Shown: piece after piece, positions 1 to 64,000 of the stretch
Layout: every line of letters starts with the position of its first letter
How positions within the stretch are numbered: the stretch's first letter is position 1
Program-made: the position numbers and the translations under genes
Source: Brucella haematophila
Lineage (GTDB): Bacteria > Pseudomonadota > Alphaproteobacteria > Rhizobiales > Rhizobiaceae
Direction: 5' to 3'
Length of the DNA: 64,000 nucleotides
Assembly (NCBI RefSeq): GCF_005938105.1
Contig: NZ_VCPE01000001.1
Location: 372,001-436,000, forward strand
The notes under the pieces: model-generated
The model's database searches: none
Told to the model about the DNA's origin: nothing
Seen by the model: only the letters and a program-made list of their open reading frames with translations

Positions 1-313
1 CCTGAAGAATGACCTCAACGATCTCGTTTTCGGTCACGCCATTGTTCAATGCGCCGCGAACGTGGATCTTGATTTCATGCGGGCGGTTCAGCGCCGTCAG
101 CATGGCGAGGTTGAGAAAACTGCGGGTCTTGCGCTCGAGACCGGGGCGGGTCCAGATTTCACCCCAGCACCATTCGGTGACGAGCTTTTGAAGCGGTGCG
201 GTCAGGTCATCGGCATTGGCCAGCGATGGCGCGACATAAGCCTCGCCAAGCACTTCGCGCCGAACCTTCAACCCCTTCTGGAATTGTTCACCGTTGAATT
301 CAGGACGAGTCAT
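1..313 (-). CDS. Carboxymuconolactone decarboxylase family protein (3' end cut off)
   Basis: Reading the minus strand from the ATG at 313 gives a protein starting MTRPEFNGEQFQKGLKVRRE and running off the left edge after about 104 residues. The WGEIWTRPGLERKTRSFLNL stretch and the later HEIKIHVRGALNNGVTENEI are typical of gamma-carboxymuconolactone decarboxylase (PcaC-like) proteins, which are about 125-130 residues, so about 25 are missing here. A GGAGAG ribosome-binding site lies at 318-323. The gene is divergent from the lactonase gene at 502, and a perfect 7-bp inverted repeat (416-438) sits between them. That placement suggests joint control and a role in the same pathway rather than in protocatechuate breakdown, since no other pca gene is present. 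The family is seen; the substrate is unknown. Confidence 0.85.
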   Translation of the reverse strand, partial: MTRPEFNGEQFQKGLKVRREVLGEAYVAPSLANADDLTAPLQKLVTEWCWGEIWTRPGLERKTRSFLNLAMLTALNRPHEIKIHVRGALNNGVTENEIVEVILQ

Positions 314-415
314 ACATCTCTCCGTTAAGGTGGCAGTGTGCCAGCTTGTCCCCGTGGTTTTGTCTTTCTTATTGACCCAAGGTTAGACATGCCGGACTTG
401 ACCTGTCAATAGATT

Positions 416-438
416 GTATGACAAGATTACGGTCATAC
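416..438. promoter_or_regulatory. Putative GntR operator, copy 1
   Basis: GTATGAC (416-422) and GTCATAC (432-438) form a perfect inverted repeat with a 9-bp spacer containing ATTACG. It lies between two divergent genes (starts at 313 and 502). The core ATTACGGT recurs upstream of the gntR gene (near 5699) and of the SDR gene ending at 6482 (near 7362). The likely ligand is the GntR/FCD regulator at 5741-6460. This is inference from position and sequence only. Confidence 0.5.
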
Positions 439-501
439 TGTAGGCTAAGATGAAATTGTTCGGCGCATCGACGTCGAATGTGCTTGTGGGGCGGGAGGAT
501 C

Positions 502-1353
502 ATGGCGGAGCCGATAACGGGATCTGACGGGGAAATAGTACCCTTCGAGCTTTATGCCTTACGTTACGCCACCCATGGCGGGCGAACGATCAAAGACAAT
601 TTTCTACATGTCTCTGATCCGCATGAGTCGGGAGCAGATCTCGACTATTTCGTCTGGCTCGCCCGGCGCGGTGACGAGGTTTTCGTTATCGATACCGGCT
701 TCGGGCAGGACGCCGCCGATGCGCGCGGGAGAACCTTGCTGCGAAAGCCGGTGGATGCGCTGGCGCTTCTCGGTGTGGATGCAGGTAAGGTGTCCCAGGT
801 CGTGCTGACACATCTCCACTACGATCATGCGGGAACGCTTGGCGATTTTCCGGCAGCGCATTTTCATTTGCAGGTTGATGAGGCGGGACACGCCACCGGC
901 CCCTGCATGTGCGACCCGAAAGCGCGTGCTCCTTTCGATGTTGAAAACATCGTTGCCTATATCCGCAGCCTTTATGCGGGCAGGATTGAGTTTCACCGCG
1001 GCGACCGGGAGCTTTCGCCCGGATTCTGGCTTCATGCTGTGCCGGGCCACAGTGCCGGTTTGCAGGCGGTTCGCGTCTATACCGCGCGTGGCTGGGTGGT
1101 GCTGGCTTCCGATGCGACGCATTTTTACGCCAATATGGAGCATCGCAATCCGTTTCCCGTGCTCTACGATGAAGCTTCTCTCATTCGCGGCTATGCCCGG
1201 TTGACCGAACTGGCACCAAGCCTCGATCATATTGTTCCGGGCCACGACCCGGCGGTTATGCAGGCCTATTCAGCACCTTCGGCTGAACTGGAGGGGATCG
1301 TCGTTCGGCTCGACGTTGCGCCAAGTTTGAGGTGGGAGGAGCTGGCGCGATGA
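502..1353 (+). CDS. Metallo-beta-lactamase-fold hydrolase, lactonase-like
   Basis: This 283-residue protein belongs to the metallo-beta-lactamase superfamily and is closest in style to N-acyl-homoserine lactonase and 4-pyridoxolactonase proteins. The metal-binding signature HLHYDH is at 104-109 (H104, H106, D108, H109), followed by H183 (PGHS), D204 (SDA) and H248 (PGHDP), so a dinuclear zinc site looks complete. I start it at 502 because GGGAGG sits just upstream; an earlier in-frame ATG at 478 lacks such a site. Its stop overlaps the next start (ATGA), so the two are translationally coupled. Next to a pyridoxamine-pyruvate transaminase, hydrolysis of a pyridoxolactone-like lactone is a reasonable guess, but it does not closely resemble the Mesorhizobium 4-pyridoxolactonase as I remember it. 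Quorum-signal lactonase is the alternative. Confidence 0.8.
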   Translation: MAEPITGSDGEIVPFELYALRYATHGGRTIKDNFLHVSDPHESGADLDYFVWLARRGDEVFVIDTGFGQDAADARGRTLLRKPVDALALLGVDAGKVSQVVLTHLHYDHAGTLGDFPAAHFHLQVDEAGHATGPCMCDPKARAPFDVENIVAYIRSLYAGRIEFHRGDRELSPGFWLHAVPGHSAGLQAVRVYTARGWVVLASDATHFYANMEHRNPFPVLYDEASLIRGYARLTELAPSLDHIVPGHDPAVMQAYSAPSAELEGIVVRLDVAPSLRWEELAR

Positions 1354-2132
1354 CGCTTGCAACAGGACGTGGTGTTCTGATCACCGGTTCGGCCCTTGGT
1401 CTCGGGCTGGAACTGGCCCGCAGCTTTGCAAAGGCCGGTGATCGTGTGTTTCTCACCGATATTCTGCCCGAAGTGAGCAATGCCGCGACGGCGCTGAGCC
1501 GTGAAACAGGCCAGCCGGTCGGCTCATCAGTGATCGATCTGTCTGAAACCGGTGCAGCCGATCACCTTGCAGCTATTGCAACCGAACAGTTGGGCGGGAT
1601 CGATATTCTGATCAACAATGCGGTCATTCGCAAAATGTCGCCGGTGCAGGCGTTGGCCGATTCCGATTGGGACAAGGCGCTGGAGGTCAATCTGTCTGCT
1701 CCTTTCCGGCTGATTCGCGCCTGTCTGCCGGGCATGCAGGCCCGGGGTTGGGGGCGGATCGTCAATATGGCGTCGGTTTACAGCCTGATCGCGCTGGCCG
1801 GTCGTGCGGATTATGTCACCACCAAACACGCAATGATTGGCCTGACGCGGACGGTTGCGCTGGAACTGGCCTCATCCTCAATCACCTGCAACGCGATCTG
1901 CCCCGGGCTGATGGCAACCGATTCCGCCCTTGGCCGCATTGAAGTGCTGGCTGCGGAAAAGGGCATCAGCACTGAAGAGGCGACGCGTCTTTTCCTTTCC
2001 ACCCGTCAGCCGGGTGGCAAATTTATTCCGATGGAGACGGTGACCGCCTTGGCGCTGTTCCTTTGCGGCGCTGCCAGCGAAGGAATCAACGGTGCGGCGA
2101 TACCGGTGGATAATGGCTGGTCGTTTGCCTGA
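1350..2132 (+). CDS. SDR-family oxidoreductase, 3-hydroxybutyrate dehydrogenase-like
   Basis: A 260-residue classical short-chain dehydrogenase. It has the nucleotide-binding TGSALGLG (12-19), NNA at 89-91, catalytic S142 and the Y155-x3-K159 motif (YVTTK). The later stretch NAICPGLMATDSALGRIEVL resembles D-3-hydroxybutyrate dehydrogenases. The start overlaps the stop of the lactonase gene by 4 bp. It probably oxidises a hydroxyl or aldehyde intermediate whose product feeds or comes from the neighbouring lactonase. Pairing of an SDR and a lactonase is also what pyridoxal 4-dehydrogenase and 4-pyridoxolactonase do in vitamin B6 breakdown. Substrate unproven. Confidence 0.85.
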   Translation: MTLATGRGVLITGSALGLGLELARSFAKAGDRVFLTDILPEVSNAATALSRETGQPVGSSVIDLSETGAADHLAAIATEQLGGIDILINNAVIRKMSPVQALADSDWDKALEVNLSAPFRLIRACLPGMQARGWGRIVNMASVYSLIALAGRADYVTTKHAMIGLTRTVALELASSSITCNAICPGLMATDSALGRIEVLAAEKGISTEEATRLFLSTRQPGGKFIPMETVTALALFLCGAASEGINGAAIPVDNGWSFA

Positions 2133-2161
2133 TGGCGCGACCGCGATAACAGGAGAGTGGA

Positions 2162-3058
2162 ATGAGTGAAGTCGGTTTTGTCGGCCTTGGCAATATGGGC
2201 CGCCCCATGGCGGAGCGCATCATCGGCGCAGGCTATAAACTTGCCGTCAATGACCGTGCCGAAGCGGCTGTGGCGGCATTGGTTGCCGCAGGGGCGGAAG
2301 AGGCTGGCACCATCGGCGAATTGACCGCGCGCGCAGAGACGATCTTCCTGTCTTTGCCGACGCCCGAGGTGGTGATCGCTGTCGGGCGCAGCATTGCGGC
2401 CAATCCCGGCGTGGTGAAACGCGTCGTCGATCTGTCGACCACCGGGCCGAAGGCCGAGATGGATCTGGCTGAAATATTGTCGGCTGCGGGCATTGCTCTG
2501 ATTGATAGTCCGGTTTCGGGCGGTGTCGCAGGTGCCAAGAAGGGCACACTTGCGCTTATGGCCGCCGGACCTTCGGCGCATTTTTCGGTCGTTGAGCCGA
2601 TGCTGCTCGCGCTTGGCAAGGTGATCCGTGTTGCCGAAGAGCCGGGCAAGGCGCAAGTGATGAAGCTTATCAACAATATCTGCTCGGCTGCCGCATTGGC
2701 GATCACGTCAGAAGCCATGGTGATGGGTGCCAAGGCTGGTCTCGACGCCGATGTCATGATCGAAGTCCTGAATGCCGGTTCCGGGCGCACCTCCGCCAGC
2801 GCCGATAAAATCCCGCGCTTCGTGCTGCCGCGCGGTTTTGATTTCGGTTTCGCAATCGGCTTGTCGCTCAAGGATATCCGTTTGTGCCTCGAAGAAGCCG
2901 AACGGCTCGGTGTGCCGATGATGGTGGGTAATGCGGTGCGCATGCTCTTCTCGATCACCAAGGCCGATCTCGGTGCGGATGCCGACATGACCGCAATCAT
3001 TCGCCCGCTCGAGAAGTGGGCGGGTGCCGAAGTGCGCGGCAAAGCTGCTGGCGCGTGA
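2162..3058 (+). CDS. NAD(P)-dependent beta-hydroxyacid dehydrogenase (3-hydroxyisobutyrate dehydrogenase family)
   Basis: 298 residues, the usual family length. The Rossmann motif GLGNMG is at 8-13, the substrate-binding DSPVSGG segment is near residues 117-123, and the catalytic lysine is K168 in KLINN. The family oxidises 3-hydroxy acids or reduces tartronate semialdehyde-type 2-hydroxy-3-oxo acids. An AGGAG ribosome-binding site precedes the ATG. It sits 29 bp after the SDR and is followed almost immediately by the MmgE/PrpD gene, so it is part of the same operon. The exact substrate cannot be told from sequence. Confidence 0.88.
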   Translation: MSEVGFVGLGNMGRPMAERIIGAGYKLAVNDRAEAAVAALVAAGAEEAGTIGELTARAETIFLSLPTPEVVIAVGRSIAANPGVVKRVVDLSTTGPKAEMDLAEILSAAGIALIDSPVSGGVAGAKKGTLALMAAGPSAHFSVVEPMLLALGKVIRVAEEPGKAQVMKLINNICSAAALAITSEAMVMGAKAGLDADVMIEVLNAGSGRTSASADKIPRFVLPRGFDFGFAIGLSLKDIRLCLEEAERLGVPMMVGNAVRMLFSITKADLGADADMTAIIRPLEKWAGAEVRGKAAGA

Positions 3059-3059
3059 C

Positions 3060-4409
3060 ATGAAGGGTATAAGCCTCACTCTGGCGGCGTTTGTCCATGC
3101 ACCGCCAGTTTTGCCGGAAGCAGTGCGCGCTGCGGGACGGCGCTCATTGCTCAATATGGTCGGCACGGCCATTGGCGGCTCGAACGAAGCGGCGATACAA
3201 AAGCTGGTGGCCATGCTGCCAGCCTTTTCTGGACCGGCGAAAGCGAGCATCATTGGCCGCTCCGAGCGGGCCGACATGCTTTGGGCAGCCTATATCAATG
3301 CGGCTTCCGCGAACATTTTCGACTTTGACGACACGCATGTGCCGACAGTCATTCATCCATCTGCACCAGTCGCGCCAGCTATTCTGGCGCTGGCCGAAGC
3401 CATGGCCGGGGAAGGGCGTCCGGTAACGGGTGCGGCACTGATTGAGGCCTTCGTGCTTGGTGCGGAAGTGACGTGCCGGCTGGGCAATGCGCTTCATCCG
3501 GTTCATTATGCACGCGGCTGGCACATTACCTCTACCTGCGGGACATTTGGTGCCGCGCTGGCCGCGGGTCGACTGCTGGGGCTTTCTCCGTCGCAACTCG
3601 TCGATGCGCTGGGCCATGCTTTGGCACAGGCATCCGGCTCGGTCGAAACACTGGGCACCATGTCCAAAAGCCTTTCCGTAGGGCAGGCGGCACGAGCAGG
3701 CCTTATGTCCGCTTTGCTGGCCGCCGATGGATATACCGGTCCGGCGGAGCCGCTGGAGGGTGCGCGCGGCTTTCTGGCTCTGCATTCCGATGCGCCGGAC
3801 TATGATGCGCTGACCGGAGGACTTGGCAGCGACTGGGAAATCCTGAAGAACACATTCAAGCCCTATCCATGCGGTGTAGTGCTCAATCCGGTGATTGAAG
3901 CCTGCCTTGAACTGCATGGTGAAGGCGATCTGCGGGCCGATAAGATTACCGCTGTAACACTGACCGGCCATCCGCTACTCCGCCAGCGCACGGACAGGCC
4001 CGGCGTTACCACCGGGCGGCTGGCGCAGGTCAGCGCCCAACACGCCGTTGCAGTCAGCTTGCTGTGGGGCAAGGCCGATCTGGCGGCTTTCTCCGATGCC
4101 GCTGTCGCCGATCCTGAACTGAAGGCGCTGGGTGAAAAACTATCCTTCGTCGACGATCCGTCGTTTTCTTTCGAGGCGGTCGAGGTTTGCGTTCTGTTCG
4201 AAGATGGGCGCAAACTGGTGCGCAGGATCGATGGCGCCAAGGGCGGGCTGGCTCATCCAATGAGCAACGCTGAACTGGCGCAGAAATTCAAGGCGCAGAT
4301 CGACTGGCGCGGAATTGCAATCGACGGCGAGGCGCTGATCGCTACCCTTGAAGGGATAGAGAATGCCGCCGACGCCACGTCATTTCTCAGCCTGGCAGGA
4401 GCCAGATAG
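3060..4409 (+). CDS. MmgE/PrpD family protein
   Basis: 449 residues, normal for the MmgE/PrpD family (2-methylcitrate dehydratase PrpD, immune-responsive gene 1, and many uncharacterised relatives). Family hallmarks seen include FDDTHVPTVIHPSAPVAPA near residue 92 and ALAQASGSVETLGTMSKSLSVG near residue 190. I start at the ATG at 3060, one base after the upstream stop. No propionate genes lie nearby, so 2-methylcitrate is unlikely. In this context a dehydratase or isomerase step on a carboxylic-acid intermediate is plausible but not shown. Confidence 0.87.
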   Translation: MKGISLTLAAFVHAPPVLPEAVRAAGRRSLLNMVGTAIGGSNEAAIQKLVAMLPAFSGPAKASIIGRSERADMLWAAYINAASANIFDFDDTHVPTVIHPSAPVAPAILALAEAMAGEGRPVTGAALIEAFVLGAEVTCRLGNALHPVHYARGWHITSTCGTFGAALAAGRLLGLSPSQLVDALGHALAQASGSVETLGTMSKSLSVGQAARAGLMSALLAADGYTGPAEPLEGARGFLALHSDAPDYDALTGGLGSDWEILKNTFKPYPCGVVLNPVIEACLELHGEGDLRADKITAVTLTGHPLLRQRTDRPGVTTGRLAQVSAQHAVAVSLLWGKADLAAFSDAAVADPELKALGEKLSFVDDPSFSFEAVEVCVLFEDGRKLVRRIDGAKGGLAHPMSNAELAQKFKAQIDWRGIAIDGEALIATLEGIENAADATSFLSLAGAR

Positions 4410-4445
4410 CGCATCGAAATAAAAGCATAAGCAAGGGAGAACGAA

Positions 4446-5630
4446 ATGAATGCAGGAAAAATTGCCGACCCGATTTTTACGCTGACCACCGGCCCTGTCG
4501 ATGCCTATCCGGCTGTATTGCGGGCCTTGTCGCGACCGGTTCTCTATGATTACGATCCGGCATTTCTTGCGTTCTACGAGGCTGTAAATGCCAAGGTGCA
4601 GCGCGTGTTTCACACCAAAACACCGCCGGTTATCCTGCATGGAGAGCCTGTTCTTGGGCTGGAAGCGGCTGCCGCTTCGCTGATCACCAGAAACGATGTG
4701 GTGCTCAATCTCGTTTCGGGCGTCTACGGAAAAGGCTTCGGCTTTTGGGCTGCGCGCTATGCGAAGGAAGTGGTCGAGCTGGAAGTGCCCTATAATGAGG
4801 TGCTGACCGCCGAAGCAGTGGCTGATTTCCTCAAAAAACGTCCTGATGTTGCGATTGTGTCGATCTGCCACCACGATACGCCATCCGGCACGGTCAATCC
4901 TGTCGCGGAAATCGGCGCGGTTGTTCAGGCTGCGGGCAAATTGTTCATCGTCGATTCCGTATCGGCATTCGGTGGCATGGATGTGCTGCCTGAAACGGCG
5001 CATGCCGACATGTTCGTGACCGGTCCGAACAAGTGTCTCGGCTGCCCGCCAGGGCTAACGCTCCTGCATGTCAGCGATGCGGCCTGGGAGAAAATCGCCG
5101 CCAATCCCGATGCGCCGACGGCTTCCATCCTGTCGATCGTTGATTGGAAACGTGCCCATGAAGCGCACAAGCCTTTCCCTTTCACGCCATCTGTTTCCGA
5201 AATCAACGCGCTGGATGCGGCGCTCGATCTCTATCTGGACGAGGGCGAACAGGCCGTCTGGGCGCGTCATGCATGGACTGCCAAAGCCTGCCGCGCAGGC
5301 ATTCAGGCAGCCGGTCTGAAACTGTGGGCTGCGCGGGAAGAGATCGCGTCGCCGACCTGTACCGCTGTGGCGATCCCGGAAGGGGTGGATGAAGCCAAGC
5401 TGCGGGCGGCGATCCGTGACCGTTATGGAGTTGTCTTTTCGTCAGGGCGCGGTGAAACGCTCGGCAAACTGACCCGCATCGGACATATGGGGCCGACAGC
5501 ACGTCCGACCTATTCGCTCGTCTCGGTTGCTGCCATTGCAGGCGGTCTCAAGGCGGCAGGCGTGCCGAATATCGACGTTGGCGCAGGCGTTGCGGCGGCG
5601 ATGGCGGTGATTGAAGAGGCACCCGCTTAA
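4446..5630 (+). CDS. ppaT: Pyridoxamine-pyruvate transaminase
   Basis: A 394-residue fold-type I aminotransferase of class V that matches, as I remember it, the Mesorhizobium loti pyridoxamine-pyruvate transaminase along its whole length. That enzyme converts pyridoxamine plus pyruvate to pyridoxal plus L-alanine without bound cofactor in the usual sense. The lysine is K196 in GPNKCLG, with C197 next to it. Residues I recall as active-site contacts in the M. loti enzyme (Tyr35, Glu68, Tyr95, Phe247, Arg336, Arg345) are present here with an offset of one (Y34, E67, Y94, F246, R335, R344). An AAGGGAG site precedes the ATG. It is the most specific functional clue in the cluster and suggests breakdown of pyridoxamine or a similar aminomethyl-pyridine or -pyrimidine. 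Confidence 0.88.
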   Translation: MNAGKIADPIFTLTTGPVDAYPAVLRALSRPVLYDYDPAFLAFYEAVNAKVQRVFHTKTPPVILHGEPVLGLEAAAASLITRNDVVLNLVSGVYGKGFGFWAARYAKEVVELEVPYNEVLTAEAVADFLKKRPDVAIVSICHHDTPSGTVNPVAEIGAVVQAAGKLFIVDSVSAFGGMDVLPETAHADMFVTGPNKCLGCPPGLTLLHVSDAAWEKIAANPDAPTASILSIVDWKRAHEAHKPFPFTPSVSEINALDAALDLYLDEGEQAVWARHAWTAKACRAGIQAAGLKLWAAREEIASPTCTAVAIPEGVDEAKLRAAIRDRYGVVFSSGRGETLGKLTRIGHMGPTARPTYSLVSVAAIAGGLKAAGVPNIDVGAGVAAAMAVIEEAPA

Positions 5631-5686
5631 CGTTCTGCACCTAAAACGGGCAGAGAGAACAAGGGGATGCTTTCAAAAAGTGCAGT

Positions 5687-5706
5687 TATCGTATAGTAAT
5701 ACGGTA
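5687..5706. promoter_or_regulatory. Putative GntR operator, copy 2
   Basis: TATCGTAT (5687-5694) and ATACGGTA (5699-5706) form a 7-of-8 inverted repeat around AGTA. It lies 34 bp upstream of the gntR start at 5741, so autoregulation is likely. The half-sites recur at 7362-7386 and partly at 416-438. Confidence 0.5.
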
Positions 5707-5740
5707 ATATGCCCGCTTTTCGCTTATGGGGCGCAAACTT

Positions 5741-6460
5741 ATGGCGATATTGATGAACGGAAAAAACCCACCTATTGATTTCAAAGTGATAAAGGCTGCC
5801 GCACCTGTCCGTCATAGCGTTACGGAAAGTATCCGTAACTCTATCGCGATTGGGTATTTCACCGCCGGGCAGCGCATCACGGAACGTGATCTGTGCGAAA
5901 TGACTGGCGTGAGCCGCACGGCTGTGCGCGAAGCGCTGCGTCAGCTGGAGAGTGAGGGCCTTGTGGAAGTGGTGCCGCATCGCGGTCCCATCGTCGCGCG
6001 GCTGAAGCCCGAACAGGCCGAGGGCATCTATCAGGTGCGTATCGAACTGGAAGGTCTTGCCTGCGAACTGTTCGCCCAAAATGCGACCGATGATGACATT
6101 GCAGCTCTGAAGGCAGCATTCGAAGTGCTGAAGAACAGCGACAAGATCACCGATCCTCTGGAGCGGCTGACGGCCAAGAACGCTTTCTATGACTGCCTGA
6201 TCTACGGTGCGCATAATGAGGCGCTGGGCCATACGCTGTCGTCATTGAACGCTCGCGTCATGGTTCTCCGCGCAACGTCGCTCGGCGCGCCGGGCAGAAC
6301 GCGCGAAAGCCTCACCGAGCTGGAAGAGGTCGTTGGCCATCTGGCAGCCAGACGCGGCAAGGAAGCCCGCAAGGCGGCGGCTTATCACGTCATGAATGCG
6401 GGCAAAGTCGCAATCGCCATTCTGCGCGAGCGGCTGGCCGAAGAGGCCAGCGCTTCTTAA
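5741..6460 (+). CDS. GntR-family transcriptional regulator (FCD domain)
   Basis: About 239 residues with an N-terminal winged helix (RITERDLCEMTGVSRTAVRE, then LRQLESEGLVEVVPHRGPIV) and an all-helical C-terminal FCD ligand domain. Three in-frame ATGs are possible (5726, 5741, 5753). I prefer 5741, which has GGGG 10 bp upstream, but this is not firm. It lies between the enzyme operon and the convergent SDR gene. Palindromic elements sharing ACGGT occur in front of this gene, the lactonase operon and the convergent SDR gene, so it most likely controls all three in response to the pathway substrate or an intermediate. Confidence 0.9.
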   Translation: MAILMNGKNPPIDFKVIKAAAPVRHSVTESIRNSIAIGYFTAGQRITERDLCEMTGVSRTAVREALRQLESEGLVEVVPHRGPIVARLKPEQAEGIYQVRIELEGLACELFAQNATDDDIAALKAAFEVLKNSDKITDPLERLTAKNAFYDCLIYGAHNEALGHTLSSLNARVMVLRATSLGAPGRTRESLTELEEVVGHLAARRGKEARKAAAYHVMNAGKVAIAILRERLAEEASAS

Positions 6461-6481
6461 AGTGGAAGTTCGGCGCCGGGG

Positions 6482-7249
6482 TCATATTCCCGGCGTCGCA
6501 CCACCGTCGACATTGATGACCGTGCCATGCACATAGGCAGCCGCAGGGCTGCAAAGAAAGCGCACGACGTCGGCAACTTCTTCTGCTTCTCCATAGCGCT
6601 GGATGCCTTGCGCTTCACGCAGCGCATCGCGTGCTGCATCCAGAGAAATACTCCGTTCCTTCGCCAGCACTTCGATACGACGCAGCAGCCGGTCGGTCAC
6701 GATATGGCCGGGGCAGAGCGTATTGATCCGCATGCCGGTGCCTTGGGCGCGCTTTGAAATCGCCTTTGTAAAGTTGATCAGGGCTGAGTTGACCGAGCCG
6801 CCAATCGTGAAGTCGGGCTCAGGCGTATGCGCGCCGACGCCCGATATATTCACAATGCTGCCTTTGCTCTCGACAAGGGCCGGCCATGCCGCTCGGCAAA
6901 AGCGCACGGTGGCATGAAACTTGAGCGCAAAGCCTTCCAGAAAGTCATCATCGCTCAGCGACAGAAAGTCGCCGCGCTTGGTAGCGCCTGCATTGTTGAT
7001 CAGCGCATCGATCTGTCCGGTGACGGCGAGCGTATCGGCGACAACTTTTTCTGCAGCACCCAGCTGTGAAAGATCGGCGGCAATGACGACGACTTCCGGC
7101 GCACCAGCGGCGCGTGCAGCCTCCGCAGTCTCTTCCAGAGCTGCCGCATCACGGGCGCAAAGACCAAGCGCGAACCCGTCTTTTGCCAGTCCGATAGCGA
7201 AGGCTTCCCCTAATCCGCGGCTCGCTCCGGTAACAATTGCTGTGCGCAT
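6482..7249 (-). CDS. SDR-like protein without the usual Ser-Tyr-Lys catalytic residues
   Basis: 255 residues with a clear Rossmann fold: TGASRGLG at 8-15 and an intact NNAGA. Where classical SDRs read YxxxK, this one reads GGSVNSALINFTKA, which puts Gly at the tyrosine position and Asn at the lysine position. The ISS serine position reads ISG. It therefore should not work by the standard SDR mechanism. The C-terminal HGTVINVDGGATPGI is typical SDR. I chose the ATG at 7249 because an AGAGAGAG site precedes it and the Rossmann strand begins at once; a longer frame opens at 7318. It faces the gntR gene tail to tail, 21 bp apart, and has its own upstream copy of the putative operator. Confidence 0.82.
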   Translation of the reverse strand: MRTAIVTGASRGLGEAFAIGLAKDGFALGLCARDAAALEETAEAARAAGAPEVVVIAADLSQLGAAEKVVADTLAVTGQIDALINNAGATKRGDFLSLSDDDFLEGFALKFHATVRFCRAAWPALVESKGSIVNISGVGAHTPEPDFTIGGSVNSALINFTKAISKRAQGTGMRINTLCPGHIVTDRLLRRIEVLAKERSISLDAARDALREAQGIQRYGEAEEVADVVRFLCSPAAAYVHGTVINVDGGATPGI

Positions 7250-7361
7250 TTTCTCTCTCTTATGAATGCTGATCTGCGGGCATTTTTGAAATTTTCCTTT
7301 ATATCCAAATGGATGCAAGGACTTTCTGCAAATTCACCGCTAGTCGATTTTCAATATTGTA

Positions 7362-7386
7362 TTACGGTATGATCATGCTATCGTAT
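7362..7386. promoter_or_regulatory. Putative GntR operator, copy 3
   Basis: TACGGTA (7363-7369) and TATCGTA (7379-7385) form an imperfect inverted repeat around the perfect palindrome ATGATCAT. It shares half-sites with the element at 5687-5706. It lies about 115 bp upstream of the SDR start at 7249 on the minus strand. The rest of 7250-7536 holds nothing else I recognise. Confidence 0.45.
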
Positions 7387-7530
7387 TCTCGCACTGTCAA
7401 TCGGGGTGAGGTTCATGCGCAGCAGAGATCTTTCGGTGATCTGCGTTTCGGACCCGCTTCGTTCCAAATGGAGGGGTCAGATGCGAGGCTGTAACAGATT
7501 GGCAATTCGCCCAATCCAGGGCTTGGTCGA

Positions 7531-7550
7531 GCGCCGCTATGGGGCGGCGC
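7531..7550. terminator. GC-rich hairpin at the end of a small secreted-protein gene
   Basis: GCGCCGC (7531-7537) pairs perfectly with GCGGCGC (7544-7550) around a 6-nt loop. It overlaps the TAG stop of the minus-strand gene 7537-7941. No run of T follows on that strand, so a simple intrinsic terminator is uncertain. Confidence 0.4.
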
Positions 7551-7941
7551 ATCGGGTTGCCTTGACGCCTGCCTCGCAGCGCAGATGCACGGGTTCCGGC
7601 GTCACGCCTGCGCGGCGCTCCATCGGAATTTCGGCGCGTGTTGCCCAGTCATCGCCCTTGTGCCCGCACCAGATGCGCTGCACGGCCATCTTGTCGCCGA
7701 CCGAGTTCAACTGGAAGACATTGCCTGTCTTCACATCGACACCAAAGCTGAATGAACGGCTCGCGCCGGGTGCAACTTCGCCAAGATCGGCGGAGAACCA
7801 GTGCGCAAAAGCAGCCGAACATGCCAGTGAAGTCTTTCCACTGTTCTCGACCGTAATGTCGAGCGACTGGCCGCTGATGGCGGCCTGCGCGGTGTTTAAT
7901 CCAAGAAGTGCTGTAGCAAGAAAGGTAAGGTGAATTCGCAT
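7537..7941 (-). CDS. Small secreted hypothetical protein
   Basis: 134 residues. The first 20 or so (MRIHLTFLATALLGLNTAQA) are a clear signal peptide, so the mature part is about 114 residues and periplasmic or exported. It contains four cysteines in the mature part (LACSAAF, IWCGHKG, LRCEAG, TRCAAP), enough for two disulfides. I recognise no domain. I start at 7941 where the signal peptide begins; the frame extends to 7977 without a better site. It is divergent from the BMP importer gene, 85 bp apart. A link to that importer is only positional. Confidence 0.65.
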   Translation of the reverse strand: MRIHLTFLATALLGLNTAQAAISGQSLDITVENSGKTSLACSAAFAHWFSADLGEVAPGASRSFSFGVDVKTGNVFQLNSVGDKMAVQRIWCGHKGDDWATRAEIPMERRAGVTPEPVHLRCEAGVKATRCAAP

Positions 7942-8026
7942 TTTCAAACTTTGCTCCCGTTTGTACTTAAGATTCAACCGGAGAGTAAGAAATAGTCAAC
8001 AAAATTCTACAATAGGGAACGACAAA

Positions 8027-9070
8027 ATGAAGAAAATGGGAATCAGTACAGTAAGTAAAGCTGTGCTTGCTCTTGCAGTAAGCGGCTGGATGGCCAGTAC
8101 TGCATTGGCGGAAGATATCAAATCAATTGCTATTCTGGCCCCGGAAATGGGAACCGACATGGGCTGGAACCAGCAGGGCGTGGCCGCTGCCAAGGCCGCT
8201 GGCGAAGCTGCCGGTGTGAAGGTCGTGGTTGCGGAAAATCTCGGCTATGGCGACGTGCGCCCAACGCTGCGCGAGCTTGCCGAAGATGGCGCCGGTCTGC
8301 TGATCGCGCATGCTTCCGGCTACAACACGGCCGCGCCGGAAATCGGTGAGGAAATGAAGGTTCCTGTCGCGATTGTCGACAGCCCGGACAAGCTTTCCGC
8401 AGGCAAAGTGGCCGATTATACCGCTGCCGGTAGCGATGGTGCTTATCTCGCCGGTCGTCTCGCCGCCAAGGTCAGCCGCACCAAGGTCGTCGGTATCGTC
8501 GTTTCGGGTGAGCCGCCATCGTGGAACAACATGTCGGTTGCTTTTGCTCAGGGCGTGAAGGCCGAAAATCCGGCGGTTGAAGTTCGTTACGCTGTCATTG
8601 GACCAGCTGCCTATGCGGACGCCGCAGGCGGCAAGCGTGTGACGGAAACGGTTATCGCTTCCGGCGCGGACGTTATCTTCGGGCAGGGCAACGGTTCCAG
8701 CTTCGGCATGTTGCAGGCCGTTGAAACTACGCCTGCCACTGATGGCGGCAAGGCCTATTTCATCGACGTCATCGGCGACAAGAGCCCGATCGACAAGGGC
8801 TTCCTTCTGTCTTCTGTTATCTGGGATCTGAAACCCGTTTATGCGGCGATGATTCAGGACCTGAAAGACGGCAAGTACGGCAGCCACAACTATAATATCA
8901 AACTGGATGACGGCAGCCTGCGTCTTCTGAAGACCAAGAACATCCCGGACAATGTATGGAAGGAGATCGAAGATCTTCAGGCCAAGGTTGTCTCCGGCGA
9001 GATCAAGGTTGAGCCGAAGTTCGATGCCGACAGCGTGCATGCGTTGGTGAAAACGGTCGCTTCCAAGTAA
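8027..9070 (+). CDS. BMP-family ABC transporter substrate-binding protein
   Basis: 347 residues with a signal peptide (hydrophobic AVLALAVSGWMASTALA, cleavage near residue 25). The mature protein is of the basic membrane protein (BMP/Med) family, seen in AILAPEMGTDMGWNQQG and the VDSPDKLSAGKVADYTAAGSDGAYLAG region. Known members bind nucleosides, purines or related small molecules. GGGAAC lies upstream of the chosen ATG. It heads an importer operon with an ATPase and two permeases, and stands next to the transaminase cluster, so its ligand may be the substrate of that cluster. That link is inference. Confidence 0.9.
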   Translation: MKKMGISTVSKAVLALAVSGWMASTALAEDIKSIAILAPEMGTDMGWNQQGVAAAKAAGEAAGVKVVVAENLGYGDVRPTLRELAEDGAGLLIAHASGYNTAAPEIGEEMKVPVAIVDSPDKLSAGKVADYTAAGSDGAYLAGRLAAKVSRTKVVGIVVSGEPPSWNNMSVAFAQGVKAENPAVEVRYAVIGPAAYADAAGGKRVTETVIASGADVIFGQGNGSSFGMLQAVETTPATDGGKAYFIDVIGDKSPIDKGFLLSSVIWDLKPVYAAMIQDLKDGKYGSHNYNIKLDDGSLRLLKTKNIPDNVWKEIEDLQAKVVSGEIKVEPKFDADSVHALVKTVASK

Positions 9071-9092
9071 CCGGCTTGCTCAGGCATCGGCA

Positions 9093-9114
9093 CAGAAATC
9101 GGGTTCGATTTCTG
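9093..9114 (+). other. Intercistronic hairpin after the BMP binding-protein gene
   Basis: CAGAAATCG and CGATTTCTG pair perfectly around GGTT. With the second hairpin at 9155-9174 it fills the 176-bp gap between the binding-protein and ATPase genes. Such hairpins commonly protect or terminate the upstream message and raise binding-protein output. Confidence 0.55.
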
Positions 9115-9154
9115 AAAAGCAGGATGCATGGATAAAGCAGTGAGAGCGAATTTT

Positions 9155-9174
9155 GTGCGTCCGCAAGGACGCAC
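9155..9174 (+). other. Second intercistronic hairpin before the BMP importer ATPase
   Basis: GTGCGTCC and GGACGCAC pair perfectly around GCAA, a GNRA tetraloop in RNA. No T-run follows, so it looks more like an RNA-stability element than a terminator. Confidence 0.55.
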
Positions 9175-9246
9175 GGCGCTCGAATATCCGTCTCGTTGCT
9201 TCCGGGCATTGTCGTGATCCATCCGGTCGCGACGAGGCGGACTTCC

Positions 9247-10857
9247 ATGAAGGACAGTTTGATGCAGGCGACAACAGAAAAAGTAGTCCCTCTTCCATCA
9301 CACGCAATAAATTCTCCGGTCAGTTCTTCGGGCATGCCCTTTGTCGCTCTGCGCGGCATAACCAAGCGCTTTCCGGGTGTCGTCGCCAATAATAATGTCA
9401 GTACAGATATCTGGCCTGGAGAGGTTCATGTTCTCCTTGGCGAAAACGGCGCAGGTAAATCCACACTTGTCGGCATGCTGTCAGGGCTACAGCAGCCCGA
9501 TGATGGCTGGATTGAGGTGGATGGCGCACAGGTCAACATCACATCGCCCCGCCATGCCTTGTCGTTGGGGATCGGCACTGTGTTCCAGCATTCCATGCTG
9601 GTGCCGAGTTTGACGGTCGTCGACAATTTTACGCTGGGTGGTGCTTGGTGGCGGAAACCGGATCGCAGCGGCGTTGCGAAGCGTATCAACGAAACGGCAA
9701 GCCGCGTGGGGCTGCGGGTCGACCCTTTCGCGCTGGTCTCCAGCCTGTCGCTGGGCGAACGCCAGCAGGTGGAAATTCTGCGTGCCTTGATGCGCGGGAG
9801 CCGATGCCTGATCCTTGACGAAGCGACAGCCATGCTGACGCCAAACGAGGCCATATCGTTGGGGCAACTGATGCGGCGGCTCGTGGCGGAAGGGCTGGCG
9901 GTCATATTCATCACCCACAAGCTCAACGAAGCGCTTGCCTATGGCGACCGCATTTCCGTTCTGCGCCTTGGCAAGAACGCTGGTGCTATCGCGCCGGAAG
10001 AGCTGAAATCCCATACCGACGCGGAAAACACAGCCAATATCATCCAGCTCATGTTCGGTAATGCCGCCACGGGCGACGGTGAAACCGCGCCACGTGTCAG
10101 TCGCGATCTGGGGGCGACGGTACTGACGGTCGAAAAGCTGAATTCCAGCGCGGGGCGTATTCCGGTTCGCGATGTTTCGCTGACCATCCGTGCTCGGGAA
10201 GTTCTGGGAATTGCCGGGATCGACGGCAATGGCCAGAAGGAGCTGGCAGAAGCGCTTGCGGGTCAGGCTCCATCCGTTGGAAGCGTTCGTTTGCACGGAA
10301 CTGAAATCGGCGCGCTTTCGGTGGGTGAACGCCGCACGGCAGGGTTGCGCTACGTGACGGATGATCGTCTTGGCGAGGGAACGGTGGGCGCTTTCGCGGT
10401 CGCCACCAACTTTCTGCTGAAAGACATCGGCGCTGCGCCATTCTGGCGCAAAGGGCTCGAAAAACCGCAACAGATCCGCGCGCAGGCTGCCGAACATGTT
10501 CGCAATTTCGATATCCGCACGCCGGATGTCCAGACGCCGGTTGGCACTTTGTCGGGCGGCAATATCCAGAAGGTTCTGCTGGCGCGCGAACTGACGGGCG
10601 CAGCCGAAGCGGTGATTTTTGCAAAGCCGACCTATGGGCTCGACGTGAAAAACATTCGGGCCACCCGTCAGCGTATTCGCGATGCCGCAGATGCTGGCAA
10701 GGCGGTGTTGCTGATTTCCACCGATCTGGACGAGCTTCTGGAGCTTGCCGACAGAATAGCCGTGATCGACCAGGGCAGAGTGCTCGGCACGGTCCAAAAT
10801 GGAGCAGGCGCGCGCGATGCCATCGGCCGTCTGATGAGTACCGGAGAAGAAGAATGA
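9247..10857 (+). CDS. BMP-type ABC transporter ATP-binding protein (two ABC domains)
   Basis: About 536 residues with two fused nucleotide-binding domains. Domain 1 has Walker A GENGAGKST, signature LSLGERQQ and LILDEATAML. Domain 2 has a degenerate Walker A (GIDGNGQKEL), signature LSGGNIQK and FAKPTYGLD in place of a normal Walker B, a degeneracy common in this subfamily. It energises import with the permeases at 10854 and 11958. The start is uncertain: ATG at 9247 follows GAGGCGG, but the conserved region begins only near 9334. Its end overlaps the next gene by 4 bp. Confidence 0.9.
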   Translation: MKDSLMQATTEKVVPLPSHAINSPVSSSGMPFVALRGITKRFPGVVANNNVSTDIWPGEVHVLLGENGAGKSTLVGMLSGLQQPDDGWIEVDGAQVNITSPRHALSLGIGTVFQHSMLVPSLTVVDNFTLGGAWWRKPDRSGVAKRINETASRVGLRVDPFALVSSLSLGERQQVEILRALMRGSRCLILDEATAMLTPNEAISLGQLMRRLVAEGLAVIFITHKLNEALAYGDRISVLRLGKNAGAIAPEELKSHTDAENTANIIQLMFGNAATGDGETAPRVSRDLGATVLTVEKLNSSAGRIPVRDVSLTIRAREVLGIAGIDGNGQKELAEALAGQAPSVGSVRLHGTEIGALSVGERRTAGLRYVTDDRLGEGTVGAFAVATNFLLKDIGAAPFWRKGLEKPQQIRAQAAEHVRNFDIRTPDVQTPVGTLSGGNIQKVLLARELTGAAEAVIFAKPTYGLDVKNIRATRQRIRDAADAGKAVLLISTDLDELLELADRIAVIDQGRVLGTVQNGAGARDAIGRLMSTGEEE

Positions 10858-11945
10858 GCGATCAGCAAGCCGGCACGGCTGGGATGGCTGGACAGATGAC
10901 ACGTCCGCCTTTTTCCGCGTGGGGCAGAATCCTTGCCGTCAGCGTTGGACCGCTGGTCGCGGCCCTTGTACTGGGCGGGCTGATCCTGCTCGCCATGGGC
11001 GTCAATCCGCTGAGTTACTATGCCTATGTGGTCGAGCGGGGGATTTTATCGCCGTCCGGTCTATCGGCAACGCTGACCCGTATGGGACCGTTTCTGCTGA
11101 TCGCGGCAAGCCTGATCGTGGCTTTCCGTGCTGGCATCTGGAATCTTGGCGGCGACGGGCAGTTTCTTCTGGCTGCGGTGATTGTCGCGGCTACCACACC
11201 GCTTTTGCACACGGCCGGATTGCCAATCTGGCTCAACCTTGCTGTCGGTCTGGTAATTGGTCTGGCTGTTGGGGCGGTCTGGGGCCTGTTGCCTGCTATG
11301 CTGAAGGCGTGGCACGGGATCAATGAAATCATCACCACTTTGATGATGAGCTTCCTTGGTGTTTCGCTGGCCAATGTGCTGGTGAAGCTCGCTTTTCTCG
11401 ATCCGGCGACCACGACCCCGCAAACGCGCACGCTTCCGGTGGATGCGCGCTTGCCGAAACTGTTCGATACGACCATTTCATCGGGCCTGATCATCGGCCT
11501 CGTCGTTATCATCGCCATGCATCTGATGATGACGAAAACCTCGTTTGGCATGAAGCTGCGTCTGGTCGGGGCCAATCCGCGCGCTGCTGTTCATGCCGGT
11601 CTGTCGGTTCCGAAGCTGACCATCGCCGTCTTTGCCATTTCGGCGGGGCTTGCCGGGCTGTCCGGCGCCGTGGATATTCTGGGTACGCAAGGCAATGTCC
11701 GCGCGGACTGGAACCCGGCCTACAGCCTGACGGTGGTGCCGCTGGTTTTCCTTGCGCGGCTTAACGGCTTTGGCTCCATCGCCTATGTCTTCCTGTTTTC
11801 CGCCCTCACAATCGGTGGGGAAAGCGCAGCGCGTCGGCTTGGTGTCCCAAGCTTCTTCTCGCTCGTCATCGTGGCGCTGTTGCTGATTACGCTGGCGCTG
11901 GCGGAATATTTTGACAAGAATCGCCGTTACCGGGCGAAGGTCTGA
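10854..11945 (+). CDS. ABC transporter permease, BMP-type importer subunit 1
   Basis: 363 residues with about eight to ten membrane segments and the branched-chain amino acid/sugar permease fold (BPD_transp_2). IWNLGGDGQFLLAA and the coupling-loop region GANPRAAVHAGLSVPKL are typical of the nucleoside-type permeases that pair with BMP binding proteins. It overlaps the ATPase gene by 4 bp (ATGA), so assembly partners are translated together. Confidence 0.9.
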   Translation: MSDQQAGTAGMAGQMTRPPFSAWGRILAVSVGPLVAALVLGGLILLAMGVNPLSYYAYVVERGILSPSGLSATLTRMGPFLLIAASLIVAFRAGIWNLGGDGQFLLAAVIVAATTPLLHTAGLPIWLNLAVGLVIGLAVGAVWGLLPAMLKAWHGINEIITTLMMSFLGVSLANVLVKLAFLDPATTTPQTRTLPVDARLPKLFDTTISSGLIIGLVVIIAMHLMMTKTSFGMKLRLVGANPRAAVHAGLSVPKLTIAVFAISAGLAGLSGAVDILGTQGNVRADWNPAYSLTVVPLVFLARLNGFGSIAYVFLFSALTIGGESAARRLGVPSFFSLVIVALLLITLALAEYFDKNRRYRAKV

Positions 11946-11957
11946 GGACGAGAAAAT

Positions 11958-12890
11958 ATGGCGCTTTTTACGGAAAGTTTCATCATCACCCTGTTCCTCG
12001 GCGCAATCGCTGCGGGTACGCCACTTTTACTGGCCGGGCTTGGCGAGCAATTGTCGGAAAAGGCAGGTGTGCTGAATATCGGTCTCGAAGGCATGATGCT
12101 GGCCGGTGCCTATGCCGGTTTTCTGGTGGCATGGACCACCGGCAGCATGGGGCTGGGCTTTGTCGGCGGCATCGCTGCGGGCGCGTTTATCGCATCCTTC
12201 ATGGTGCTGTTTTGCGTGCGGCTCGGCCTCAATCAGATCGTCATCGGTATTGCCCTGACGCTCGCCGTGCAAGGTCTGACCGCACTCCTGCATTTCGTAC
12301 AGTTTTCGCAGACATATCCACGTCTGGACGGTGCTCCGAAATGGCCGGTCTGGCCTTTGTCCGAAATCCCCGTGCTGGGGCCAATCCTGTTCAACCATAA
12401 TCCGGTTGTCTATGTGGCGGTCATTCTGGTTGCGGTTTTCGCCTGGATTTACCGGATGACGCATCTCGGTACTGCCTTGCAGGCAGCTGGCGATAAACCG
12501 GCGGCGCTTGATGCAACCGGTGTGGATGTTGTCCGCACACGAAGTGTCGCGGTGCTGATAACGGGCGCATTGGCCGGTCTTGGCGGTGCCTTCATGTCGG
12601 TCGCAGTTGCGGGCGTGTTCATTCCGTTCATGAGCCATGGCAACGGCTTTATCGCTATCGTGCTTGCCATGCTGGCGCGCGGCAGGCCGCTATGGGTATT
12701 GGGCGGCGCATTGCTGTTTGGTGTCAGCCTGTCGCTGGCAACGGCATTGCAGGTTGCTGGTGTCAATGTGCCAACAGACGTGATCCAGATGTTGCCATTC
12801 GCCATGGTCATGCTGGTGCTGCTGATCGCTGGCCGTAAGGCAAGCTTGCCGCAGGCGCTGGGCGAAAGCTTCGTGCGCGGAGCACGCTGA
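11958..12890 (+). CDS. ABC transporter permease, BMP-type importer subunit 2
   Basis: 310 residues, the shorter partner of the permease pair. GAIAAGTPLLLAGLGEQLSE followed by AGVLNIGLEGMMLAGA is the hallmark of this subunit. Twelve bases separate it from the first permease, with GAGGACGAG as ribosome-binding region. It is the last gene of the importer operon, and a GC-rich hairpin follows. Confidence 0.9.
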   Translation: MALFTESFIITLFLGAIAAGTPLLLAGLGEQLSEKAGVLNIGLEGMMLAGAYAGFLVAWTTGSMGLGFVGGIAAGAFIASFMVLFCVRLGLNQIVIGIALTLAVQGLTALLHFVQFSQTYPRLDGAPKWPVWPLSEIPVLGPILFNHNPVVYVAVILVAVFAWIYRMTHLGTALQAAGDKPAALDATGVDVVRTRSVAVLITGALAGLGGAFMSVAVAGVFIPFMSHGNGFIAIVLAMLARGRPLWVLGGALLFGVSLSLATALQVAGVNVPTDVIQMLPFAMVMLVLLIAGRKASLPQALGESFVRGAR

Positions 12891-12925
12891 GCCAGACTTT
12901 CTGCACGCTGTGCAAAGCATAATTG

Positions 12926-12962
12926 AGGGGCCGGGGCATCACTTTGATGGTCCGGCCCTTTG
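12926..12962 (+). terminator. Terminator after the BMP importer operon
   Basis: GGGCCGG (near 12928) pairs with CCGGCCC (12952-12958), followed by TTTGTCCTT. It ends the importer operon. The remaining 12963-13181 should hold the ssuA promoter, which I could not place. Confidence 0.6.
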
Positions 12963-13181
12963 TCCTTGGATAGGTCGTTTTTTCCGCTCGCGGTTGTATT
13001 GCAACGCTTGGAAAAAATATCTGCCTGATTGCTCTTACGAACTTCCTTGCGCCAGAGCGACACGGCAGAAGTAAAGAATTTTCCCCAGACGGTATGAGGT
13101 TAGACGTTCGTTCCTGTGGCTGCGCTCAATTGCCTTTAACATAAGAACAACAGGCAACCGGTGTGTTCAGGAGCAGTATTG

Positions 13182-14135
13182 ATGCGCATTTCAAGACGTA
13201 AATTTGCAGGTCTTCTCGCCGGTGCAGCCGCATTACCATTGGTGGGCAGTGTGCCTGCTTTCGCGCAGGAAAAAGTGCTGCGTATCGGCTACCAGAAATA
13301 TGGCACGCTTGTTCTGCTCAAGGCGCGTGGCATTCTCGAAGAGAAGCTGAAAAAGATTGGCTTTGATGTGCGTTGGACCGAGTTTCCAGCGGGGCCGCAG
13401 CTTCTGGAAGCGCTGAATGTTGGTGCCGTCGATTTTGGCACCACTGGCGAAACGCCGCCAATCTTCGCGCAGGCGGCAGGTGCGCCGCTTGTTTATATCG
13501 CGCATGAACCTCCAGCACCCACCGGCGAGGCAATTCTGGTGCCAAAAGACAGCCCCATCAAGTCGGTCGCTGAGTTGAAGGGCAAGAATGTCGCGCTGAA
13601 TAAAGGCTCGAATGTTCACTATCTTCTGGTCAAGGCGCTGGAAGATGCCGGGCTTGCCTATACCGATATCAAAACCACCTTCCTGCCGCCCGCAGACGCA
13701 CGCGCCGCTTTCGAGCGCGGTGCAGTCGATGCATGGGTCATTTGGGATCCGTTTCAGGCGGCTGCGGAAATTGCCATTGAAGCGCGCGAATTGCGCAATG
13801 GCGAAGGCCTCGTGCCCAACCACCAGTTTTATCTTGGCGCGCAACCTTTCGTGGATGCGAACCCGGAAGCCATCGATATCGTCGTCGATGCGATTGCCGA
13901 AATCGATGACTGGATCAAGAACAACACGGCAACCGTCGCAGCCGAGCTTGCGCCTTCGGTCGGTATTCCGGAGAATGTTCTTGTCCGCGCCGTCGAGCGT
14001 CAGTCCTATGGCGTCAAGCCGCTTGACGCATCGGTTATCGCCCAGCAACAGGCAATTGCAGACACTTTCTTCAAACTCGGCCTCATTCCGAAGGAAATTT
14101 CCATTGCCGAGGTGACGCGCAAGGGAGCGGCCTGA
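13182..14135 (+). CDS. ssuA: Aliphatic sulfonate ABC transporter substrate-binding protein
   Basis: 317 residues of the SsuA/TauA periplasmic-binding family. The N-terminus carries a twin-arginine-like signal (SRRKFAG, then a hydrophobic stretch ending SVPAFAQ). Typical family segments are LLEALNVGAVDFGTTGETPPIFAQAA (substrate cleft) and the VDAWVIWDPFQAAAE strand. I start at 13182, 8 bp after AGGAG. Its stop overlaps the ssuC start by one base. No monooxygenase genes (ssuD, ssuE) are in the window, so desulfonation must be encoded elsewhere. Taurine or another sulfonate are alternatives to alkanesulfonates. Confidence 0.88.
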   Translation: MRISRRKFAGLLAGAAALPLVGSVPAFAQEKVLRIGYQKYGTLVLLKARGILEEKLKKIGFDVRWTEFPAGPQLLEALNVGAVDFGTTGETPPIFAQAAGAPLVYIAHEPPAPTGEAILVPKDSPIKSVAELKGKNVALNKGSNVHYLLVKALEDAGLAYTDIKTTFLPPADARAAFERGAVDAWVIWDPFQAAAEIAIEARELRNGEGLVPNHQFYLGAQPFVDANPEAIDIVVDAIAEIDDWIKNNTATVAAELAPSVGIPENVLVRAVERQSYGVKPLDASVIAQQQAIADTFFKLGLIPKEISIAEVTRKGAA

Positions 14136-14974
14136 TGGCGGATTCAACAATTTCCGGCTTTGCCGGAAAGAGCAGGACAGCCGACGGCCTGCGTTTCAAG
14201 ACACTCGGCAAGGCGCTCGCACCATGGGCGCTACCGATCGTTCTTGTGATCCTCTGGGAAGTTGCCGCGCGCACGGGTTTGATCACGGCGCGATTGATGC
14301 CTGCACCCAGCACGGTCGCGGCAGCGTTCTGGAAATCGCTGCTGGATGGCACGCTGATCTATCACACCTATATTTCGACGCAACGTGCCCTGATCGGTCT
14401 GGTTATCGGCGGTGGGCTGGGCTTTATCGCCGGTATCGTCAACGGTCTGTGGAAGCCCGCCGAAACCTTGCTCGACAGTACCTTGCAGATGCTGCGCAAC
14501 ATACCGCATCTGGCGCTTGTTCCGCTTGTCATCCTGTGGTTTGGCATCGACGAAACCGCCAAGATATTTCTGGTTTCCATCGGCGTTTTCTTCCCGATCT
14601 ATATCAACACGTTCTACGGTGTGCGAACCATCGATCCGCAATTGATCGAGATGGCGCATGTCTACGGATTGGATCGTAAGGCTCTGATCCAGCGAATTAT
14701 TTTGCCCGGCGCGCTGCCGTCGATCCTTGTAGGTCTGCGCTATGCTCTGGGCTTCATGTGGTTGACGCTGATCGTTGCCGAGACCATCTCCGCCACCAGC
14801 GGCATCGGTTACATGACCATGAATGCACGCGAATTTCTGATGACCGATGTGGTGCTGCTGGGCATCATCATCTATGCCCTTCTGGGCAAGGTGGCCGACA
14901 CGGCAACCCGTCTCATCGAAAAACGTGTGCTCGTCTGGCATCCGGCCTATCAGCCGGAAAAAGGCAAAAGCTGA
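14135..14974 (+). CDS. ssuC: Aliphatic sulfonate ABC transporter permease
   Basis: 279 residues with six predicted membrane segments and the BPD_transp_1 coupling motif in EMAHVYGLDRKALIQRIILPGALP. The N-terminal 30 residues are cytoplasmic and variable. It overlaps ssuA by one base and ssuB by one base (start of ssuB at 14974), so ssuACB is a tight operon. Confidence 0.9.
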   Translation: MADSTISGFAGKSRTADGLRFKTLGKALAPWALPIVLVILWEVAARTGLITARLMPAPSTVAAAFWKSLLDGTLIYHTYISTQRALIGLVIGGGLGFIAGIVNGLWKPAETLLDSTLQMLRNIPHLALVPLVILWFGIDETAKIFLVSIGVFFPIYINTFYGVRTIDPQLIEMAHVYGLDRKALIQRIILPGALPSILVGLRYALGFMWLTLIVAETISATSGIGYMTMNAREFLMTDVVLLGIIIYALLGKVADTATRLIEKRVLVWHPAYQPEKGKS

Positions 14975-15741
14975 TGGCCGCGGTTCAGGACACATATGAT
15001 GCGGAAGCGGTCGCTCATGGCGCGGATGCGAAGGGCGGATCGCCTATTTCGCTTTCCCATGTTGACCGTACATTCGGCAGCCTCAAAGTGTTGCGGCACT
15101 TCAATCTGGAGGTGCCATCCGGGCAGTTTCTGGCCGTTGTCGGGCGTTCCGGTGGTGGCAAGTCCACGCTTCTGCGCCTGATCTCAGGGCTGGATCTGCC
15201 TGATGGCGGGCGCGTAGCCGTTGGCGGAGAGGCGTTGACCGGTATCAGCCCGTCCGTGCGTCTGCTCTTTCAGGAAGCGCGGCTCGTGCCGTGGCAGCGT
15301 GTGACCGACAATGTGGGCATAGCGCGCGGTGAGAACTGGCGTGAGGCCGCACTTTCGGTTTTGTCCGATGTCGGGCTGGAAGGGCGCGGCAATGACTGGC
15401 CCTCCGTTCTGTCCGGCGGCCAGCGCCAGCGCGTGGCGCTCGCTAGGGCGCTGGTCAGTGATCCGAAAATTCTGCTGCTGGACGAACCTTTCGGCGCGCT
15501 TGATGCGCTGACACGGATCGAGATGCACCGTCTTCTGGAACGCATCTGGAGGGAGCGCGGCTTCACCACGGTGCTGATCACCCATGATGTGGCTGAAGCC
15601 GTGGCTCTTGCGGATCGTGTGATCGTGTTACGCGAGGGGTCCATTGCGCTCGATATCGACATTGATCTGGAGCGTCCTCGACGTGAGCTTGCCGACGCCC
15701 GCGCGATTGATTTGCAGAAGCAGATTTTGGACGCAGTCTAA
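14974..15741 (+). CDS. ssuB: Aliphatic sulfonate ABC transporter ATP-binding protein
   Basis: 255 residues with one ABC domain: Walker A GRSGGGKST, Q-loop LLFQEARLVPW, signature LSGGQRQRVALARA, Walker B LLLDEPFGALD and switch histidine in LITHDVAEA. The Q-loop wording is characteristic of nitrate/sulfonate/taurine importers. I start at the ATG at 14974 that overlaps the ssuC stop; the frame is open further upstream but that part is ssuC coding sequence. Confidence 0.92.
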   Translation: MAAVQDTYDAEAVAHGADAKGGSPISLSHVDRTFGSLKVLRHFNLEVPSGQFLAVVGRSGGGKSTLLRLISGLDLPDGGRVAVGGEALTGISPSVRLLFQEARLVPWQRVTDNVGIARGENWREAALSVLSDVGLEGRGNDWPSVLSGGQRQRVALARALVSDPKILLLDEPFGALDALTRIEMHRLLERIWRERGFTTVLITHDVAEAVALADRVIVLREGSIALDIDIDLERPRRELADARAIDLQKQILDAV

Positions 15742-15773
15742 GAGCCTGTTCCAAAAGTCGTCCTGTGGGGCTG

Positions 15774-15853
15774 CAAATGGCAATTTTCTGCATTCCGGTG
15801 CTCACGTACCCAAAAGTACGCTCCGCTCCGGTACTCGAAAATCACCATTTTCG
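15774..15853. repeat. Long imperfect inverted repeat, dispersed-element type
   Basis: Two arms of about 36 bp (15774-15809 and 15816-15853) pair imperfectly around CCAAAA; the innermost CGTAC/GTACG pairs perfectly. The layout, with CACGTAC and AGTACGCTCCGCTCCGGT, resembles palindromic intergenic repeats I associate with Brucella/Ochrobactrum genomes. It lies just after ssuB and could act as its terminator. From 15854 to 16030 I see only the operator-like sites described separately. Confidence 0.6.
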
Positions 15854-15991
15854 CACTCACATGCCGCTTTTTGATTCAGACTCTAAGCGATATCCCCCAA
15901 AACATGATATACAAACGCTGCGATCAGAATTGATCGCGGCGCGAAGCCTTGCTGGCTCTTGACAGCAACTGCGATATCGATAAATTCCAAC

Positions 15992-16002
15992 TGGACTAGT
16001 GG
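15992..16002. promoter_or_regulatory. Putative operator of the tetronate GntR regulator, copy 1
   Basis: TGGACTAGTGG lies 28 bp upstream of the chosen gntR start (16031) in a stretch rich in CCAGT/ACTGG half-sites. The related TGGACAAGTGGTCC occurs at 21674-21687. Repetition of TGGACWAGTGG at two promoters of related function suggests a regulator site. Confidence 0.45.
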
Positions 16003-16030
16003 AAAGACCAGTGGGTCAGTGGGAACTGCG

Positions 16031-16786
16031 TTGATCGTCGCACATAATCTTCTGCTCGATAAAAATACGGGTCTGGGGCGAAATCTGGAGCGACGCACCA
16101 TCAAGGATGTGATCGCCGACAAGATTGCCGCCCTGATTGCGTCCGGTTTGCTGGCGGTTGGTGATGAACTGCCGGGCGAGCGGGAACTGTCCGCAGCCCT
16201 TTCGGTCAGCCGTCAGACGGTGCGCAGCGCTATCCAAACGCTTGCTGCGCGTGGCGTGCTGGAAGTCTCGCACGGATCGCGCACGCGCGTTGCCAAGGCT
16301 GATCTTTCCGGTATGGCGGTTGGCATAACATCGCGGCTCAATGTCGATCTTTATGATGTTCATGCCGTACATGCGGCGCGGCTTCTGGTTGAGCAGCAGA
16401 TTGTCGGCGATGCCGCCGAGCGCATTTCGGACGAAGCGCTGGATATATTGCGCAGCTCGCTCAAAGCGCAGATCGACTGTCTGAACGACCCCGTGCGCTT
16501 TTTGATCTGTGACCGAGAGTTTCACGTCACGATCTATCGCGAATGCGGAAATCCGCTGCTCGCCGACATCGTAACCGATCTATACACCTATATGCTTGAG
16601 CATCGCCGACGTGCCGTCGCGCAGCCTGGCGCGATTGATGGCAGTTTTTCCGACCATCAGGCGATCCTGCAGGCGCTGGAAAAGCGCGACCGGAACGCAG
16701 CCATGGCGGCCTTCGCCGCACATGAAGAGCGGATTTACGTTTCAACGAAAAACTTGCTTGCCAAGGTGCGCGACAAGCGCGGTTGA
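16031..16786 (+). CDS. GntR-family transcriptional regulator (FadR/FCD type)
   Basis: About 251 residues with a winged helix (DELPGERELSAALSVSRQTVR, then LAARGVLEVSHGSRTRV) and an FCD ligand domain. There is no ATG near the expected N-terminus. I chose TTG at 16031 with GTGGGA upstream. The frame is open to a TTG at 15959, but that would place the operator-like TGGACTAGTGG inside the coding region. It directly precedes denD by 47 bp, so it is likely the local regulator of tetronate catabolism and autoregulated. Confidence 0.85.
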   Translation: MIVAHNLLLDKNTGLGRNLERRTIKDVIADKIAALIASGLLAVGDELPGERELSAALSVSRQTVRSAIQTLAARGVLEVSHGSRTRVAKADLSGMAVGITSRLNVDLYDVHAVHAARLLVEQQIVGDAAERISDEALDILRSSLKAQIDCLNDPVRFLICDREFHVTIYRECGNPLLADIVTDLYTYMLEHRRRAVAQPGAIDGSFSDHQAILQALEKRDRNAAMAAFAAHEERIYVSTKNLLAKVRDKRG

Positions 16787-16833
16787 GGGCGCTGGATGCG
16801 GGCAGCATCCGTGAATGGGAAAGGCAGAATTGC

Positions 16834-17808
16834 ATGCATGTTTTGATTATCGGCGCGGCAGGAATGGTTGGCCGCAAGCTTTCCGAAGCAATTGCTCGAG
16901 ACGGCGGCATTGACGGAAAGCCCGTCGAACAACTGACGCTGGTGGATGTGATTGCTCCGACGCCGCCAGAAGGCTTTACCGGCACAGTCCATGCAAGCGC
17001 CGGGGATATTTCCGACCCCGCTGTCACACGCGCGCTGATTGCCAAGCGTCCGGACCTTATCTTTCATCTCGCCGCCATCGTTTCCGGGGAAGCGGAGCTC
17101 GATTTCGACAAGGGCTATGCGATCAATCTCGACGGCACGCGCTATCTGCTCGAAGCGATCCGCAAGGAAGGCGAAAAAGCGCCGTACAAGCCGCGCGTTG
17201 TCTTCACATCGTCCATTGCCGTGTTCGGTTCGCCGTTCCCGGAAAAGATCGACGACGAGTTCTTCCTGACGCCGCGCACCAGCTATGGCGCGCAGAAGGC
17301 AATCGGCGAACTGCTGCTCGCAGATTATGCCCGCAAAGGCTTTCTGGATGGCATCGGCATTCGTCTGCCAACGGTCTGCATTCGTCCCGGCAAGCCAAAC
17401 AAGGCGGCATCAGGCTTCTTCTCGAATATTCTTCGCGAACCTCTGGTCGGGCAGGAAGCGATCCTGCCGGTCGATGAATCGGTGCGGCATTGGCATGTAA
17501 GCCCGCGCCGCGCGGTTGGCTTCCTGCTGCACGCTGCGACCATCGATCTGGCTAAAGTCGGTCATCGCTGCGTTCTGAACATGCCGGGTTTGTCTGCCAC
17601 CGTTGGCGAGCAGATTGAAGCCCTGCGCCGTGTCGCTGGCGACAAGGCAGTTGCGCTCATCCGTCGCCAGTCCGATCCGTTGATCGAAAGCATCGTGTCC
17701 GGATGGGCACAGGATTTCGATGCAAGCCGCGCCACCGCGCTTGGTTTCGTGGGCGACAAGTCCTTCGATGAAATCATCCGCATCCATATCGAGGATGAGC
17801 TCTCCTAG
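16834..17808 (+). CDS. denD: D-erythronate dehydrogenase
   Basis: 324 residues of the NAD-dependent epimerase/dehydratase-type extended SDRs. The GAAGMVG nucleotide motif is at 7-13, the catalytic triad includes SS(I) in VVFTSSIAVFG and Y-x3-K in SYGAQK. The RLPTVCIRPGKPNKAASGF segment is characteristic of DenD. It oxidises D-erythronate to the 2-oxo acid in the pathway completed by otnI, otnK and otnC. The adjacent genes fit this order exactly. I start at 16834 (MHVLIIG) after AAAGG. Confidence 0.9.
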   Translation: MHVLIIGAAGMVGRKLSEAIARDGGIDGKPVEQLTLVDVIAPTPPEGFTGTVHASAGDISDPAVTRALIAKRPDLIFHLAAIVSGEAELDFDKGYAINLDGTRYLLEAIRKEGEKAPYKPRVVFTSSIAVFGSPFPEKIDDEFFLTPRTSYGAQKAIGELLLADYARKGFLDGIGIRLPTVCIRPGKPNKAASGFFSNILREPLVGQEAILPVDESVRHWHVSPRRAVGFLLHAATIDLAKVGHRCVLNMPGLSATVGEQIEALRRVAGDKAVALIRRQSDPLIESIVSGWAQDFDASRATALGFVGDKSFDEIIRIHIEDELS

Positions 17809-17866
17809 AGCCTGAACGGCCTCGATATCCATGGGCGGTAACGTAGAAAATAACGGGAGGTTTCGC

Positions 17867-18781
17867 ATGGCGCCGGGCAATACGGCAACCGTGATTGGTC
17901 TTGGCTCGATGGGGTGGGGCGCTGCCCTGTCCCTGTTGCGCGCAGGTTTTCACGTCAAGGGCGTGGATATCCGCGACGAAGTGCTGAAGCGGTTTGCGGC
18001 GGAAGGTGGCGAAGCTTTTTCCGCGCCAGTGGATGCGGGCAAAAGCGATGTCGTCTTTGTCTTCGTGGTCAATTCCGATCAGGCGAAGGAAGTGCTGTTT
18101 GGCCCGAAAGGCGCGGTGCAGACCGCTGCACCTGGCACGGTGTTTCTCCTATGCGTAACGATGGCGCCGAGTGTCACGGTCGAGATCGCAGCCAAGCTTG
18201 AAGCCGCGGGCATGGCGGTCATCGATGCGCCGGTTTCCGGCGGCTTTCAAAAGGCGCTGACTGGCGAAATGACAGTTATGGGGTCTGGTGCGGATGCGGC
18301 TTTCGCCAAAGCGTCATCTGCTCTTGACGCCGTTGCGGCCAAAGTGTTTCGGCTTGGCGAAGAGCCGGGCCTTGGCTCAAAAGTGAAGATGATCAATCAG
18401 TTACTGGCAGGTGTTCACATTGCTGCTGCCGCGGAAGCGTTGACGCTTGCCGCCAAGGTTGGCCTTGATTTGCAAACTGTGTTCGATGTTATCCGCGTTT
18501 CCGCTGGCTCATCATGGATGTTTGAAAATCGCGGGCCGCATATCGTCGATGGCGATTACACGCCGCGCTCTGCGGTCAATATTTTCGTCAAGGATATGGG
18601 CATCGTGACGGGCGAAGCATCCGATGCAGGCGGCTCCACGCCGTTGAGTGAAGCCGCACTGGCGCTGTTCAGTCAGGCGTCCGAAGCCGGTTTCGGCCTT
18701 GAAGATGATGCCGCCGTGGCCAAGATACTGGCCGCCCGTAGCGGCATTGTCCTGCCGGGCATGCCGGACACGGAGAAATAA
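17867..18781 (+). CDS. ltnD: L-threonate dehydrogenase
   Basis: 304 residues of the beta-hydroxyacid dehydrogenase family, with GLGSMG near residue 10, DAPVSGG, and KMINQLLAGVHIAAAAEA around the catalytic lysine, a wording typical of LtnD. It oxidises L-threonate at C2 to give 2-oxo-tetronate. GGGAGG precedes the ATG at 17867. It sits between denD and otnK. Tartronate semialdehyde reductase is the nearest alternative, but the flanking genes favour LtnD. Confidence 0.9.
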   Translation: MAPGNTATVIGLGSMGWGAALSLLRAGFHVKGVDIRDEVLKRFAAEGGEAFSAPVDAGKSDVVFVFVVNSDQAKEVLFGPKGAVQTAAPGTVFLLCVTMAPSVTVEIAAKLEAAGMAVIDAPVSGGFQKALTGEMTVMGSGADAAFAKASSALDAVAAKVFRLGEEPGLGSKVKMINQLLAGVHIAAAAEALTLAAKVGLDLQTVFDVIRVSAGSSWMFENRGPHIVDGDYTPRSAVNIFVKDMGIVTGEASDAGGSTPLSEAALALFSQASEAGFGLEDDAAVAKILAARSGIVLPGMPDTEK

Positions 18782-18783
18782 GT

Positions 18784-20064
18784 ATGGCTATCGTATTGGG
18801 CGCTATTGCCGATGACTTCACGGGAGCCACGGACCTCGCCGGGCTGTTGGCCCGCAGCGGTTTCCCGGTTTCGCTCCGCTTCGGATTGCCCGATGAAACG
18901 GAAGCACCCGATGCGGCAGCGACCGCGCCTTTCGAGATCATTGCGCTGAAATGCCGGACAATTCCCGTTGATGAGGCCGTCAGTCAGGTGCGTGCAGCCT
19001 ATGCGTGGCTGAAAGCAGCCGGTGCGCAGCGGTTCTACTGGAAATATTGCTCAACTTTCGACAGCACCGCAGAAGGCAATATAGGGCCGGTCGCCGAAGC
19101 TCTGATGGCTGATATCGGCACGTCGCAGACAATCTATTGTCCGGCTTTTCCAGAGAACGGCCGCAGCATTTTCATGGGGCATCTTTTCGTCGGTGAGCAG
19201 CCGCTGGATGAAAGCCCGATGAAGGATCATCCGCTGACGCCGATGCGGGATTCCAGTCTGGTACGGTTGCTGCAACCGCAGGTCAAAGGCGCGGTTGGGC
19301 TGGCCAATCGCCTCGTTGTGGCGCGCGGCGTTGATGCTTTGAAGACGCGGCTTTCGGAACTGGCCGGGCAGGGCGTGGCGCATGTTGTTGTCGATGCGGT
19401 TGCCGATGAAGATCTCGGAACCATTGCCGAGGCGACGCTGGATCTGCCTTTGCTCACCGGCGGCAGCGCGCTTGCCATGCCGTTGCCCGGCCTTCTCGCT
19501 AAAGCAGGACAATTGCGGCAAAGCAGACAAGAGGCGCAGGCGCCTGTTGTTGGCGAAGGCCAGATTGTGCTTTCCGGCAGCTGTTCGGCGATGACGCTGA
19601 AACAGGTCGCGCATTATGCGGACAGAGCCGCAAGCTACCGTCTCGATCCACTGGAACTGGCAGAGCATGGCGCAGGCGAGGCTGTCGCCTGGCTGCGGCA
19701 GCGTCCGCTGGAGGAGCCGAAGCTGATCTATGCCAGCGCGGAACCGGCATCGGTCCGTGCCGCGCAGGAAAAGCTCGGCGTGGAGCGCGCAGGCCGGATT
19801 GTCGAAGAGGCGCTTGCTGCGCTGGCACGTGAGGCTTTCAGCCTCGGCATTCGCCGTTTCGTGGTGGCGGGCGGTGAAACATCCGGCGCAGTCGCACAGT
19901 CGCTCGGCGTTTCCCGCGTGATGGTGGGGCAGGAGATCGCGCCCGGCGTTCCATGGACTTTCGCCTCGGTGGAAGGCGATACGGTCGCGCTTGCGCTCAA
20001 ATCCGGCAATTTCGGTTCCGAGACCTTCTTTGAAACGGCGCTGCGCAAGCTGGAGGCCGCATGA
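18784..20064 (+). CDS. otnK: 3-oxo-tetronate kinase
   Basis: 426 residues of the four-carbon acid sugar kinase family (DUF1537). The N-terminal IADDFTGATDLAG is the substrate-binding signature, and the C-terminal VVAGGETSGAVAQSLG is the nucleotide-binding half. It phosphorylates 3-oxo-tetronate at O4. Two bases separate it from ltnD, and it overlaps otnC by 4 bp. Confidence 0.93.
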   Translation: MAIVLGAIADDFTGATDLAGLLARSGFPVSLRFGLPDETEAPDAAATAPFEIIALKCRTIPVDEAVSQVRAAYAWLKAAGAQRFYWKYCSTFDSTAEGNIGPVAEALMADIGTSQTIYCPAFPENGRSIFMGHLFVGEQPLDESPMKDHPLTPMRDSSLVRLLQPQVKGAVGLANRLVVARGVDALKTRLSELAGQGVAHVVVDAVADEDLGTIAEATLDLPLLTGGSALAMPLPGLLAKAGQLRQSRQEAQAPVVGEGQIVLSGSCSAMTLKQVAHYADRAASYRLDPLELAEHGAGEAVAWLRQRPLEEPKLIYASAEPASVRAAQEKLGVERAGRIVEEALAALAREAFSLGIRRFVVAGGETSGAVAQSLGVSRVMVGQEIAPGVPWTFASVEGDTVALALKSGNFGSETFFETALRKLEAA

Positions 20065-20711
20065 GCGAAGAAGCGAAACTCCGCGAAAGCATATGCTTGA
20101 TGGCGAAGTCCATGTTCGACCGAGGGCTGACCGGTGGCTCGTCGGGCAATATTTCGGCGCGCCTGTCGGACGGACGGTTGCTCGTCACCCCGACCGGTAG
20201 TTCTTTCGGCAATCTCGATCCGTCAAGGCTGTCGCTTTTCGATCAGCAGGGCAACTTCGTCGGTGGCGACAAGCCGACCAAGGAAATGCCGTTGCACGCC
20301 GCTTTCTACGAAACGCGGGCGGCCAAAACGGGCGCTGTGGTGCATCTGCATTCCTGCCATTCCGTCGCGCTGTCCATGCTGCCGGATGTAGATCCGGACA
20401 ATATGCTGCCACCGCTGACGGCCTATTCGATCATGAAGCTCGGCAAGGTCAAGCTGCTGCCCTATTTCATCCCCGGCGATCCCGCCATGGGCGATGCGAT
20501 CCGCGGTCTGGCGGGCAAGCGAAGCGCCGTAATGCTGGCCAATCACGGGCCGGTCGTTGCCGCTAAAGATCTGGAAGCGGCTGTCTATGCCGTTGAAGAA
20601 CTTGAGGAAACGGCGAAGCTCGCCATGCTCACGCGCGGCCTGAAACCGAACATGCTGACAGAGGCGCAAATTCGCCAGATCGTCGACAAATTTGATGTGG
20701 AGTGGGATTGA
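20061..20711 (+). CDS. otnC: 3-oxo-tetronate 4-phosphate decarboxylase
   Basis: 216 residues of the class II aldolase/adducin family. Zinc-binding histidines are in VVHLHSCHS, with GGSSGNIS near residue 25 and MLANHGPVV later. It decarboxylates 3-oxo-tetronate 4-phosphate to dihydroxyacetone phosphate. Start and stop overlap or abut the neighbouring genes, showing tight operon organisation. Confidence 0.92.
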   Translation: MSEEAKLRESICLMAKSMFDRGLTGGSSGNISARLSDGRLLVTPTGSSFGNLDPSRLSLFDQQGNFVGGDKPTKEMPLHAAFYETRAAKTGAVVHLHSCHSVALSMLPDVDPDNMLPPLTAYSIMKLGKVKLLPYFIPGDPAMGDAIRGLAGKRSAVMLANHGPVVAAKDLEAAVYAVEELEETAKLAMLTRGLKPNMLTEAQIRQIVDKFDVEWD

Positions 20712-20712
20712 T

Positions 20713-21483
20713 ATGGCCAGTTTTTCAGCCAATCTCGGCTTTCTCTGGCAGGAATTGCCGCTGCCTGATGCCATTCGTGCGGCCAAAGCCGCCGGGTTCG
20801 ATGCCGTGGAATGCCACTGGCCCTATAATTTTGATGCGGGCGCGGTTGCGGCAGCGCTGCGTGAAACCGGGCTGACGATGCTCGGCCTCAACACAAGTCG
20901 CGGTAATGTCGAGGCCGGTGATAATGGTCTGGCAGCGATTCCGGGACGGGAAAACGAGGCGCAAGCAGCGATTCGTCAGGCAGTCGATTATGCGGTCGCG
21001 ATTGGCGCCCTCAATATCCATGTCATGGCGGGAAAGGCGGAAGGCGAGGCGGCGCACCGCACATTTGTCGCCAATCTTGCCTATGCCTGCGAACAGGCCG
21101 CTGCACATGACATAACGATCCTGATCGAGCCGCTCAATCACCGCGATGCGCCGGGATATTTTCTGAAGACATCGGGACAAGCCATTGTAATCATTAACCA
21201 AGTGGCAGCAAGCAACCTGAAATTGATGTTCGATTGCTACCACCTTCAGATCATGGAAGGCGATATCAGTAAGCGGTTGGAAGCGTTGCAACCGCATATC
21301 GGCCATGTCCAGATTGCCGCTGTACCTGACCGTGCAGAACCCGACCACGGGGAACTGGATTACCGGCATATCGTGCGTTTGCTCGATACGCTCGGCTATG
21401 AAAAGCCGGTTGGTGCCGAATATCGCCCGAAAACCACAACTGACGCCGGGCTGTCTTGGCTGTCGGAGTTGAAGGCTTTGTGA
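20713..21483 (+). CDS. otnI: 2-oxo-tetronate isomerase
   Basis: 256 residues of the hydroxypyruvate isomerase/xylose isomerase-like TIM-barrel family. It begins SFSANLGFLWQELPLPDAIR and contains LIEPLNHRDAPGYFL and the LMFDCYHLQIMEGD metal site. It converts 2-oxo- to 3-oxo-tetronate, feeding OtnK. I use the ATG at 20713, one base after the otnC stop. Last gene of the tetronate operon. Confidence 0.92.
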   Translation: MASFSANLGFLWQELPLPDAIRAAKAAGFDAVECHWPYNFDAGAVAAALRETGLTMLGLNTSRGNVEAGDNGLAAIPGRENEAQAAIRQAVDYAVAIGALNIHVMAGKAEGEAAHRTFVANLAYACEQAAAHDITILIEPLNHRDAPGYFLKTSGQAIVIINQVAASNLKLMFDCYHLQIMEGDISKRLEALQPHIGHVQIAAVPDRAEPDHGELDYRHIVRLLDTLGYEKPVGAEYRPKTTTDAGLSWLSELKAL

Positions 21484-21510
21484 TGATGGCAGCGGGTCGC
21501 GCAATCTCTT

Positions 21511-21615
21511 TAGCCAGAGCGCATTTCGATCTGATTGAATCAGATCGGCGCTCTAGCTATCTGTTTTCACGCACATATTTTCCGAAAACCGTTTCACACC
21601 TTTCGGGATGTGCTC
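21511..21615 (+). repeat. RIME-like dispersed palindromic repeat, copy 1
   Basis: GATCTGATT and AATCAGATC pair around one base, within outer arms AGAGCG/CGCTCT. This is followed by CCGAAAACCGTTTCACAC and TTTCGGGATG, a second hairpin. Related copies lie at 27383-27476 (same orientation) and 22771-22818 (inverse). The motif resembles the intergenic mosaic elements of rhizobia. Confidence 0.7.
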
Positions 21616-21673
21616 GAATGTTTCGCTATTGCGGCAAAACGAGATTGACTCACGGCGTTTGACCCGCCATCAA

Positions 21674-21687
21674 TGGACAAGTGGTCC
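21674..21687. promoter_or_regulatory. Putative operator of the tetronate GntR regulator, copy 2
   Basis: TGGACAAGTGGTCC contains the inverted repeat GGAC/GTCC and matches TGGACTAGTGG at 15992-16002. It is 234 bp upstream of the SDR-importer operon, suggesting shared control with the denD-otnI operon. Confidence 0.45.
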
Positions 21688-21920
21688 GTTCACCTTACCA
21701 GTTAAGGGTAGAACGGTACCGGCAGGGAATTGACGGCATACGCAGTAAGCGCGCCGAGTATCGGCTGCGCAGCATCGACCTAATATTGAAATTCGATAAT
21801 GCATGCAGGCCGAAGCATATCCGCCCTCCGGGTTACGAGGATCGACAGGATCTTGCTTCAATAGAAAATTCAGATTGAACGCGCTCTGAGGCCGGAGCCG
21901 CAACACGGAGGAATGCTGCG

Positions 21921-22697
21921 ATGAGTGAGGCAACAGGTGCGAAGAGTGGGGCCATTGCGCTTGTCACCGGCGGCGGTACAGGTGTGGGGCGCGCTATCGC
22001 CAAGGCCCTCGGAGCACAAGGTTATCATGTCGTGATTTCCGGTCGTCGCATCGATGTGCTGGAAAAGGCGGCGTCCGATCTTGCATCGCAAACCGGGGGA
22101 AGCTTTCACCCAATCGCAGCCGATGTGGGTGATCCGGTCGCCGTGCGCAAACTTTTCGATGCGATTGTTGAAAAGTTCGGGCGGCTCGATCTTCTGGTCA
22201 ACAATGCGGGCGTTCTCGTTCCAGGTGTGCCGCTTGAAGACGTCACATTCGAAGATTGGAGTGCGATTGTTGGCGCCAATCTGACGGGCGCATTTCTGTG
22301 CACCCAACAGGCTTTCCGGGTGATGAAAGCGCAAAATCCGCGTGGGGGCCGCATCATCAATAATGGGTCCATCTCTGCGACCACACCGCGCCCCAATTCG
22401 GCGCCTTATACCGCGACGAAGCACGCTATTGCGGGGCTCACCAAATCGACCGCGCTCGACGGTCGCAACTTCGATATCGCCTGCGGCCAGATCGATATCG
22501 GCAATGCCGCCAGCGATATGACGCAGAAGATTTCAACCGGTGTCATTCAGGCGAATGGAACCATGGCGGCGGAACCGACCATTGATCCGGCGCATGTCGC
22601 CAATGCGGTGGTCTATATGGCAAGCCTGCCGCTGGACGCCAATGTGCTGACCATGACCGTCATGGCAACCAAGATGCCCTTTGTGGGCCGCGGTTAA
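21921..22697 (+). CDS. SDR-family oxidoreductase
   Basis: 258 residues, classical [11 protein letters not shown] near residue 15, NNAGV, serine in NNGSIS and Y-x3-K in PYTATK. The end [19 protein letters not shown] recurs in a group of uncharacterised rhizobial SDRs. GGAGG precedes the start. It heads the operon with the carbohydrate importer that follows. With an operator shared with the tetronate operon, it may oxidise a polyol or lactone precursor of a tetronate; this is a guess. Confidence 0.85.
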
Positions 22698-22770
22698 AAA
22701 CCTGCGAAACAAGAACAGGCGCCGGAAGAGGAATTCGGCGCAGCAAATACCGAAGTAAGGAGAATATTCG

Positions 22771-22818
22771 CGCGTACGCATCCCGAGTGTGTGAAACGGT
22801 TTTCGGACAAGATGCGTA
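22771..22818 (-). repeat. RIME-like dispersed repeat, partial inverse copy
   Basis: On the minus strand it reads GCATCTTGTCCGAAAACCGT then TTCACACACTCGGGATGCG, matching the second hairpin of the repeats at 21511 and 27383. It lies between the SDR and the importer ATPase. Confidence 0.65.
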
Positions 22819-22900
22819 CCAGGGAAGATGGGCATGACGGAAGTGAGGAGCCGTTGTTCACATCTTCTGAAAAAACAGAATGCAGTCTGGGAGGAGATGC

Positions 22901-23968
22901 ATGGCCACTGTTCAGTTCGCCGAAGTGAAAAAGTCTTTCGGCAATTTCCCCGTCATCAAAGGCGTCAATATTGATATTGAAGACGGCGAGTTCGTCATTC
23001 TCGTCGGCCCCTCGGGTTGCGGAAAATCGACCTTGCTGCGCATGTTGGCCGGGCTGGAGAATATCTCCGGCGGCGAAATCCGCATCGGTGGACGACCGGT
23101 CAATAACCTGCCGCCCAAGGAACGCGATATCGCCATGGTGTTCCAGAACTATGCGCTCTATCCGCATATGACAGTCGCCAAGAACATGGCGTTCTCGCTG
23201 ATGCTGAATTCGGCACCGCAGGCGGAGATCGACAAGCGCGTGAATTATGCCGCGGGCATTCTGGGCCTGACCAATCTGCTCGACCGTTATCCACGTCAGC
23301 TTTCAGGCGGCCAGCGCCAGCGCGTGGCCATGGGCCGCGCCATCGTTCGCGATCCGCAGGTCTTCCTGTTCGATGAGCCTTTGTCGAACCTTGACGCCAA
23401 ATTGCGCGTGGCGATGCGTGCCGAGATCAAGGAACTGCATCACCGCTTGAAAACAACGACCGTTTACGTGACACACGACCAGATCGAGGCCATGACTATG
23501 GCCGACAAGATCGTCGTCATGCATGACGGCATTGTGGAACAGGTCGGTTCGCCGCTGGAACTCTATGACAATCCCAACAATCTGTTTGTAGCTGGCTTTA
23601 TCGGTTCCCCGGCCATGAACATGATCAAGGGCAAGCTTGATCCGCAAAATCCGCAGGTGTTCGTGGCTACCGATGGCACAAGGCTGCCATTGTCACGCAG
23701 CTATCCGCAGGCGGCGGGACGAGACCTCGTTTACGGCCTGCGTCCGGAATATATCCGGCTTGATGGTGCCGGGCTGGCTGCGCCCGTGGTGGTGATAGAA
23801 CCAACCGGCTATGAAACGCAGATGGTGGTGAATTTCGGTGGTACCGAAGTCACCTGTGTTTTCCGCGAGCGCGTCGATGTGCGCCCCGGAGAGGCGATCA
23901 ATATTTCGATCGATCCAGGCAATGTTCACCTTTTCGACGAAGAGAGTGGCATGCGTCTTATTGCATGA
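22901..23968 (+). CDS. Carbohydrate ABC transporter ATP-binding protein (UgpC/MalK type)
   Basis: 355 residues: Walker A GPSGCGKST, signature LSGGQRQRVAMGRA, Walker B VFLFDEPLSNLD, and a C-terminal TOBE domain with the RPEYIRL motif. This family energises importers for glycerol-3-phosphate, polyols and oligosaccharides. GGGAGGAG precedes the ATG at 22901. Binding protein and two permeases follow, so the ATPase comes first, unlike the other importers in the window. Confidence 0.92.
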   Translation: MATVQFAEVKKSFGNFPVIKGVNIDIEDGEFVILVGPSGCGKSTLLRMLAGLENISGGEIRIGGRPVNNLPPKERDIAMVFQNYALYPHMTVAKNMAFSLMLNSAPQAEIDKRVNYAAGILGLTNLLDRYPRQLSGGQRQRVAMGRAIVRDPQVFLFDEPLSNLDAKLRVAMRAEIKELHHRLKTTTVYVTHDQIEAMTMADKIVVMHDGIVEQVGSPLELYDNPNNLFVAGFIGSPAMNMIKGKLDPQNPQVFVATDGTRLPLSRSYPQAAGRDLVYGLRPEYIRLDGAGLAAPVVVIEPTGYETQMVVNFGGTEVTCVFRERVDVRPGEAINISIDPGNVHLFDEESGMRLIA

Positions 23969-24109
23969 ATTTACACAAGACACGCCGAAGGAGGGGAGAG
24001 CCCGAGGCTGTGTCTTTTCTGGGAAAGCGCATTTCACCAGATACCCGTTTTCGCCTGTAGGGACAGCGAATGCGGCGTAGCAAAGTCCCATTTTTGGAGG
24101 AGGAGCATA

Positions 24110-25420
24110 ATGACTATCAGAAGAAGAACATTCCTGACGGGAACGGCAAGTCTTGTTGGTGCCGCTGGTCTTTCGGGCATTGGCATTCGTCCATCTTTCG
24201 CAGCCGAACCGGAATATAAGCCGGAAGCTGGTGCAAGCCTGCGCGTGTTGCGCTGGACGCCTTTCGTGAAGGGCGACGAGGACAGCTGGCTCGCTAATAC
24301 CAAGAAGTTCACCGAAGCCACCGGCGTCGAAGTCCGTATCGACAAGGAAAGCTGGGAAGACATTCGTCCGAAGGCTGCGGTTGCCGCCAATGTGGGCTCC
24401 GGCCCCGATATTGTTATGTGCTGGTTCGACGATGCCCATCAATATCCCGACAAGCTGGTCGATCTGACCGAGCTTGGCACCTATCTCGACGGAAAATATG
24501 GCGGCTTCTATGACGGCCTCAAGGGTTACGCGACCCGTGATGGCAAGTTCATTGCCATGCCGCTGACGGCCATCGGCAATGCGATTGTCTATCGCGACAG
24601 CCATATGAAGGCGGCTGGTTTCAACGAGTTCCCGCAGGACACGAAAGGCTTCCTTGAGCTGTGCAAAGCCATGAAGGCCAAGGGAACGCCTGCCGGTTTC
24701 CCGCATGGCAAGGCTGTCGGTGACGGCAACAACTATGCGCATTGGCTGCTCTGGAGCCATGGTGCCCAGATGGTCGATGAAAGCGGTAAGGTGACGATCA
24801 ATTCGCCGGAAACGATTGCCGCCATCAACTATGCCAAGGAGCTTTACAAGACCTTCATTCCGGGTACGGAAAGCTGGCTCGACATCAATAACAACCGCGC
24901 TTTCCTTGCGGGCCAGGTGTCGCTGACGGCCAATGGCGTTTCTATCTATTACGCCGCGAAGAACGATCCGAAACTGGCGGAATTTGCGGCTGACATGCGC
25001 AGCACCAACTTCCCAGTCGGTCCGGTCGGCAAGAGCGTGGAGCTGCACCAGACCAGCTCGCTTCTGCTATTCAAGCACACGAAATATCCGGAAGCAGCCA
25101 AGGCTTACATCAAGTTCATGATGGAAGCCGACCAGATGAATGCCTGGCTCGAAGGCTCCAGCGCCTATTGCTGCCAGCCGCTCAAGGCGTTTGCAGATAA
25201 TCCGGTGTGGAAGTCCAATCCGATCCACGCGCCTTATGCCCGCGCTTCGGAAACGCTGCGCCCGAACGGCTATGCAGGCCCACTCGGCTATGCTTCGGCA
25301 GCCGTCATGGCCGACTATGTTCTGGTCGACATGTTCGCTGCCGCCGTCACAGGCGCGTCCACGCCGGAAGAAGCTGTCGCGAGCGCAGAAAAGCGCGCCA
25401 ACCGCTATTATCGCGTCTAG
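24110..25420 (+). CDS. Carbohydrate ABC transporter substrate-binding protein (family 1)
   Basis: 436 residues. The N-terminus RRRTFLTGTASLVGAAGLSG is a twin-arginine signal, so export in folded form is likely. The mature part fits extracellular solute-binding protein family 1 (DIVMCWFDDAHQYPDKLVDL, QTSSLLLFKHTKYPEAAKAY). The ligand cannot be named; a tetronate or its polyol precursor is suggested by the shared operator. GGAGGAGGAG lies right before the start, a very strong ribosome-binding site. Confidence 0.88.
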   Translation: MTIRRRTFLTGTASLVGAAGLSGIGIRPSFAAEPEYKPEAGASLRVLRWTPFVKGDEDSWLANTKKFTEATGVEVRIDKESWEDIRPKAAVAANVGSGPDIVMCWFDDAHQYPDKLVDLTELGTYLDGKYGGFYDGLKGYATRDGKFIAMPLTAIGNAIVYRDSHMKAAGFNEFPQDTKGFLELCKAMKAKGTPAGFPHGKAVGDGNNYAHWLLWSHGAQMVDESGKVTINSPETIAAINYAKELYKTFIPGTESWLDINNNRAFLAGQVSLTANGVSIYYAAKNDPKLAEFAADMRSTNFPVGPVGKSVELHQTSSLLLFKHTKYPEAAKAYIKFMMEADQMNAWLEGSSAYCCQPLKAFADNPVWKSNPIHAPYARASETLRPNGYAGPLGYASAAVMADYVLVDMFAAAVTGASTPEEAVASAEKRANRYYRV

Positions 25421-25431
25421 TCGCTAGAGCT

Positions 25432-25463
25432 GAGGCGCGAGGGTATACCCCGCGCCTCGTTTC
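25432..25463 (+). terminator. Strong intercistronic hairpin after the binding-protein gene
   Basis: GAGGCGCG (25432-25439) pairs with CGCGCCTC (25451-25458) around GGGTATACCC, itself a palindrome, and TTTC and TTTT follow. It has the form of an intrinsic terminator but lies inside the operon, 12 bp past the stop, and should reduce permease relative to binding-protein expression. Confidence 0.7.
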
Positions 25464-25489
25464 TTTTGTGGTTCTGGAGATGTGTATCC

Positions 25490-26452
25490 ATGACGATGAC
25501 CAATTCTACCGGTGGCGGACTATCCGGAGACCCCGGTGCGATAAAACGGCCTTTCATGTCTCGCCTGGCGAACAATCACAACATGCTGGGCTTTCTGTTC
25601 ATGTTGCCCGCAGCGGTCTTTCTGGTCTGCTTTCTGACCTATCCGCTCGGTCTTGGCGTGTGGCTCGGCTTTACCGACACGAAGATTGGCCGCGATGGCA
25701 TTTTCATCGGCTTGGAAAATTACGAATTCCTGTGGGATGACAGCGTCTTCTGGCTGTCGGTGTTCAATACGGTGCTCTACACGACCGTTGCGTCGGTGCT
25801 GAAGTTTGGTCTCGGCCTCTGGCTTGCGCTGCTGCTGAACGAGAACCTGCCGTGCAAATCCTTCTTCCGCGCCATCGTGCTGCTGCCATGGGTGGTGCCG
25901 ACCGTGCTTTCAGCGCTGGCATTCTGGTGGATCTACGATTCCCAGTTCTCGATCATTTCATGGTCGCTGATCAAAATGGGTCTCATCGATCAGCCTATCA
26001 ACTTTCTTGGCGATCCTACCAATGCGCGGCTTTCGGTGATTGCGGCCAATGTCTGGCGCGGCATTCCCTTCGTGGCAATCTCGCTTCTCGCTGGTCTCCA
26101 GACCATTCCGGCCTCATTGCAGGAAGCGGCTTCGCTTGATGGCGCCTCAAGCTGGCAGCGTTTCCGACATGTGACATTGCCGATGCTGACGCCGATCATC
26201 GCCGTTGTGATGACGTTCTCCGTGCTGTTCACCTTTACGGATTTCCAGCTGATCTACGTTCTGACCAAGGGCGGCCCGGTCAATGCAACCCATCTGATGG
26301 CGACCTTGTCTTTCCAGCGCGCCATTCCCGGCGGCCAATTGGGTGAGGGCGCTGCGATTGCCGTCGCGATGATCCCGTTCCTGCTTGCCGCCATCATGTT
26401 TTCTTTCTTCGGCTTGCAACGTCGCAAATGGCAGCAGGGCGGGAGCGACTGA
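25490..26452 (+). CDS. Carbohydrate ABC transporter permease 1
   Basis: 320 residues with six membrane segments (first near LGFLFMLPAAVFLVCFLTYPL) and the coupling motif EAASLDGASSWQRFRHVTLPML. MalF/UgpA type. I start at the ATG at 25490, preceded by GGAGA. The stop lies two bases before the next start. Confidence 0.9.
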   Translation: MTMTNSTGGGLSGDPGAIKRPFMSRLANNHNMLGFLFMLPAAVFLVCFLTYPLGLGVWLGFTDTKIGRDGIFIGLENYEFLWDDSVFWLSVFNTVLYTTVASVLKFGLGLWLALLLNENLPCKSFFRAIVLLPWVVPTVLSALAFWWIYDSQFSIISWSLIKMGLIDQPINFLGDPTNARLSVIAANVWRGIPFVAISLLAGLQTIPASLQEAASLDGASSWQRFRHVTLPMLTPIIAVVMTFSVLFTFTDFQLIYVLTKGGPVNATHLMATLSFQRAIPGGQLGEGAAIAVAMIPFLLAAIMFSFFGLQRRKWQQGGSD

Positions 26453-26454
26453 CA

Positions 26455-27366
26455 ATGGAGATGACCATGAAGTCCAAGGCACCTTCCAATGAAGCCGCTT
26501 TGAAGGACGATAGCCAAGGCATGTCCTATCTCAATCGCCTGCCGAGGCGGGTGGTGACGATCTACATACCCATAGCGCTGTTCGTCTTCGTGCTGCTGTT
26601 TCCGTTTTACTGGATGGCGATAACCGCCGTAAAGCCGAACTCGCAGCTGACGGATTATGACAATTTCAGTCCCTTCTGGGTGGTGGGGCCAACACTCGAC
26701 CATATCAAATATCTGCTGTTCGAGACCTCTTATCCGGGCTGGCTGTGGAACACGATGCTGGTGGCGACGGCTTCCACATTCCTGTCGCTGATTGCATCGG
26801 TTTTGGGAGCTTATGCTATTGAACGAATCCGGTTCACCGGCTCACGCTCTGTCGGCCTGTTCATCTTTCTGGCCTATCTGGTGCCACCATCGATCCTGTT
26901 CATCCCGCTGGCGTTCATCGTGTTCAAGCTCGGCATCTATGACTCGCGTCTGGCGCTGATCTTCACCTATCCCACCTTCCTCATTCCGTTCTGCACATGG
27001 CTGCTGATGGGATATTTCCGCTCCATTCCTTTCGAGCTGGAGGAAAGTGCGCTGGTGGATGGCGCCAATCGTTGGCAGATCCTGCTCAAGATCATCCTGC
27101 CGCTAGCTGTGCCGGGCTTGATCTCGGCGGGCATCTTCGCCTTCACGCTTTCCTGGAACGAGTTCATCTATGCGCTGACATTCATTCAGTCTTCGGAAAA
27201 CAAGACTGTTCCAGTAGGCGTGCTGACGGAACTGGTGCGCGGCGATATTTTCGAATGGGGCGCGCTGATGGCAGGGGCTTTGTTCGGCTCGCTGCCGGTG
27301 GTGATCCTTTATTCCTTCTTCGTTGACTACTACGTGTCGTCAATGACCGGAGCGGTGAAGGAATAG
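26455..27366 (+). CDS. Carbohydrate ABC transporter permease 2
   Basis: 303 residues of MalG/UgpE type, with a 35-residue cytoplasmic N-terminus, six membrane segments and the coupling motif EESALVDGANRWQILLKIILP. GGGAG before the ATG at 26455. Last gene of this operon. Confidence 0.9.
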   Translation: MEMTMKSKAPSNEAALKDDSQGMSYLNRLPRRVVTIYIPIALFVFVLLFPFYWMAITAVKPNSQLTDYDNFSPFWVVGPTLDHIKYLLFETSYPGWLWNTMLVATASTFLSLIASVLGAYAIERIRFTGSRSVGLFIFLAYLVPPSILFIPLAFIVFKLGIYDSRLALIFTYPTFLIPFCTWLLMGYFRSIPFELEESALVDGANRWQILLKIILPLAVPGLISAGIFAFTLSWNEFIYALTFIQSSENKTVPVGVLTELVRGDIFEWGALMAGALFGSLPVVILYSFFVDYYVSSMTGAVKE

Positions 27367-27382
27367 GCGGCGTCGCAGCTTC

Positions 27383-27476
27383 AAGAGCGCCGATCTGATT
27401 GAAGCAGAGCGGCGCTTTTGGCTTCTGTCTTTACGCGCAACCCGGGAACTGTTTCACACTTTTAGGATGCGTGCTC
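27383..27476 (+). repeat. RIME-like dispersed palindromic repeat, copy 2
   Basis: AGAGCGCCGATCTGATTGAA followed by GCAGAGCGGCGCT forms one hairpin; CCGGGAACTGTTTCACAC and TTTTAGGATGCGTGCTC match the second half of the copy at 21511-21615. It begins 16 bp after the permease stop. Confidence 0.65.
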
Positions 27477-27482
27477 ATCAAT

Positions 27483-27555
27483 CATGCCGCAACTGGCCTA
27501 GAGTGGTTCCGGTTAAAACGGAATCGTGGAACCACTCTAGGCCAGTTGCGGCATG
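27483..27555. repeat. Perfect 28-bp inverted repeat
   Basis: The arm CATGCCGCAACTGGCCTAGA plus GTGGTTCC (27483-27510) is repeated exactly in inverse at 27528-27555, with a 17-bp loop. Such a long perfect stem would be very stable in RNA and can terminate transcription from both sides. It may be a mobile palindromic element. No T-run follows. Confidence 0.75.
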
Positions 27556-27626
27556 CGGCTTTAGGGGCTTGTTGAAGATTGCACGTGCATTGCGGGCAAA
27601 AATTCCGCGTTTTAGCAATTCCTTAT

Positions 27627-27647
27627 TGCAATTCATTCGCAATTGCA
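27627..27647. promoter_or_regulatory. Mur-like metal-responsive box upstream of sitA
   Basis: TGCAATT (27627-27633) and AATTGCA (27641-27647) form a perfect inverted repeat with a 7-bp spacer, in an AT-rich stretch 110 bp ahead of sitA. TGCAA/TTGCA palindromes of this size are what Mur (manganese-responsive Fur) recognises in rhizobia. Position and target agree. Not proven. Confidence 0.6.
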
Positions 27648-27756
27648 GAATATGAGAGCTAAGAGGATTCATTCCGGTGTGCAAGTGATCCCGTTTGCAG
27701 GCCGGAATACTATATTTCAGTTGCAAATAATTCTTAATAGCAAGAGTGAGGAATAG

Positions 27757-28671
27757 ATGTTCAACAAGCTGAGACGATTGATCCTGACCGGAATGGCGGG
27801 AGCGACGCTGGCGGCAGTATTGGCCGTTGCACCCTCCGCAGCGCAGGAAAAGTTCACGGCTGTCACAACCTTCACAGTCATTGCCGATATTGCACGAAAT
27901 GTTGCAGGCGACGCTGCGGTCGTGGAATCGATCACCAAACCGGGTGCGGAAATCCATAATTATCAGCCCACACCGGGCGATATAAAACGGGCGCAGGGGG
28001 CACAGCTTATCTTATGGAACGGGCTTAACCTCGAACTCTGGTTTGAAAAGTTCTTTCACAATCTGAAGGACGTGCCGAGCGTGGTGGTTTCGGATGGTGT
28101 AGCGCCGATTGGCATTACGGAAGGGCCATATAGCGGCAAGCCGAACCCACATGCCTGGATGTCGCCGACCGTGGCACTGATCTATGTCGATAATATCCGT
28201 GATGCTTTCGTCAAATACGATCCGGCAAATGCCGACACCTATAAGGCGAATGCCGAAGCCTACAAGCAGAAGATCCGGGCCGCGATTGAGCCGATCAAGG
28301 CAAAGCTTGCCATCGTTCCGGAAGACAAGCGCTGGCTCGTTTCGAGCGAAGGGGCTTTCTCCTATCTCGCGCGCGATTTCGGTCTGAAGGAACTTTATCT
28401 GTGGCCGATCAATGCCGATCAGCAGGGAACGCCGCAGCAGGTGCGCAAGGTAATCGATGCGGTGCGCAAGAATGGCATCACCGTTGTCTTCTCCGAAAGC
28501 ACGATTTCGTCCGCTCCTGCTGAACAGGTGGCTCGGGAAACCGGGGCCCGCTATGGCGGCGTGCTGTACGTGGACTCCCTGACTGACAAGGACGGCCCGG
28601 TGCCAACCTATATCGATCTCTTGCGCGTCACCTCCGACACCATCGTCAAGGGACTGACCAATCAGTCCTGA
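27757..28671 (+). CDS. sitA: Manganese/iron ABC transporter substrate-binding protein
   Basis: 304 residues of cluster A-I metal-binding proteins (SitA/MntC/YfeA). Signal peptide of about 30 residues ends SAAQE. Metal-site regions visible are GAEIHNYQPTPGDIKRAQGA, NPHAWMSP, the glutamate region in VVFSESTISS and the aspartate in LYVDSLTDKDG. It captures Mn(II) and/or Fe(II) in the periplasm for SitBCD. The Mur-like box upstream supports manganese control. Confidence 0.92.
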   Translation: MFNKLRRLILTGMAGATLAAVLAVAPSAAQEKFTAVTTFTVIADIARNVAGDAAVVESITKPGAEIHNYQPTPGDIKRAQGAQLILWNGLNLELWFEKFFHNLKDVPSVVVSDGVAPIGITEGPYSGKPNPHAWMSPTVALIYVDNIRDAFVKYDPANADTYKANAEAYKQKIRAAIEPIKAKLAIVPEDKRWLVSSEGAFSYLARDFGLKELYLWPINADQQGTPQQVRKVIDAVRKNGITVVFSESTISSAPAEQVARETGARYGGVLYVDSLTDKDGPVPTYIDLLRVTSDTIVKGLTNQS

Positions 28672-28693
28672 TCCGATCATTGCCCATGCCGGT

Positions 28694-28712
28694 GCCCGCC
28701 ATTGTGGCGGGC
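28694..28712 (+). other. Intercistronic hairpin after sitA
   Basis: GCCCGCC and GGCGGGC pair perfectly around ATTGT. It lies between the sitA stop and the sitB start, with no T-run, and may stabilise the sitA message. Confidence 0.55.
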
Positions 28713-28743
28713 GCTTACTCGATCCTTATGAAAGATTTATCCG

Positions 28744-29649
28744 ATGAATGCTCAACCCGACTGGCAGAGCCATTTCGGTTCCGGTTCTGAAGATGGCGGC
28801 ATTGCCGTCGATGGCGCCACCGTCACCTATCGCAACGGCCTGACTGCTTTGCGCGATGCGAGTTTTCGCATCCCGACCGGCACGATTGCGGCGCTTGTCG
28901 GTGTCAACGGGTCGGGCAAGTCAACCTTGTTCAAGGCGATCATGGGCTTTGTGCGTGTTGCGCGTGGCTCGATCCGGGTGCTGGGCATGACGGTTGAGGA
29001 AGCCTTGCGCAAGAACCTCGTCGCCTATGTACCGCAATCGGAAGAGGTGGACTGGAATTTTCCGGTTCTGGTCGAGGATGTGGTGATGATGGGCCGCTAT
29101 GGCCATATGGGCATGATGCGGATACCAAAAGCTGCCGATCATGAAGCCGTGGCCAATGCGCTTGCCCGCGTGAATATGAGCGAGTTTCGCAAGCGCCAGA
29201 TCGGGGAGTTGTCCGGTGGACAGAAAAAGCGCGTCTTCCTTGCCCGCGCTCTGGCACAGGACGGTCGCGTCATTCTACTCGATGAGCCGTTTACCGGCGT
29301 TGACGTCAAGACCGAAGAACAGATCATTACGCTGTTGCGCGAACTGCGCGACGAAGGCCGCGTGATGCTGGTTTCAACGCATAATCTCGGTTCCGTGCCG
29401 GAGTTCTGCGACCGCACGATCCTGATCAAAGGCACAGTGCTGGCCTATGGGCTGACCTCGGACACGTTCACCCAGAACAATCTGGAAAAGACCTTTGGCG
29501 GCGTTCTGCGCCATTTCGTTTTGAACGAAACGCAAGGCGGAGCTTCCGCCTCGATTGGCGTGATTACCGACGATGAACGCCCGCTGATCCTTCAAGGTGG
29601 CAAGGCAGCCATTCGCAATACGGGCGATGCGGAAGGAGGGCAGGAATGA
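28744..29649 (+). CDS. sitB: Manganese/iron ABC transporter ATP-binding protein
   Basis: 301 residues: Walker [30 protein letters not shown] (typical of metal ABC ATPases), signature [14 protein letters not shown] and [11 protein letters not shown]. The C-terminal 45 residues past the core are variable. It overlaps sitC by 4 bp. Confidence 0.92.
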
Positions 29650-30512
29650 TGGAAATGCTTCTCCAGCCATTTACCTATGGCTACATGCTTGATGCCATGT
29701 GGGTGTCGGCGCTGGTCGGCGGGGTCTGCGCTTTCCTGTCGTGCTATCTAATGCTCAAGGGCTGGTCGCTGATCGGCGACGCCTTGTCCCATTCCATCGT
29801 TCCCGGTGTTGCCGGAGCCTATATGCTGGGACTGCCGTTTTCCATCGGCGCGTTCTTTTCCGGCGGGCTGGCGGCGGCAGCCATGCTGTTCTTGAACCAA
29901 CGAACCAAGCTGAAGGAAGACGCCATTATCGGCCTGATCTTCTCGGGCTTTTTCGGGTTGGGCCTGTTCATGGTGTCGATCTCGCCAACCTCGGTCAACA
30001 TCCAGACCATCGTGCTCGGCAATATTCTGGCGATCACGCCAGGCGACAAGCTTCAGCTTGGTATCATCGGCTTCGTGTCGCTCGCGATTCTGCTCGTCAA
30101 ATGGAAAGACCTCATGGTCACATTCTTTGATGAAAGCCACGCGCGTTCGATTGGCCTCAATCCGACAGCCTTGAAGATCATGTTCTTCACGCTTCTCTCG
30201 GCATCAACGGTTGCCGCGCTTCAGACGGTTGGCGCTTTCCTCGTCATTTGCATGGTGGTGACACCGGGCGCCACGGCCTATCTGCTGACGGATCGCTTTC
30301 CGCGACTGCTGGTCATCGCCGTGATGATCGGTGCGGCCACCAGTTTTCTGGGCGCTTATGCAAGCTATTTCCTCGACGGCGCAACGGGTGGCATCATCGT
30401 CGTGTTGCAGACGGCCATTTTCCTGTGCGCATTCTTCTTCGCGCCGAAGCACGGCATGCTTGCGAGCCGACGCCGCGCCGCTGAGACCCAGGCACTGGAG
30501 GCGTCACAATGA
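29646..30512 (+). CDS. sitC: Manganese/iron ABC transporter permease
   Basis: 288 residues, ABC-3 family with eight or so membrane segments ([20 protein letters not shown] is the family hallmark). Overlaps both neighbours by 4 bp. Two adjacent ATGs (29646 and 29649) could serve as start. Confidence 0.92.
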
Positions 30513-31354
30513 GCATTATCGACACGCTTCTTTCGCCATTCGAATTTCCGTTCATGGTCAATGCGCTGGTGATCTCGGTCACAGTCTCTATCCCCATGGC
30601 GCTACTGTCCTGTTTTCTGGTTCTCAAGGGCTGGTCGCTGATGGGCGATGCAATCAGTCACGCGGTGTTTCCTGGCGTCGTCCTCGCCTATGTCGTGGGC
30701 TTTCCCTATGCGGTCGGCGCGTTTGTCGCGGGCATGTTCTGCGCCATCGCGACAGGCTTTTTGAAAGATAACAGCCGCATCAAGCAGGATACGGTCATGG
30801 GTGTGGTGTTTTCCGGCATGTTCGGGCTGGGGCTGGTGCTCTATGTCAAAGTGAGGCCGGACGTCCATCTCGACCACATTCTGTTTGGCGATATGCTCGG
30901 TGTTTCGCGGTTCGATATCGGACAGGCGGGCCTCATTGCTCTCCTCACTGTGGCGATCATCGGCATCAAATGGAAAGACTTCCTTTTGCACGCCTTCGAT
31001 CCCGCGCAGGCGAGGGCCGTGGGCCTTCGGGTCAACCTCCTGCATTACGGGCTGCTCAGCCTCATCTCGCTGACGATTGTGGGCGCGTTGCAGGCCGTTG
31101 GCATCATCCTTGCCATCGCCATGCTGATCGCGCCGGGCGCCATTGCGTTTCTTCTGACACGCAAGTTCAGCACCATGCTGGTTCTGTCGTCGGTCATTGC
31201 TGCGGTTGGTTCTTTCACAGGCGTCTATCTGTCGTTCTTCATCGACAGCGCGCCTGCTCCGACGATTGTGCTTTTGCTTTCAATGATTTTCGTGGCGGCC
31301 TTCATTTATGCCACGCGCAAGGCAACCCGCGTCGAGGCGTCGGAGATGGCTTGA
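30509..31354 (+). CDS. sitD: Manganese/iron ABC transporter permease
   Basis: 281 residues, second ABC-3 permease (LKGWSLMGDAISHAVFPGVV). It forms a heterodimer with SitC. Last gene of the sit operon. Confidence 0.92.
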   Translation: MSIIDTLLSPFEFPFMVNALVISVTVSIPMALLSCFLVLKGWSLMGDAISHAVFPGVVLAYVVGFPYAVGAFVAGMFCAIATGFLKDNSRIKQDTVMGVVFSGMFGLGLVLYVKVRPDVHLDHILFGDMLGVSRFDIGQAGLIALLTVAIIGIKWKDFLLHAFDPAQARAVGLRVNLLHYGLLSLISLTIVGALQAVGIILAIAMLIAPGAIAFLLTRKFSTMLVLSSVIAAVGSFTGVYLSFFIDSAPAPTIVLLLSMIFVAAFIYATRKATRVEASEMA

Positions 31355-31399
31355 TCGCAGGGGCTTCTTCGAATCTCCCAATTTCTGCATAGTGGCGAG

Positions 31400-32212
31400 A
31401 TGAAGAAAGAAGCAACGGCATTGAAGATCTATCTGAAGCGCGGATTATCCACGGTGGCCATGATGCTCGTGGCGGCGATGTCCTGTCCGGTTCAAGCGCA
31501 GGAAACAGACAAGCCGGGGATCTGCGAGGCGGATAGTTTCGAAGATACGAAATATATCATCTGCAAGCCTGATAACGGCGTCGCCGGGTTGAGGCTGTTC
31601 TGGAAAGGGGCTGATGGCCAGCCTTATCGGACATTCTCCGGTGTTGCCAAGGCCGTCGGCAATGACGGCCACACGCTTGCTTTCGCGATGAATGCCGGAA
31701 TGTACGGAGCTGATTTTGCGCCGATTGGCCTTTATGTCGAGAATGAACAGGAACTGCGTCCCGCCAACAGGCAGAAAGGCGAAAGCGCAGGCGGTCCTGT
31801 GCCGAATTTCTACAAGAAACCGAATGGCGTTTTCTTCTGGGATGAGAAGGGCGCGGGAATTCTCCCCACCGACACGTTCTTAAAACGCAAGCCGAAGGCC
31901 AGTTTTGCGACCCAGTCCGGGCCCCTGCTGGTCATCCGCAACAAATTGCACCCGGCTTTCATTGCAGGCTCGACGGACCGCACGCGCCGCAGTGGCGTCG
32001 GTGTTTGCGAGAACGGTGCCGTGCGTTTTGCGATCAGCGAAGCCCCGGTGAATTTCCATGATTTCGCGCGCATGTTCCGGGATCATCTGAAATGTCCGAA
32101 TGCGCTGTTTCTCGATGGCGGAAACGGTACAGGCATTTATAGCCCTGCACTGGGCCGTAACGACATCTCCTGGCATGGTGGTTTTGGCCCGATTGTCGGC
32201 TTCGTGGAATAG
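31400..32212 (+). CDS. Phosphodiester glycosidase family protein (NAGPA/DUF2233 domain), exported
   Basis: 270 residues. The N-terminal segment with TVAMMLVAAMSCPVQAQ is a signal peptide, so the protein is periplasmic. The domain is recognisable from AMNAGMYGADFAPIGLYVEN, TQSGPLLVIRNKLHPAF and ALFLDGGNGTGIYSP, typical of the N-acetylglucosamine-1-phosphodiester glycosidase-like family (YigE). The family cleaves sugar-phosphodiester bonds; the natural substrate here is not known. It stands alone between sitD and the convergent LysR gene. Confidence 0.82.
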   Translation: MKKEATALKIYLKRGLSTVAMMLVAAMSCPVQAQETDKPGICEADSFEDTKYIICKPDNGVAGLRLFWKGADGQPYRTFSGVAKAVGNDGHTLAFAMNAGMYGADFAPIGLYVENEQELRPANRQKGESAGGPVPNFYKKPNGVFFWDEKGAGILPTDTFLKRKPKASFATQSGPLLVIRNKLHPAFIAGSTDRTRRSGVGVCENGAVRFAISEAPVNFHDFARMFRDHLKCPNALFLDGGNGTGIYSPALGRNDISWHGGFGPIVGFVE

Positions 32213-32226
32213 GAGTATCCGCCGCG

Positions 32227-33123
32227 TCAACGGTCGTTAGGTGTTTCGATGAGTTCCATCGCAAGTGCCCGTGCTCTGTCGGAAATGTCTGGATTGAAGA
32301 CCAGCCAATAGCCGTTATCGCTTGTCTGGGATATATCGCAGGCATGGACAAGTTGTCCGCGCTGCACCGCGCCGTCGATCAGCCCGGACCAGCCAAGCGC
32401 GACACCTTGATCGGCAATCGCCGCCTCAATCACCAGATTATAGGTATTGAAAACGAGGCCATAATTGCCGTCGACGATTTCCTCACCAATGGCATTCAGC
32501 CAAGACTGCCATGTGAACCAGCGATCCCCCTGCAATGTGTCGAGATGCAGCAGCGAGGCTGCGCCAAGCCCTTTGCCGTTGGGAAAACCGCCGCTTTTTT
32601 CGAGAAAAGCGGGTGAGCAGACTGGCACTACTTTTTCGCCGATGAAAGGGACGGAGCCCTTGGGGAAATCATTGCGTCCGCCAAACAGGATTGCGATATC
32701 GGCCTCGCGATAGTCGAGCGGCTGGAGCATGGAGGAAGCCGTGATACGCACGTCGACCTCGGGATGTTTCGGCCTGAATTGCGCCACGCGGGGCATTAGC
32801 CAGAAAGTCGCAAAGCCGTAATCCGTTGCAATCCGCAAACCGGGTGAGCGCTGCCTGCGCCTGATCTGCTGCACGGCGTCTTCGATTCCATCCAGACCAG
32901 CCCGCACAGCCGCATAGAGAATTCGCCCATCGGGCAGAATTTCAACGCCGCGTGCCCGCCTAGCAAACAGGGTGACGCCCAAACGGTCTTCCATCCGTTT
33001 TATTTGATAGCTGACGGCAGGTTGTGTCATGCCGAGTTCACGCGCTGCGAGGGTCAGATTTTCCAAACGTCCGACCGCTTCGAAAACGCCAAGGCTGCCA
33101 AGATCCCAGGATGGAGAAACCAT
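32227..33123 (-). CDS. LysR-family regulator, choline-sulfate utilisation type
   Basis: 298 residues with an N-terminal winged helix (NLTLAARELGMTQPAVSYQI, then RLGVTLFARRARGVEI) and a substrate-binding effector domain. It is divergent from choX with 140 bp between starts, and betC follows choX. That is the usual place of the choline-sulfate-utilisation LysR regulator. Likely role: activation of choX-betC in the presence of choline sulfate or choline. Confidence 0.88.
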   Translation of the reverse strand: MVSPSWDLGSLGVFEAVGRLENLTLAARELGMTQPAVSYQIKRMEDRLGVTLFARRARGVEILPDGRILYAAVRAGLDGIEDAVQQIRRRQRSPGLRIATDYGFATFWLMPRVAQFRPKHPEVDVRITASSMLQPLDYREADIAILFGGRNDFPKGSVPFIGEKVVPVCSPAFLEKSGGFPNGKGLGAASLLHLDTLQGDRWFTWQSWLNAIGEEIVDGNYGLVFNTYNLVIEAAIADQGVALGWSGLIDGAVQRGQLVHACDISQTSDNGYWLVFNPDISDRARALAMELIETPNDR

Positions 33124-33263
33124 AAAGAGCCTTTATATCGTCGATAAAAAATGAATGGGTTTTTCCTTAGCGCAAATGGTGTTTTCCTGAAAGTCGAAAT
33201 GCAAGCCATAACGGCTTTTGATTGTACGAGATGCAGAATGCATCCATCAACGAGGGGTCTCCG

Positions 33264-34208
33264 ATGCGTTATTTGAAGATGACTGCACTGGCGTTTACGG
33301 CGTTCACGGGGCTGGCGGGATCGGCTTATGCTGCCGATCCGGCTGCATGCGAAACCATCCGCCTGTCCGATCCAGGCTGGACCGATATTACCTCGACCAA
33401 TTCCATCGCAAGTGTGCTGCTGACCGGCCTTGGCTATAAGCCCGATGTGAAGACAATGTCTGTGCCGATTGGCTATGAAGCCCTGAAGACCGGCAATCTC
33501 GATGTCTTCCTCGGTAACTGGATGCCCGCACAGCAGAAATTCCGCGATGATCTCGACAAGGCCAAAGCCGCCGAAGTGATTGTCAAAAATCTGGAAGGCG
33601 CAAAATTCACGCTTGCAGTGCCGGATTATGTCGCGAGCGAAGGGATCAAGGATTTTGCCGACCTTGCTGCCCATGGCGATAAATTCGGCAAGGAGATTTA
33701 CGGTATCGAGCCGGGTGCTCCGGCCAACCAGAATATCCAGAAGATCATCGAAGATCCGAAATTCAAGCTGAACGGCTGGAAGATCGTGGAGTCCAGCGAG
33801 CAGGCCATGCTTGCGCAGGTGGACCGCAAGAACAAGGACAAGGGTTGGGTCGTGTTTCTCGCCTGGGCTCCGCATCCTATGAACACCAAGCTGAAGATTG
33901 AATATCTGTCGGGTGGCGATGATTATTTCGGCCCCAACTATGGCGGCGCGGAAGTCTACACGCTGGCCCGCACCGGCTGGCCGGCGAACTGCCCGAATGC
34001 TGCAACCTTCTTCAAGAACCTTACCTTCACCGTCGATATTGAAAACGAGCTGATGGGCAAGATTCTGGACGAAGGTGCGGAAGGTCCAGCGGCTGCGAAG
34101 GAATGGCTGAAAGCCCATCCGGAACAGATCGACAAATGGCTGGCTGGCGTGACCACGCTGAAGGGCGAACCCGGCGCTGCCGCCGTCAAGGCAAGCCTCG
34201 GTCTCTGA
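33264..34208 (+). CDS. choX: Choline ABC transporter substrate-binding protein
   Basis: 314 residues, with a signal peptide ending GSAYAAD. Family features are CETIRLSDPGWTDITSTNSI, LGNWMPAQ and VVFLAWAPHPMNTKL, which match ChoX/OpuAC-type quaternary-amine binders. I chose the ATG at 33264 behind GAGGGG; the frame opens at 33222. No choW or choV permease/ATPase genes follow, so it must use components encoded elsewhere. Confidence 0.9.
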   Translation: MRYLKMTALAFTAFTGLAGSAYAADPAACETIRLSDPGWTDITSTNSIASVLLTGLGYKPDVKTMSVPIGYEALKTGNLDVFLGNWMPAQQKFRDDLDKAKAAEVIVKNLEGAKFTLAVPDYVASEGIKDFADLAAHGDKFGKEIYGIEPGAPANQNIQKIIEDPKFKLNGWKIVESSEQAMLAQVDRKNKDKGWVVFLAWAPHPMNTKLKIEYLSGGDDYFGPNYGGAEVYTLARTGWPANCPNAATFFKNLTFTVDIENELMGKILDEGAEGPAAAKEWLKAHPEQIDKWLAGVTTLKGEPGAAAVKASLGL

Positions 34209-34230
34209 TCGTCAAACGTAAAGATTGCAA

Positions 34231-34252
34231 GGCGGGCATTTCGATGCCCGCC
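34231..34252 (+). other. UUCG-loop hairpin between choX and betC
   Basis: GGCGGGCAT and ATGCCCGCC pair perfectly around TTCG, an unusually stable tetraloop. It sits 22 bp past the choX stop and 17 bp before the betC start. It may lower betC expression relative to choX. Confidence 0.65.
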
Positions 34253-34268
34253 ATTTCGCGTTTCACTT

Positions 34269-35801
34269 ATGCCAGATGGTTCCGCACAGATGAAAAAGCC
34301 GAATATCCTCATTCTCATGGTCGACCAGTTGAACGGGACGTTTTTCCCGGATGGCCCAGCCGACTTTCTGCATGTTCCGCATTTGCGCAAGCTTGCCGAG
34401 CGCTCCACCCGTTTTGGCAATTGCTACACGGCGAGCCCGCTTTGCGCTCCGGCGCGTGCTTCTCTGATGTCGGGTCAATTGCCGTTTCGCACCGGCGTTT
34501 ATGACAATGCAGCCGAATTCTCATCCGAGATACCAACCTATGCACACCACTTGCGCAATGCCGGCTATCAGACAGCGCTTTCCGGCAAGATGCATTTTGT
34601 TGGTCCCGACCAGTTGCACGGCTTCGAGCAGCGTCTGACGACGGATATCTATCCTGCCGATTTTGGCTGGACGCCGGATTATCGCAAACCGGGAGAGCGC
34701 ATCGACTGGTGGTATCACAATCTGGGTTCCATCACCGGGGCCGGTTCTGCGGAAATCACCAATCAGCTCGAATATGATGATGAAGTCGCCTATCAGGCTG
34801 AGGCAAAGCTCTACGATCTGGCGCGAGGCCATGATGAGCGTCCGTGGTGCCTGACCGTCAGCTTCACCCATCCGCATGATCCTTACGTGGCACGCAAGCG
34901 CTTCTTCGACCTTTATGCGGATATTCCCGAACTTGACCCGAAGATCGGACTGCTGCCGGAAAACGAAATCGATCCGCATAGCGAGCGGTTGCTTCGCGCT
35001 TCCAAGGCTGAGGATTACGAACTGACCCGTGAGCAGATCAGGGCAGCGCGGCAGGCCTATTTCGCCAATATTTCCTATGTCGATGAGAAGATCGGCGGTC
35101 TGCTGGATGTGATCGAGCGTTGCAACATGGCAGACGATACGATTGTCATCTTCACCTCCGACCACGGCGATATGCTGGGTGAACGCGGCATGTGGTTCAA
35201 GATGAGCTTTTTCGAAGGCTCCGCACGTGTGCCCTTGATGATCGCCGCGCCACAAATGCCCGTGGGCCTGATCGATACGCCCGCCTCAACGCTGGACGTG
35301 TTGCCGACACTGGCCGATCTGGCAGGGATCGACCTCAACGGTATCATGCCATGGACGGACGGCGTTTCGTTGCTGGAGGTTGCGACCGGCACGAAGGAAC
35401 GCGGTGCGGTGCCATGCGAATATGCGGCTGAAGGCACGGTTGCGCCGATGGTTTCGTTGCGTGACGGACAATGGAAGATCAATCTCTGCCATGTTGACCC
35501 ACCGCAATTGTTCAATCTCGCGGATGATCCGGATGAACTGCACAATCTGGCGGAAAGCCCGGAACATCGCGTGATACTTGAACAACTGATGGAAAAGGCG
35601 CTGGGGCGCTGGAACCTCGATCTCTACGATGCGCATGTTCGCGCCAGTCAGGCCCGCCGCCATGTGGTCTATCCGGCTTTGCGCAACGGGGCATATTATC
35701 CGTGGGACTACCAGCCGCTGCAAAAGGCGTCGGAACGCTATATGCGAAACCACATGGACCTGAATGTGCTGGAGGACAACCAGCGCTTTCCGCGCGGATA
35801 A
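34269..35801 (+). CDS. betC: Choline-sulfatase
   Basis: 510 residues of the type I sulfatase family. The formylglycine site is C59-A-P-A-R63. Choline-sulfatase hallmarks include ILMVDQLNGTFFPDGPADFL, the LSGKMHFVGPDQLHGFE stretch, FTSDHGDMLGERGMWFKM and the C-terminal RNGAYYPWDYQPL. It hydrolyses choline-O-sulfate to choline and sulfate in the cytoplasm, giving the precursor of glycine betaine. ATGs at 34269 and 34290 are both possible; neither has a clear ribosome-binding site. betI, betB and betA are not in the window. Confidence 0.93.
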   Translation: MPDGSAQMKKPNILILMVDQLNGTFFPDGPADFLHVPHLRKLAERSTRFGNCYTASPLCAPARASLMSGQLPFRTGVYDNAAEFSSEIPTYAHHLRNAGYQTALSGKMHFVGPDQLHGFEQRLTTDIYPADFGWTPDYRKPGERIDWWYHNLGSITGAGSAEITNQLEYDDEVAYQAEAKLYDLARGHDERPWCLTVSFTHPHDPYVARKRFFDLYADIPELDPKIGLLPENEIDPHSERLLRASKAEDYELTREQIRAARQAYFANISYVDEKIGGLLDVIERCNMADDTIVIFTSDHGDMLGERGMWFKMSFFEGSARVPLMIAAPQMPVGLIDTPASTLDVLPTLADLAGIDLNGIMPWTDGVSLLEVATGTKERGAVPCEYAAEGTVAPMVSLRDGQWKINLCHVDPPQLFNLADDPDELHNLAESPEHRVILEQLMEKALGRWNLDLYDAHVRASQARRHVVYPALRNGAYYPWDYQPLQKASERYMRNHMDLNVLEDNQRFPRG

Positions 35802-35809
35802 GACACGCG

Positions 35810-36784
35810 TTATGAAAGCGCCAGCAGCGTGTCAGCGGCGTCGCCATCGATGATGAGGCCGTTGACGATGCCGCTTTTCAGAAGCGCCTTGGCCGCCGCT
35901 GCTTTCTCCTGTCCGGCGATGAGCAGCACGACCTGAACCTTCTTCAGCTCGGCAAAGCTGAGTGCGATGGTGCGCTGGTTCATCTCGTGCTCGACCTGCT
36001 GTCCGTCCTTGTCGAAGAAAATGCCGTTGGTGTCGCCGATTGCACCGGCGGCACGCAGGCTTTCCAGTTCTGATCTGCTAAGCATGTTCTGGCGGCGCAA
36101 CAAGGAATCCTCCGTCAACTCGCCAGCGCTGATGAAGCAAACAGAAGCCGTGCGGGCAATCTCGAGCGCACGCGCCACAGAGCGCTGCGAAATGAGCACT
36201 TTTCGGTCTTCTGCGGAATCAGCGATGAACGGAACCGGCAGGAAAAAGCCTTGCCCGCCCGTCCGCCGCGCCAGCATGTGCACAACTTCAAATGGATTAT
36301 AGGCGGAGTTCGCGGTCAGCGATCCCATGACGGAGATGAAGCGCGCCTGTGGCGCGCGTACACCTGCAAGTTGCAATGTCATCTGCTCGATGGTTCGGCC
36401 CCAGCCGGTGCCGATGGTGGCTTCCTCATTGTCGGCCAGAAAGCTTTTCAGATAGGTGGCGGCAGCAACACCGACGGCCCGGAATGAAACCTGCTTGCGG
36501 ATTTCCGATGCCGTATCTTCATCGGCATGAAAGCCAAATGGCGGTGTTGAAATACAAAAATCCAATCCATGGCGGTGCATCAGCTCGTTTTCCACGGGCA
36601 ATGTGCCTGCGTTCTGGTGGTCAATGGAAATGCTGACAAGGCCGCTTTCGCGGGCCTCGCCCAATATCTTGTTCACGCGCGCCCGGGTCAGACCCAGTCG
36701 GGATGCAGTCGCCTCCTGGTTGAATCCGCCAACGTAATAGAGCCACGCCACGCGCACCATGAGGCTGTCTTCGGATTCACTCAT
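35810..36784 (-). CDS. SorC/DeoR-type sugar-binding transcriptional regulator
   Basis: 324 residues: an N-terminal helix-turn-helix (YYVGGFNQEATASRLGLTRA, then RVNKILGEAR) and a SorC sugar-binding domain (TIGTGWGRTIEQMTLQLAGV). It is divergent from the sugar importer operon, and a 13-bp perfect inverted repeat lies between them at 36811-36849. I start at 36784 after GAGGGA. Regulators of this type usually bind a phosphorylated sugar, which agrees with the FGGY kinase in the operon. It is the same family as EryD of the Brucella erythritol operon. Confidence 0.9.
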   Translation of the reverse strand: MSESEDSLMVRVAWLYYVGGFNQEATASRLGLTRARVNKILGEARESGLVSISIDHQNAGTLPVENELMHRHGLDFCISTPPFGFHADEDTASEIRKQVSFRAVGVAAATYLKSFLADNEEATIGTGWGRTIEQMTLQLAGVRAPQARFISVMGSLTANSAYNPFEVVHMLARRTGGQGFFLPVPFIADSAEDRKVLISQRSVARALEIARTASVCFISAGELTEDSLLRRQNMLSRSELESLRAAGAIGDTNGIFFDKDGQQVEHEMNQRTIALSFAELKKVQVVLLIAGQEKAAAAKALLKSGIVNGLIIDGDAADTLLALS

Positions 36785-36810
36785 CTGTCCCTCGTTCAAT
36801 TTCTGCACGA

Positions 36811-36849
36811 CAAATTACAAATGTATTTCTGTTTGACATTTGTAATTTG
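36811..36849. promoter_or_regulatory. SorC operator, 13-bp perfect inverted repeat
   Basis: CAAATTACAAATG (36811-36823) and CATTTGTAATTTG (36837-36849) are exact inverse copies with a 13-bp spacer. The site overlaps a likely -35 box (TTGACA, 36833-36838), so binding of the regulator would block or tune the plus-strand promoter. Confidence 0.75.
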
Positions 36850-36863
36850 CCGACGCTTAATAC
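36833..36863 (+). promoter_or_regulatory. Sigma-70-like promoter of the sugar importer/aco/kinase operon
   Basis: TTGACA at 36833-36838 and TTAATA (36857-36862) or TAATAC (36858-36863) at an 18-19-bp spacing. The transcript would carry a leader of about 250 bp before the gene at 37120, in which I see no convincing small gene. This leader and the operator account for the 335-bp gap 36785-37119. Confidence 0.55.
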
Positions 36864-37119
36864 CAATCGTTCCGGCGGACAAGAGCGCGAAAGAGCGGGC
36901 AGGTCAATCGGAATGGAACCTGAAGCACAGGCAACCGAATGGCGTTTCTGGAGGAGCAGAGACCGACATTCGCCAGTGCATCGGGTGTGGAGGAGTGCGG
37001 AAGGCGATGGCGCCATCCGTAACAGGCACTGACCAGCTCGAACTGAACTGCATGTGTGCCGGGAAACAGTAATTCAAAGCCAGTTGTGGAGCCAACCACA
37101 TGGCTTGTGGGAGGAAAAA

Positions 37120-38073
37120 ATGGGTTCGGGACTTTTCAGGAAAACCATGGCTGTCGCGGCTCTGGCCATGCTCATGGGCACGGCAAGCGCGTCGGCCACC
37201 AATGTGGCCTGGGTGCATTCCAACGCTGCGGCGCAGTCCGAGCAGCGTGCAAAAGCTGGCTTTGATGCCTGGCTCAAGGAAACCAACAAGGATTGGAGCA
37301 TTAGCGTTCTGGATAGTGGCGGCTCGGGCGAACGCACGGCGTCGAACATTCAGGATGCTGCCTCGCGCGGTGTAGACGCGATCATCGTCAGCATGTCGGA
37401 TCTGCGCGCCTCGCGTGCCGCCATCGATTCCGCTGTTGCGGCCAAAATCCCGGTATTCGCCATCGATAGCGGTCAGGTTGACGGCGTTGTGGTCGATGTC
37501 ACGACCAATAACTGGGCCATGTCGGCTGATGTGTCGCCCTATCTGCTCAATGAAATGGGCGGCAAGGGCAATCTGATCTTCCTGCGCATGGCAGAGCACC
37601 ACGGCACCCGCAAGCGCGGCGATGTGATGGAAACCGTGCTGAAGGAATATCCGGAAGTGAAGGTCATCGCCGAGCACAATATCGATTACACGGCCTTCTT
37701 CGAAGACACGACCAAGACCATGCAGGACTATGCATCGCGCTTTGGCGAAGACATCAATGCCGTCTGGGCGCCTTGGGATGAGCCTGCACAGGCAGCCATC
37801 AACGCGCTGAACGCCGCCGGGTTGAAGAATGTCAAAGTCATCGGCATCGACGGCCATCCGCAGGCGATCGAAGAGGTCTGCAAGCCTGACAGCCTGATGA
37901 TCGCAACGGTTTCGCAGCCATTTGAAAAGATGGGCGCACAGACCGGCGAATGGATCGAGAGCATTGTGGTCAAGAAGGAAGACGCTGCAAAGGTCATTCC
38001 GTCGAAGACTGTTTATCTCGATGCGCCGCTCGTCACCAAGCAGAACTGCAAGGATTTCCTCCCGAAGAAGTAG
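37120..38073 (+). CDS. Sugar ABC transporter substrate-binding protein (RbsB-like)
   Basis: 317 residues with a signal peptide ending ASASA. It is a periplasmic-binding protein of the Peripla_BP_4 type (GVDAIIVSMSDLRASRAAID, NAVWAPWDEPAQAAINALNA, VIGIDGHPQAI). These bind ribose-, xylose- or polyol-like ligands. GGAGGAAA precedes the ATG at 37120; the frame opens at 37054. First gene of the long operon that runs to 47495. Confidence 0.9.
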   Translation: MGSGLFRKTMAVAALAMLMGTASASATNVAWVHSNAAAQSEQRAKAGFDAWLKETNKDWSISVLDSGGSGERTASNIQDAASRGVDAIIVSMSDLRASRAAIDSAVAAKIPVFAIDSGQVDGVVVDVTTNNWAMSADVSPYLLNEMGGKGNLIFLRMAEHHGTRKRGDVMETVLKEYPEVKVIAEHNIDYTAFFEDTTKTMQDYASRFGEDINAVWAPWDEPAQAAINALNAAGLKNVKVIGIDGHPQAIEEVCKPDSLMIATVSQPFEKMGAQTGEWIESIVVKKEDAAKVIPSKTVYLDAPLVTKQNCKDFLPKK

Positions 38074-38099
38074 GCAAGCCCCCAAAGTTGCCTGCATCT

Positions 38100-38130
38100 G
38101 GCCGGAGCGTGAACGTTCCGCGCTCCGGCC
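38100..38130 (+). terminator. Intercistronic hairpin after the sugar binding-protein gene
   Basis: GGCCGGAGCG (38100-38109) pairs with CGCTCCGGCC (38121-38130) around an 11-nt loop, followed by CCTTT. It lies between the binding-protein and ATPase genes and should lower read-through into the rest of the operon. Confidence 0.65.
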
Positions 38131-38165
38131 CCTTTAAAGTAGATTGAATTCATGGGAGTTCTCCG

Positions 38166-39680
38166 ATGGCGGTAAGCCTGTCGCAGATCGTTATGTCCTA
38201 TCCCGGAACGCTGGCGCTGGATCAGGTGAGCGCCGAGTTTCGGTTTGATGAGGTGCATGGACTGATCGGAGAAAACGGCGCCGGAAAGACCACTCTGGTC
38301 AGTATTCTTGGCGGCAGCAAAAGCCAGACTTCGGGCACGATCACCATTGATGGCACTGAAGTGAAGCTTGCAAGTGCCGGTGATGCGCTGCGCAAGGGTA
38401 TCGCGCATGTGTCGCAGGAGGGCAGTCTCGTTCCCGGGCTGACCGGTGCGCAGAATATTCTGCTGGGCGACGAGCCTCGCATGGGCCTTGGTGTGATCGA
38501 CAAGCGCAAGCTGCTGTCGCGCGCCAATGACTTGCTCAAGCGCTGGTTCCCGCAGGTTTCCATCGACCTCGACGAGCAGGTCGATATGCTGCCTATGGCA
38601 GATCAGAAGATCATCGAAATTGTCCGCGCACTGCGTGGCAATGTTCGTCTGCTCATTCTCGATGAACCCACGGCGACATTGCCTGCACGCGAAAAAGAGA
38701 GCCTTTGGGAGATCATCAAGACCCTGCCGCAGCAAGGGGTTGGCATCGTTTTGATCAGCCATTTCCTTTCTGAAATCAAGGCGTTGAGCGATAGAATTAC
38801 AGTTCTGCGCGATGGCCGTCACATTGCGACGCTTCAGGCTACGGAAGCGAGCGAAGCCGGGTTGATCGACATGATGCTGCAACGCTCGGGCGGCAAGACG
38901 GCGATGGCGCAGGAGACCAGTCAAAACCGCAGTTTTGGCCCCGTTGTGCTGGAGGTCAGCGATTGGCATGCCGGCGGTCTGCACGTTGACAATTTTTCCA
39001 TCCGTGCAGGTGAGATCGTCGGTCTGATCGGCTTGACTGGCGCTGGCCATTTTGGCTTTGCCCGTTCGCTTTATGCGGCAAGCGGTATCACCAGCGGCAC
39101 ATGCCGTTTTCAGGGTGAAACGATTGCCCGGATCGATGCGCGCACCATGCAAAAAAAGGGTGTTGCGCTGGTTCCCGATCACCGCATGGAATATTCGCTG
39201 ATCGGCGATTGGGATGTGCGTGAAAACCTTGCCATGGTGCATCCGTCCTTTGCGGCCTTGGGCGGCACAGGCGTGCTGTCGATGCGCCGTGAAGCGCAGG
39301 AAGCCGACCGCACCATGCAGCTTTTGAACGTGAAGGCGCATTCGCGCAATCAGTTCGTGAAGGATCTGAGCGGCGGTAACAAGCAAAAGGTGTCGATCGG
39401 CAAGTGGCTTTACGGTGCAGACGATCACTACCGGCTGATGATTTTCATCGAGCCGACCGAGGGTGTCGATATCGGTGCCAAGCGTGAAATTCACGCACAG
39501 ATGCGCAGGCTCGCCGACAAGGGCGTGGCCATTCTGGTCACCTCGTCCGACCTTCTGGAAATTGCCGACGTGGCAGACCGCGTCATCCCCTTTGTGAATG
39601 GCTCTCCGGGCGCGGAAATTCCGCGTGAGGCCTTTTCCGAAGCGAAGTTTATTGCCGCAATGGCAGGAGTCATCCAATGA
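38166..39680 (+). CDS. Sugar ABC transporter ATP-binding protein (two ABC domains, RbsA type)
   Basis: 504 residues. Domain 1 has Walker A GENGAGKTT and ILDEPTATL, but its signature reads LPMADQK, further from LSGGQ than usual for RbsA-like domains. Domain 2 has a degenerate Walker A (GLTGAGHFGF) and a good signature LSGGNKQK. So the two composite ATP sites are unequal, as in other RbsA-type proteins but more so. It overlaps the permease gene by 4 bp. Confidence 0.9.
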   Translation: MAVSLSQIVMSYPGTLALDQVSAEFRFDEVHGLIGENGAGKTTLVSILGGSKSQTSGTITIDGTEVKLASAGDALRKGIAHVSQEGSLVPGLTGAQNILLGDEPRMGLGVIDKRKLLSRANDLLKRWFPQVSIDLDEQVDMLPMADQKIIEIVRALRGNVRLLILDEPTATLPAREKESLWEIIKTLPQQGVGIVLISHFLSEIKALSDRITVLRDGRHIATLQATEASEAGLIDMMLQRSGGKTAMAQETSQNRSFGPVVLEVSDWHAGGLHVDNFSIRAGEIVGLIGLTGAGHFGFARSLYAASGITSGTCRFQGETIARIDARTMQKKGVALVPDHRMEYSLIGDWDVRENLAMVHPSFAALGGTGVLSMRREAQEADRTMQLLNVKAHSRNQFVKDLSGGNKQKVSIGKWLYGADDHYRLMIFIEPTEGVDIGAKREIHAQMRRLADKGVAILVTSSDLLEIADVADRVIPFVNGSPGAEIPREAFSEAKFIAAMAGVIQ

Positions 39681-40681
39681 ATACACAGAACCCCGCCGTT
39701 GCCCCGCAATCGTCGCGTCATGCGCAGAGCTTCGGCAAGAAGCTCAAGGGCGAATGGCTGCTGAAATATTCAACGCTCTTCGTGTTGCTCCTGCTGTTCG
39801 CGGGCTTTTCGCTGACAGTGGACCGCTTTCTGACAGCCAACAATCTGCTCAATATTCTTCAGCAGATCGCCATGCTCACCATCGTCGGTGCGGGCCTGAC
39901 CTTCGGTTTTGCCGCACGCGAAATGGACCTTTCGGTCGGTTATATGGTCGGCATGGCGGGCATTTTGGTGCCACTGCTGCTGGTCGCGGGTACACCTTTG
40001 CCATTGGCCTTGCTGGCTGGATTGGGGGCAGGGTTTGTCGTGGGGGCCGTCAATGCGGCGCTCGTCACCCTTGTCGGAGTGCCTTCGCTGATTGCCACGC
40101 TTGCCATAGGCTCCATTCTTTATGGCATCAACTTTCTGATGACCGGCGGACGGGCGATCTATGGTGGCCTTCCGGCCAGCTATCTCTGGCTGGGACAGGG
40201 ACAGCTTTTCGGTATTCCCGTGCTGGCTTATGCAATGGTCATCGTCGTGTTTGTCGCCTGGTTCATCATGGAGCGTACCGTCTTCGGTCGCTACATCTAC
40301 GCGGTTGGCGGCAATCTCAAGGCTGCCGAACTTTCGGGCGTCAATGGTCGCTTCTATCGTGCGGCTGCACTCATCGTCTGCTCGATCTTTGCGGCGGTCG
40401 CGGGTGCGCTTCTGGCGGCGCGTCTCGGCTCCGGCCAGCCCAATGCCGGTGAGCGCTATCTCCTCGACGGTCTTGCAACAGTTTTCATTGGCATGACCAT
40501 GTTTCGTCCCGGCACGGCAACGGTTGCCGGAACCTTCTTCGGGGCGCTGTTCATCGGCGTCATCAATAACGGCCTCAATCTGATTGGCATGGACACCTAC
40601 ATCCAGAGCATCGTGAAAGGTCTCATCATTCTCGTCGCGGTCGCGGTTGTTTCGCGCACCACCAAACTAAAGCTCCTGTGA
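39677..40681 (+). CDS. Sugar ABC transporter permease (RbsC type)
   Basis: 334 residues with about ten membrane segments. The RbsC signature is visible in VGAGLTFGFAAREMDLSVG and in IYAVGGNLKAAELSGVNGRF. Single permease gene, so a homodimer is expected. Confidence 0.92.
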   Translation: MNTQNPAVAPQSSRHAQSFGKKLKGEWLLKYSTLFVLLLLFAGFSLTVDRFLTANNLLNILQQIAMLTIVGAGLTFGFAAREMDLSVGYMVGMAGILVPLLLVAGTPLPLALLAGLGAGFVVGAVNAALVTLVGVPSLIATLAIGSILYGINFLMTGGRAIYGGLPASYLWLGQGQLFGIPVLAYAMVIVVFVAWFIMERTVFGRYIYAVGGNLKAAELSGVNGRFYRAAALIVCSIFAAVAGALLAARLGSGQPNAGERYLLDGLATVFIGMTMFRPGTATVAGTFFGALFIGVINNGLNLIGMDTYIQSIVKGLIILVAVAVVSRTTKLKLL

Positions 40682-40700
40682 GGGCACTGAACCGGACATC

Positions 40701-41768
40701 ATGAAAAATTTGCAACAGACAGGTCTGTCGGAGGCGCACGTGCAAAATCCGAGTAATTCCAATCTTCTCGAACTCTATAGAACGATGCGTCGCATCCGCA
40801 CTTTCGAAGAACGCGTCGGCGAACTCTTCGTGCGCGGCCAGACGGCAGGTTCGATGCTTCACCTTTCCATCGGTGAAGAAGGCGCTGCCGCCGGTGTTTG
40901 TGCCGCCATGCAGCCGCAGGACACGTTCACAACCCATCATCGCGGCCACGGTATCTTTCTGGCGCGTGGCGCTGATCCGAGGCAGATGATGGCCGAAATC
41001 GGCGGCAAGGAAACCGGCTATTGTCACGGCAAGGGCGGTTCCATGCACATTGCCGACATGGCGCTCGGTCATCTGGGTGCCAACGCCATTGTCGGTGGCG
41101 GTATTCCCGCCGTCGTGGGTGCGGGACTGTCGAGCAAATATCTGAAGAAGAATTCCGTTTCGCTCGCTTTCTTTGGCGACGGCGCGATGCAGCAGGGCAT
41201 TCTCTATGAGAGCATGAACATGGCGGCTCTGTGGGGTCTGCCGGTGGTGTTCGTCTGCATCAACAACCAGTACGGCATGGGAACGCGGGTCGATCAGGCG
41301 ACCGCCAACACGGCTTTCGATCAGCGCGCGCATGCGTTCGGCCTTAACGGGGCTGTTGTCGATGGCATCGATGTCGAGGAAGTCAAAAATACCGCTCAAG
41401 GGTTGATTGACGATGCGCGGCTCGGCAAGCCGGGCTTTCTGTCGGTCACCTGTTACCGGTTCTTCGGTCATGCGCGCATGGACAAGAGCCCATATCGCGC
41501 AGAGGCAGAGGAACTGGAAGGACGCAAGAAGGACCCGGTGAAGTTCACCCGCGATCGGCTTGTTTCATCCGGATTGGCGCAGGAAGCTGCACTCGACGCC
41601 ATGGATGGCGACATCACGGCCGAGATGGACGCCACCATCGATTTCACTGTCGAGTCCAAGGCGCCGCCGCTCACCTCCATGTTCAAGGATGTTTACGCGG
41701 TGGGCGAACCTGAGCCCGAACCCGTTCGCACCCGTATCGACCGCGTACTTTCCAAGGATGAAGCATAA
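40701..41768 (+). CDS. acoA: Thiamine-diphosphate dehydrogenase E1 alpha subunit, acetoin dehydrogenase type
   Basis: 355 residues of the E1 dehydrogenase alpha family (acetoin, pyruvate or 2-oxoacid). The ThDP motif runs from GDGAMQQG through NMAALWGLP to INNQYGMGT. CHGKGGSMHIADMALGHLGA is typical for acetoin/pyruvate E1 alpha. It forms a heterotetramer with the next gene product. In this operon it may act on a sugar-derived acyloin, 1,2-diketone or 2-oxo acid rather than acetoin. It overlaps acoB by one base. The start is uncertain within the first 20 residues. Confidence 0.87.
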   Translation: MKNLQQTGLSEAHVQNPSNSNLLELYRTMRRIRTFEERVGELFVRGQTAGSMLHLSIGEEGAAAGVCAAMQPQDTFTTHHRGHGIFLARGADPRQMMAEIGGKETGYCHGKGGSMHIADMALGHLGANAIVGGGIPAVVGAGLSSKYLKKNSVSLAFFGDGAMQQGILYESMNMAALWGLPVVFVCINNQYGMGTRVDQATANTAFDQRAHAFGLNGAVVDGIDVEEVKNTAQGLIDDARLGKPGFLSVTCYRFFGHARMDKSPYRAEAEELEGRKKDPVKFTRDRLVSSGLAQEAALDAMDGDITAEMDATIDFTVESKAPPLTSMFKDVYAVGEPEPEPVRTRIDRVLSKDEA

Positions 41769-42742
41769 TGGTTGCCATGACTTACCGCGACGCGCTGCGC
41801 AAAGCGCTGGATGACGCCATGGCGGAAGACAACACCATCGTCGTGATCGGCGAAGAGGTGGGACGCTATGGTGGCGCTTATGGTGTTACGAAGGATCTCA
41901 TCGGCAAATACGGCCCTGAACGCCTGATCGACACCCCGATATCCGAACCGGCCATTGTGGGTGCCGCGGTTGGCGCTGCCATGACCGGGCTGCGTCCGGT
42001 TGCCGAGCTGATGTATATCGATTTTCTCGGCATGACGATGGATCAGCTTGCCAATCAGGCAGCCAAGATCCGCTATATGTTTGGCGGTCAAATTGGCGTG
42101 CCGATGGTTCTGCGCACCCAGGGCGGCACCGGACGTTCCGCTGGTGCCCAGCACTCGCAGAGCCTCGAAGCCTGGATCATGCATACGCCGGGTCTGCGTC
42201 TTGCCATGCCAGCCACGGTTCAGGACGCTTACCATCTGCTGCGCCAGAGCCTGACGAAGCCCGACCCTGTGGTCTTTATCGAGCACAAGGCGCTCTACAC
42301 CCGCAAGGAAGAGGTCGATCTCGACGCCGAGCCGCTGGCATGGGGCAAGGCCGCTGTGCGCCGTACCGGCAAGGACCTCGTCATCGTCACCTATTCGCGC
42401 CAGCTGCATTACGCACTCGACGCCGCCGAGAAGCTGTCCGCCAAGGGCATTGAAGCGACGGTCATCGACCTGCGCACGCTCAATCCGCTGGATTTCGACA
42501 CCGTGCGCGAACATGTCGAACGCGTCGGCAAGGCGATGGTTGTCTCGGAAGGCGTGATGACTGCCGGTGTTGCGGCAGAGCTTGCCGCTCGCATTACCGA
42601 GGAATGCTTCGACTACCTCGAACAGCCGGTGGTGCGTGTTGCCGGTGAGGACATTCCGATTTCAGTTTCGCAGGAGCTTGAAACCGGTAGCGTTCCGACG
42701 ACCGATTTCATCCGCTCCGTTGCCGAGAGAATGTTGTCATGA
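41768..42742 (+). CDS. acoB: Thiamine-diphosphate dehydrogenase E1 beta subunit, acetoin dehydrogenase type
   Basis: 324 residues of the transketolase-like pyrimidine-binding family: VIGEEVGRYGGAYGVTKDL, DTPISEPAIVGAAVGAAMTG and TQGGTGRSAGAQHSQSLEAW. Completes the E1 component with acoA. Overlaps acoC by 4 bp (ATGA). ATG at 41777 is an alternative start. Confidence 0.9.
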   Translation: MVAMTYRDALRKALDDAMAEDNTIVVIGEEVGRYGGAYGVTKDLIGKYGPERLIDTPISEPAIVGAAVGAAMTGLRPVAELMYIDFLGMTMDQLANQAAKIRYMFGGQIGVPMVLRTQGGTGRSAGAQHSQSLEAWIMHTPGLRLAMPATVQDAYHLLRQSLTKPDPVVFIEHKALYTRKEEVDLDAEPLAWGKAAVRRTGKDLVIVTYSRQLHYALDAAEKLSAKGIEATVIDLRTLNPLDFDTVREHVERVGKAMVVSEGVMTAGVAAELAARITEECFDYLEQPVVRVAGEDIPISVSQELETGSVPTTDFIRSVAERMLS

Positions 42743-44043
42743 GTGAACGGATTCTGAAAATGCCACGCCTTGGCGAGACGATGGAGGAGGGCAAGATTGT
42801 CGGCTTCCTCGTCAAGCCGGGTGACAGTTTCAAGCGCGGGGATTCGATCATTGAAATCGAAACCGACAAGACCGTAGCCGAGTTTCCGGCATTGGGTGAC
42901 GGCACGCTCAATGAGTGGATCGGCGCTATTGGCGATCATGTGGTTGTCGGTGCGCCTCTGGCCCGCATCGACATCGGCACTGGACCCGATTGGACCAGCG
43001 ACGGTGAAGATGAAGCGCCGGAAGCCCAAGCGGCGACCGCTCAAGACGCTGAAGCAGTTCAGGATTTGGTGGAAACTTCCGTTGCCAAACCTGCGGCTTC
43101 GCCAAACAGCGGCGAGCGTGTTCGCGCAACGCCGCTTGCTCGCAAGGTTGCTCGCCAGAATGGCATCGACATCAATTCGCTTTCGGGCAGCGGGCGTCGG
43201 GGACGGATCGAGAAGGAAGACGTGCTTGCGGCTTCCAGCGGTTCGAAATCCAATAGTGCTGCGCATTTTGTCGATCTTGCAAATGGTCGTGTGGCCTATC
43301 TGGATCAGGGGCCGAAGAACGGTCGTACAATCCTCTTGCTGCACGGTTTCTCTGGCGACCGGACGACCTGGAGTGGCATTGCAGCGGGTCTGCGACGCGC
43401 GAATTGCCGCGTTATCGTGCCTGATCTGCCTGCCCACGGACTGACGACAATCGATGCTACGAACGCGGCTGAACTCAGCGCCTTCCTGCCTGCGTTCCTT
43501 GATGCTCTGGGAGTTGCCGAGGTTGATGTCGTCGCGCATTCTCTTGGTGCCGTTGCTGCAACGCAATTTGCTGATGCCCATGCAGACCGCATTTCGAGCC
43601 TGACGCTTATCGCGCCTGCGGGACTTGGTTCCGAAGTCGATGCCGGCTTTATATCCGGTATGGCCAATGCAACGACGGCTGGCGAAGTCAGCCATCTGTT
43701 GCGCCGTATCGCGGCCAAGCCAGTCGAGCTTTCGCCGGAACTGGCGGCTGAATTTGCGAAAACCATGGCCAAGGGGCGTCTCAAGGCGCTTTCCGCAGCG
43801 ATTGTCGGCCCTTCGGGGCAAACCTCCGACATCGTTCCGGCGCTGGAAAAGCTTTCCCGTGTAAAGCCGGTTCGTGTTCTGGTTGGTCTGTTAGATCGCA
43901 TCATCCCATGGCAACAGGCGACCGCATTGCCATCGTCGATTGCCGTGCATTTTCTCGGCCAGTCCGGCCATATGCCGCAATGGGACCAGTCCAAAGAAGT
44001 GCTTGATCTGATTATAAATTCCACGGGAGGCTCCCATGACTGA
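42739..44043 (+). CDS. acoC: E2-type lipoyl protein fused to an alpha/beta hydrolase (AcoC type)
   Basis: 434 residues in three parts: a lipoyl domain (1-79; lipoyl lysine K44 in ETDKTVAEF), a peripheral subunit-binding domain (about 129-167; RATPLARKVARQNGID), and an alpha/beta hydrolase domain (about 180-434) instead of the usual acyltransferase core. The hydrolase has LLLHGF, nucleophile elbow AHSLG, Asp in GLLDRIIP and His in GQSGHMPQW. This layout is known from acetoin dehydrogenase E2. It would transfer the acyl group to CoA. No E3 gene is in the operon, so a shared dihydrolipoamide dehydrogenase is needed. Overlaps the next gene by 8 bp. Confidence 0.88.
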   Translation: MSERILKMPRLGETMEEGKIVGFLVKPGDSFKRGDSIIEIETDKTVAEFPALGDGTLNEWIGAIGDHVVVGAPLARIDIGTGPDWTSDGEDEAPEAQAATAQDAEAVQDLVETSVAKPAASPNSGERVRATPLARKVARQNGIDINSLSGSGRRGRIEKEDVLAASSGSKSNSAAHFVDLANGRVAYLDQGPKNGRTILLLHGFSGDRTTWSGIAAGLRRANCRVIVPDLPAHGLTTIDATNAAELSAFLPAFLDALGVAEVDVVAHSLGAVAATQFADAHADRISSLTLIAPAGLGSEVDAGFISGMANATTAGEVSHLLRRIAAKPVELSPELAAEFAKTMAKGRLKALSAAIVGPSGQTSDIVPALEKLSRVKPVRVLVGLLDRIIPWQQATALPSSIAVHFLGQSGHMPQWDQSKEVLDLIINSTGGSHD

Positions 44044-44374
44044 CGATGTCAGGCTTCGTCTGAAAGAAGCGCAAGCACGGCTTGGTGCATTTGCAAAATC
44101 TGCACCCGAACTGATGAGCGGCTTTGCCAAGGTCAGCAAGACCGCAACGGCGGTTGGCGCGTTTTCATCGGCGCAGCGCGAATTGATCGCGGTCAGCATT
44201 GCCGTGGTGAAGGGATGTGAAGACTGCATTCTCTACCACGTGGACGCGGCCATCCGGCACGGCGCAACCGAAAAGGAACTGATCGAAGCGCTTGAAGTCG
44301 CGGTTGAAATGGGGGGCGGCCCGGCAGTTATGTATGCGGGCAAGGCGCTGGAAGCATTTCGCGGACTGAGTTGA
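44036..44374 (+). CDS. AhpD-like carboxymuconolactone decarboxylase family protein
   Basis: 112 residues with the AhpD-like redox motif C61-E-D-C64 and H68 (KGCEDCILYHVDAAI). AhpD proteins accept electrons from lipoyl groups, so its position right after a lipoyl-bearing E2 gene, overlapping it by 8 bp, is suggestive of reoxidation or protection of the complex. That role is inference; such small CMD proteins are also found alone. Confidence 0.85.
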   Translation: MTDDVRLRLKEAQARLGAFAKSAPELMSGFAKVSKTATAVGAFSSAQRELIAVSIAVVKGCEDCILYHVDAAIRHGATEKELIEALEVAVEMGGGPAVMYAGKALEAFRGLS

Positions 44375-44437
44375 AAATTGCGCGATGAGGCATGCGAAGA
44401 CTGGAGGAGTTTTCGCAGCCGCCTCGGGAGGAATTGA

Positions 44438-45931
44438 ATGGCTTATTTTCTCACCGCCGACGGAGGAACGGAAAGTATCCGGGCGCGGGTTTACGACTTG
44501 TCGGGCACTTGCCTTGCAAGCGCAGCGGTTCCCTATGAGACGAAGTTTTCCAGCGGCGCGCGCGCGGAGCAAAATCCGGAAGACTGGTGGTCATGCTTTG
44601 TCCAGGCCGCACGCAAGGCGATCGCGGAATCGGCTGTCGACCCATCGGCAATTGAAGCCATCACGCTGGCGACGACAAGCTGTACCGTCGTGGCTCTGGA
44701 TGCCGACGGCAAGCCACTGCGTCCGTCGATCATCTGGATGGATGTTCGCGCAAGTGCCGAGGCGGATGCCGTGCTTGCCACCGGCGATCAGGCCTTGCAG
44801 GCCAATGGCGGCGGGCGAGGGCCGGTTTCAGCGGAATGGATGATCCCGAAGGCGCTGTGGATCGCGCGCAATGAGCCGGAGATCTTCGAAAAGGCAGATA
44901 CAATCTGCGAATATCAGGATTTCATGACCCTGCGCCTGACCGGTGAAAAGGCGGCGAGCCTCAACAACGTCTCGCTTCGCTGGCACTATTCGACGGATCG
45001 CGGCGGCTTTCCGGTCACGCTTCTGGAGAAACTCGGCCTAGCTGCCTTGCTACAGAAATGGCCGTCCCGCGTAGTCGCGCCCGGGGAGATTATCGGCGGA
45101 CTTTGCGCATCGGCTGCTTCCGAACTTGGCCTTTCGCAGAGCGTGAAGGTGGTACAGGGCGGGGCCGATGCACTCATCGGCATGATCGGTCTCGGTGTTG
45201 CCAAACCGGGTCAGCTTGCGCTGATAACCGGTTCATCTCACTTGCAATTTGGTGTTGCAGACAAGCCTCTGCACGCACCGGGCATCTGGGGCAGCTATCC
45301 CAATATGGTCTATCCGGACCGCTATATTATCGAGGGCGGCCAAACTTCAACCGGGTCGATTATCGCATGGCTTGGGCGCATGATGAACGGCACCATGGAT
45401 ATGGAAGCGTTGAACGCCAAGGCGGCGGCGCTGGAGCCGGGCGCAGAAGGCCTTCTGGTGCAGGATCATTTTCAGGGTAACCGCACGCCCTATACCGATG
45501 CCTTGTCTCGCGGCGCAATTGTCGGTCTGACGTTGGCGCATGAACCGCACCACATCTTCCGTGCGATCATGGAAGGTATCAGTTTCGGCACGCGCGCCAT
45601 TCTCGATGCAATGGCCGAGGCCGGTTATCGCGGGCAGGAAATCACCGTTGGCGGTGGCGCCAGCGCATCGCCGCTCTGGCTGCAAATCCATGCGGACACG
45701 GCTGGGCTGCCGGTCTGCGTGCCGCAATCGCGCGATGCGCCTTCTGTCGGGGCTGCGGTTCTTGCTGCGCATGGGGCTGGTCATTTTGCGAGCATAGATG
45801 ATGGCATTGCCGCCATGGTGAGGCCGGGCAAACGCATCGAGCCACGCCCGCGCGAGACCGCGCTCTACAATGAAATCTATCAGCAATATCGAGCGCTCTA
45901 TCCGGCATTGAAGGCCGTGCAGGCTGCCTGA
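44438..45931 (+). CDS. FGGY-family carbohydrate kinase
   Basis: 497 residues with the two-domain FGGY fold. The N-terminal phosphate region is FLTADGGTESIRARVYD and the C-terminal FGGY signature is in ITVGGGASASPLWLQIHAD. Substrates in this family are ketopentoses, polyols and erythritol. GGGAGGA precedes the start. With a SorC regulator this recalls eryA-eryD of Brucella, but the rest of the operon is different. Substrate unknown. Confidence 0.9.
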   Translation: MAYFLTADGGTESIRARVYDLSGTCLASAAVPYETKFSSGARAEQNPEDWWSCFVQAARKAIAESAVDPSAIEAITLATTSCTVVALDADGKPLRPSIIWMDVRASAEADAVLATGDQALQANGGGRGPVSAEWMIPKALWIARNEPEIFEKADTICEYQDFMTLRLTGEKAASLNNVSLRWHYSTDRGGFPVTLLEKLGLAALLQKWPSRVVAPGEIIGGLCASAASELGLSQSVKVVQGGADALIGMIGLGVAKPGQLALITGSSHLQFGVADKPLHAPGIWGSYPNMVYPDRYIIEGGQTSTGSIIAWLGRMMNGTMDMEALNAKAAALEPGAEGLLVQDHFQGNRTPYTDALSRGAIVGLTLAHEPHHIFRAIMEGISFGTRAILDAMAEAGYRGQEITVGGGASASPLWLQIHADTAGLPVCVPQSRDAPSVGAAVLAAHGAGHFASIDDGIAAMVRPGKRIEPRPRETALYNEIYQQYRALYPALKAVQAA

Positions 45932-45953
45932 GGCATAGTAGCGGGAGGGCAGA

Positions 45954-46724
45954 ATGCTCAAAGATTTTCAACTAACCGGTAAGCGCGCTGTCATAACCGG
46001 CGGCGCAAGGGGTATCGGGCGAGCCATTGCCGAGCTTTTCGTTGAAGCCGGCGCAACGGTCATTATCACGGACCGCGATGAAGCGGCGGGCAAGCAGACG
46101 GTCGCGGAACTCAATGCGCGCCGTCCGTCATCTGCAAGCCTCTACATTCTGGATGTCACGGATCGCGATGCAGCGGAGCGAACAGCCGAAGCGATTGCTG
46201 CCGAGGTCGGCGTTCCCGACATTCTGGTCAACAATGCGGGCATTGTTCGCAACGGCCCGGCGAGCGAAACCTCTGAAGCAGACTGGTGCGCGGTGATCGA
46301 CGTCAATCTTAACGGCGTCTTTTATTGTGCTCAGGCCTTTGGCAAACGCATGGCTGCTGTCGGGCGCGGCGCTATCGTCAACATCTCTTCCATGTGCGGC
46401 GAGATCGTCGTCTATCCGCAGCCGCAGGTTGCCTATAACGCCGCCAAGGCCGGGGTAAACCTCATCACCAAGTCTTTGGCTGTTGAATGGGCAAAGCAAG
46501 GCGTGCGGGTCAATGCGGTCGCGCCAGGTTACACCGCAACGGAACTGACGCTCGCTGGCCGCAGCAACGAAGAATGGTTTTCAACCTGGATGCGCATGAC
46601 GCCACAGGGGCGGCTGGGAGAGCCGCGTGAGATCGCGAATGCCGTTCTTTTTCTGGCATCCGACGCCGCAAGTTTCGTGACGGGAACAGTACTTGCCGTA
46701 GACGGCGGTTACACCGCGCTTTGA
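45954..46724 (+). CDS. SDR-family oxidoreductase
   Basis: 256 residues with TGGARGIG at 16-23, NNAGI, NISSMCG and Y-x3-K in VAYNAAK. Classical SDR of the sugar or polyol dehydrogenase kind. GGGAGGG precedes the start. It shares the operon with the kinase and a second SDR, so two successive oxidation or reduction steps on the imported compound are likely. Confidence 0.87.
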   Translation: MLKDFQLTGKRAVITGGARGIGRAIAELFVEAGATVIITDRDEAAGKQTVAELNARRPSSASLYILDVTDRDAAERTAEAIAAEVGVPDILVNNAGIVRNGPASETSEADWCAVIDVNLNGVFYCAQAFGKRMAAVGRGAIVNISSMCGEIVVYPQPQVAYNAAKAGVNLITKSLAVEWAKQGVRVNAVAPGYTATELTLAGRSNEEWFSTWMRMTPQGRLGEPREIANAVLFLASDAASFVTGTVLAVDGGYTAL

Positions 46725-46739
46725 TTTTGGGAGAATGAA

Positions 46740-47495
46740 ATGACTGAACAGGCAAAAATTGCTCTCGTCACCGGCGCAAGTCGCGGTATTGGCCGAGCCA
46801 TCGCAATTGGCATGGCCAAGCGTGGCTTCGATGTGGCGATCAACGATATCGAGCGTCAGAAAGATGCATTGCAGGAAGTGGCGCAGGAAATCGAGGCCAC
46901 CGGTCGCCGCGCATTAATCGTCTATGCCGATGTGAGCAATAAGGCTGACGTCGAGGCGATGGTCAAGAAGACGGCTGATGCATTTGGTCGTATCGATGCA
47001 ATCGTCAACAATGCGGGTATTTTGATCGCCAGCGATGTCGAACACCTTAAGGAAGAGCACTGGGATAGCGTCCTCGATGTCAATGCGAAGGGAACGTTTC
47101 TCGTTGTGCAGGCTGTGCTGCCTTATATGAAGCAGCAGAAATACGGTCGCATCGTCAATATCGCTTCCATCGGCGGCAAGCACGGCGCGCCTGAACAGGC
47201 CCATTATTCCGCATCGAAAGCTGCCGTCATGGGTTTTACCCGCGTTCTCGCGCAGGAGGTTGGCACCTATGGGATTACAGCCAACTGCATCTGCCCGGGG
47301 ATTATCCTGACCGATATGGGGCGGGTCAATCTGGATGATGTTGCCGTGCGCCAGTCCTGGCAGGAAAAGACAGCCATGCGCCGCATTGGCGACCCGGAAG
47401 ATGTCGTCGGACCGGTCGCATTTCTCGCTTCAGATGACGCGGGCTTCGTGACTGGCCAGAGCCTCAACGTCGATGGCGGTATCGTGTTGAGCTAG
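46740..47495 (+). CDS. SDR-family oxidoreductase
   Basis: 251 residues, TGASRGIG at 12-19, NNAGI, NIASIGG and Y-x3-K in HYSASK. Resembles 2,3-butanediol or polyol dehydrogenases and FabG-like proteins. GGGAGAATG leads into the start. Last gene of the operon; a strong hairpin follows. Confidence 0.87.
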   Translation: MTEQAKIALVTGASRGIGRAIAIGMAKRGFDVAINDIERQKDALQEVAQEIEATGRRALIVYADVSNKADVEAMVKKTADAFGRIDAIVNNAGILIASDVEHLKEEHWDSVLDVNAKGTFLVVQAVLPYMKQQKYGRIVNIASIGGKHGAPEQAHYSASKAAVMGFTRVLAQEVGTYGITANCICPGIILTDMGRVNLDDVAVRQSWQEKTAMRRIGDPEDVVGPVAFLASDDAGFVTGQSLNVDGGIVLS

Positions 47496-47524
47496 AAGCA
47501 GGATAAGGAAAAAATGGTCTGGAA

Positions 47525-47557
47525 CGCCTTCGATCAAGCACTACATGATCGAAGGCG
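47525..47557. terminator. Bidirectional terminator hairpin
   Basis: CGCCTTCGATCA (47525-47536) and TGATCGAAGGCG (47546-47557) pair perfectly around a 9-nt loop. It separates the plus-strand sugar operon from the convergent glycosyltransferase-like gene. There is no T-run on the plus side. Confidence 0.6.
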
Positions 47558-47590
47558 CTCGGCCACAAACATTGTCGGTGCAGACCGCGC

Positions 47591-48844
47591 TCAAAGCAGC
47601 CCATTGCGCAGTTTGAAGCCCCGGAGACCACCAACATTGACGCTTCGGCCTCGATTGAGCAATTCGCGCATAATGGGTTCGCGCTGCTGCTCTGGCATAT
47701 AATCCAGAATGCGTGCACAGTCATGCTCGTAGAGGAGGCCGCGAAGAAGCAGATCGCGCTTGATCAGCGGGCTGCCCATGATCCTGTGAAACAGTCCAAA
47801 GCCGTAGTGAACCTGGCTGCCGTTCATGATGATCCCGATCATATGGTTGACCAGAACCTCTTGTCTCACTTGTTCGCCGACAAGCCGAGCACGGTCATCC
47901 GCAGGTGGCTTTTGGTTTAGCCCCTGCATCGCCTTTGAGTATTGGCTGATGGTTGGCGTCAGGCCAGCAGTGCTGATGTTCGCGGGAGCTGCATGCCGCT
48001 TGGAGCGTTTGGACAGCATTCTCCCGGTGTAGATCGCGCCTGCCAGAAGCGGTTGAAGTTCATAGCTGCGGAAAGCACCATGCGGCAGATAGCGAAGGCT
48101 CGACACAATGTCCGGCATTGCCATTTTGTCGAGTTTGAGGGCCAGCTTATCGGTTGAGTAAAGCACATCCATGCTGTAGCCACAGCGCGCGAAGCACTCT
48201 GATAATGCAACCTCGCCCTTCCTGATGGCGTGAGGTCTGATATCGTAAGGGCGATATTGCGACCAGAAACGTTGCACAGCAGCGTCACTAAACACTCCAC
48301 CGGACACGCTAAAGGCGTAACTGCCGACGTGGTGGACGAACTCGTGATTTTCGTTGGTGCCGACGACGTCATACTTGCTGTCGACAAGCGAAACGATCAT
48401 GTCTCGAAGACCATCTCCGGGAACATACATGACGCTGTCGTTAAAATAGAGCAGCCGCCGAGGCTTCAGACCTTCAGCATTCAGTAACAATGTAGCTGCG
48501 CGGTAGGCGCCGAAATCACGACCGATGTTCTGCCGAACAAGAATGCGCTGAGCACTGGACTTGATTGCATCATATTCCGGCTGTGTCATTCTGCCATTAC
48601 AGATGACAATGGTATTTATATTGTGATTGCGCAGTTCGTTCAAGAGATGCAGAAAATCAGGTGTAACACCAAACTTGTTATACTTTACAACGACTGCATA
48701 TAGATCCCCATTCGGCTGACGAATGACTTCATCAGCCAGGAAAGTCGGCTTTTTCTGCGCGAAAATATGCGGCATCTGAACAAGCTTGGCACTGCGTATA
48801 TACGCGCGCACAGCCAACCAGTTCATTGCTTTCCCAATGCCCAT
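47591..48844 (-). CDS. Rhamnan synthesis protein F-like protein (RgpF family)
   Basis: 417 residues. The core (NTIVICNGRMTQPEYDAI, LVRQNIGRDFGAYRAAT, LLYFNDSVMYVP, GGVFSDAAVQRFWSQY) is the RgpF domain found in polysaccharide and O-antigen synthesis proteins. It is likely a glycosyltransferase-associated or glycosyltransferase protein acting at the cytoplasmic face on surface glycan. It is divergent from the methyltransferase gene at 48952. No signal peptide or membrane segment seen. Confidence 0.8.
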   Translation of the reverse strand: MGIGKAMNWLAVRAYIRSAKLVQMPHIFAQKKPTFLADEVIRQPNGDLYAVVVKYNKFGVTPDFLHLLNELRNHNINTIVICNGRMTQPEYDAIKSSAQRILVRQNIGRDFGAYRAATLLLNAEGLKPRRLLYFNDSVMYVPGDGLRDMIVSLVDSKYDVVGTNENHEFVHHVGSYAFSVSGGVFSDAAVQRFWSQYRPYDIRPHAIRKGEVALSECFARCGYSMDVLYSTDKLALKLDKMAMPDIVSSLRYLPHGAFRSYELQPLLAGAIYTGRMLSKRSKRHAAPANISTAGLTPTISQYSKAMQGLNQKPPADDRARLVGEQVRQEVLVNHMIGIIMNGSQVHYGFGLFHRIMGSPLIKRDLLLRGLLYEHDCARILDYMPEQQREPIMRELLNRGRSVNVGGLRGFKLRNGLL

Positions 48845-48951
48845 TCTTGCCCCCTCGGCCCAATTTCTTTGTGAATAACACCGGGTCTCGCTAAAATAAA
48901 TGGTCCTAATGAGATATTTAAAAAAGAACTATTTAAGGGGGCGGGTAATCG

Positions 48952-50589
48952 ATGGACTTTCGGGGCTTGATAAGAAATGAAGTGGGGAAAAACGCGCGCG
49001 GCATAGAAATAGGCGCGTCTTATTCTCCGATTTTACCAAAGAGAGAGGGGTTCAAGACGCTTGTTATCGATCATACCGATACGCAATCCCTGCGTCTCAA
49101 GTATAACAATATCGGCGTCGATACTTCCAGGTTGGAGGCCGTCGATGCGATTGACGATGGCGGCGAGTTCAGCGAACTCGATCTGACCGGGGAAGGGTTC
49201 GATTTTATCGTTGCCAGCCACGTTTTCGAGCACCTGACCGATCCGATCCATTTTCTTCAGCGTTGTGAGCGGGCGCTCAAGCCGGGCGGTAAGGTTTATC
49301 TTCTCCTGCCTGACCGACGATATACGTTTGACTATCTGCGCCCGAGCACCACTGCGGGACATATGCTGGCGGCATATCTTGCAGAACAAAAGCGGCATGG
49401 AACGGCAGCACTCTTTGATCACCATGCCTCTCATGCGACGCGAGGAGGGATACAAGTCTGGATGGAAGGGCATAAGGGCGATTTCGCTTTTGCAGGTATT
49501 CCATCATCGGGCTATGCAAGCGCGACAAGCAAGAGTGACGAGTATGTGGATTGTCATGCTTGGGTCTTCACGCCGTCGAGTTTCCGCCTTGCAATGCAGG
49601 ATTTATACAGTGCAGGCGTTCTGGGGCTTAAAGAAGAGCTGTTTTACCCGAGCTTTGGGTGCGAGTTCTTTGTGGTCATGAGCCGCAACCCCTCTGTGAC
49701 AGTTCAGCCGGACAGGCTGACCCTTGCATTGAATGCGATTACGGAAGCAGGTCCTGAGGCACTCCCGACAGTGCCAGCGACTGGCTCGCAAGTGGACATT
49801 GCCTCAGGCTATGAAAGTGCGGCGCCTTCGGCACAAAATGCCATCAATATATTCAAGGATGGATGGGTGTCGGCGTTTCCTTCAGAGATGGGGCTACAGG
49901 CCGGAAGCAGATCTCTGTTCGCAGATGCCAGAATCCTCTGGCTCACAGAACAGTTGAAGGGGTGGCTCGAAGGACAAGATGTTCTTGAACTGGGGCCTTT
50001 GGAAGGTGCCCACACGGCAACCTTGCTCTCAGAAGGGGCTGCATCCGTGACTGCTGTTGAGGCGAAACGAGATGCCTATCTTCGCTGCCTGGTAACAAAA
50101 GAAGTCATGCAGTTGAAAGGCGCATCCTTCCTGCTGGGGAGTTTCCTACCCTACCTGGAAGAGGTGGACAGACAATGGCCGCTGATTGTGGCCAGCGGCG
50201 TGCTTTATCATATGTCGGACCCTGTCCGTGCACTTGAGCTTCTATCCAGCCGCACGGACCGGCTATATCTCTGGACACATGTTGTCGATCCGGTTGCGCT
50301 GCGTCCCGGTGATCCACGGCTCGCGGCACTCGGTGAAACCGAAATCCGCGATTGGAATGGGCATCCGATCAAGCTCCACAAACGGCCTTATCTGGAACAC
50401 AAGGAAAAGACCTTTTGCGGCGGCATGGAGCCCGAACCGCGTTGGATCGACCGGGAAGATTTGCTGTGGCTGCTGAAGCAACTTGGCTTCGATGAGATCA
50501 TCATCGGGCATGACACACCCAATGCCGAGCACGGCCCATCCTTGTCGATCCTGGCCATGCGTTCGAGATCGGGTGATCTGGTGGTCTGA
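48952..50589 (+). CDS. Two-domain class I SAM-dependent methyltransferase
   Basis: 545 residues with two methyltransferase domains. Domain 1 (about 1-245) has a SAM motif in GIEIGASYSPILPK, acidic loop LVIDHTD, and ASHVFEHLTDP with LKPGGKVYLLLPDRRYTFDY. A linker follows (about 246-330). Domain 2 (about 335-545) has VLELGPLEGAHTATLL, VTAVEAKRDAYLR and VASGVLYHMSDPVRALELL, in the style of DUF1698/CmoB-like proteins. Such fusions occur in glycan loci. AAGGGGG lies upstream. Likely role: methylation of a glycan or lipid-linked sugar. The acceptor is unknown. Confidence 0.82.
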   Translation: MDFRGLIRNEVGKNARGIEIGASYSPILPKREGFKTLVIDHTDTQSLRLKYNNIGVDTSRLEAVDAIDDGGEFSELDLTGEGFDFIVASHVFEHLTDPIHFLQRCERALKPGGKVYLLLPDRRYTFDYLRPSTTAGHMLAAYLAEQKRHGTAALFDHHASHATRGGIQVWMEGHKGDFAFAGIPSSGYASATSKSDEYVDCHAWVFTPSSFRLAMQDLYSAGVLGLKEELFYPSFGCEFFVVMSRNPSVTVQPDRLTLALNAITEAGPEALPTVPATGSQVDIASGYESAAPSAQNAINIFKDGWVSAFPSEMGLQAGSRSLFADARILWLTEQLKGWLEGQDVLELGPLEGAHTATLLSEGAASVTAVEAKRDAYLRCLVTKEVMQLKGASFLLGSFLPYLEEVDRQWPLIVASGVLYHMSDPVRALELLSSRTDRLYLWTHVVDPVALRPGDPRLAALGETEIRDWNGHPIKLHKRPYLEHKEKTFCGGMEPEPRWIDREDLLWLLKQLGFDEIIIGHDTPNAEHGPSLSILAMRSRSGDLVV

Positions 50590-50638
50590 TTCCAACATTT
50601 GCATCCCTCGGTTCAAGCGCTGAGCAAATGTTGGAATC
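50588..50638. terminator. 15-bp perfect inverted repeat at the end of the methyltransferase gene
   Basis: GATTCCAACATTTGC (50588-50602) and GCAAATGTTGGAATC (50624-50638) are exact inverse copies. The first arm overlaps the TGA stop. It likely ends or stabilises the transcript. Confidence 0.6.
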
Positions 50639-50667
50639 ATAAAGACCACAAGCAAGTATATGTATCG

Positions 50668-50741
50668 AGTGGATTTTTCGAATTTGACGTTTGAAGCAGC
50701 ATATGTGTCAGCCGGGATTCAAACGTCAAATTCAATCCACT
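50668..50741. repeat. Long palindromic element between convergent methyltransferase genes
   Basis: Inner arms GAATTTGACGTTTGAA (50680-50695) and TTCAAACGTCAAATTC (50718-50733) are perfect; outer arms AGTGGATT (50668-50675) and AATCCACT (50734-50741) extend the stem past a 4-nt bulge. It may serve as a terminator for both convergent genes or be a dispersed palindromic element. Confidence 0.65.
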
Positions 50742-50767
50742 AGACCACTCCTGAAACACCGAGCCAA

Positions 50768-51742
50768 TCACATCGGATAAAGATCATCGCCGAGAGCGGA
50801 AAGCGAAACGGACCAATCCAGGTTCGTTTCGCCTGTCTTTTTGAAAAGAACCGCCGACATCAAAGCGCCCGTATAATGTTCACCGAAGCTTGTCGCCAGA
50901 TTGTGAACTTTGGCCACGATATAGGCTTCGCAACCGTCCACGGCTTTGATGATTTCAAAACCTGTTACCCGGTTGAGCAGCGCTTTCCACGAATGACGTG
51001 AGAAACGGAAGTAATCACAAGGCTCTTCATGTAGCGGCCATGTCTGCGGCGCGAGTATGATGCCAATTGCGCCCTGCTTCATTACCCGGTTCATTTCGAT
51101 TGCTGCTTTCCAAGGCATCAGCAGGTGTTCAAACACCGCGAATGACATGACGGCGTCAAACTGATTTCTAGGCAGAAAGCTGCTCGCTTCGTGGGCGTCG
51201 CCAACGACGTCGACATTCTCTCCCTCCAGAATGTCGAAGCCGGTATATTGCCAGCTCGTGGGCAGGCGATCACGCCACATGGCACCGGTTCGGTTGCGGG
51301 ATCCAATTTCGAGCATGTGCCCGTTTGGGCGCTGGTGAATCTCATCGAAAAAGTGGTTGGTCAGCGCCAGCACTGGATCATTCGGGTCTGATGCAGAAAG
51401 CGGCTGTTCCATTCTGGTGCCGCTTGCGAGACAGACTTCTATCGAAGCATTCAACATCTGCGCTGTTTCAAGGCCGGTAAAAATTCGCTCATCGAAACGA
51501 CATGCCGCTGCGGCGCGTCCGTATATGCGACTGAGGTCCGGGCTGGGTAGGCCATACTGCGAGATCGGCAATTCGCGCCCATCGGGTAGCTTGAGATTCA
51601 GACCCAGCACTTTGTTGTTGTCTGCAATAACGAAGCCGGAAAGATGTATTGCCCCCTGAAAACAGGAATTTCGTTCCACGATGCAAAGGGGTGCGCCTCC
51701 GAGGTTTTTCGGACGCAGGTGAATTGCCGGATCAAGTGTCAT
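50768..51742 (-). CDS. Class I SAM-dependent methyltransferase with N-terminal extension
   Basis: 324 residues. The methyltransferase core is in the C-terminal two thirds: MLEIGSRNRTGAMWRD (SAM motif), YTGFDILEGENVDVVGDAHE, FDAVMSFAVFEHLLMPWKAA and GAIGIILAPQTWPLHEEPCD. This resembles methyltransferases of glycosyltransferase clusters. The first 115 residues have no clear domain to me. It is convergent with the two-domain methyltransferase gene and belongs to the same glycan island. Confidence 0.8.
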   Translation of the reverse strand: MTLDPAIHLRPKNLGGAPLCIVERNSCFQGAIHLSGFVIADNNKVLGLNLKLPDGRELPISQYGLPSPDLSRIYGRAAAACRFDERIFTGLETAQMLNASIEVCLASGTRMEQPLSASDPNDPVLALTNHFFDEIHQRPNGHMLEIGSRNRTGAMWRDRLPTSWQYTGFDILEGENVDVVGDAHEASSFLPRNQFDAVMSFAVFEHLLMPWKAAIEMNRVMKQGAIGIILAPQTWPLHEEPCDYFRFSRHSWKALLNRVTGFEIIKAVDGCEAYIVAKVHNLATSFGEHYTGALMSAVLFKKTGETNLDWSVSLSALGDDLYPM

Positions 51743-52052
51743 GATGAGTGGGTCTGCTTGTATTGTTTGTTGATTGAAGCGGGAACGGAAGCCGGTATTC
51801 GGATAACGGCCTAACGCGGTTCATACCCAGAGCTCATGTTTGGGGGGCACCAATACTGGTGCTAAAAATAAATCCGCCGTCAACAAATAATCTAGATCGC
51901 GCATTTCCTCGCCCCCAACGATTCCATGCGTTAGATTGCTGTTCTGTCTAGGGTTTTGTCAATTGATCAAAGCTAATAAGGGGCGCAACATTTGCTGTCT
52001 TCAGCGCGGCAGTTGCGGGCTGCCGCGCATGTAAGCTTTTACTGTGTCGAGT
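51743..52052. other. 310-bp region without a recognised gene
   Basis: It includes GCACCA/TGGTGC (near 51848-51862), a short hairpin followed by TAAAAATAAA, and a 9-bp perfect hairpin GCGCGGCAG/CTGCCGCGC (52004-52012 and 52020-52028) just past the DUF2171 gene. No open frame with a ribosome-binding site was found. Confidence 0.6.
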
Positions 52053-52307
52053 TTACAGATCGACCGGACGCCCCGAGGCTTCTTCCTCAAGCGTGATGGC
52101 CACATCTGCATTGGCTGAAAGCCTGACCTTGTCACTTTCGATATCGGCGACAAAGCCTAGCTCGATGTAATGATGATGGTCGCTGTGTTGCCCGGAATTA
52201 TCGGTCTTCTTGAGCTTTATCCGGTTGCCCTCCAGGTGATCAACCGTGCCGACATGCACGCCGTCGGCGCCGATCACTTCCATGTTCTCGTGAATTCTAT
52301 GCTGCAT
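52053..52307 (-). CDS. DUF2171-type small protein (PRC-barrel-like)
   Basis: 84 residues starting MQHRIHENMEVIGADGVHVG, then TVDHLEGNRIKLKKTDN, which is the DUF2171 family frequent in alphaproteobacteria. A histidine run (HSDHHHY) lies mid-protein. I use the ATG at 52307 because GGAGGAAA precedes it; a longer frame opens at 52346. Function unknown; often linked to stress conditions by annotation only. Confidence 0.78.
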   Translation of the reverse strand: MQHRIHENMEVIGADGVHVGTVDHLEGNRIKLKKTDNSGQHSDHHHYIELGFVADIESDKVRLSANADVAITLEEEASGRPVDL

Positions 52308-52475
52308 GGGGATTTCCTCCGCTTGAGCTTCAGATGAATTCAGCAAACTGCAAATGGGATTGCCGTCTCTAAACTAGTGCACATTCGCCCGTTGGCCATG
52401 GCAAAGAGAGGCGGAAATTCTGTTACGCAAAATTCAGCGCCACATGGGGCTGAAACGGAACGTGGTTGATCAGCA

Positions 52476-52700
52476 CTATTCAAATACCCGCGCCAGCTCC
52501 GAGGCGCGCTGCGCTGTGAGTTCCGGGTCGTGATCACTGTCTTCGAAGGTTCGTATGACGACCCGTGCAAGCTGGTCTTTGTCATCGTGAGCCGATGGAG
52601 ACCTGCCCAAAAGTTCGCAACTGCGGTTATAAGCCTGTTGCAACAACGACAATTCTGCCTGGCTGAATATGCCACGGTAAGCTTCGCTACGAAATGGCAT
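52476..52700 (-). CDS. Small hypothetical protein, conserved-looking
   Basis: 74 residues, acidic and predicted helical, without signal peptide. GGAGAAAACC lies right before the ATG, a good ribosome-binding site, and the codon use is like that of the neighbours. The sequence (SQAELSLLQQAYNRSCELLG) resembles short uncharacterised rhizobial proteins. No function can be given. Confidence 0.6.
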   Translation of the reverse strand: MPFRSEAYRGIFSQAELSLLQQAYNRSCELLGRSPSAHDDKDQLARVVIRTFEDSDHDPELTAQRASELARVFE

Positions 52701-52818
52701 TGGTTTTCTCCTCTGACTATATCAGAGCGCCAATTAACGCGCGTCAGCAAGGAACATTCGCGTGAACTGAAATCGAACGGTTTGTTTTCCGGGCAGGTGC
52801 TGTGACGCACCGCATTTG

Positions 52819-53085
52819 TCAGAAGAAACGCAAATAAAAGACTGGCGATAAACTTAAGATCAGGCCGACAAGGGCGATGGTGCTTCGCCAGTAAAATAGC
52901 CCCCATAGGCCAAAGATGGTGCCAGCCAGTGCCGGGAAAATGCAGAAAATCACAGCATATCCATCATCACCAACCCCAATGAGAACGATGTAATAGAAGA
53001 CAAAGGCCGTTGCGGTTCCGAAGATCAACGATAGAATCGCAGAGAGACACCAGTCTTGCTTTCTGATTGGTTTTGTTTGTTGCAT
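52819..53085 (-). CDS. Small hypothetical membrane protein
   Basis: 88 residues with about three hydrophobic segments (AILSLIFGTATAFVFYYIVL, VIFCIFPALAGTIFGLWGLF, TIALVGLILSLSPVFYL). No ribosome-binding site is obvious. Could be a real inner-membrane protein; no family recognised. Confidence 0.5.
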   Translation of the reverse strand: MQQTKPIRKQDWCLSAILSLIFGTATAFVFYYIVLIGVGDDGYAVIFCIFPALAGTIFGLWGLFYWRSTIALVGLILSLSPVFYLRFF

Positions 53086-53254
53086 ATAGTTATTTATATT
53101 CGAGCGTACCGATTGAAAACATCAATTTTTTCCAGAGGCAGCGCCGCGCTACAGCTACGTTAAGAAGGTTTACGTCTACAAGTATATGGTGAGTGTGAGC
53201 TGAGACCCATTTCTCCTCCAGTATTCAGGAGAGCCTCGGATTATCAATCTGGCC

Positions 53255-53400
53255 TTACGCGGCCTGTTTTTCCATAGCCATTTTCATTGCAAACTCGCTG
53301 GGAGGGATGGGTGTGGTCTGTTTCAGTTATAGTCCTCCTTCCATGCTCGTCATCTCGGTGCCATTGCCGGAAACGATGGGCTTTGGTTTGCCGCGCCTGG
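53255..53400 (-). pseudogene. Remnant of an IS3-family transposase (C-terminal end)
   Basis: On the minus strand, RGKPKPIVSGNGTEMTSM matches the DDE catalytic-core segment of IS3-type transposases, with G in place of the second catalytic D (SDNGTE becomes SGNGTE). It is followed in another frame by WKEDYN, a stop, NRPHPSL, and in a third frame PPSEFAMKMAMEKQAA and the true stop at 53255. So the middle of the core is deleted and two frameshifts and a stop are present: a dead fragment. The insertion ends were not identified with confidence, though GGGTCTCAGCTCACAC on the minus strand near 53190-53205 may be one. Confidence 0.7.
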
Positions 53401-53545
53401 GCGATGATGGGCTGTTGCACGAACGTTGAACATACAACGAAAATCCGTTGTACTTGCTGCCCGTTCGATGGCGGAGCCGCAGGCATTTTAGTGGAGTGTC
53501 TGGCTTGGAATATGTTCTCCAATGAATGCTCAAATCTGTCGAGTT

Positions 53546-53567
53546 TTCACATATGGCAAAATGTGAA
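53546..53567. promoter_or_regulatory. Possible operator upstream of the autotransporter
   Basis: TTCACAT (53546-53552) and ATGTGAA (53561-53567) form a perfect inverted repeat with an 8-bp spacer, some 310 bp ahead of the autotransporter start. It is the only regulator-type palindrome I see in that gap. Speculative. Confidence 0.3.
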
Positions 53568-53877
53568 TCTTGTCATATGTCATCCTTGTCGAATGATGCC
53601 TCGTAACGAGTCCGGAGATTAAACCGCTCGGTCAGCGCAAGCTGGCGCGGCTTGCCAGTTCCGCAGTAAGCCGAACAGATGAGCCATCTCAAAAGCAGAC
53701 TGATTTGGACTTTCGAGACGGAATCTTGACCGCGCGAGCTTTCCGTCTGCAGTCGAGTTGCTCGTGTCTGCGTTGATTCAACAAACCGGAATGTTGGTTG
53801 GTCCCAAAACTCTTGCCGGATTCAATAGTTTAGCAAATCCTCGGATGTGACGAATAACATTTGGCGGGCGATTGCGA

Positions 53878-56800
53878 ATGAGCAATTTGGGCTGGCGGGA
53901 CTTGCCTCTCGGCAAGCAGGATGTCGATAGCGCGGATGGGGCATCGGCGAACAGCAGGCAATGGAACCGGTGGAAACGGCGCTTCGCAAATTCGACTGCG
54001 CTGGGCCGCATTCTGTGCGCGCTCATGGTTCCCGCCGCCATCATCAGTACACCCTCATTGATAGGGCAAGCCGGTGCACAGCAACAATCTGGCTCTGGTG
54101 GTGCGGGCGGTGCGGAAGGCACGCCCCCATCGCATTTCGACGCCAAGGGAAATCCGGGAGGACAGGGCTCCGGTGCCTCCGCCATATCCGGCGGTGGTGG
54201 TGGCGGAGGTGGAGCAGGCGGTGCCGCAGGTGGGGATCACGACGGCAATAGCGCTTCTGCAGGAAACGGTGGCGCTGGTGGTGAAGGCGCAAGAAGCGCG
54301 CATGGCGGCGCGGCAGGCATCAGCGGCATCATCGGTTATACAGGGGATGTGGCGCCCGATGTTACATTGGTACGCGGTTTTAACGGCGACAGTGGCAAAC
54401 CGGGCGATGTCGGGAAAAAGGGGCAAAGTGCATTTGCAACCGGCAATGGCGCTTCCGGTGGTGGCGGCGGCGGTGGTGGTGGCGGTGGCACCGGCGCAAT
54501 CTTCACCGGTTCTGTGACGACGCTAACCGACCAGATGATCATCGGTGGTGCAGGTGGCAATGGCGGTGCTGGCGGAAAGGGTGGCGACGGCGTTACCGTA
54601 TGGAACGTCTTCACCGTTTCCCCGGGGGAGGGTGGCAGCGGTGGCGGCGGCGGCGGAGGTGGCGGTGGCGGCATCGGCATATCCACGGCTTACGACCTGA
54701 CTGTCAGCAGCGGGAGTAGCATTCTGGGTGGCGCAGGCGGTGCGGGTGGTGCCGGTGGTATATCGGGCATGCACGCGGATGAAAACAACGATGGCAGCAT
54801 CATGGTCTGCGAAGACGATGAGGGTGAGATCGAATGTTCCAGCCCGATTTCGCTTCCGTCTGCACCCTATGACACACTCACAACAGGTGGCGGACGCAGT
54901 GGCGATGGCGGCAGCGGCGGAGACGGTATCGGCAGTTCGGGTCAGTCTGCTATCGCGATTGAAGCCGGTGTCACGGTGCGCGGTGGGGATGGTGGGCAGG
55001 GCGGTGTAAGTCTGCCGGGCGGCAATACGGCATCCGATGGTGGCGATGGCGGGCGTGGCGGCAACGGCATCACGTCGACCGGTACGGCTGCAACGATCAC
55101 TAACGCTGGTGCCGTTAGCGGCGGCGATGGCGGCAATGGCGGGCGCGGCGGTGGCGGTGCGGATACGGGCGGCAATGGCGGGAAAGGCGGCGACGGCGGC
55201 ATCGGTGTATCCATGGCGGCCGGTGCCACGCTGACCAACGTAGCCGGTGCAAGTATAACGGGTGGCAATGCGGGCGCGGGCGGCAAAGCGCCTTCGGCTC
55301 CCTTCAATCCGCCATCCTGGTGGTACAGGGGCACGGACGGGCAGAACGGAACGGCGGGCGTCGGCGTCTATTTCGCGTCCGGCGATGCGACATTGGTCAA
55401 CGCCGGTACGATTTCTGGTGGTCTCAATCAGGACGGTTCGCGCGCGGCTGCGGTGGTGTTTTCCGGCAGCAATAACACGCTGGTTCTTGGAGCTGGTTAT
55501 GCCTTCAATGGCAAGGTTGTCGCAGATCCGAGCGGCCAGAACACGCTGGTCTTCGGCGGAACCGGTACGGCCCAGTTCGATCTGACCGGTTTTGAAAAAA
55601 GATTTCAGGGGTTCGATGCGCTGGAAAAGCGCGACAGCAGTACATGGACTTTGACTGGCTCGCCGGAAACTTTCAGCGGCGATCTCGGTGTGCATGGCGG
55701 AACGCTGGTTCTGACCTCCGCTGCGCAGCTTAATACGGCGGATGTGATCATTGGTTCGGTGCAGGGCGAAAGCGCCTTGCTGGAGGTGACGGGCGCCGGC
55801 ACAAGCCTCAATATAAGCGGCACATTGAGTGTCGCTGGCTATGGCGACGATTCACTGACCGTCGCAAATGGTGGGCGGGTTAATGTCGGCGGGGATCTTT
55901 CGGTTGGAAGTACAGCATCCGTAATCGCAGGTTCGCGAAACGCGCTGACGGTCAGCGGGAAGGGTTCCACACTGCATTTCGGCGGCACGGCCGATATAGG
56001 CGCTCTTCTTTCAGTGGCAGATGGCGGTGCGGTTCAAGGGGGGCAGTTGCAGATCGGCGCCGGTGATCCGGGCAGCGATGCGGCGCAGGTCACTGTGGAT
56101 GGAGCCGGTTCGCTCCTGAATGTTGCTGAAATTGATGTCGGTTCCGTCGGTAACGGTTCGCTGACGGTATCGAATGGCGCAAGCGTTGGACTGGCGGCAG
56201 GCGGCAGCGTCTTGCAGGTCGGACAGAACGGCGCGCAAGGTATCGTGAATATTGGCGCGGCTGCGGGCGAGACAGCGGCTGCAGCCGGAACAATTCACAG
56301 CACTGTAGTGCTCGGCAGTCAGGGTACGCTCAACCTCAATCATGATACGACCGGTTACCGCTTCGATACGACGGTGCAAGGCAACGGCACGATCAATTTC
56401 CGCGGTGGAACGACGACAATCTCCGGGCAGGGACTGGCCCAGTTTTCCGGCCAGTCGAATATTGGCAACAGCAGTGTCGTACTGACGAGTTCGGCTGTGG
56501 TCGGTGGCACGGTCGCCGTCAACGCTGGCGGTACACTGGGTGGTTCCGGCATATTGGGCAGTACCACGGTCAATAGCGGCGGCACGATTGTTGCCGGTTT
56601 GCAGTCGCAGCTTACGGTCGATGGCGACCTGACGCTGCAAAGCGGTGCGACCTTTAATTATGGTCTGGGTACATCCAGCGCCCAGAAGGCGGCATCTATT
56701 CAGGTCGATGGCGATCTGACGCTGAATGGCGCGACGGTAAACGTCAGTGGCAATTCGGACAGCACGCTGATCGGCTATCATCGCCTGATTTCCTATAGCG

Positions 56801-59800
56801 GAACGCTGACGACGGCCAATGCCGGTTTGATGGTGGGCGAAACGCCGATTACCAATCCCATCGCCTATTCATATGCCATCGATTATGCGCCGAATGTCGT
56901 GGATCTTCTGGTACTGCCAAACGGCCTTGACCTTCTTCAGGTTTGGGGCGGCAATGCGTTGACGCTCGACGGTGGCGATGGAACATGGTCGGCATCGGAT
57001 CAGAACTGGCTCGATCCGCTGGGCGGCAGCAGCACACTGGGATCGACATGGGGACAAGGTTACGCAGTGTTCCGCGGCATTGGCGGTACCGTCACGCTGG
57101 ATGGAACGCAAACAGCTGTCGGTCTTCAATTCGTGAGCGGCGATTATACCATCACCGGCGGTACGGCTTTGAACCTTGTCGGCTATTCGGGCAATGGCAT
57201 CACCATTGCCGTGCCGGAATTGCGGGTACTGGCGGGTGAAACAGCGACCATTGCGTCGACCATTACTGGCAACGACGGGTTGGAGAAAACTGGTGACGGC
57301 TTGCTCGTTCTGTCCGGTTCCAACAGCTATTCCGGCCAAACGATAATCAGCGCGGGAACGCTACAAATTTCCGCGGCGAATAATCTTGGGCAGATATCCA
57401 ATGGCCTTACCATCAACAACGGCACATTACAGACGACTGGCACCATATCGCTTGGCAGCCTTGTAACGCTCGGCGGTGAAGCGGCATTTGATGTCGCATC
57501 GGGCACAGAACTGCAATTGACCGGAGTTATTTCCGGTTCCGGTTCATTGACCAAGCAGGGCGAAGGCTCATTGCTCGTCGAAAATACAGCCAATAGCTGG
57601 TCTGGCGGCACGCTGATCGAGGCGGGCACATTGCGCATGGCGGCAGGTAGCGCCGGTGCGCTGCCGAACATGACCGATTATGTGATGATCGGCGGCACAC
57701 TCGATCTCAATGGCAATGCCTTGACCATGGGGTCATTGTGGGGCAGCGGCGGCACGATCTCCATCGACAGTGCCAACCTTACAGTCAATCAGGATACGGA
57801 CACGGTTTTTGCGGGAGATATCACTGGCGCCAGCGCAAGCAGCAGCCTGACCAAAGACGGCGATGGTATTCTCGTCCTGACCGGCAATAACAGTTTTCAG
57901 GGGCAGACCAGTATTCTGGGCGGCACGCTGGCAATATATGAAGCACAGAATATCGGCACCGGTGCGGCGGCCATTTCAATCAGCGATGCAACCCTGGCGA
58001 CGCTTGGCAATATCACGCTGGCACGTGGTGTTGAATTGTCTGGTACGGCTACCATTGACACATTGCTTGCGACGGCGCTCGAGCTGTCGTCTGATGTGTC
58101 GGGAAGCGGTGCATTGTACAAGGAGGGGGCAGGTTCGCTTATTTTAAGCGGTGACGCCAGCCATAGCGGCGGCACCACGATTGCCAACGGTTTTCTGCAA
58201 ATCGGCAATGGCGGCACCACGGGTTCGATTGCCGGTAATATCGTCAATAATGGCGGTCTCGTCTTCAACCGGCAGAATAGCTACACCTATTCCGGTGTGG
58301 TTTCAGGCGCTGGCGCGCTGATCCAGGCAGGTGCGGGCACCACGGTCCTCACTGGCGAAAACAGCTATACCGGCAACACGTTTATCGCTGGCGGTACATT
58401 GCAGATCGGTGATGGCGGAACCACAGGCTCCATCATCGGTGGCGTTTTGAACGAAGGCACTCTGGCCGTCGACCGGTCGGACAGTTACAGCCTCGACGGT
58501 CTGATCGTCGGTACCGGCTCCTTCGTGCAGGCGGGATCCGGCACAACCATTCTCACTGCCGACAACGCTTATTACGGCGGGACGACCATTGCCAACGGCA
58601 CGCTGGAATTGGGAGCAGGCGGCAATTCCGGCTGGATCGAAGGCGATGTCCTGAACAATGGCACGCTGGTCTTCAATCGCTCGGACGCGGTGCTTTTCTC
58701 CGGCGATATCACAGGCAATGGAGCGGTGAACCAGATCGGCGCTGGTACTACCGTTCTTGCTGGCGACAACACCTATACCGGTGGCACGAACATTCTGTCC
58801 GGCGCGCTGGTCATCGGCAATGGCGGAACATCCGGCGCGATAACAGGCAATGTCGACAATGACGGTATCCTTGCCTTCAACCGGTCCGACACAATGGCGT
58901 ATGCAGGCACGATCAGCGGCTCCGGCAGCGTGCAGCAGATCGGTACAGGGACAACCATCCTGACCGGCAGCAACAGCTATACCGGCGCGACGATGATCGC
59001 GGCCGGGCGTTTGCAAATCGGCGATGGTGGTACGTCCGGTTCCATTACCGGCCACGTGCTCAATGACGGCACGCTGGCTTTCAACCGGTCGGATACCGTT
59101 ACCTTCGATGGCATGGTGTGGGGTGACGGCAAACTGGAGCAAGCGGGCACCGGTACGCTCGTTCTGACCGGCAGAAATCAATATGGCGGCGGCGTCAGCA
59201 TATCCTCAGGCACATTGCAATTGGGCGAAGGTGGCGAAAGCGGCACGCTTGCGGCAAATGTCGAGAATAGTGGGCATTTCGTTGTCAATCGTTCTGGAAC
59301 CGTTGTGCTGAAAGGCGATATTTCCGGTTCCGGTTCATTCGAGCAAGCCGGCAGCGGCGTGACGGTGCTCGCAGGCAATAACAGCTATGGCGGCGGCACG
59401 ACGGTTCAGTCCGGTACGCTGGTGGTCGGGCTTGGTGATACCGGAAGTATTGCTGGCAATATCATCAATAATGGTACGCTCGCCTTCAATCGCTCGGACA
59501 GGTACAGCTTTTCGGGCGCTATCTCCGGGACCGGCGCATTCTGGCAGATCGGCGAGGGCACAACGGTTCTTAGCGGCAACAGCAGCTATTCGGGCGCGAC
59601 CGGCGTTTATGACGGTCGTCTGGCGGTCAACAGCTCGATTACATCTTCATCGCTGGTCACCGTCTATGAAGGCGGCGAACTTGGTGGAAACGGCATCGTT
59701 TCCACGACCCATATCGACGGCGGTACTCTTGCGCCGGGCAATTCCATCGGTACCCTCACCGTCAACGGCGATCTGAGCTTTACCGGCACATCGACCTATG

Positions 59801-61143
59801 CCGTGGAGGTCTCGGCATCGGATGCCGACCGGGTCAATGTCACAGGTCAGGCCGATCTTGGGGGCGCAACGGTAGCAGCGACGTTCGCGCCTGATAAATA
59901 TGTTATGCGTCGCTATGCGATCCTCAATGCGGAAGGCGGAATTGGCGACAGCCGGTTCAGCACGGAATTGACAACCTATCTGCCGCAGAGCTTTACCTCA
60001 AGTCTGAGCTACGATGCTGACAATGCTTATCTCGATTTGACCCTGAACATGATCGGTCTCAACGTGAACCAACGCAATGTTTCGGCGGCGCTGGTTGGCT
60101 ATTTCAACCGTGAAGGACAGATTCCACTGGCCTATGGCGGGTTGGATGCGGAGGGACTGACGGTCGCATCGGGCGAATTGGCGACGGCTGTACAGCAAAC
60201 GACCGTGGATGCAATGAGCCAGTTCATGGCGACGCTGACTGATCCATTGGTTGCGGGAGGGGCGAAAACAGGAGCCTCTGTTGAAGGTGATCCCTTGAAG
60301 GCACGCTGGAATGTGTGGGGTGCCGGGTTTGGTTCATCGCGCTCGCTGGATGGTAACAACGTCATCGGTTCACATGATTTGCGCAGCAAGATCAACGGTG
60401 TGGCCGTCGGCGCGGACTACCGGCTGTCGCCCGATACCTTGCTCGGCTTTGCCGTGGCTGGCGGACATAGCAGTTTCAGTCTCTCCGACGGTTTGGGCAG
60501 CGGCAATTCGGATCTGTTCCAACTCGGCCTTTATGGTCGTCAGACGGTCGGCAATGCCTATTTCAGTGCGGCCCTGGCTTATGGCTGGCAGGATATCGAG
60601 ACAGAACGCGCCGTCGCGTTGAACGGTTTCGATACGCTACAGGCCGGTTATGACGCCAATGCTTGGTCAGGCCGTCTGGAAACCGGTTATCGTTTCGACA
60701 CGCCATGGATAGGGATTACACCCTATGCCGCCGGGCAATTCGTCAGCTTCGATCTACCGTCCTATACGGAAACCGTCGGTAGCGGTGCGGATACCTATGC
60801 ATTGCGATATGCATCGAAGCACGAAACGGTCGGGCGCGGCGAAATGGGCCTGCGAGCAGACAGATCCTTCGCACTCACCGACGGAGTTTTCACCCTGCGC
60901 GGCAGGGCTGCGTGGGTGCGAAACGTCAACAATGATCGCATCATGTCGGCAATGCTCACCGGATTGCCCGGGGCTGGATTTGTGGTGAACGGCGCTTCGG
61001 TATCGCGTGATACGGGCCTTGCCAGCATTTCAGCGGAAATGCTTTGGAACAACGGACTGTCGCTGGGCGTGGCTTTCGATGCGGAATTTTCGGGAGCGAG
61101 CAGCAATTATGCCGGAAAGGGCGTGCTGCGCTATAAATGGTAA
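53878..61143 (+). CDS. Large type V autotransporter with glycine-rich head and PATR repeats
   Basis: 2421 residues. Residues 1-67 are a long signal region: a 40-residue charged extension, then LGRILCALMVPAAII and probable cleavage after A67. Residues 68 to about 480 are glycine-rich, with runs such as GGGGGGGGGGG and GGAGGAGG, like PE_PGRS proteins. A beta-helical passenger follows with many autotransporter-associated beta-strand (PATR) units, including seven near-exact 68-residue units at about 1440-1914. The C-terminal barrel starts near residue 2141 (ARWNVWGAGFG) and ends in LRYKW, with the terminal aromatic needed for assembly. It is exported to the cell surface, likely as an adhesin. Brucella BmaC, BmaA and OmaA are relatives in type, but the glycine-rich head means I assign no symbol. 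ATG at 53878 has GGCGGG upstream; a TTG lies two codons earlier. Confidence 0.92.
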   Translation: MSNLGWRDLPLGKQDVDSADGASANSRQWNRWKRRFANSTALGRILCALMVPAAIISTPSLIGQAGAQQQSGSGGAGGAEGTPPSHFDAKGNPGGQGSGASAISGGGGGGGGAGGAAGGDHDGNSASAGNGGAGGEGARSAHGGAAGISGIIGYTGDVAPDVTLVRGFNGDSGKPGDVGKKGQSAFATGNGASGGGGGGGGGGGTGAIFTGSVTTLTDQMIIGGAGGNGGAGGKGGDGVTVWNVFTVSPGEGGSGGGGGGGGGGGIGISTAYDLTVSSGSSILGGAGGAGGAGGISGMHADENNDGSIMVCEDDEGEIECSSPISLPSAPYDTLTTGGGRSGDGGSGGDGIGSSGQSAIAIEAGVTVRGGDGGQGGVSLPGGNTASDGGDGGRGGNGITSTGTAATITNAGAVSGGDGGNGGRGGGGADTGGNGGKGGDGGIGVSMAAGATLTNVAGASITGGNAGAGGKAPSAPFNPPSWWYRGTDGQNGTAGVGVYFASGDATLVNAGTISGGLNQDGSRAAAVVFSGSNNTLVLGAGYAFNGKVVADPSGQNTLVFGGTGTAQFDLTGFEKRFQGFDALEKRDSSTWTLTGSPETFSGDLGVHGGTLVLTSAAQLNTADVIIGSVQGESALLEVTGAGTSLNISGTLSVAGYGDDSLTVANGGRVNVGGDLSVGSTASVIAGSRNALTVSGKGSTLHFGGTADIGALLSVADGGAVQGGQLQIGAGDPGSDAAQVTVDGAGSLLNVAEIDVGSVGNGSLTVSNGASVGLAAGGSVLQVGQNGAQGIVNIGAAAGETAAAAGTIHSTVVLGSQGTLNLNHDTTGYRFDTTVQGNGTINFRGGTTTISGQGLAQFSGQSNIGNSSVVLTSSAVVGGTVAVNAGGTLGGSGILGSTTVNSGGTIVAGLQSQLTVDGDLTLQSGATFNYGLGTSSAQKAASIQVDGDLTLNGATVNVSGNSDSTLIGYHRLISYSGTLTTANAGLMVGETPITNPIAYSYAIDYAPNVVDLLVLPNGLDLLQVWGGNALTLDGGDGTWSASDQNWLDPLGGSSTLGSTWGQGYAVFRGIGGTVTLDGTQTAVGLQFVSGDYTITGGTALNLVGYSGNGITIAVPELRVLAGETATIASTITGNDGLEKTGDGLLVLSGSNSYSGQTIISAGTLQISAANNLGQISNGLTINNGTLQTTGTISLGSLVTLGGEAAFDVASGTELQLTGVISGSGSLTKQGEGSLLVENTANSWSGGTLIEAGTLRMAAGSAGALPNMTDYVMIGGTLDLNGNALTMGSLWGSGGTISIDSANLTVNQDTDTVFAGDITGASASSSLTKDGDGILVLTGNNSFQGQTSILGGTLAIYEAQNIGTGAAAISISDATLATLGNITLARGVELSGTATIDTLLATALELSSDVSGSGALYKEGAGSLILSGDASHSGGTTIANGFLQIGNGGTTGSIAGNIVNNGGLVFNRQNSYTYSGVVSGAGALIQAGAGTTVLTGENSYTGNTFIAGGTLQIGDGGTTGSIIGGVLNEGTLAVDRSDSYSLDGLIVGTGSFVQAGSGTTILTADNAYYGGTTIANGTLELGAGGNSGWIEGDVLNNGTLVFNRSDAVLFSGDITGNGAVNQIGAGTTVLAGDNTYTGGTNILSGALVIGNGGTSGAITGNVDNDGILAFNRSDTMAYAGTISGSGSVQQIGTGTTILTGSNSYTGATMIAAGRLQIGDGGTSGSITGHVLNDGTLAFNRSDTVTFDGMVWGDGKLEQAGTGTLVLTGRNQYGGGVSISSGTLQLGEGGESGTLAANVENSGHFVVNRSGTVVLKGDISGSGSFEQAGSGVTVLAGNNSYGGGTTVQSGTLVVGLGDTGSIAGNIINNGTLAFNRSDRYSFSGAISGTGAFWQIGEGTTVLSGNSSYSGATGVYDGRLAVNSSITSSSLVTVYEGGELGGNGIVSTTHIDGGTLAPGNSIGTLTVNGDLSFTGTSTYAVEVSASDADRVNVTGQADLGGATVAATFAPDKYVMRRYAILNAEGGIGDSRFSTELTTYLPQSFTSSLSYDADNAYLDLTLNMIGLNVNQRNVSAALVGYFNREGQIPLAYGGLDAEGLTVASGELATAVQQTTVDAMSQFMATLTDPLVAGGAKTGASVEGDPLKARWNVWGAGFGSSRSLDGNNVIGSHDLRSKINGVAVGADYRLSPDTLLGFAVAGGHSSFSLSDGLGSGNSDLFQLGLYGRQTVGNAYFSAALAYGWQDIETERAVALNGFDTLQAGYDANAWSGRLETGYRFDTPWIGITPYAAGQFVSFDLPSYTETVGSGADTYALRYASKHETVGRGEMGLRADRSFALTDGVFTLRGRAAWVRNVNNDRIMSAMLTGLPGAGFVVNGASVSRDTGLASISAEMLWNNGLSLGVAFDAEFSGASSNYAGKGVLRYKW
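54079..55330 (+). repeat. Glycine-rich coding repeat region of the autotransporter
   Basis: Codes for residues 68 to about 484, dominated by GGAGG, GGDGG and GGGG with interspersed NG and GD. The DNA is a run of GGT/GGC codons, prone to slippage, and on the opposite strand it opens proline-rich frames that are not genes. Confidence 0.75.
58195..59619 (+). repeat. Seven tandem 204-bp units in the autotransporter passenger
   Basis: Units start at 58195, 58399, 58603, 58807, 59011, 59215 and 59419. The first six are each exactly 204 bp and the last 201 bp. Each codes for a 68-residue unit opening like LQIGDGGTTGSIxG, then FNRSD, then GAGTTVLTGxNSYxGGT. Recombination between units could change passenger length. 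Confidence 0.85.
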
Positions 61144-61146
61144 GAT

Positions 61147-61183
61147 CGTCGGGCTGACGAAACGCGCCAGCCCGACGTTTTCT
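61147..61183. terminator. Intrinsic terminator after the autotransporter gene
   Basis: CGTCGGGCTG (61147-61156) pairs with CAGCCCGACG (61168-61177) around an 11-nt loop and is followed by TTTTCT. It lies 4 bp past the stop and 3 bp from the end of the convergent serine hydrolase gene, so it may work both ways. Confidence 0.8.
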
Positions 61184-61185
61184 AA

Positions 61186-62784
61186 TTACGAACGCGGGGC
61201 CTTGGTCCAGTGGCCCGTGCCGCCGCCATTGTAGAACTCGATGTCAAAACCCTGCACCTGACCCTGATCGACCTTGAAGACGACGGATGCGAGTGAACCG
61301 ACCAGTTCTGCCTCTCCGACCGGGACAAAGGCGAAAGTATCGCCGTCCCAATGTTGCAGCGGGAACTGCATTTCCTTCGGACCGAGAACGAGTGTCAGCG
61401 TTCCTTTGATTTCCTTGATTTCCGTCTTGCCGAAATAGGCATTGTCGAAGCTGCCGGTATATTCCTGCAAGGCTTTGGATGGTAATGGCGCGGCTGGCTT
61501 TTCCTTGAAGGACAGGTCGCCCTGTGGCTGGAAAAAGCCTTTCATGACGCCGTTATAGGCGGCGAACCAGTCGCGGGAGGATTTGCCGTAAAGGGCTATG
61601 TCGGTGAACTGCGCGACCACCGATTCCGCAGCCCCAACCGGCGCGCCATTGGTCAGGACGATGATGCCGATACCGGCCGACGGTACGATCTTGAACGCTG
61701 TGCCCGCGCCGAGCAGGAAAGCGCCGGAATGGCCCATGGACGGGCGACCGCCGAGTTCTGTGCTGACGTTGAAGCCATAGCCATAGAAGCCAGAGCGGGC
61801 GCCGGTGTCGTGCGCGCGAGCGCTGAAGGATTGCGGCGAAAGCGCCGGCAGAAGCGCATCTTCTGCGATCAGGCGCTTGCCCTTGTACTCGCCATTGGCA
61901 AGCAGCAGTTTCAGCCATTCCGCCAGATCGACGACAGTGGACGACACACCGCCAGCTGGCGCCTGTTCATCCGCATTGCGCTGTCCAAGTGGCAGGAACG
62001 CGCCGTTCTGATAGACATGGAGTGAGGCGCGATTGTCATGCGCCGTATAATCGGCATAGCGATAGCTGGTCGATTTCATGCCCAGCGGCTGGAGAAGTTG
62101 TTCGTCCGCCAGCTTGTCCCATGGTTCACCCGCTGCCGCTGCAACCGCCTCAGCACCGATGGTCGTGCTGAAATTCGCATAGTGATAGGAGGTGCGGAAC
62201 GGATCGAGCGGCAATTGTTGCAAGCGGGCGATGACGTCATTGCGCTTGAAACCGAGGTCTTCGAGATCATCGCCTGCCGTGCCGGGCAAACCGCTGCGAT
62301 GCGCGAAGAAATCCCCGATGGTTCCGTATTGCGACACATAGTCGTTGTTCAGTTTGAAACCGGACAGATGTTTTGCTACCGGATCGTCCCACGCAACCGC
62401 GCCCTTCGTCACCTCGATGGATGCAACGGTCGCGGATATGGATTTCGAAATTGAAGCGATCTGGAACACGGTATCGGCATTTACGGCGGCATCCTTGCCC
62501 ATTTCCCGTTTGCCATAGCCTTTCGCAAACACGGTCTTGCCGCCGCTGACCACAGCAACCGCCATGCCGGGCACATGGCTGCGTTTCATAATATCGGCAA
62601 TAATCTGCGGCAGAGCCTTGAGCGCCTTTTCGGTGCTTCCTTTCGGAATCTGTACAACATCGGCAGCCGGATTGGGCTGGCTTTGAATGGACACCGACTG
62701 TGACAGGGCCGCTGTCGAGCAGCCGAGCGCGAACAGACAGGCAAGGACGATGGACGACGTTCTGGTTCTCATGCTGGTCTTCAT
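61186..62784 (-). CDS. Exported serine hydrolase, beta-lactamase class C/penicillin-binding type
   Basis: 532 residues with a signal peptide (SSIVLACLFALGCSTAALSQ). The catalytic S111-I-S-K114, the YxN motif in SYHYANFS and the HxG motif in MGHSGAFLLG are present. A C-terminal domain of about 100 residues follows the catalytic part. The family includes class C beta-lactamases, D-aminopeptidases and esterases; a periplasmic peptidase or esterase is the safest call and resistance should not be assumed. ATG at 62784 is 7 bp after the stop of the upstream barrel-protein gene; 62772 is an alternative start. Confidence 0.85.
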   Translation of the reverse strand: MKTSMRTRTSSIVLACLFALGCSTAALSQSVSIQSQPNPAADVVQIPKGSTEKALKALPQIIADIMKRSHVPGMAVAVVSGGKTVFAKGYGKREMGKDAAVNADTVFQIASISKSISATVASIEVTKGAVAWDDPVAKHLSGFKLNNDYVSQYGTIGDFFAHRSGLPGTAGDDLEDLGFKRNDVIARLQQLPLDPFRTSYHYANFSTTIGAEAVAAAAGEPWDKLADEQLLQPLGMKSTSYRYADYTAHDNRASLHVYQNGAFLPLGQRNADEQAPAGGVSSTVVDLAEWLKLLLANGEYKGKRLIAEDALLPALSPQSFSARAHDTGARSGFYGYGFNVSTELGGRPSMGHSGAFLLGAGTAFKIVPSAGIGIIVLTNGAPVGAAESVVAQFTDIALYGKSSRDWFAAYNGVMKGFFQPQGDLSFKEKPAAPLPSKALQEYTGSFDNAYFGKTEIKEIKGTLTLVLGPKEMQFPLQHWDGDTFAFVPVGEAELVGSLASVVFKVDQGQVQGFDIEFYNGGGTGHWTKAPRS

Positions 62785-62791
62785 GTTTGCC

Positions 62792-64000
62792 TTAAAACCC
62801 CGTTTGATAAGCGATGCGGAAAACACCCTGATTGATGTTCAGGGTCTGGTCACGTTGATGGACAAGTCCTGTTTGCAGAATGACGCCGATGGGCGTGACA
62901 TAGGTGACAGTGCCCGCCACGCCCCAGTCCCAGTCGGACTGAAGCCCGTATTGCGCCAGTTTTTGATCTCTGCCAGATAATTTGCGCATCGCGGTTGTCG
63001 CCGTGAACTGCCAACGATCATAAGACAGTGATAGAGATGTCACTCCGTTACCGTTGGAAACCGGTGTGCCGCGAAAGGCGCTGGAAAAGGTGGCTTCGTT
63101 GAACCAGCTCAGGTTCCATTTGTCAGTCAGGGCCGTATCGTAACGTAGTCGGGCGGAGATCGTGTTGGCACTTTCGCCATAACCAGGTTCCGCTTCCAGC
63201 CGTCCGACATCCACGCCGCCGGATATGTTTTTCAAGCCGGGCACATTGCGGAAATCATAGGACAGGATGAACGAATTCAGATCGTTGCTGAAGGCAGGCG
63301 GCTGACCTTCGGTGGGAGAGATGAAACCGTCGTCGAGGCTGAGGCGGCGGCTTAGAACTGTATCGTCGCGCTTAAACACCAGACCGGCGAATGAATGCGC
63401 GCCTATACTCTCGGTGTTGAATGTATAGCGTCCGCCAAGTCCGATTGAACCAATATACTGAAAATCGTCGGTGAAGCCGTTATAAAGACCGTCAATGGCG
63501 TGCCAGCCATCGCCGAAACCGATATCCATCTTGCCGCCATAGAGCGCAAAATTGTCATGGGTGTAAGAGGCAAACAGGTTTTTCAGATTGAAGCCGAGAT
63601 CGGAAAAGGCGTTGTCTTCCGTCGCCTCGACGGACGAGTCGAAGGTGATTTTCGATAGGATGGAGAATTGCTGTGACAATTGCCAGACGAGCGCAGCTTC
63701 CGCTGTCGGCTGTACGCTGTTCCAGTGTGAACGCGGAATCTGGCCGTTGCTGTCCTTGATTCCGAAATAGCCGGTATAGCCGGTCATGAACAGCAACTGG
63801 CCGTTCAGTTTCGGGTAATCGCCCGCAGCATCTCCATCGCCGAGCTTGCTATAGGGTGTCAGGAATATTTCGGTTTTGAAAATGTCGCGCTTTTCTTGCG
63901 CAAATGCGTCGGGCATGCCGGACGCAAGCAATGCTGTGGCACCGAGCAGGGTTCTGTATAGCAGGCGACGGGAGAAGATTACTTTCCGTCGCCGGCCGAA
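62792..64000 (-). CDS. Outer-membrane beta-barrel protein (5' end cut off)
   Basis: At least 402 residues; the frame stays open to the right edge, so the start codon lies outside. The upstream part has charged residues (GRRRKVIFSRRLLYR) followed by TLLGATALLASGMPDAFAQE, which is a signal peptide. The mature part is a series of amphipathic strands rich in Y, F, G and N (FNLKNLFASYTHDNFALYGG, IGLGGRYTF, SSAFRGTPVSNG), ending in FRIAYQTGF with a terminal phenylalanine. I recognise no named family. It is in the same transcription unit as the serine hydrolase, 7 bp apart. Confidence 0.75.
   Translation of the reverse strand, partial: FGRRRKVIFSRRLLYRTLLGATALLASGMPDAFAQEKRDIFKTEIFLTPYSKLGDGDAAGDYPKLNGQLLFMTGYTGYFGIKDSNGQIPRSHWNSVQPTAEAALVWQLSQQFSILSKITFDSSVEATEDNAFSDLGFNLKNLFASYTHDNFALYGGKMDIGFGDGWHAIDGLYNGFTDDFQYIGSIGLGGRYTFNTESIGAHSFAGLVFKRDDTVLSRRLSLDDGFISPTEGQPPAFSNDLNSFILSYDFRNVPGLKNISGGVDVGRLEAEPGYGESANTISARLRYDTALTDKWNLSWFNEATFSSAFRGTPVSNGNGVTSLSLSYDRWQFTATTAMRKLSGRDQKLAQYGLQSDWDWGVAGTVTYVTPIGVILQTGLVHQRDQTLNINQGVFRIAYQTGF

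What the first reader, a model, noticed from the sequence alone, without database searches (positions are those of the whole stretch)
37120..47495. A sugar importer, FGGY kinase, two SDRs and acetoin-dehydrogenase-type E1/E2 in one operon
I know of no described pathway with this set. A logical sequence would be import, oxidation or reduction by the two SDRs, phosphorylation by the kinase on one branch, and ThDP-dependent cleavage of a 1,2-diketone, acyloin or 2-oxo acid with transfer of the acyl unit to CoA. The compound could be a branched or deoxy sugar or a polyol, with one half leaving as an acyl-CoA and the other as a phosphorylated or free aldehyde or ketone. The SorC regulator fits a sugar-phosphate signal.
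Basis: inference. Interest (0 to 1): 0.85.

Follow-up and report, generated by a model that had tools for sequence, protein, structure and literature searches.

The report
Sugar operon with acetyl-CoA-forming cleavage complex
A soil bacterium carries one conserved gene set that seems to import a small sugar-like compound, add a phosphate, and split it straight into acetyl-CoA and (most likely) a three-carbon sugar phosphate with an enzyme complex related to acetoin dehydrogenase, perhaps running the first step of isoprenoid synthesis in reverse as a way of feeding.

Summary
Observation confirmed: 37120-47495 is one operon (importer, E1alpha/beta, AcoC-type E2, FGGY kinase, two SDRs). It is not an acetoin operon beside a sugar operon: in 297 genomes of the order E1alpha occurs in 14, the kinase in 14, and 13 hold both within 4 kb. 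Where importers and feeder enzymes differ, kinase+E1+E2 usually stay together.

The E1alpha pocket is not acetoin-type: 39 of 39 kinase-linked rows have Ser51, Met193, Arg259, Lys262; nine acetoin-type rows have Phe, Glu, Glu, Ala/Pro/Glu. A similar change (Thr51, Met193, Lys/Arg259, Arg262) marks 19 of 19 E1alphas from operons with DXR-II, the alternative DXP reductoisomerase; 22 of 27 such E1 genes lie beside it, one in this genome.

Best reading, inferred: the kinase makes a 1-deoxypentulose 5-phosphate such as DXP, and E1/E2 splits it to acetyl-CoA + glyceraldehyde 3-phosphate. The substrate is unproven, and whether the two sugar-linked E1 groups are sisters is unresolved. My paper searches found no description.

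The parts
35810..36808 (-). SorC/DeoR-type sugar-binding transcriptional regulator, divergent
   Evidence: PF04198 179 bits; B. subtilis-DeoR and LsrR models match below their cut-offs; same place in the type A loci listed
36815..36845 (.). probable operator, TTACAAATGT-N11-ACATTTGTAA
   Evidence: both 8-base arms in the same spacing in 8 of 15 type A intergenic regions, as a direct repeat in 2, one arm in 5; in 5 other loci (types B, C, A') none in 4 and one arm in 1
37120..38073 (+). RbsB-like (CUT2) substrate-binding protein
   Evidence: PF13407; 79-83% identical to five relatives
38166..39680 (+). sugar ABC transporter ATPase
   Evidence: AraG, YtfR, XylG, RbsA models, all below cut-off
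39677..40681 (+). sugar ABC transporter permease
   Evidence: RbsC, AraH models, below cut-off
40701..41768 (+). ThDP E1alpha with non-acetoin pocket (S51, S56, M193, R259, K262)
   Evidence: PF00676
41768..42742 (+). ThDP E1beta
   Evidence: NF006667 355 bits, cut-off 321
42739..44043 (+). AcoC-type E2: one lipoyl domain, E3-binding domain, alpha/beta hydrolase acyltransferase
   Evidence: NF011457 348.7 bits, cut-off 307; Pfam domains; relatives carry a second lipoyl-like segment
44036..44374 (+). CMD-family (AhpD-like) small protein, role unknown
   Evidence: PF02627 71 bits; no NCBIfam hit at E<=1e-20
44438..45931 (+). FGGY kinase on the AraB side of the family
   Evidence: PF00370/PF02782; tree
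45954..46724 (+). SDR1, not in every related locus
   Evidence: PF13561; absent from L020 and L023, where SDR2 is kept
46740..47495 (+). SDR2, the more conserved SDR
   Evidence: PF13561

Best explanation
One inducible catabolic operon. The SorC-type protein controls it at the 36815-36845 repeat in response to a sugar phosphate (inferred). The ABC importer takes up a 1-deoxypentulose or a reduced form of it such as a 1-deoxypentitol (inferred). One or both SDRs oxidise it to the 1-deoxyketose (inferred). [quoted passage not shown] E1alpha/beta adds ThDP to the methyl ketone and breaks C2-C3, releasing glyceraldehyde 3-phosphate; the acetyl unit passes to lipoyl-E2 and then CoA, and an E3 encoded elsewhere reoxidises the lipoyl group (inferred from family chemistry). 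Net: DXP + CoA + NAD+ -> acetyl-CoA + glyceraldehyde 3-phosphate + NADH, an oxidative counterpart of the DXS reaction in reverse. Shown here: one operon; kinase+E1+E2 as the conserved core; an E1 pocket unlike acetoin E1 that shares its kind of change with E1s from DXR-II operons. Every substrate and product is inference.
For: Core co-conservation: 13 genomes shared of 14 and 14; of 26 kinase loci at >=52% identity in a capped list of 80, 19 carry this E1alpha, 3 cannot be judged because the contig ends, 4 lack it. E1alpha pocket: 39 of 39 kinase-linked rows R259/K262, 19 of 19 DXR-II-operon rows K/R259 and R262, 9 of 9 acetoin-type rows E259 and A/P/E262; S51 and T51 against F51; M193 against E193. 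DXR-II link: the genome's second AcoC-type E1/E2 lies directly behind a DXR-II-family gene (730 bits to 3upl/3upy; 3upy is B. abortus DXR-II according to PMC3847144); in 297 genomes 22 of 27 such E1alpha genes lie within 300 bp of a DXR-II-family gene. Chemistry: PMC3424233 discussion states that purified PDH makes 1-deoxyxylulose from pyruvate and glyceraldehyde and that XylB phosphorylates it; [quoted passage not shown] Kinase on the side of the pentulose kinase AraB. E3 available elsewhere: three genes over the cut-off.
Against: No substrate was tested. Whether kinase-linked and DXR-II-linked E1s share an ancestor apart from acetoin E1 is unresolved: E1alpha 96/86, not recovered with E1beta, 62/32 when concatenated. 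M193 is also in the genome's PDH, and K262 is not matched in the Clostridioides row (K259, A262), so the signature is not exclusive. Two SDRs, CMD, and DhaK/DhaL, the epimerase-like and FucA-like genes of other types are not explained by this route alone. Kinases without this E1 exist (L017, L034, L035, L038, L119). Some same-genus copies are incomplete (L100, L102, G006).
Confidence: 0.5

Rival explanations
1. Same logic with another 1-deoxyketose: a 1-deoxyhexulose (for example from L-fucitol or L-rhamnitol), or a 1-deoxyketose made by SDR reduction of AI-2 or a 1-deoxyosone. The kinase acts at the far end and E1/E2 gives acetyl-CoA plus the matching aldose phosphate.
For: Fits the same pocket and core data. 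Type B importers score with RhaS and LsrB models, and type B/C loci hold epimerase-like, FucA-like and DhaK/DhaL genes, which suggests that the route handles more than one sugar.
Against: The kinase falls with AraB rather than FucK, RhaB or LsrK (long E. coli branches); no LsrF or LsrG among the operon's genes.
Confidence: 0.2
2. An ordinary pentulose or pentitol pathway: SDRs oxidise a pentitol, the kinase makes a pentulose 5-phosphate, and E1/E2 cleaves it to glycolyl-CoA + glyceraldehyde 3-phosphate.
For: AraB-side kinase, RbsB-like SBP and SDRs of the polyol-dehydrogenase kind; the smaller residues at 51 and 56 would also admit a hydroxymethyl group.
Against: D-pentulose phosphates already enter the pentose phosphate pathway, so such a complex would gain little (general knowledge); the DXR-II-linked E1s with the same kind of pocket point to a methyl ketone.
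Confidence: 0.17
3. Phosphorylation and E1/E2 act on different molecules: for example E1/E2 cleaves a free acyloin or diketone made by the SDRs, and the kinase handles the other fragment or a second substrate, as the reader first suggested.
For: The scaffold is closest to acetoin and PDH complexes; type B and C loci hold a second kinase, DhaK/DhaL.
Against: Kinase+E1+E2 persist without either SDR in L024, L029, L033, L036 and L048 (L048 and L029 have short flanks); basic residues at 259/262 suit a phosphorylated substrate.
Confidence: 0.1
4. An acetoin operon merely next to an unrelated sugar operon.
For: Automatic annotation names the E2 an acetoin dehydrogenase subunit.
Against: Same set in six plasmid records, the two halves interleaved and rearranged together elsewhere, 13 shared genomes, close or overlapping genes, one operator, E1 pocket not acetoin-type.
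Confidence: 0.02

Closest known systems
Acetoin dehydrogenase complex (AcoA/AcoB/AcoC, E3)
   Same: alpha/beta E1, E2 of the AcoC type over its cut-off, HRGHG motif; a CMD gene and an SDR also occur in two Paracoccus acetoin operons
   Different: E1alpha pocket residues 51, 56, 193, 259, 262 differ in every row compared; kinase, sugar importer and SorC-type regulator instead of the AcoX-like protein, butanediol dehydrogenase and sigma-54-type regulators seen in L169 and L174
DXR-II-linked E1/E2 operons (noticed here; no description found)
   Same: acetoin-like E1/E2, sugar-type regulator, uptake genes, Met193 and two basic residues at 259/262
   Different: DXR-II instead of FGGY kinase and SDRs; PTS, or ABC with PfkB kinase; E1alpha only 39-44% identical to the window's
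Lsr AI-2 system
   Same: sugar-type ABC importer, FGGY kinase, SorC-type regulator, an acetyl-CoA-forming end step (the last recalled)
   Different: no LsrF/LsrG in the operon, kinase not with LsrK; E1/E2 instead of a thiolase
[quoted passage not shown]
   Same: ThDP chemistry at C2-C3 of a ketose phosphate (recalled)
   Different: here an alpha/beta E1 with lipoyl E2 and CoA, in a catabolic operon; proposed direction is cleavage

Membership tests
Acetoin dehydrogenase operon | AcoC-type E2 | tested here: met
   NF011457 348.7 bits, cut-off 307
Acetoin dehydrogenase operon | E1alpha pocket as in acetoin-type rows (F51, Y56, E193, E259) | tested here: not met
   0 of 39 kinase-linked rows; 9 of 9 acetoin-type rows
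Acetoin dehydrogenase operon | acetoin or butanediol genes or an AcoX-like protein beside it | tested here: not met
   none among the operon genes; SDR1 and SDR2 match meso-butanediol-dehydrogenase models below cut-off, so an acetoin reductase role of an SDR is not excluded
Acetoin dehydrogenase operon | activity on acetoin | not testable with these tools
   needs the purified complex
Lsr AI-2 system | LsrK-type kinase | tested here: not met
   180 bits against a cut-off of 528; not with LsrK in the tree
Lsr AI-2 system | LsrF and LsrG | tested here: not met
   none among the operon genes; the rest of the genome was not searched
Pentulose kinase (AraB/XylB) pathways | kinase over a named family cut-off | tested here: not met
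   XylB 296.7 of 380, ribulokinase 282 of 428, FGGY pentulose kinase 263 of 409 bits
Deoxyketose-phosphate-cleaving E1/E2 (proposed here) | two basic residues at E1alpha 259/262 and small residue at 51 | tested here: met
   39 of 39 kinase-linked and 19 of 19 DXR-II-operon rows
Deoxyketose-phosphate-cleaving E1/E2 (proposed here) | one clade of E1 apart from acetoin E1 | tested here: inconclusive
   96/86 for E1alpha, not recovered for E1beta, 62/32 concatenated
Deoxyketose-phosphate-cleaving E1/E2 (proposed here) | acetyl-CoA + glyceraldehyde 3-phosphate from DXP, CoA and NAD+ | not testable with these tools
   needs the purified complex

The most novel reading that the evidence does not exclude
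Acetoin-dehydrogenase-like E1/E2 complexes have become a family of deoxyketose-phosphate dehydrogenases that run the DXS reaction oxidatively in reverse. One branch (this window) is fed by import, SDR oxidation and an FGGY kinase from 1-deoxypentuloses or 1-deoxypentitols; the other is fed by import, phosphorylation and DXR-II from 2-C-methylerythritol, which would make DXR-II a catabolic enzyme in these operons. MEP-pathway intermediates would then be food as well as isoprenoid precursors.
Probability: 0.42. Interest if true: 0.92.

Novelty: new variant of a known kind. Interest (0 to 1): 0.8.

Why it matters
If true, a lipoyl dehydrogenase complex cleaves a sugar phosphate straight to acetyl-CoA, and 1-deoxyxylulose (and, through the sister operon, 2-C-methylerythritol) gains a bacterial degradation route. 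It would also bear on a question put in PMC3847144 (passage): how DXR-II evolved in strains that already have DXR-I, since redundant activities should not be favoured. A catabolic role beside E1/E2 would answer it for the operons seen here. 2-C-methylerythritol and related methyltetrols come from plants and from isoprene oxidation in air (recalled). One purified complex and a few substrates would test it.

Tried and rejected
Lsr membership: kinase tree and lack of LsrF/LsrG in the operon speak against it. Galactitol/tagatose pathway: L034 has the kinase beside a TagK-like PfkB gene (302.6 of 420 bits), SDRs and a gene that I read as GatZ-like by eye, but no E1; it looks like another use of a related kinase. 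Ketose 1-phosphate because of the FucA-like gene of type C: dropped, since no such gene matched in types A and B. Sister-clade argument for the two sugar-linked E1 groups: tried three ways, unresolved, so not used as proof. Solved relatives of the SBP do not give the ligand. Promoter and terminator scan: no excess over shuffles. No structure was predicted. Paper searches that found no described pathway: listings; which led to PMC3424233 and PMC3847144; one search was about tagatose. PMC3346137 is not held.
Full report
WHAT IS THERE. The window lies in a 5.5-Mb genome in 55 contigs. The kinase is 92% identical to that of two Brucella tritici records, so the host is probably an Ochrobactrum-type member of that genus. 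The operon runs 37120-47495 on the + strand: RbsB-like SBP, ABC ATPase, permease, E1alpha, E1beta, AcoC-type E2, CMD/AhpD-like protein, FGGY kinase, SDR1, SDR2. A SorC/DeoR-type regulator faces it (35810-36808). Between them lies the perfect inverted repeat TTACAAATGT-N11-ACATTTGTAA (36815-36845). Of 15 type A intergenic regions examined, 8 have both 8-base arms in this spacing (window, L009, L011, L013, L014, L015, L018, L026), 2 have the arms as a direct repeat (L012, L027) and 5 have one arm; of 5 regions from other types, 4 have none and L108 has one arm. The core occurs once in the window.

ONE UNIT. All six plasmid records hit by 8 kb of the operon (75-78% identity) carry the set in the same order: Rhizobium hidalgonense, Rhizobium sp. 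CIAT894, two Shinella, Sinorhizobium meliloti and a record labelled Roseateles (L010 is unannotated and was read). L009 ends inside the kinase, and in L012 the E2 is annotated in two pieces. The two Rhizobium records share their upstream neighbours; the other flanks differ. A genome-contig scan with the kinase alignment kept the best 80 loci of a capped list. Of the 26 with a kinase at >=52% identity, 19 carry this E1alpha, 3 cannot be judged because the contig ends (L032, L049, L089) and 4 lack it (L017 cut down, L034, L035, L038). L015/L016 share sequence, and so do L023/L106, L024/L111 and L048/L115 from two collections. In 297 genomes of the order E1alpha is found in 14 and the kinase in 14; 13 are shared and lie within 4 kb. 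The other E1alpha genome, G297, has a kinase fragment at its contig end beside E2 (L115); the other kinase genome, G218, shows no E1alpha beside the kinase (L119). Within the genus, 18 of 34 other genomes have a full-length or nearly full-length kinase at >=90% identity and G006 has it in pieces. In L102 no SDR match follows the kinase in the 1.5 kb held, and in L100 regulator and SBP matches lie directly ahead of the kinase, without E1/E2 between.

FEEDERS CHANGE, CORE STAYS. Type A (window): importer, E1/E2, CMD, kinase, SDRs; SDR2 without SDR1 in L020, L023 and L114. A' (L028, L030, L031, L107, L108): kinase and E1/E2 first, then an importer and SDR2 (L030 ends before that; SDR1 also in L028). 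Type B (L024/L111, L029, L033, L048/L115, L109, L110, L112, L113): an importer whose SBP scores with RhaS and LsrB models, DhaK/DhaL where the contig reaches, an epimerase-like gene (156 of 300 bits to the psicose 3-epimerase model in L024; not seen in L029 and L112), and kinase with E1/E2; no SDR seen in the stretches shown. Type C (L117, L118): FucA-like gene with kinase and E1, plus DhaK/DhaL in L117; L035 and L038 have kinase and FucA-like gene without E1. L116 and L036 (Verrucomicrobiota) are further variants. So the kinase and the E1/E2 complex are the constant pair, which is the main reason for placing cleavage after phosphorylation.

THE ENZYMES. The kinase is below the cut-off of each FGGY model that it matches. 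In a tree with seven E. coli FGGY kinases it falls in a group with AraB (100/100), apart from XylB, LsrK, FucK, RhaB, GlpK and LyxK (the E. coli branches are long). E1alpha and E1beta of the kinase-linked loci form one clade with 100/100 in each tree. Seventy-three E1alpha rows were compared. All 39 kinase-linked rows (35 distinct, 25 clusters at 90% identity) read S51, S56, M193, R259, K262. All 19 rows from DXR-II operons read T51, S56, M193, K/R259 (13 K, 6 R), R262. Nine acetoin-type rows read F51, Y56, E193, E259 and A (6), P (1) or E (2) at 262. The other six rows: the genome's PDH, present twice (F, Y, M, M, P); a branched-chain-type E1 (Y, gap, I, T, D); Clostridioides (T, S, M, K, A); Phaeobacter (L, Y, E, V, I); Natrinema (F, C, E, E, P). 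Of the nine acetoin-type rows, four have butanediol or acetoin genes beside them (L168, L169, L170, L174), L167 has an NAD-kinase-like gene and the E2's annotation, and four were grouped by similarity (L049, L173, L175, L176). By the alignment, position 51 matches human PDH F61 and His257 matches H263 (residue numbers recalled).

THE SISTER OPERON. The genome has a second AcoC-type E2 over the cut-off (431 bits), about 94 kb away, with E1s 44-45% identical to the window's. Directly upstream of its E1alpha is a DXR-II-family gene with 730 bits to solved chains 3upl/3upy; PMC3847144 names 3upy as B. abortus DXR-II. Divergent to it lie a galactitol-type PTS IIC (437 of 542 bits) and a SorC-type regulator. 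Another DXR-II copy elsewhere in the genome is closer to the solved protein (892 bits), and no DXR-I is found (9 of 14 control genomes have it). In 297 genomes there are 27 E1alphas of this second type in 26 genomes (E<=1e-115). For 22 of 27 a DXR-II-family gene lies within 300 bp; in G301 it is 7.7 kb off; in G245, G190 and G317 it is elsewhere; in G197 the contig begins there. DXR-II-family genes occur in 55 genomes, so many have no such E1 beside them; some of the more distant ones may be the DXR-II-like oxidoreductases of unknown function of PMC3847144. The neighbours include an ABC transporter with a PfkB-like kinase, or PTS genes (several named by eye). An E1/E2 encoded beside an enzyme of DXP, with sugar uptake and a sugar-type regulator, most simply cleaves DXP to acetyl-CoA and glyceraldehyde 3-phosphate. 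The window's E1 has the same kind of pocket change.

PRECEDENT. PMC3424233 (passages, discussion section) states that purified PDH forms 1-deoxy-D-xylulose from pyruvate and D-glyceraldehyde, that mutant E. coli PDH allows DXP production in vivo, that wild-type PDH does not make enough to replace DXS, and that XylB phosphorylates 1-deoxyxylulose. [quoted passage not shown] only the reference was seen. PMC3847144 (part 1 of section 5 and passages) reports two functional DXR-II paralogues in Ochrobactrum anthropi and in Mesorhizobium loti; I did not test which of them matches the copy beside E1/E2. Its main text holds neither 'pyruvate dehydrogenase' nor 'genomic context' nor 'catabol'.

LIMITS. 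The two sugar-linked E1 groups are not shown to be sisters: E1alpha 96/86, not recovered with E1beta, concatenation 62/32. The pocket positions rest on sequence alignment alone. The roles of the second SDR, of CMD, and of the DhaK/DhaL, epimerase-like and FucA-like genes of other types are open. The SBP ligand is unknown. An ordinary pentulose with glycolyl-CoA as product is not excluded. First looks scored only the best candidates of each genome, so absences there are not firm.

VERDICT. My searches found no description of it.

Noticed in passing
L146 (G000:C1:503001-517000), 5669-13998: Second acetoin-like E1/E2 set of the genome directly behind a DXR-II-family gene, with a galactitol-type PTS IIC and a SorC-type regulator; the arrangement recurs in many genomes of the order.
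   Followed up: yes
G000:C15:10201-11499 (L165): A second DXR-II copy, closest to the solved B. abortus enzyme, while DXR-I is not found in the genome.
   Followed up: partly
L172 and L171 (Clostridioides difficile plasmid record NZ_CP149737): SorC-type regulator, acetoin-like E1/E2/E3, PTS IIA/IIB/IIC and a class II aldolase in one run, next to ispD and ispF; another sugar-linked E1/E2 set.
   Followed up: no
window 42739-44043: The window's E2 has one lipoyl domain; four relatives aligned, and the two Brucella tritici records, have a second lipoyl-like segment.
   Followed up: no
L109-L113, L033, L117, L035: DhaK/DhaL genes travel with the kinase and usually E1/E2 in types B and C; their role is unexplained.
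   Followed up: partly
L100, L102 and G006: Incomplete copies of the operon in same-genus genomes: no E1/E2 between SBP and kinase, no SDR after the kinase, kinase in pieces.
   Followed up: no
L012 14881-16199: In the Sinorhizobium meliloti Ak57 record the E2 is annotated as two separate ORFs; the 3.7-Mb record is labelled pSymB.
   Followed up: no
L013: A rhizobial-type copy of the operon in a record labelled Roseateles sp. XES5 and marked UNVERIFIED_ORG; the label may be wrong.
   Followed up: no
window 53872-61143: A 2423-aa ORF with passenger-associated transport repeats, probably an autotransporter.
   Followed up: no
window 34269-35801; 29646-31354; 47591-48844: Neighbours: a sulfatase with a choline-sulfatase C-terminal domain, two ABC-3 permeases, and an RgpF-like protein on the other strand just after SDR2.
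   Followed up: no
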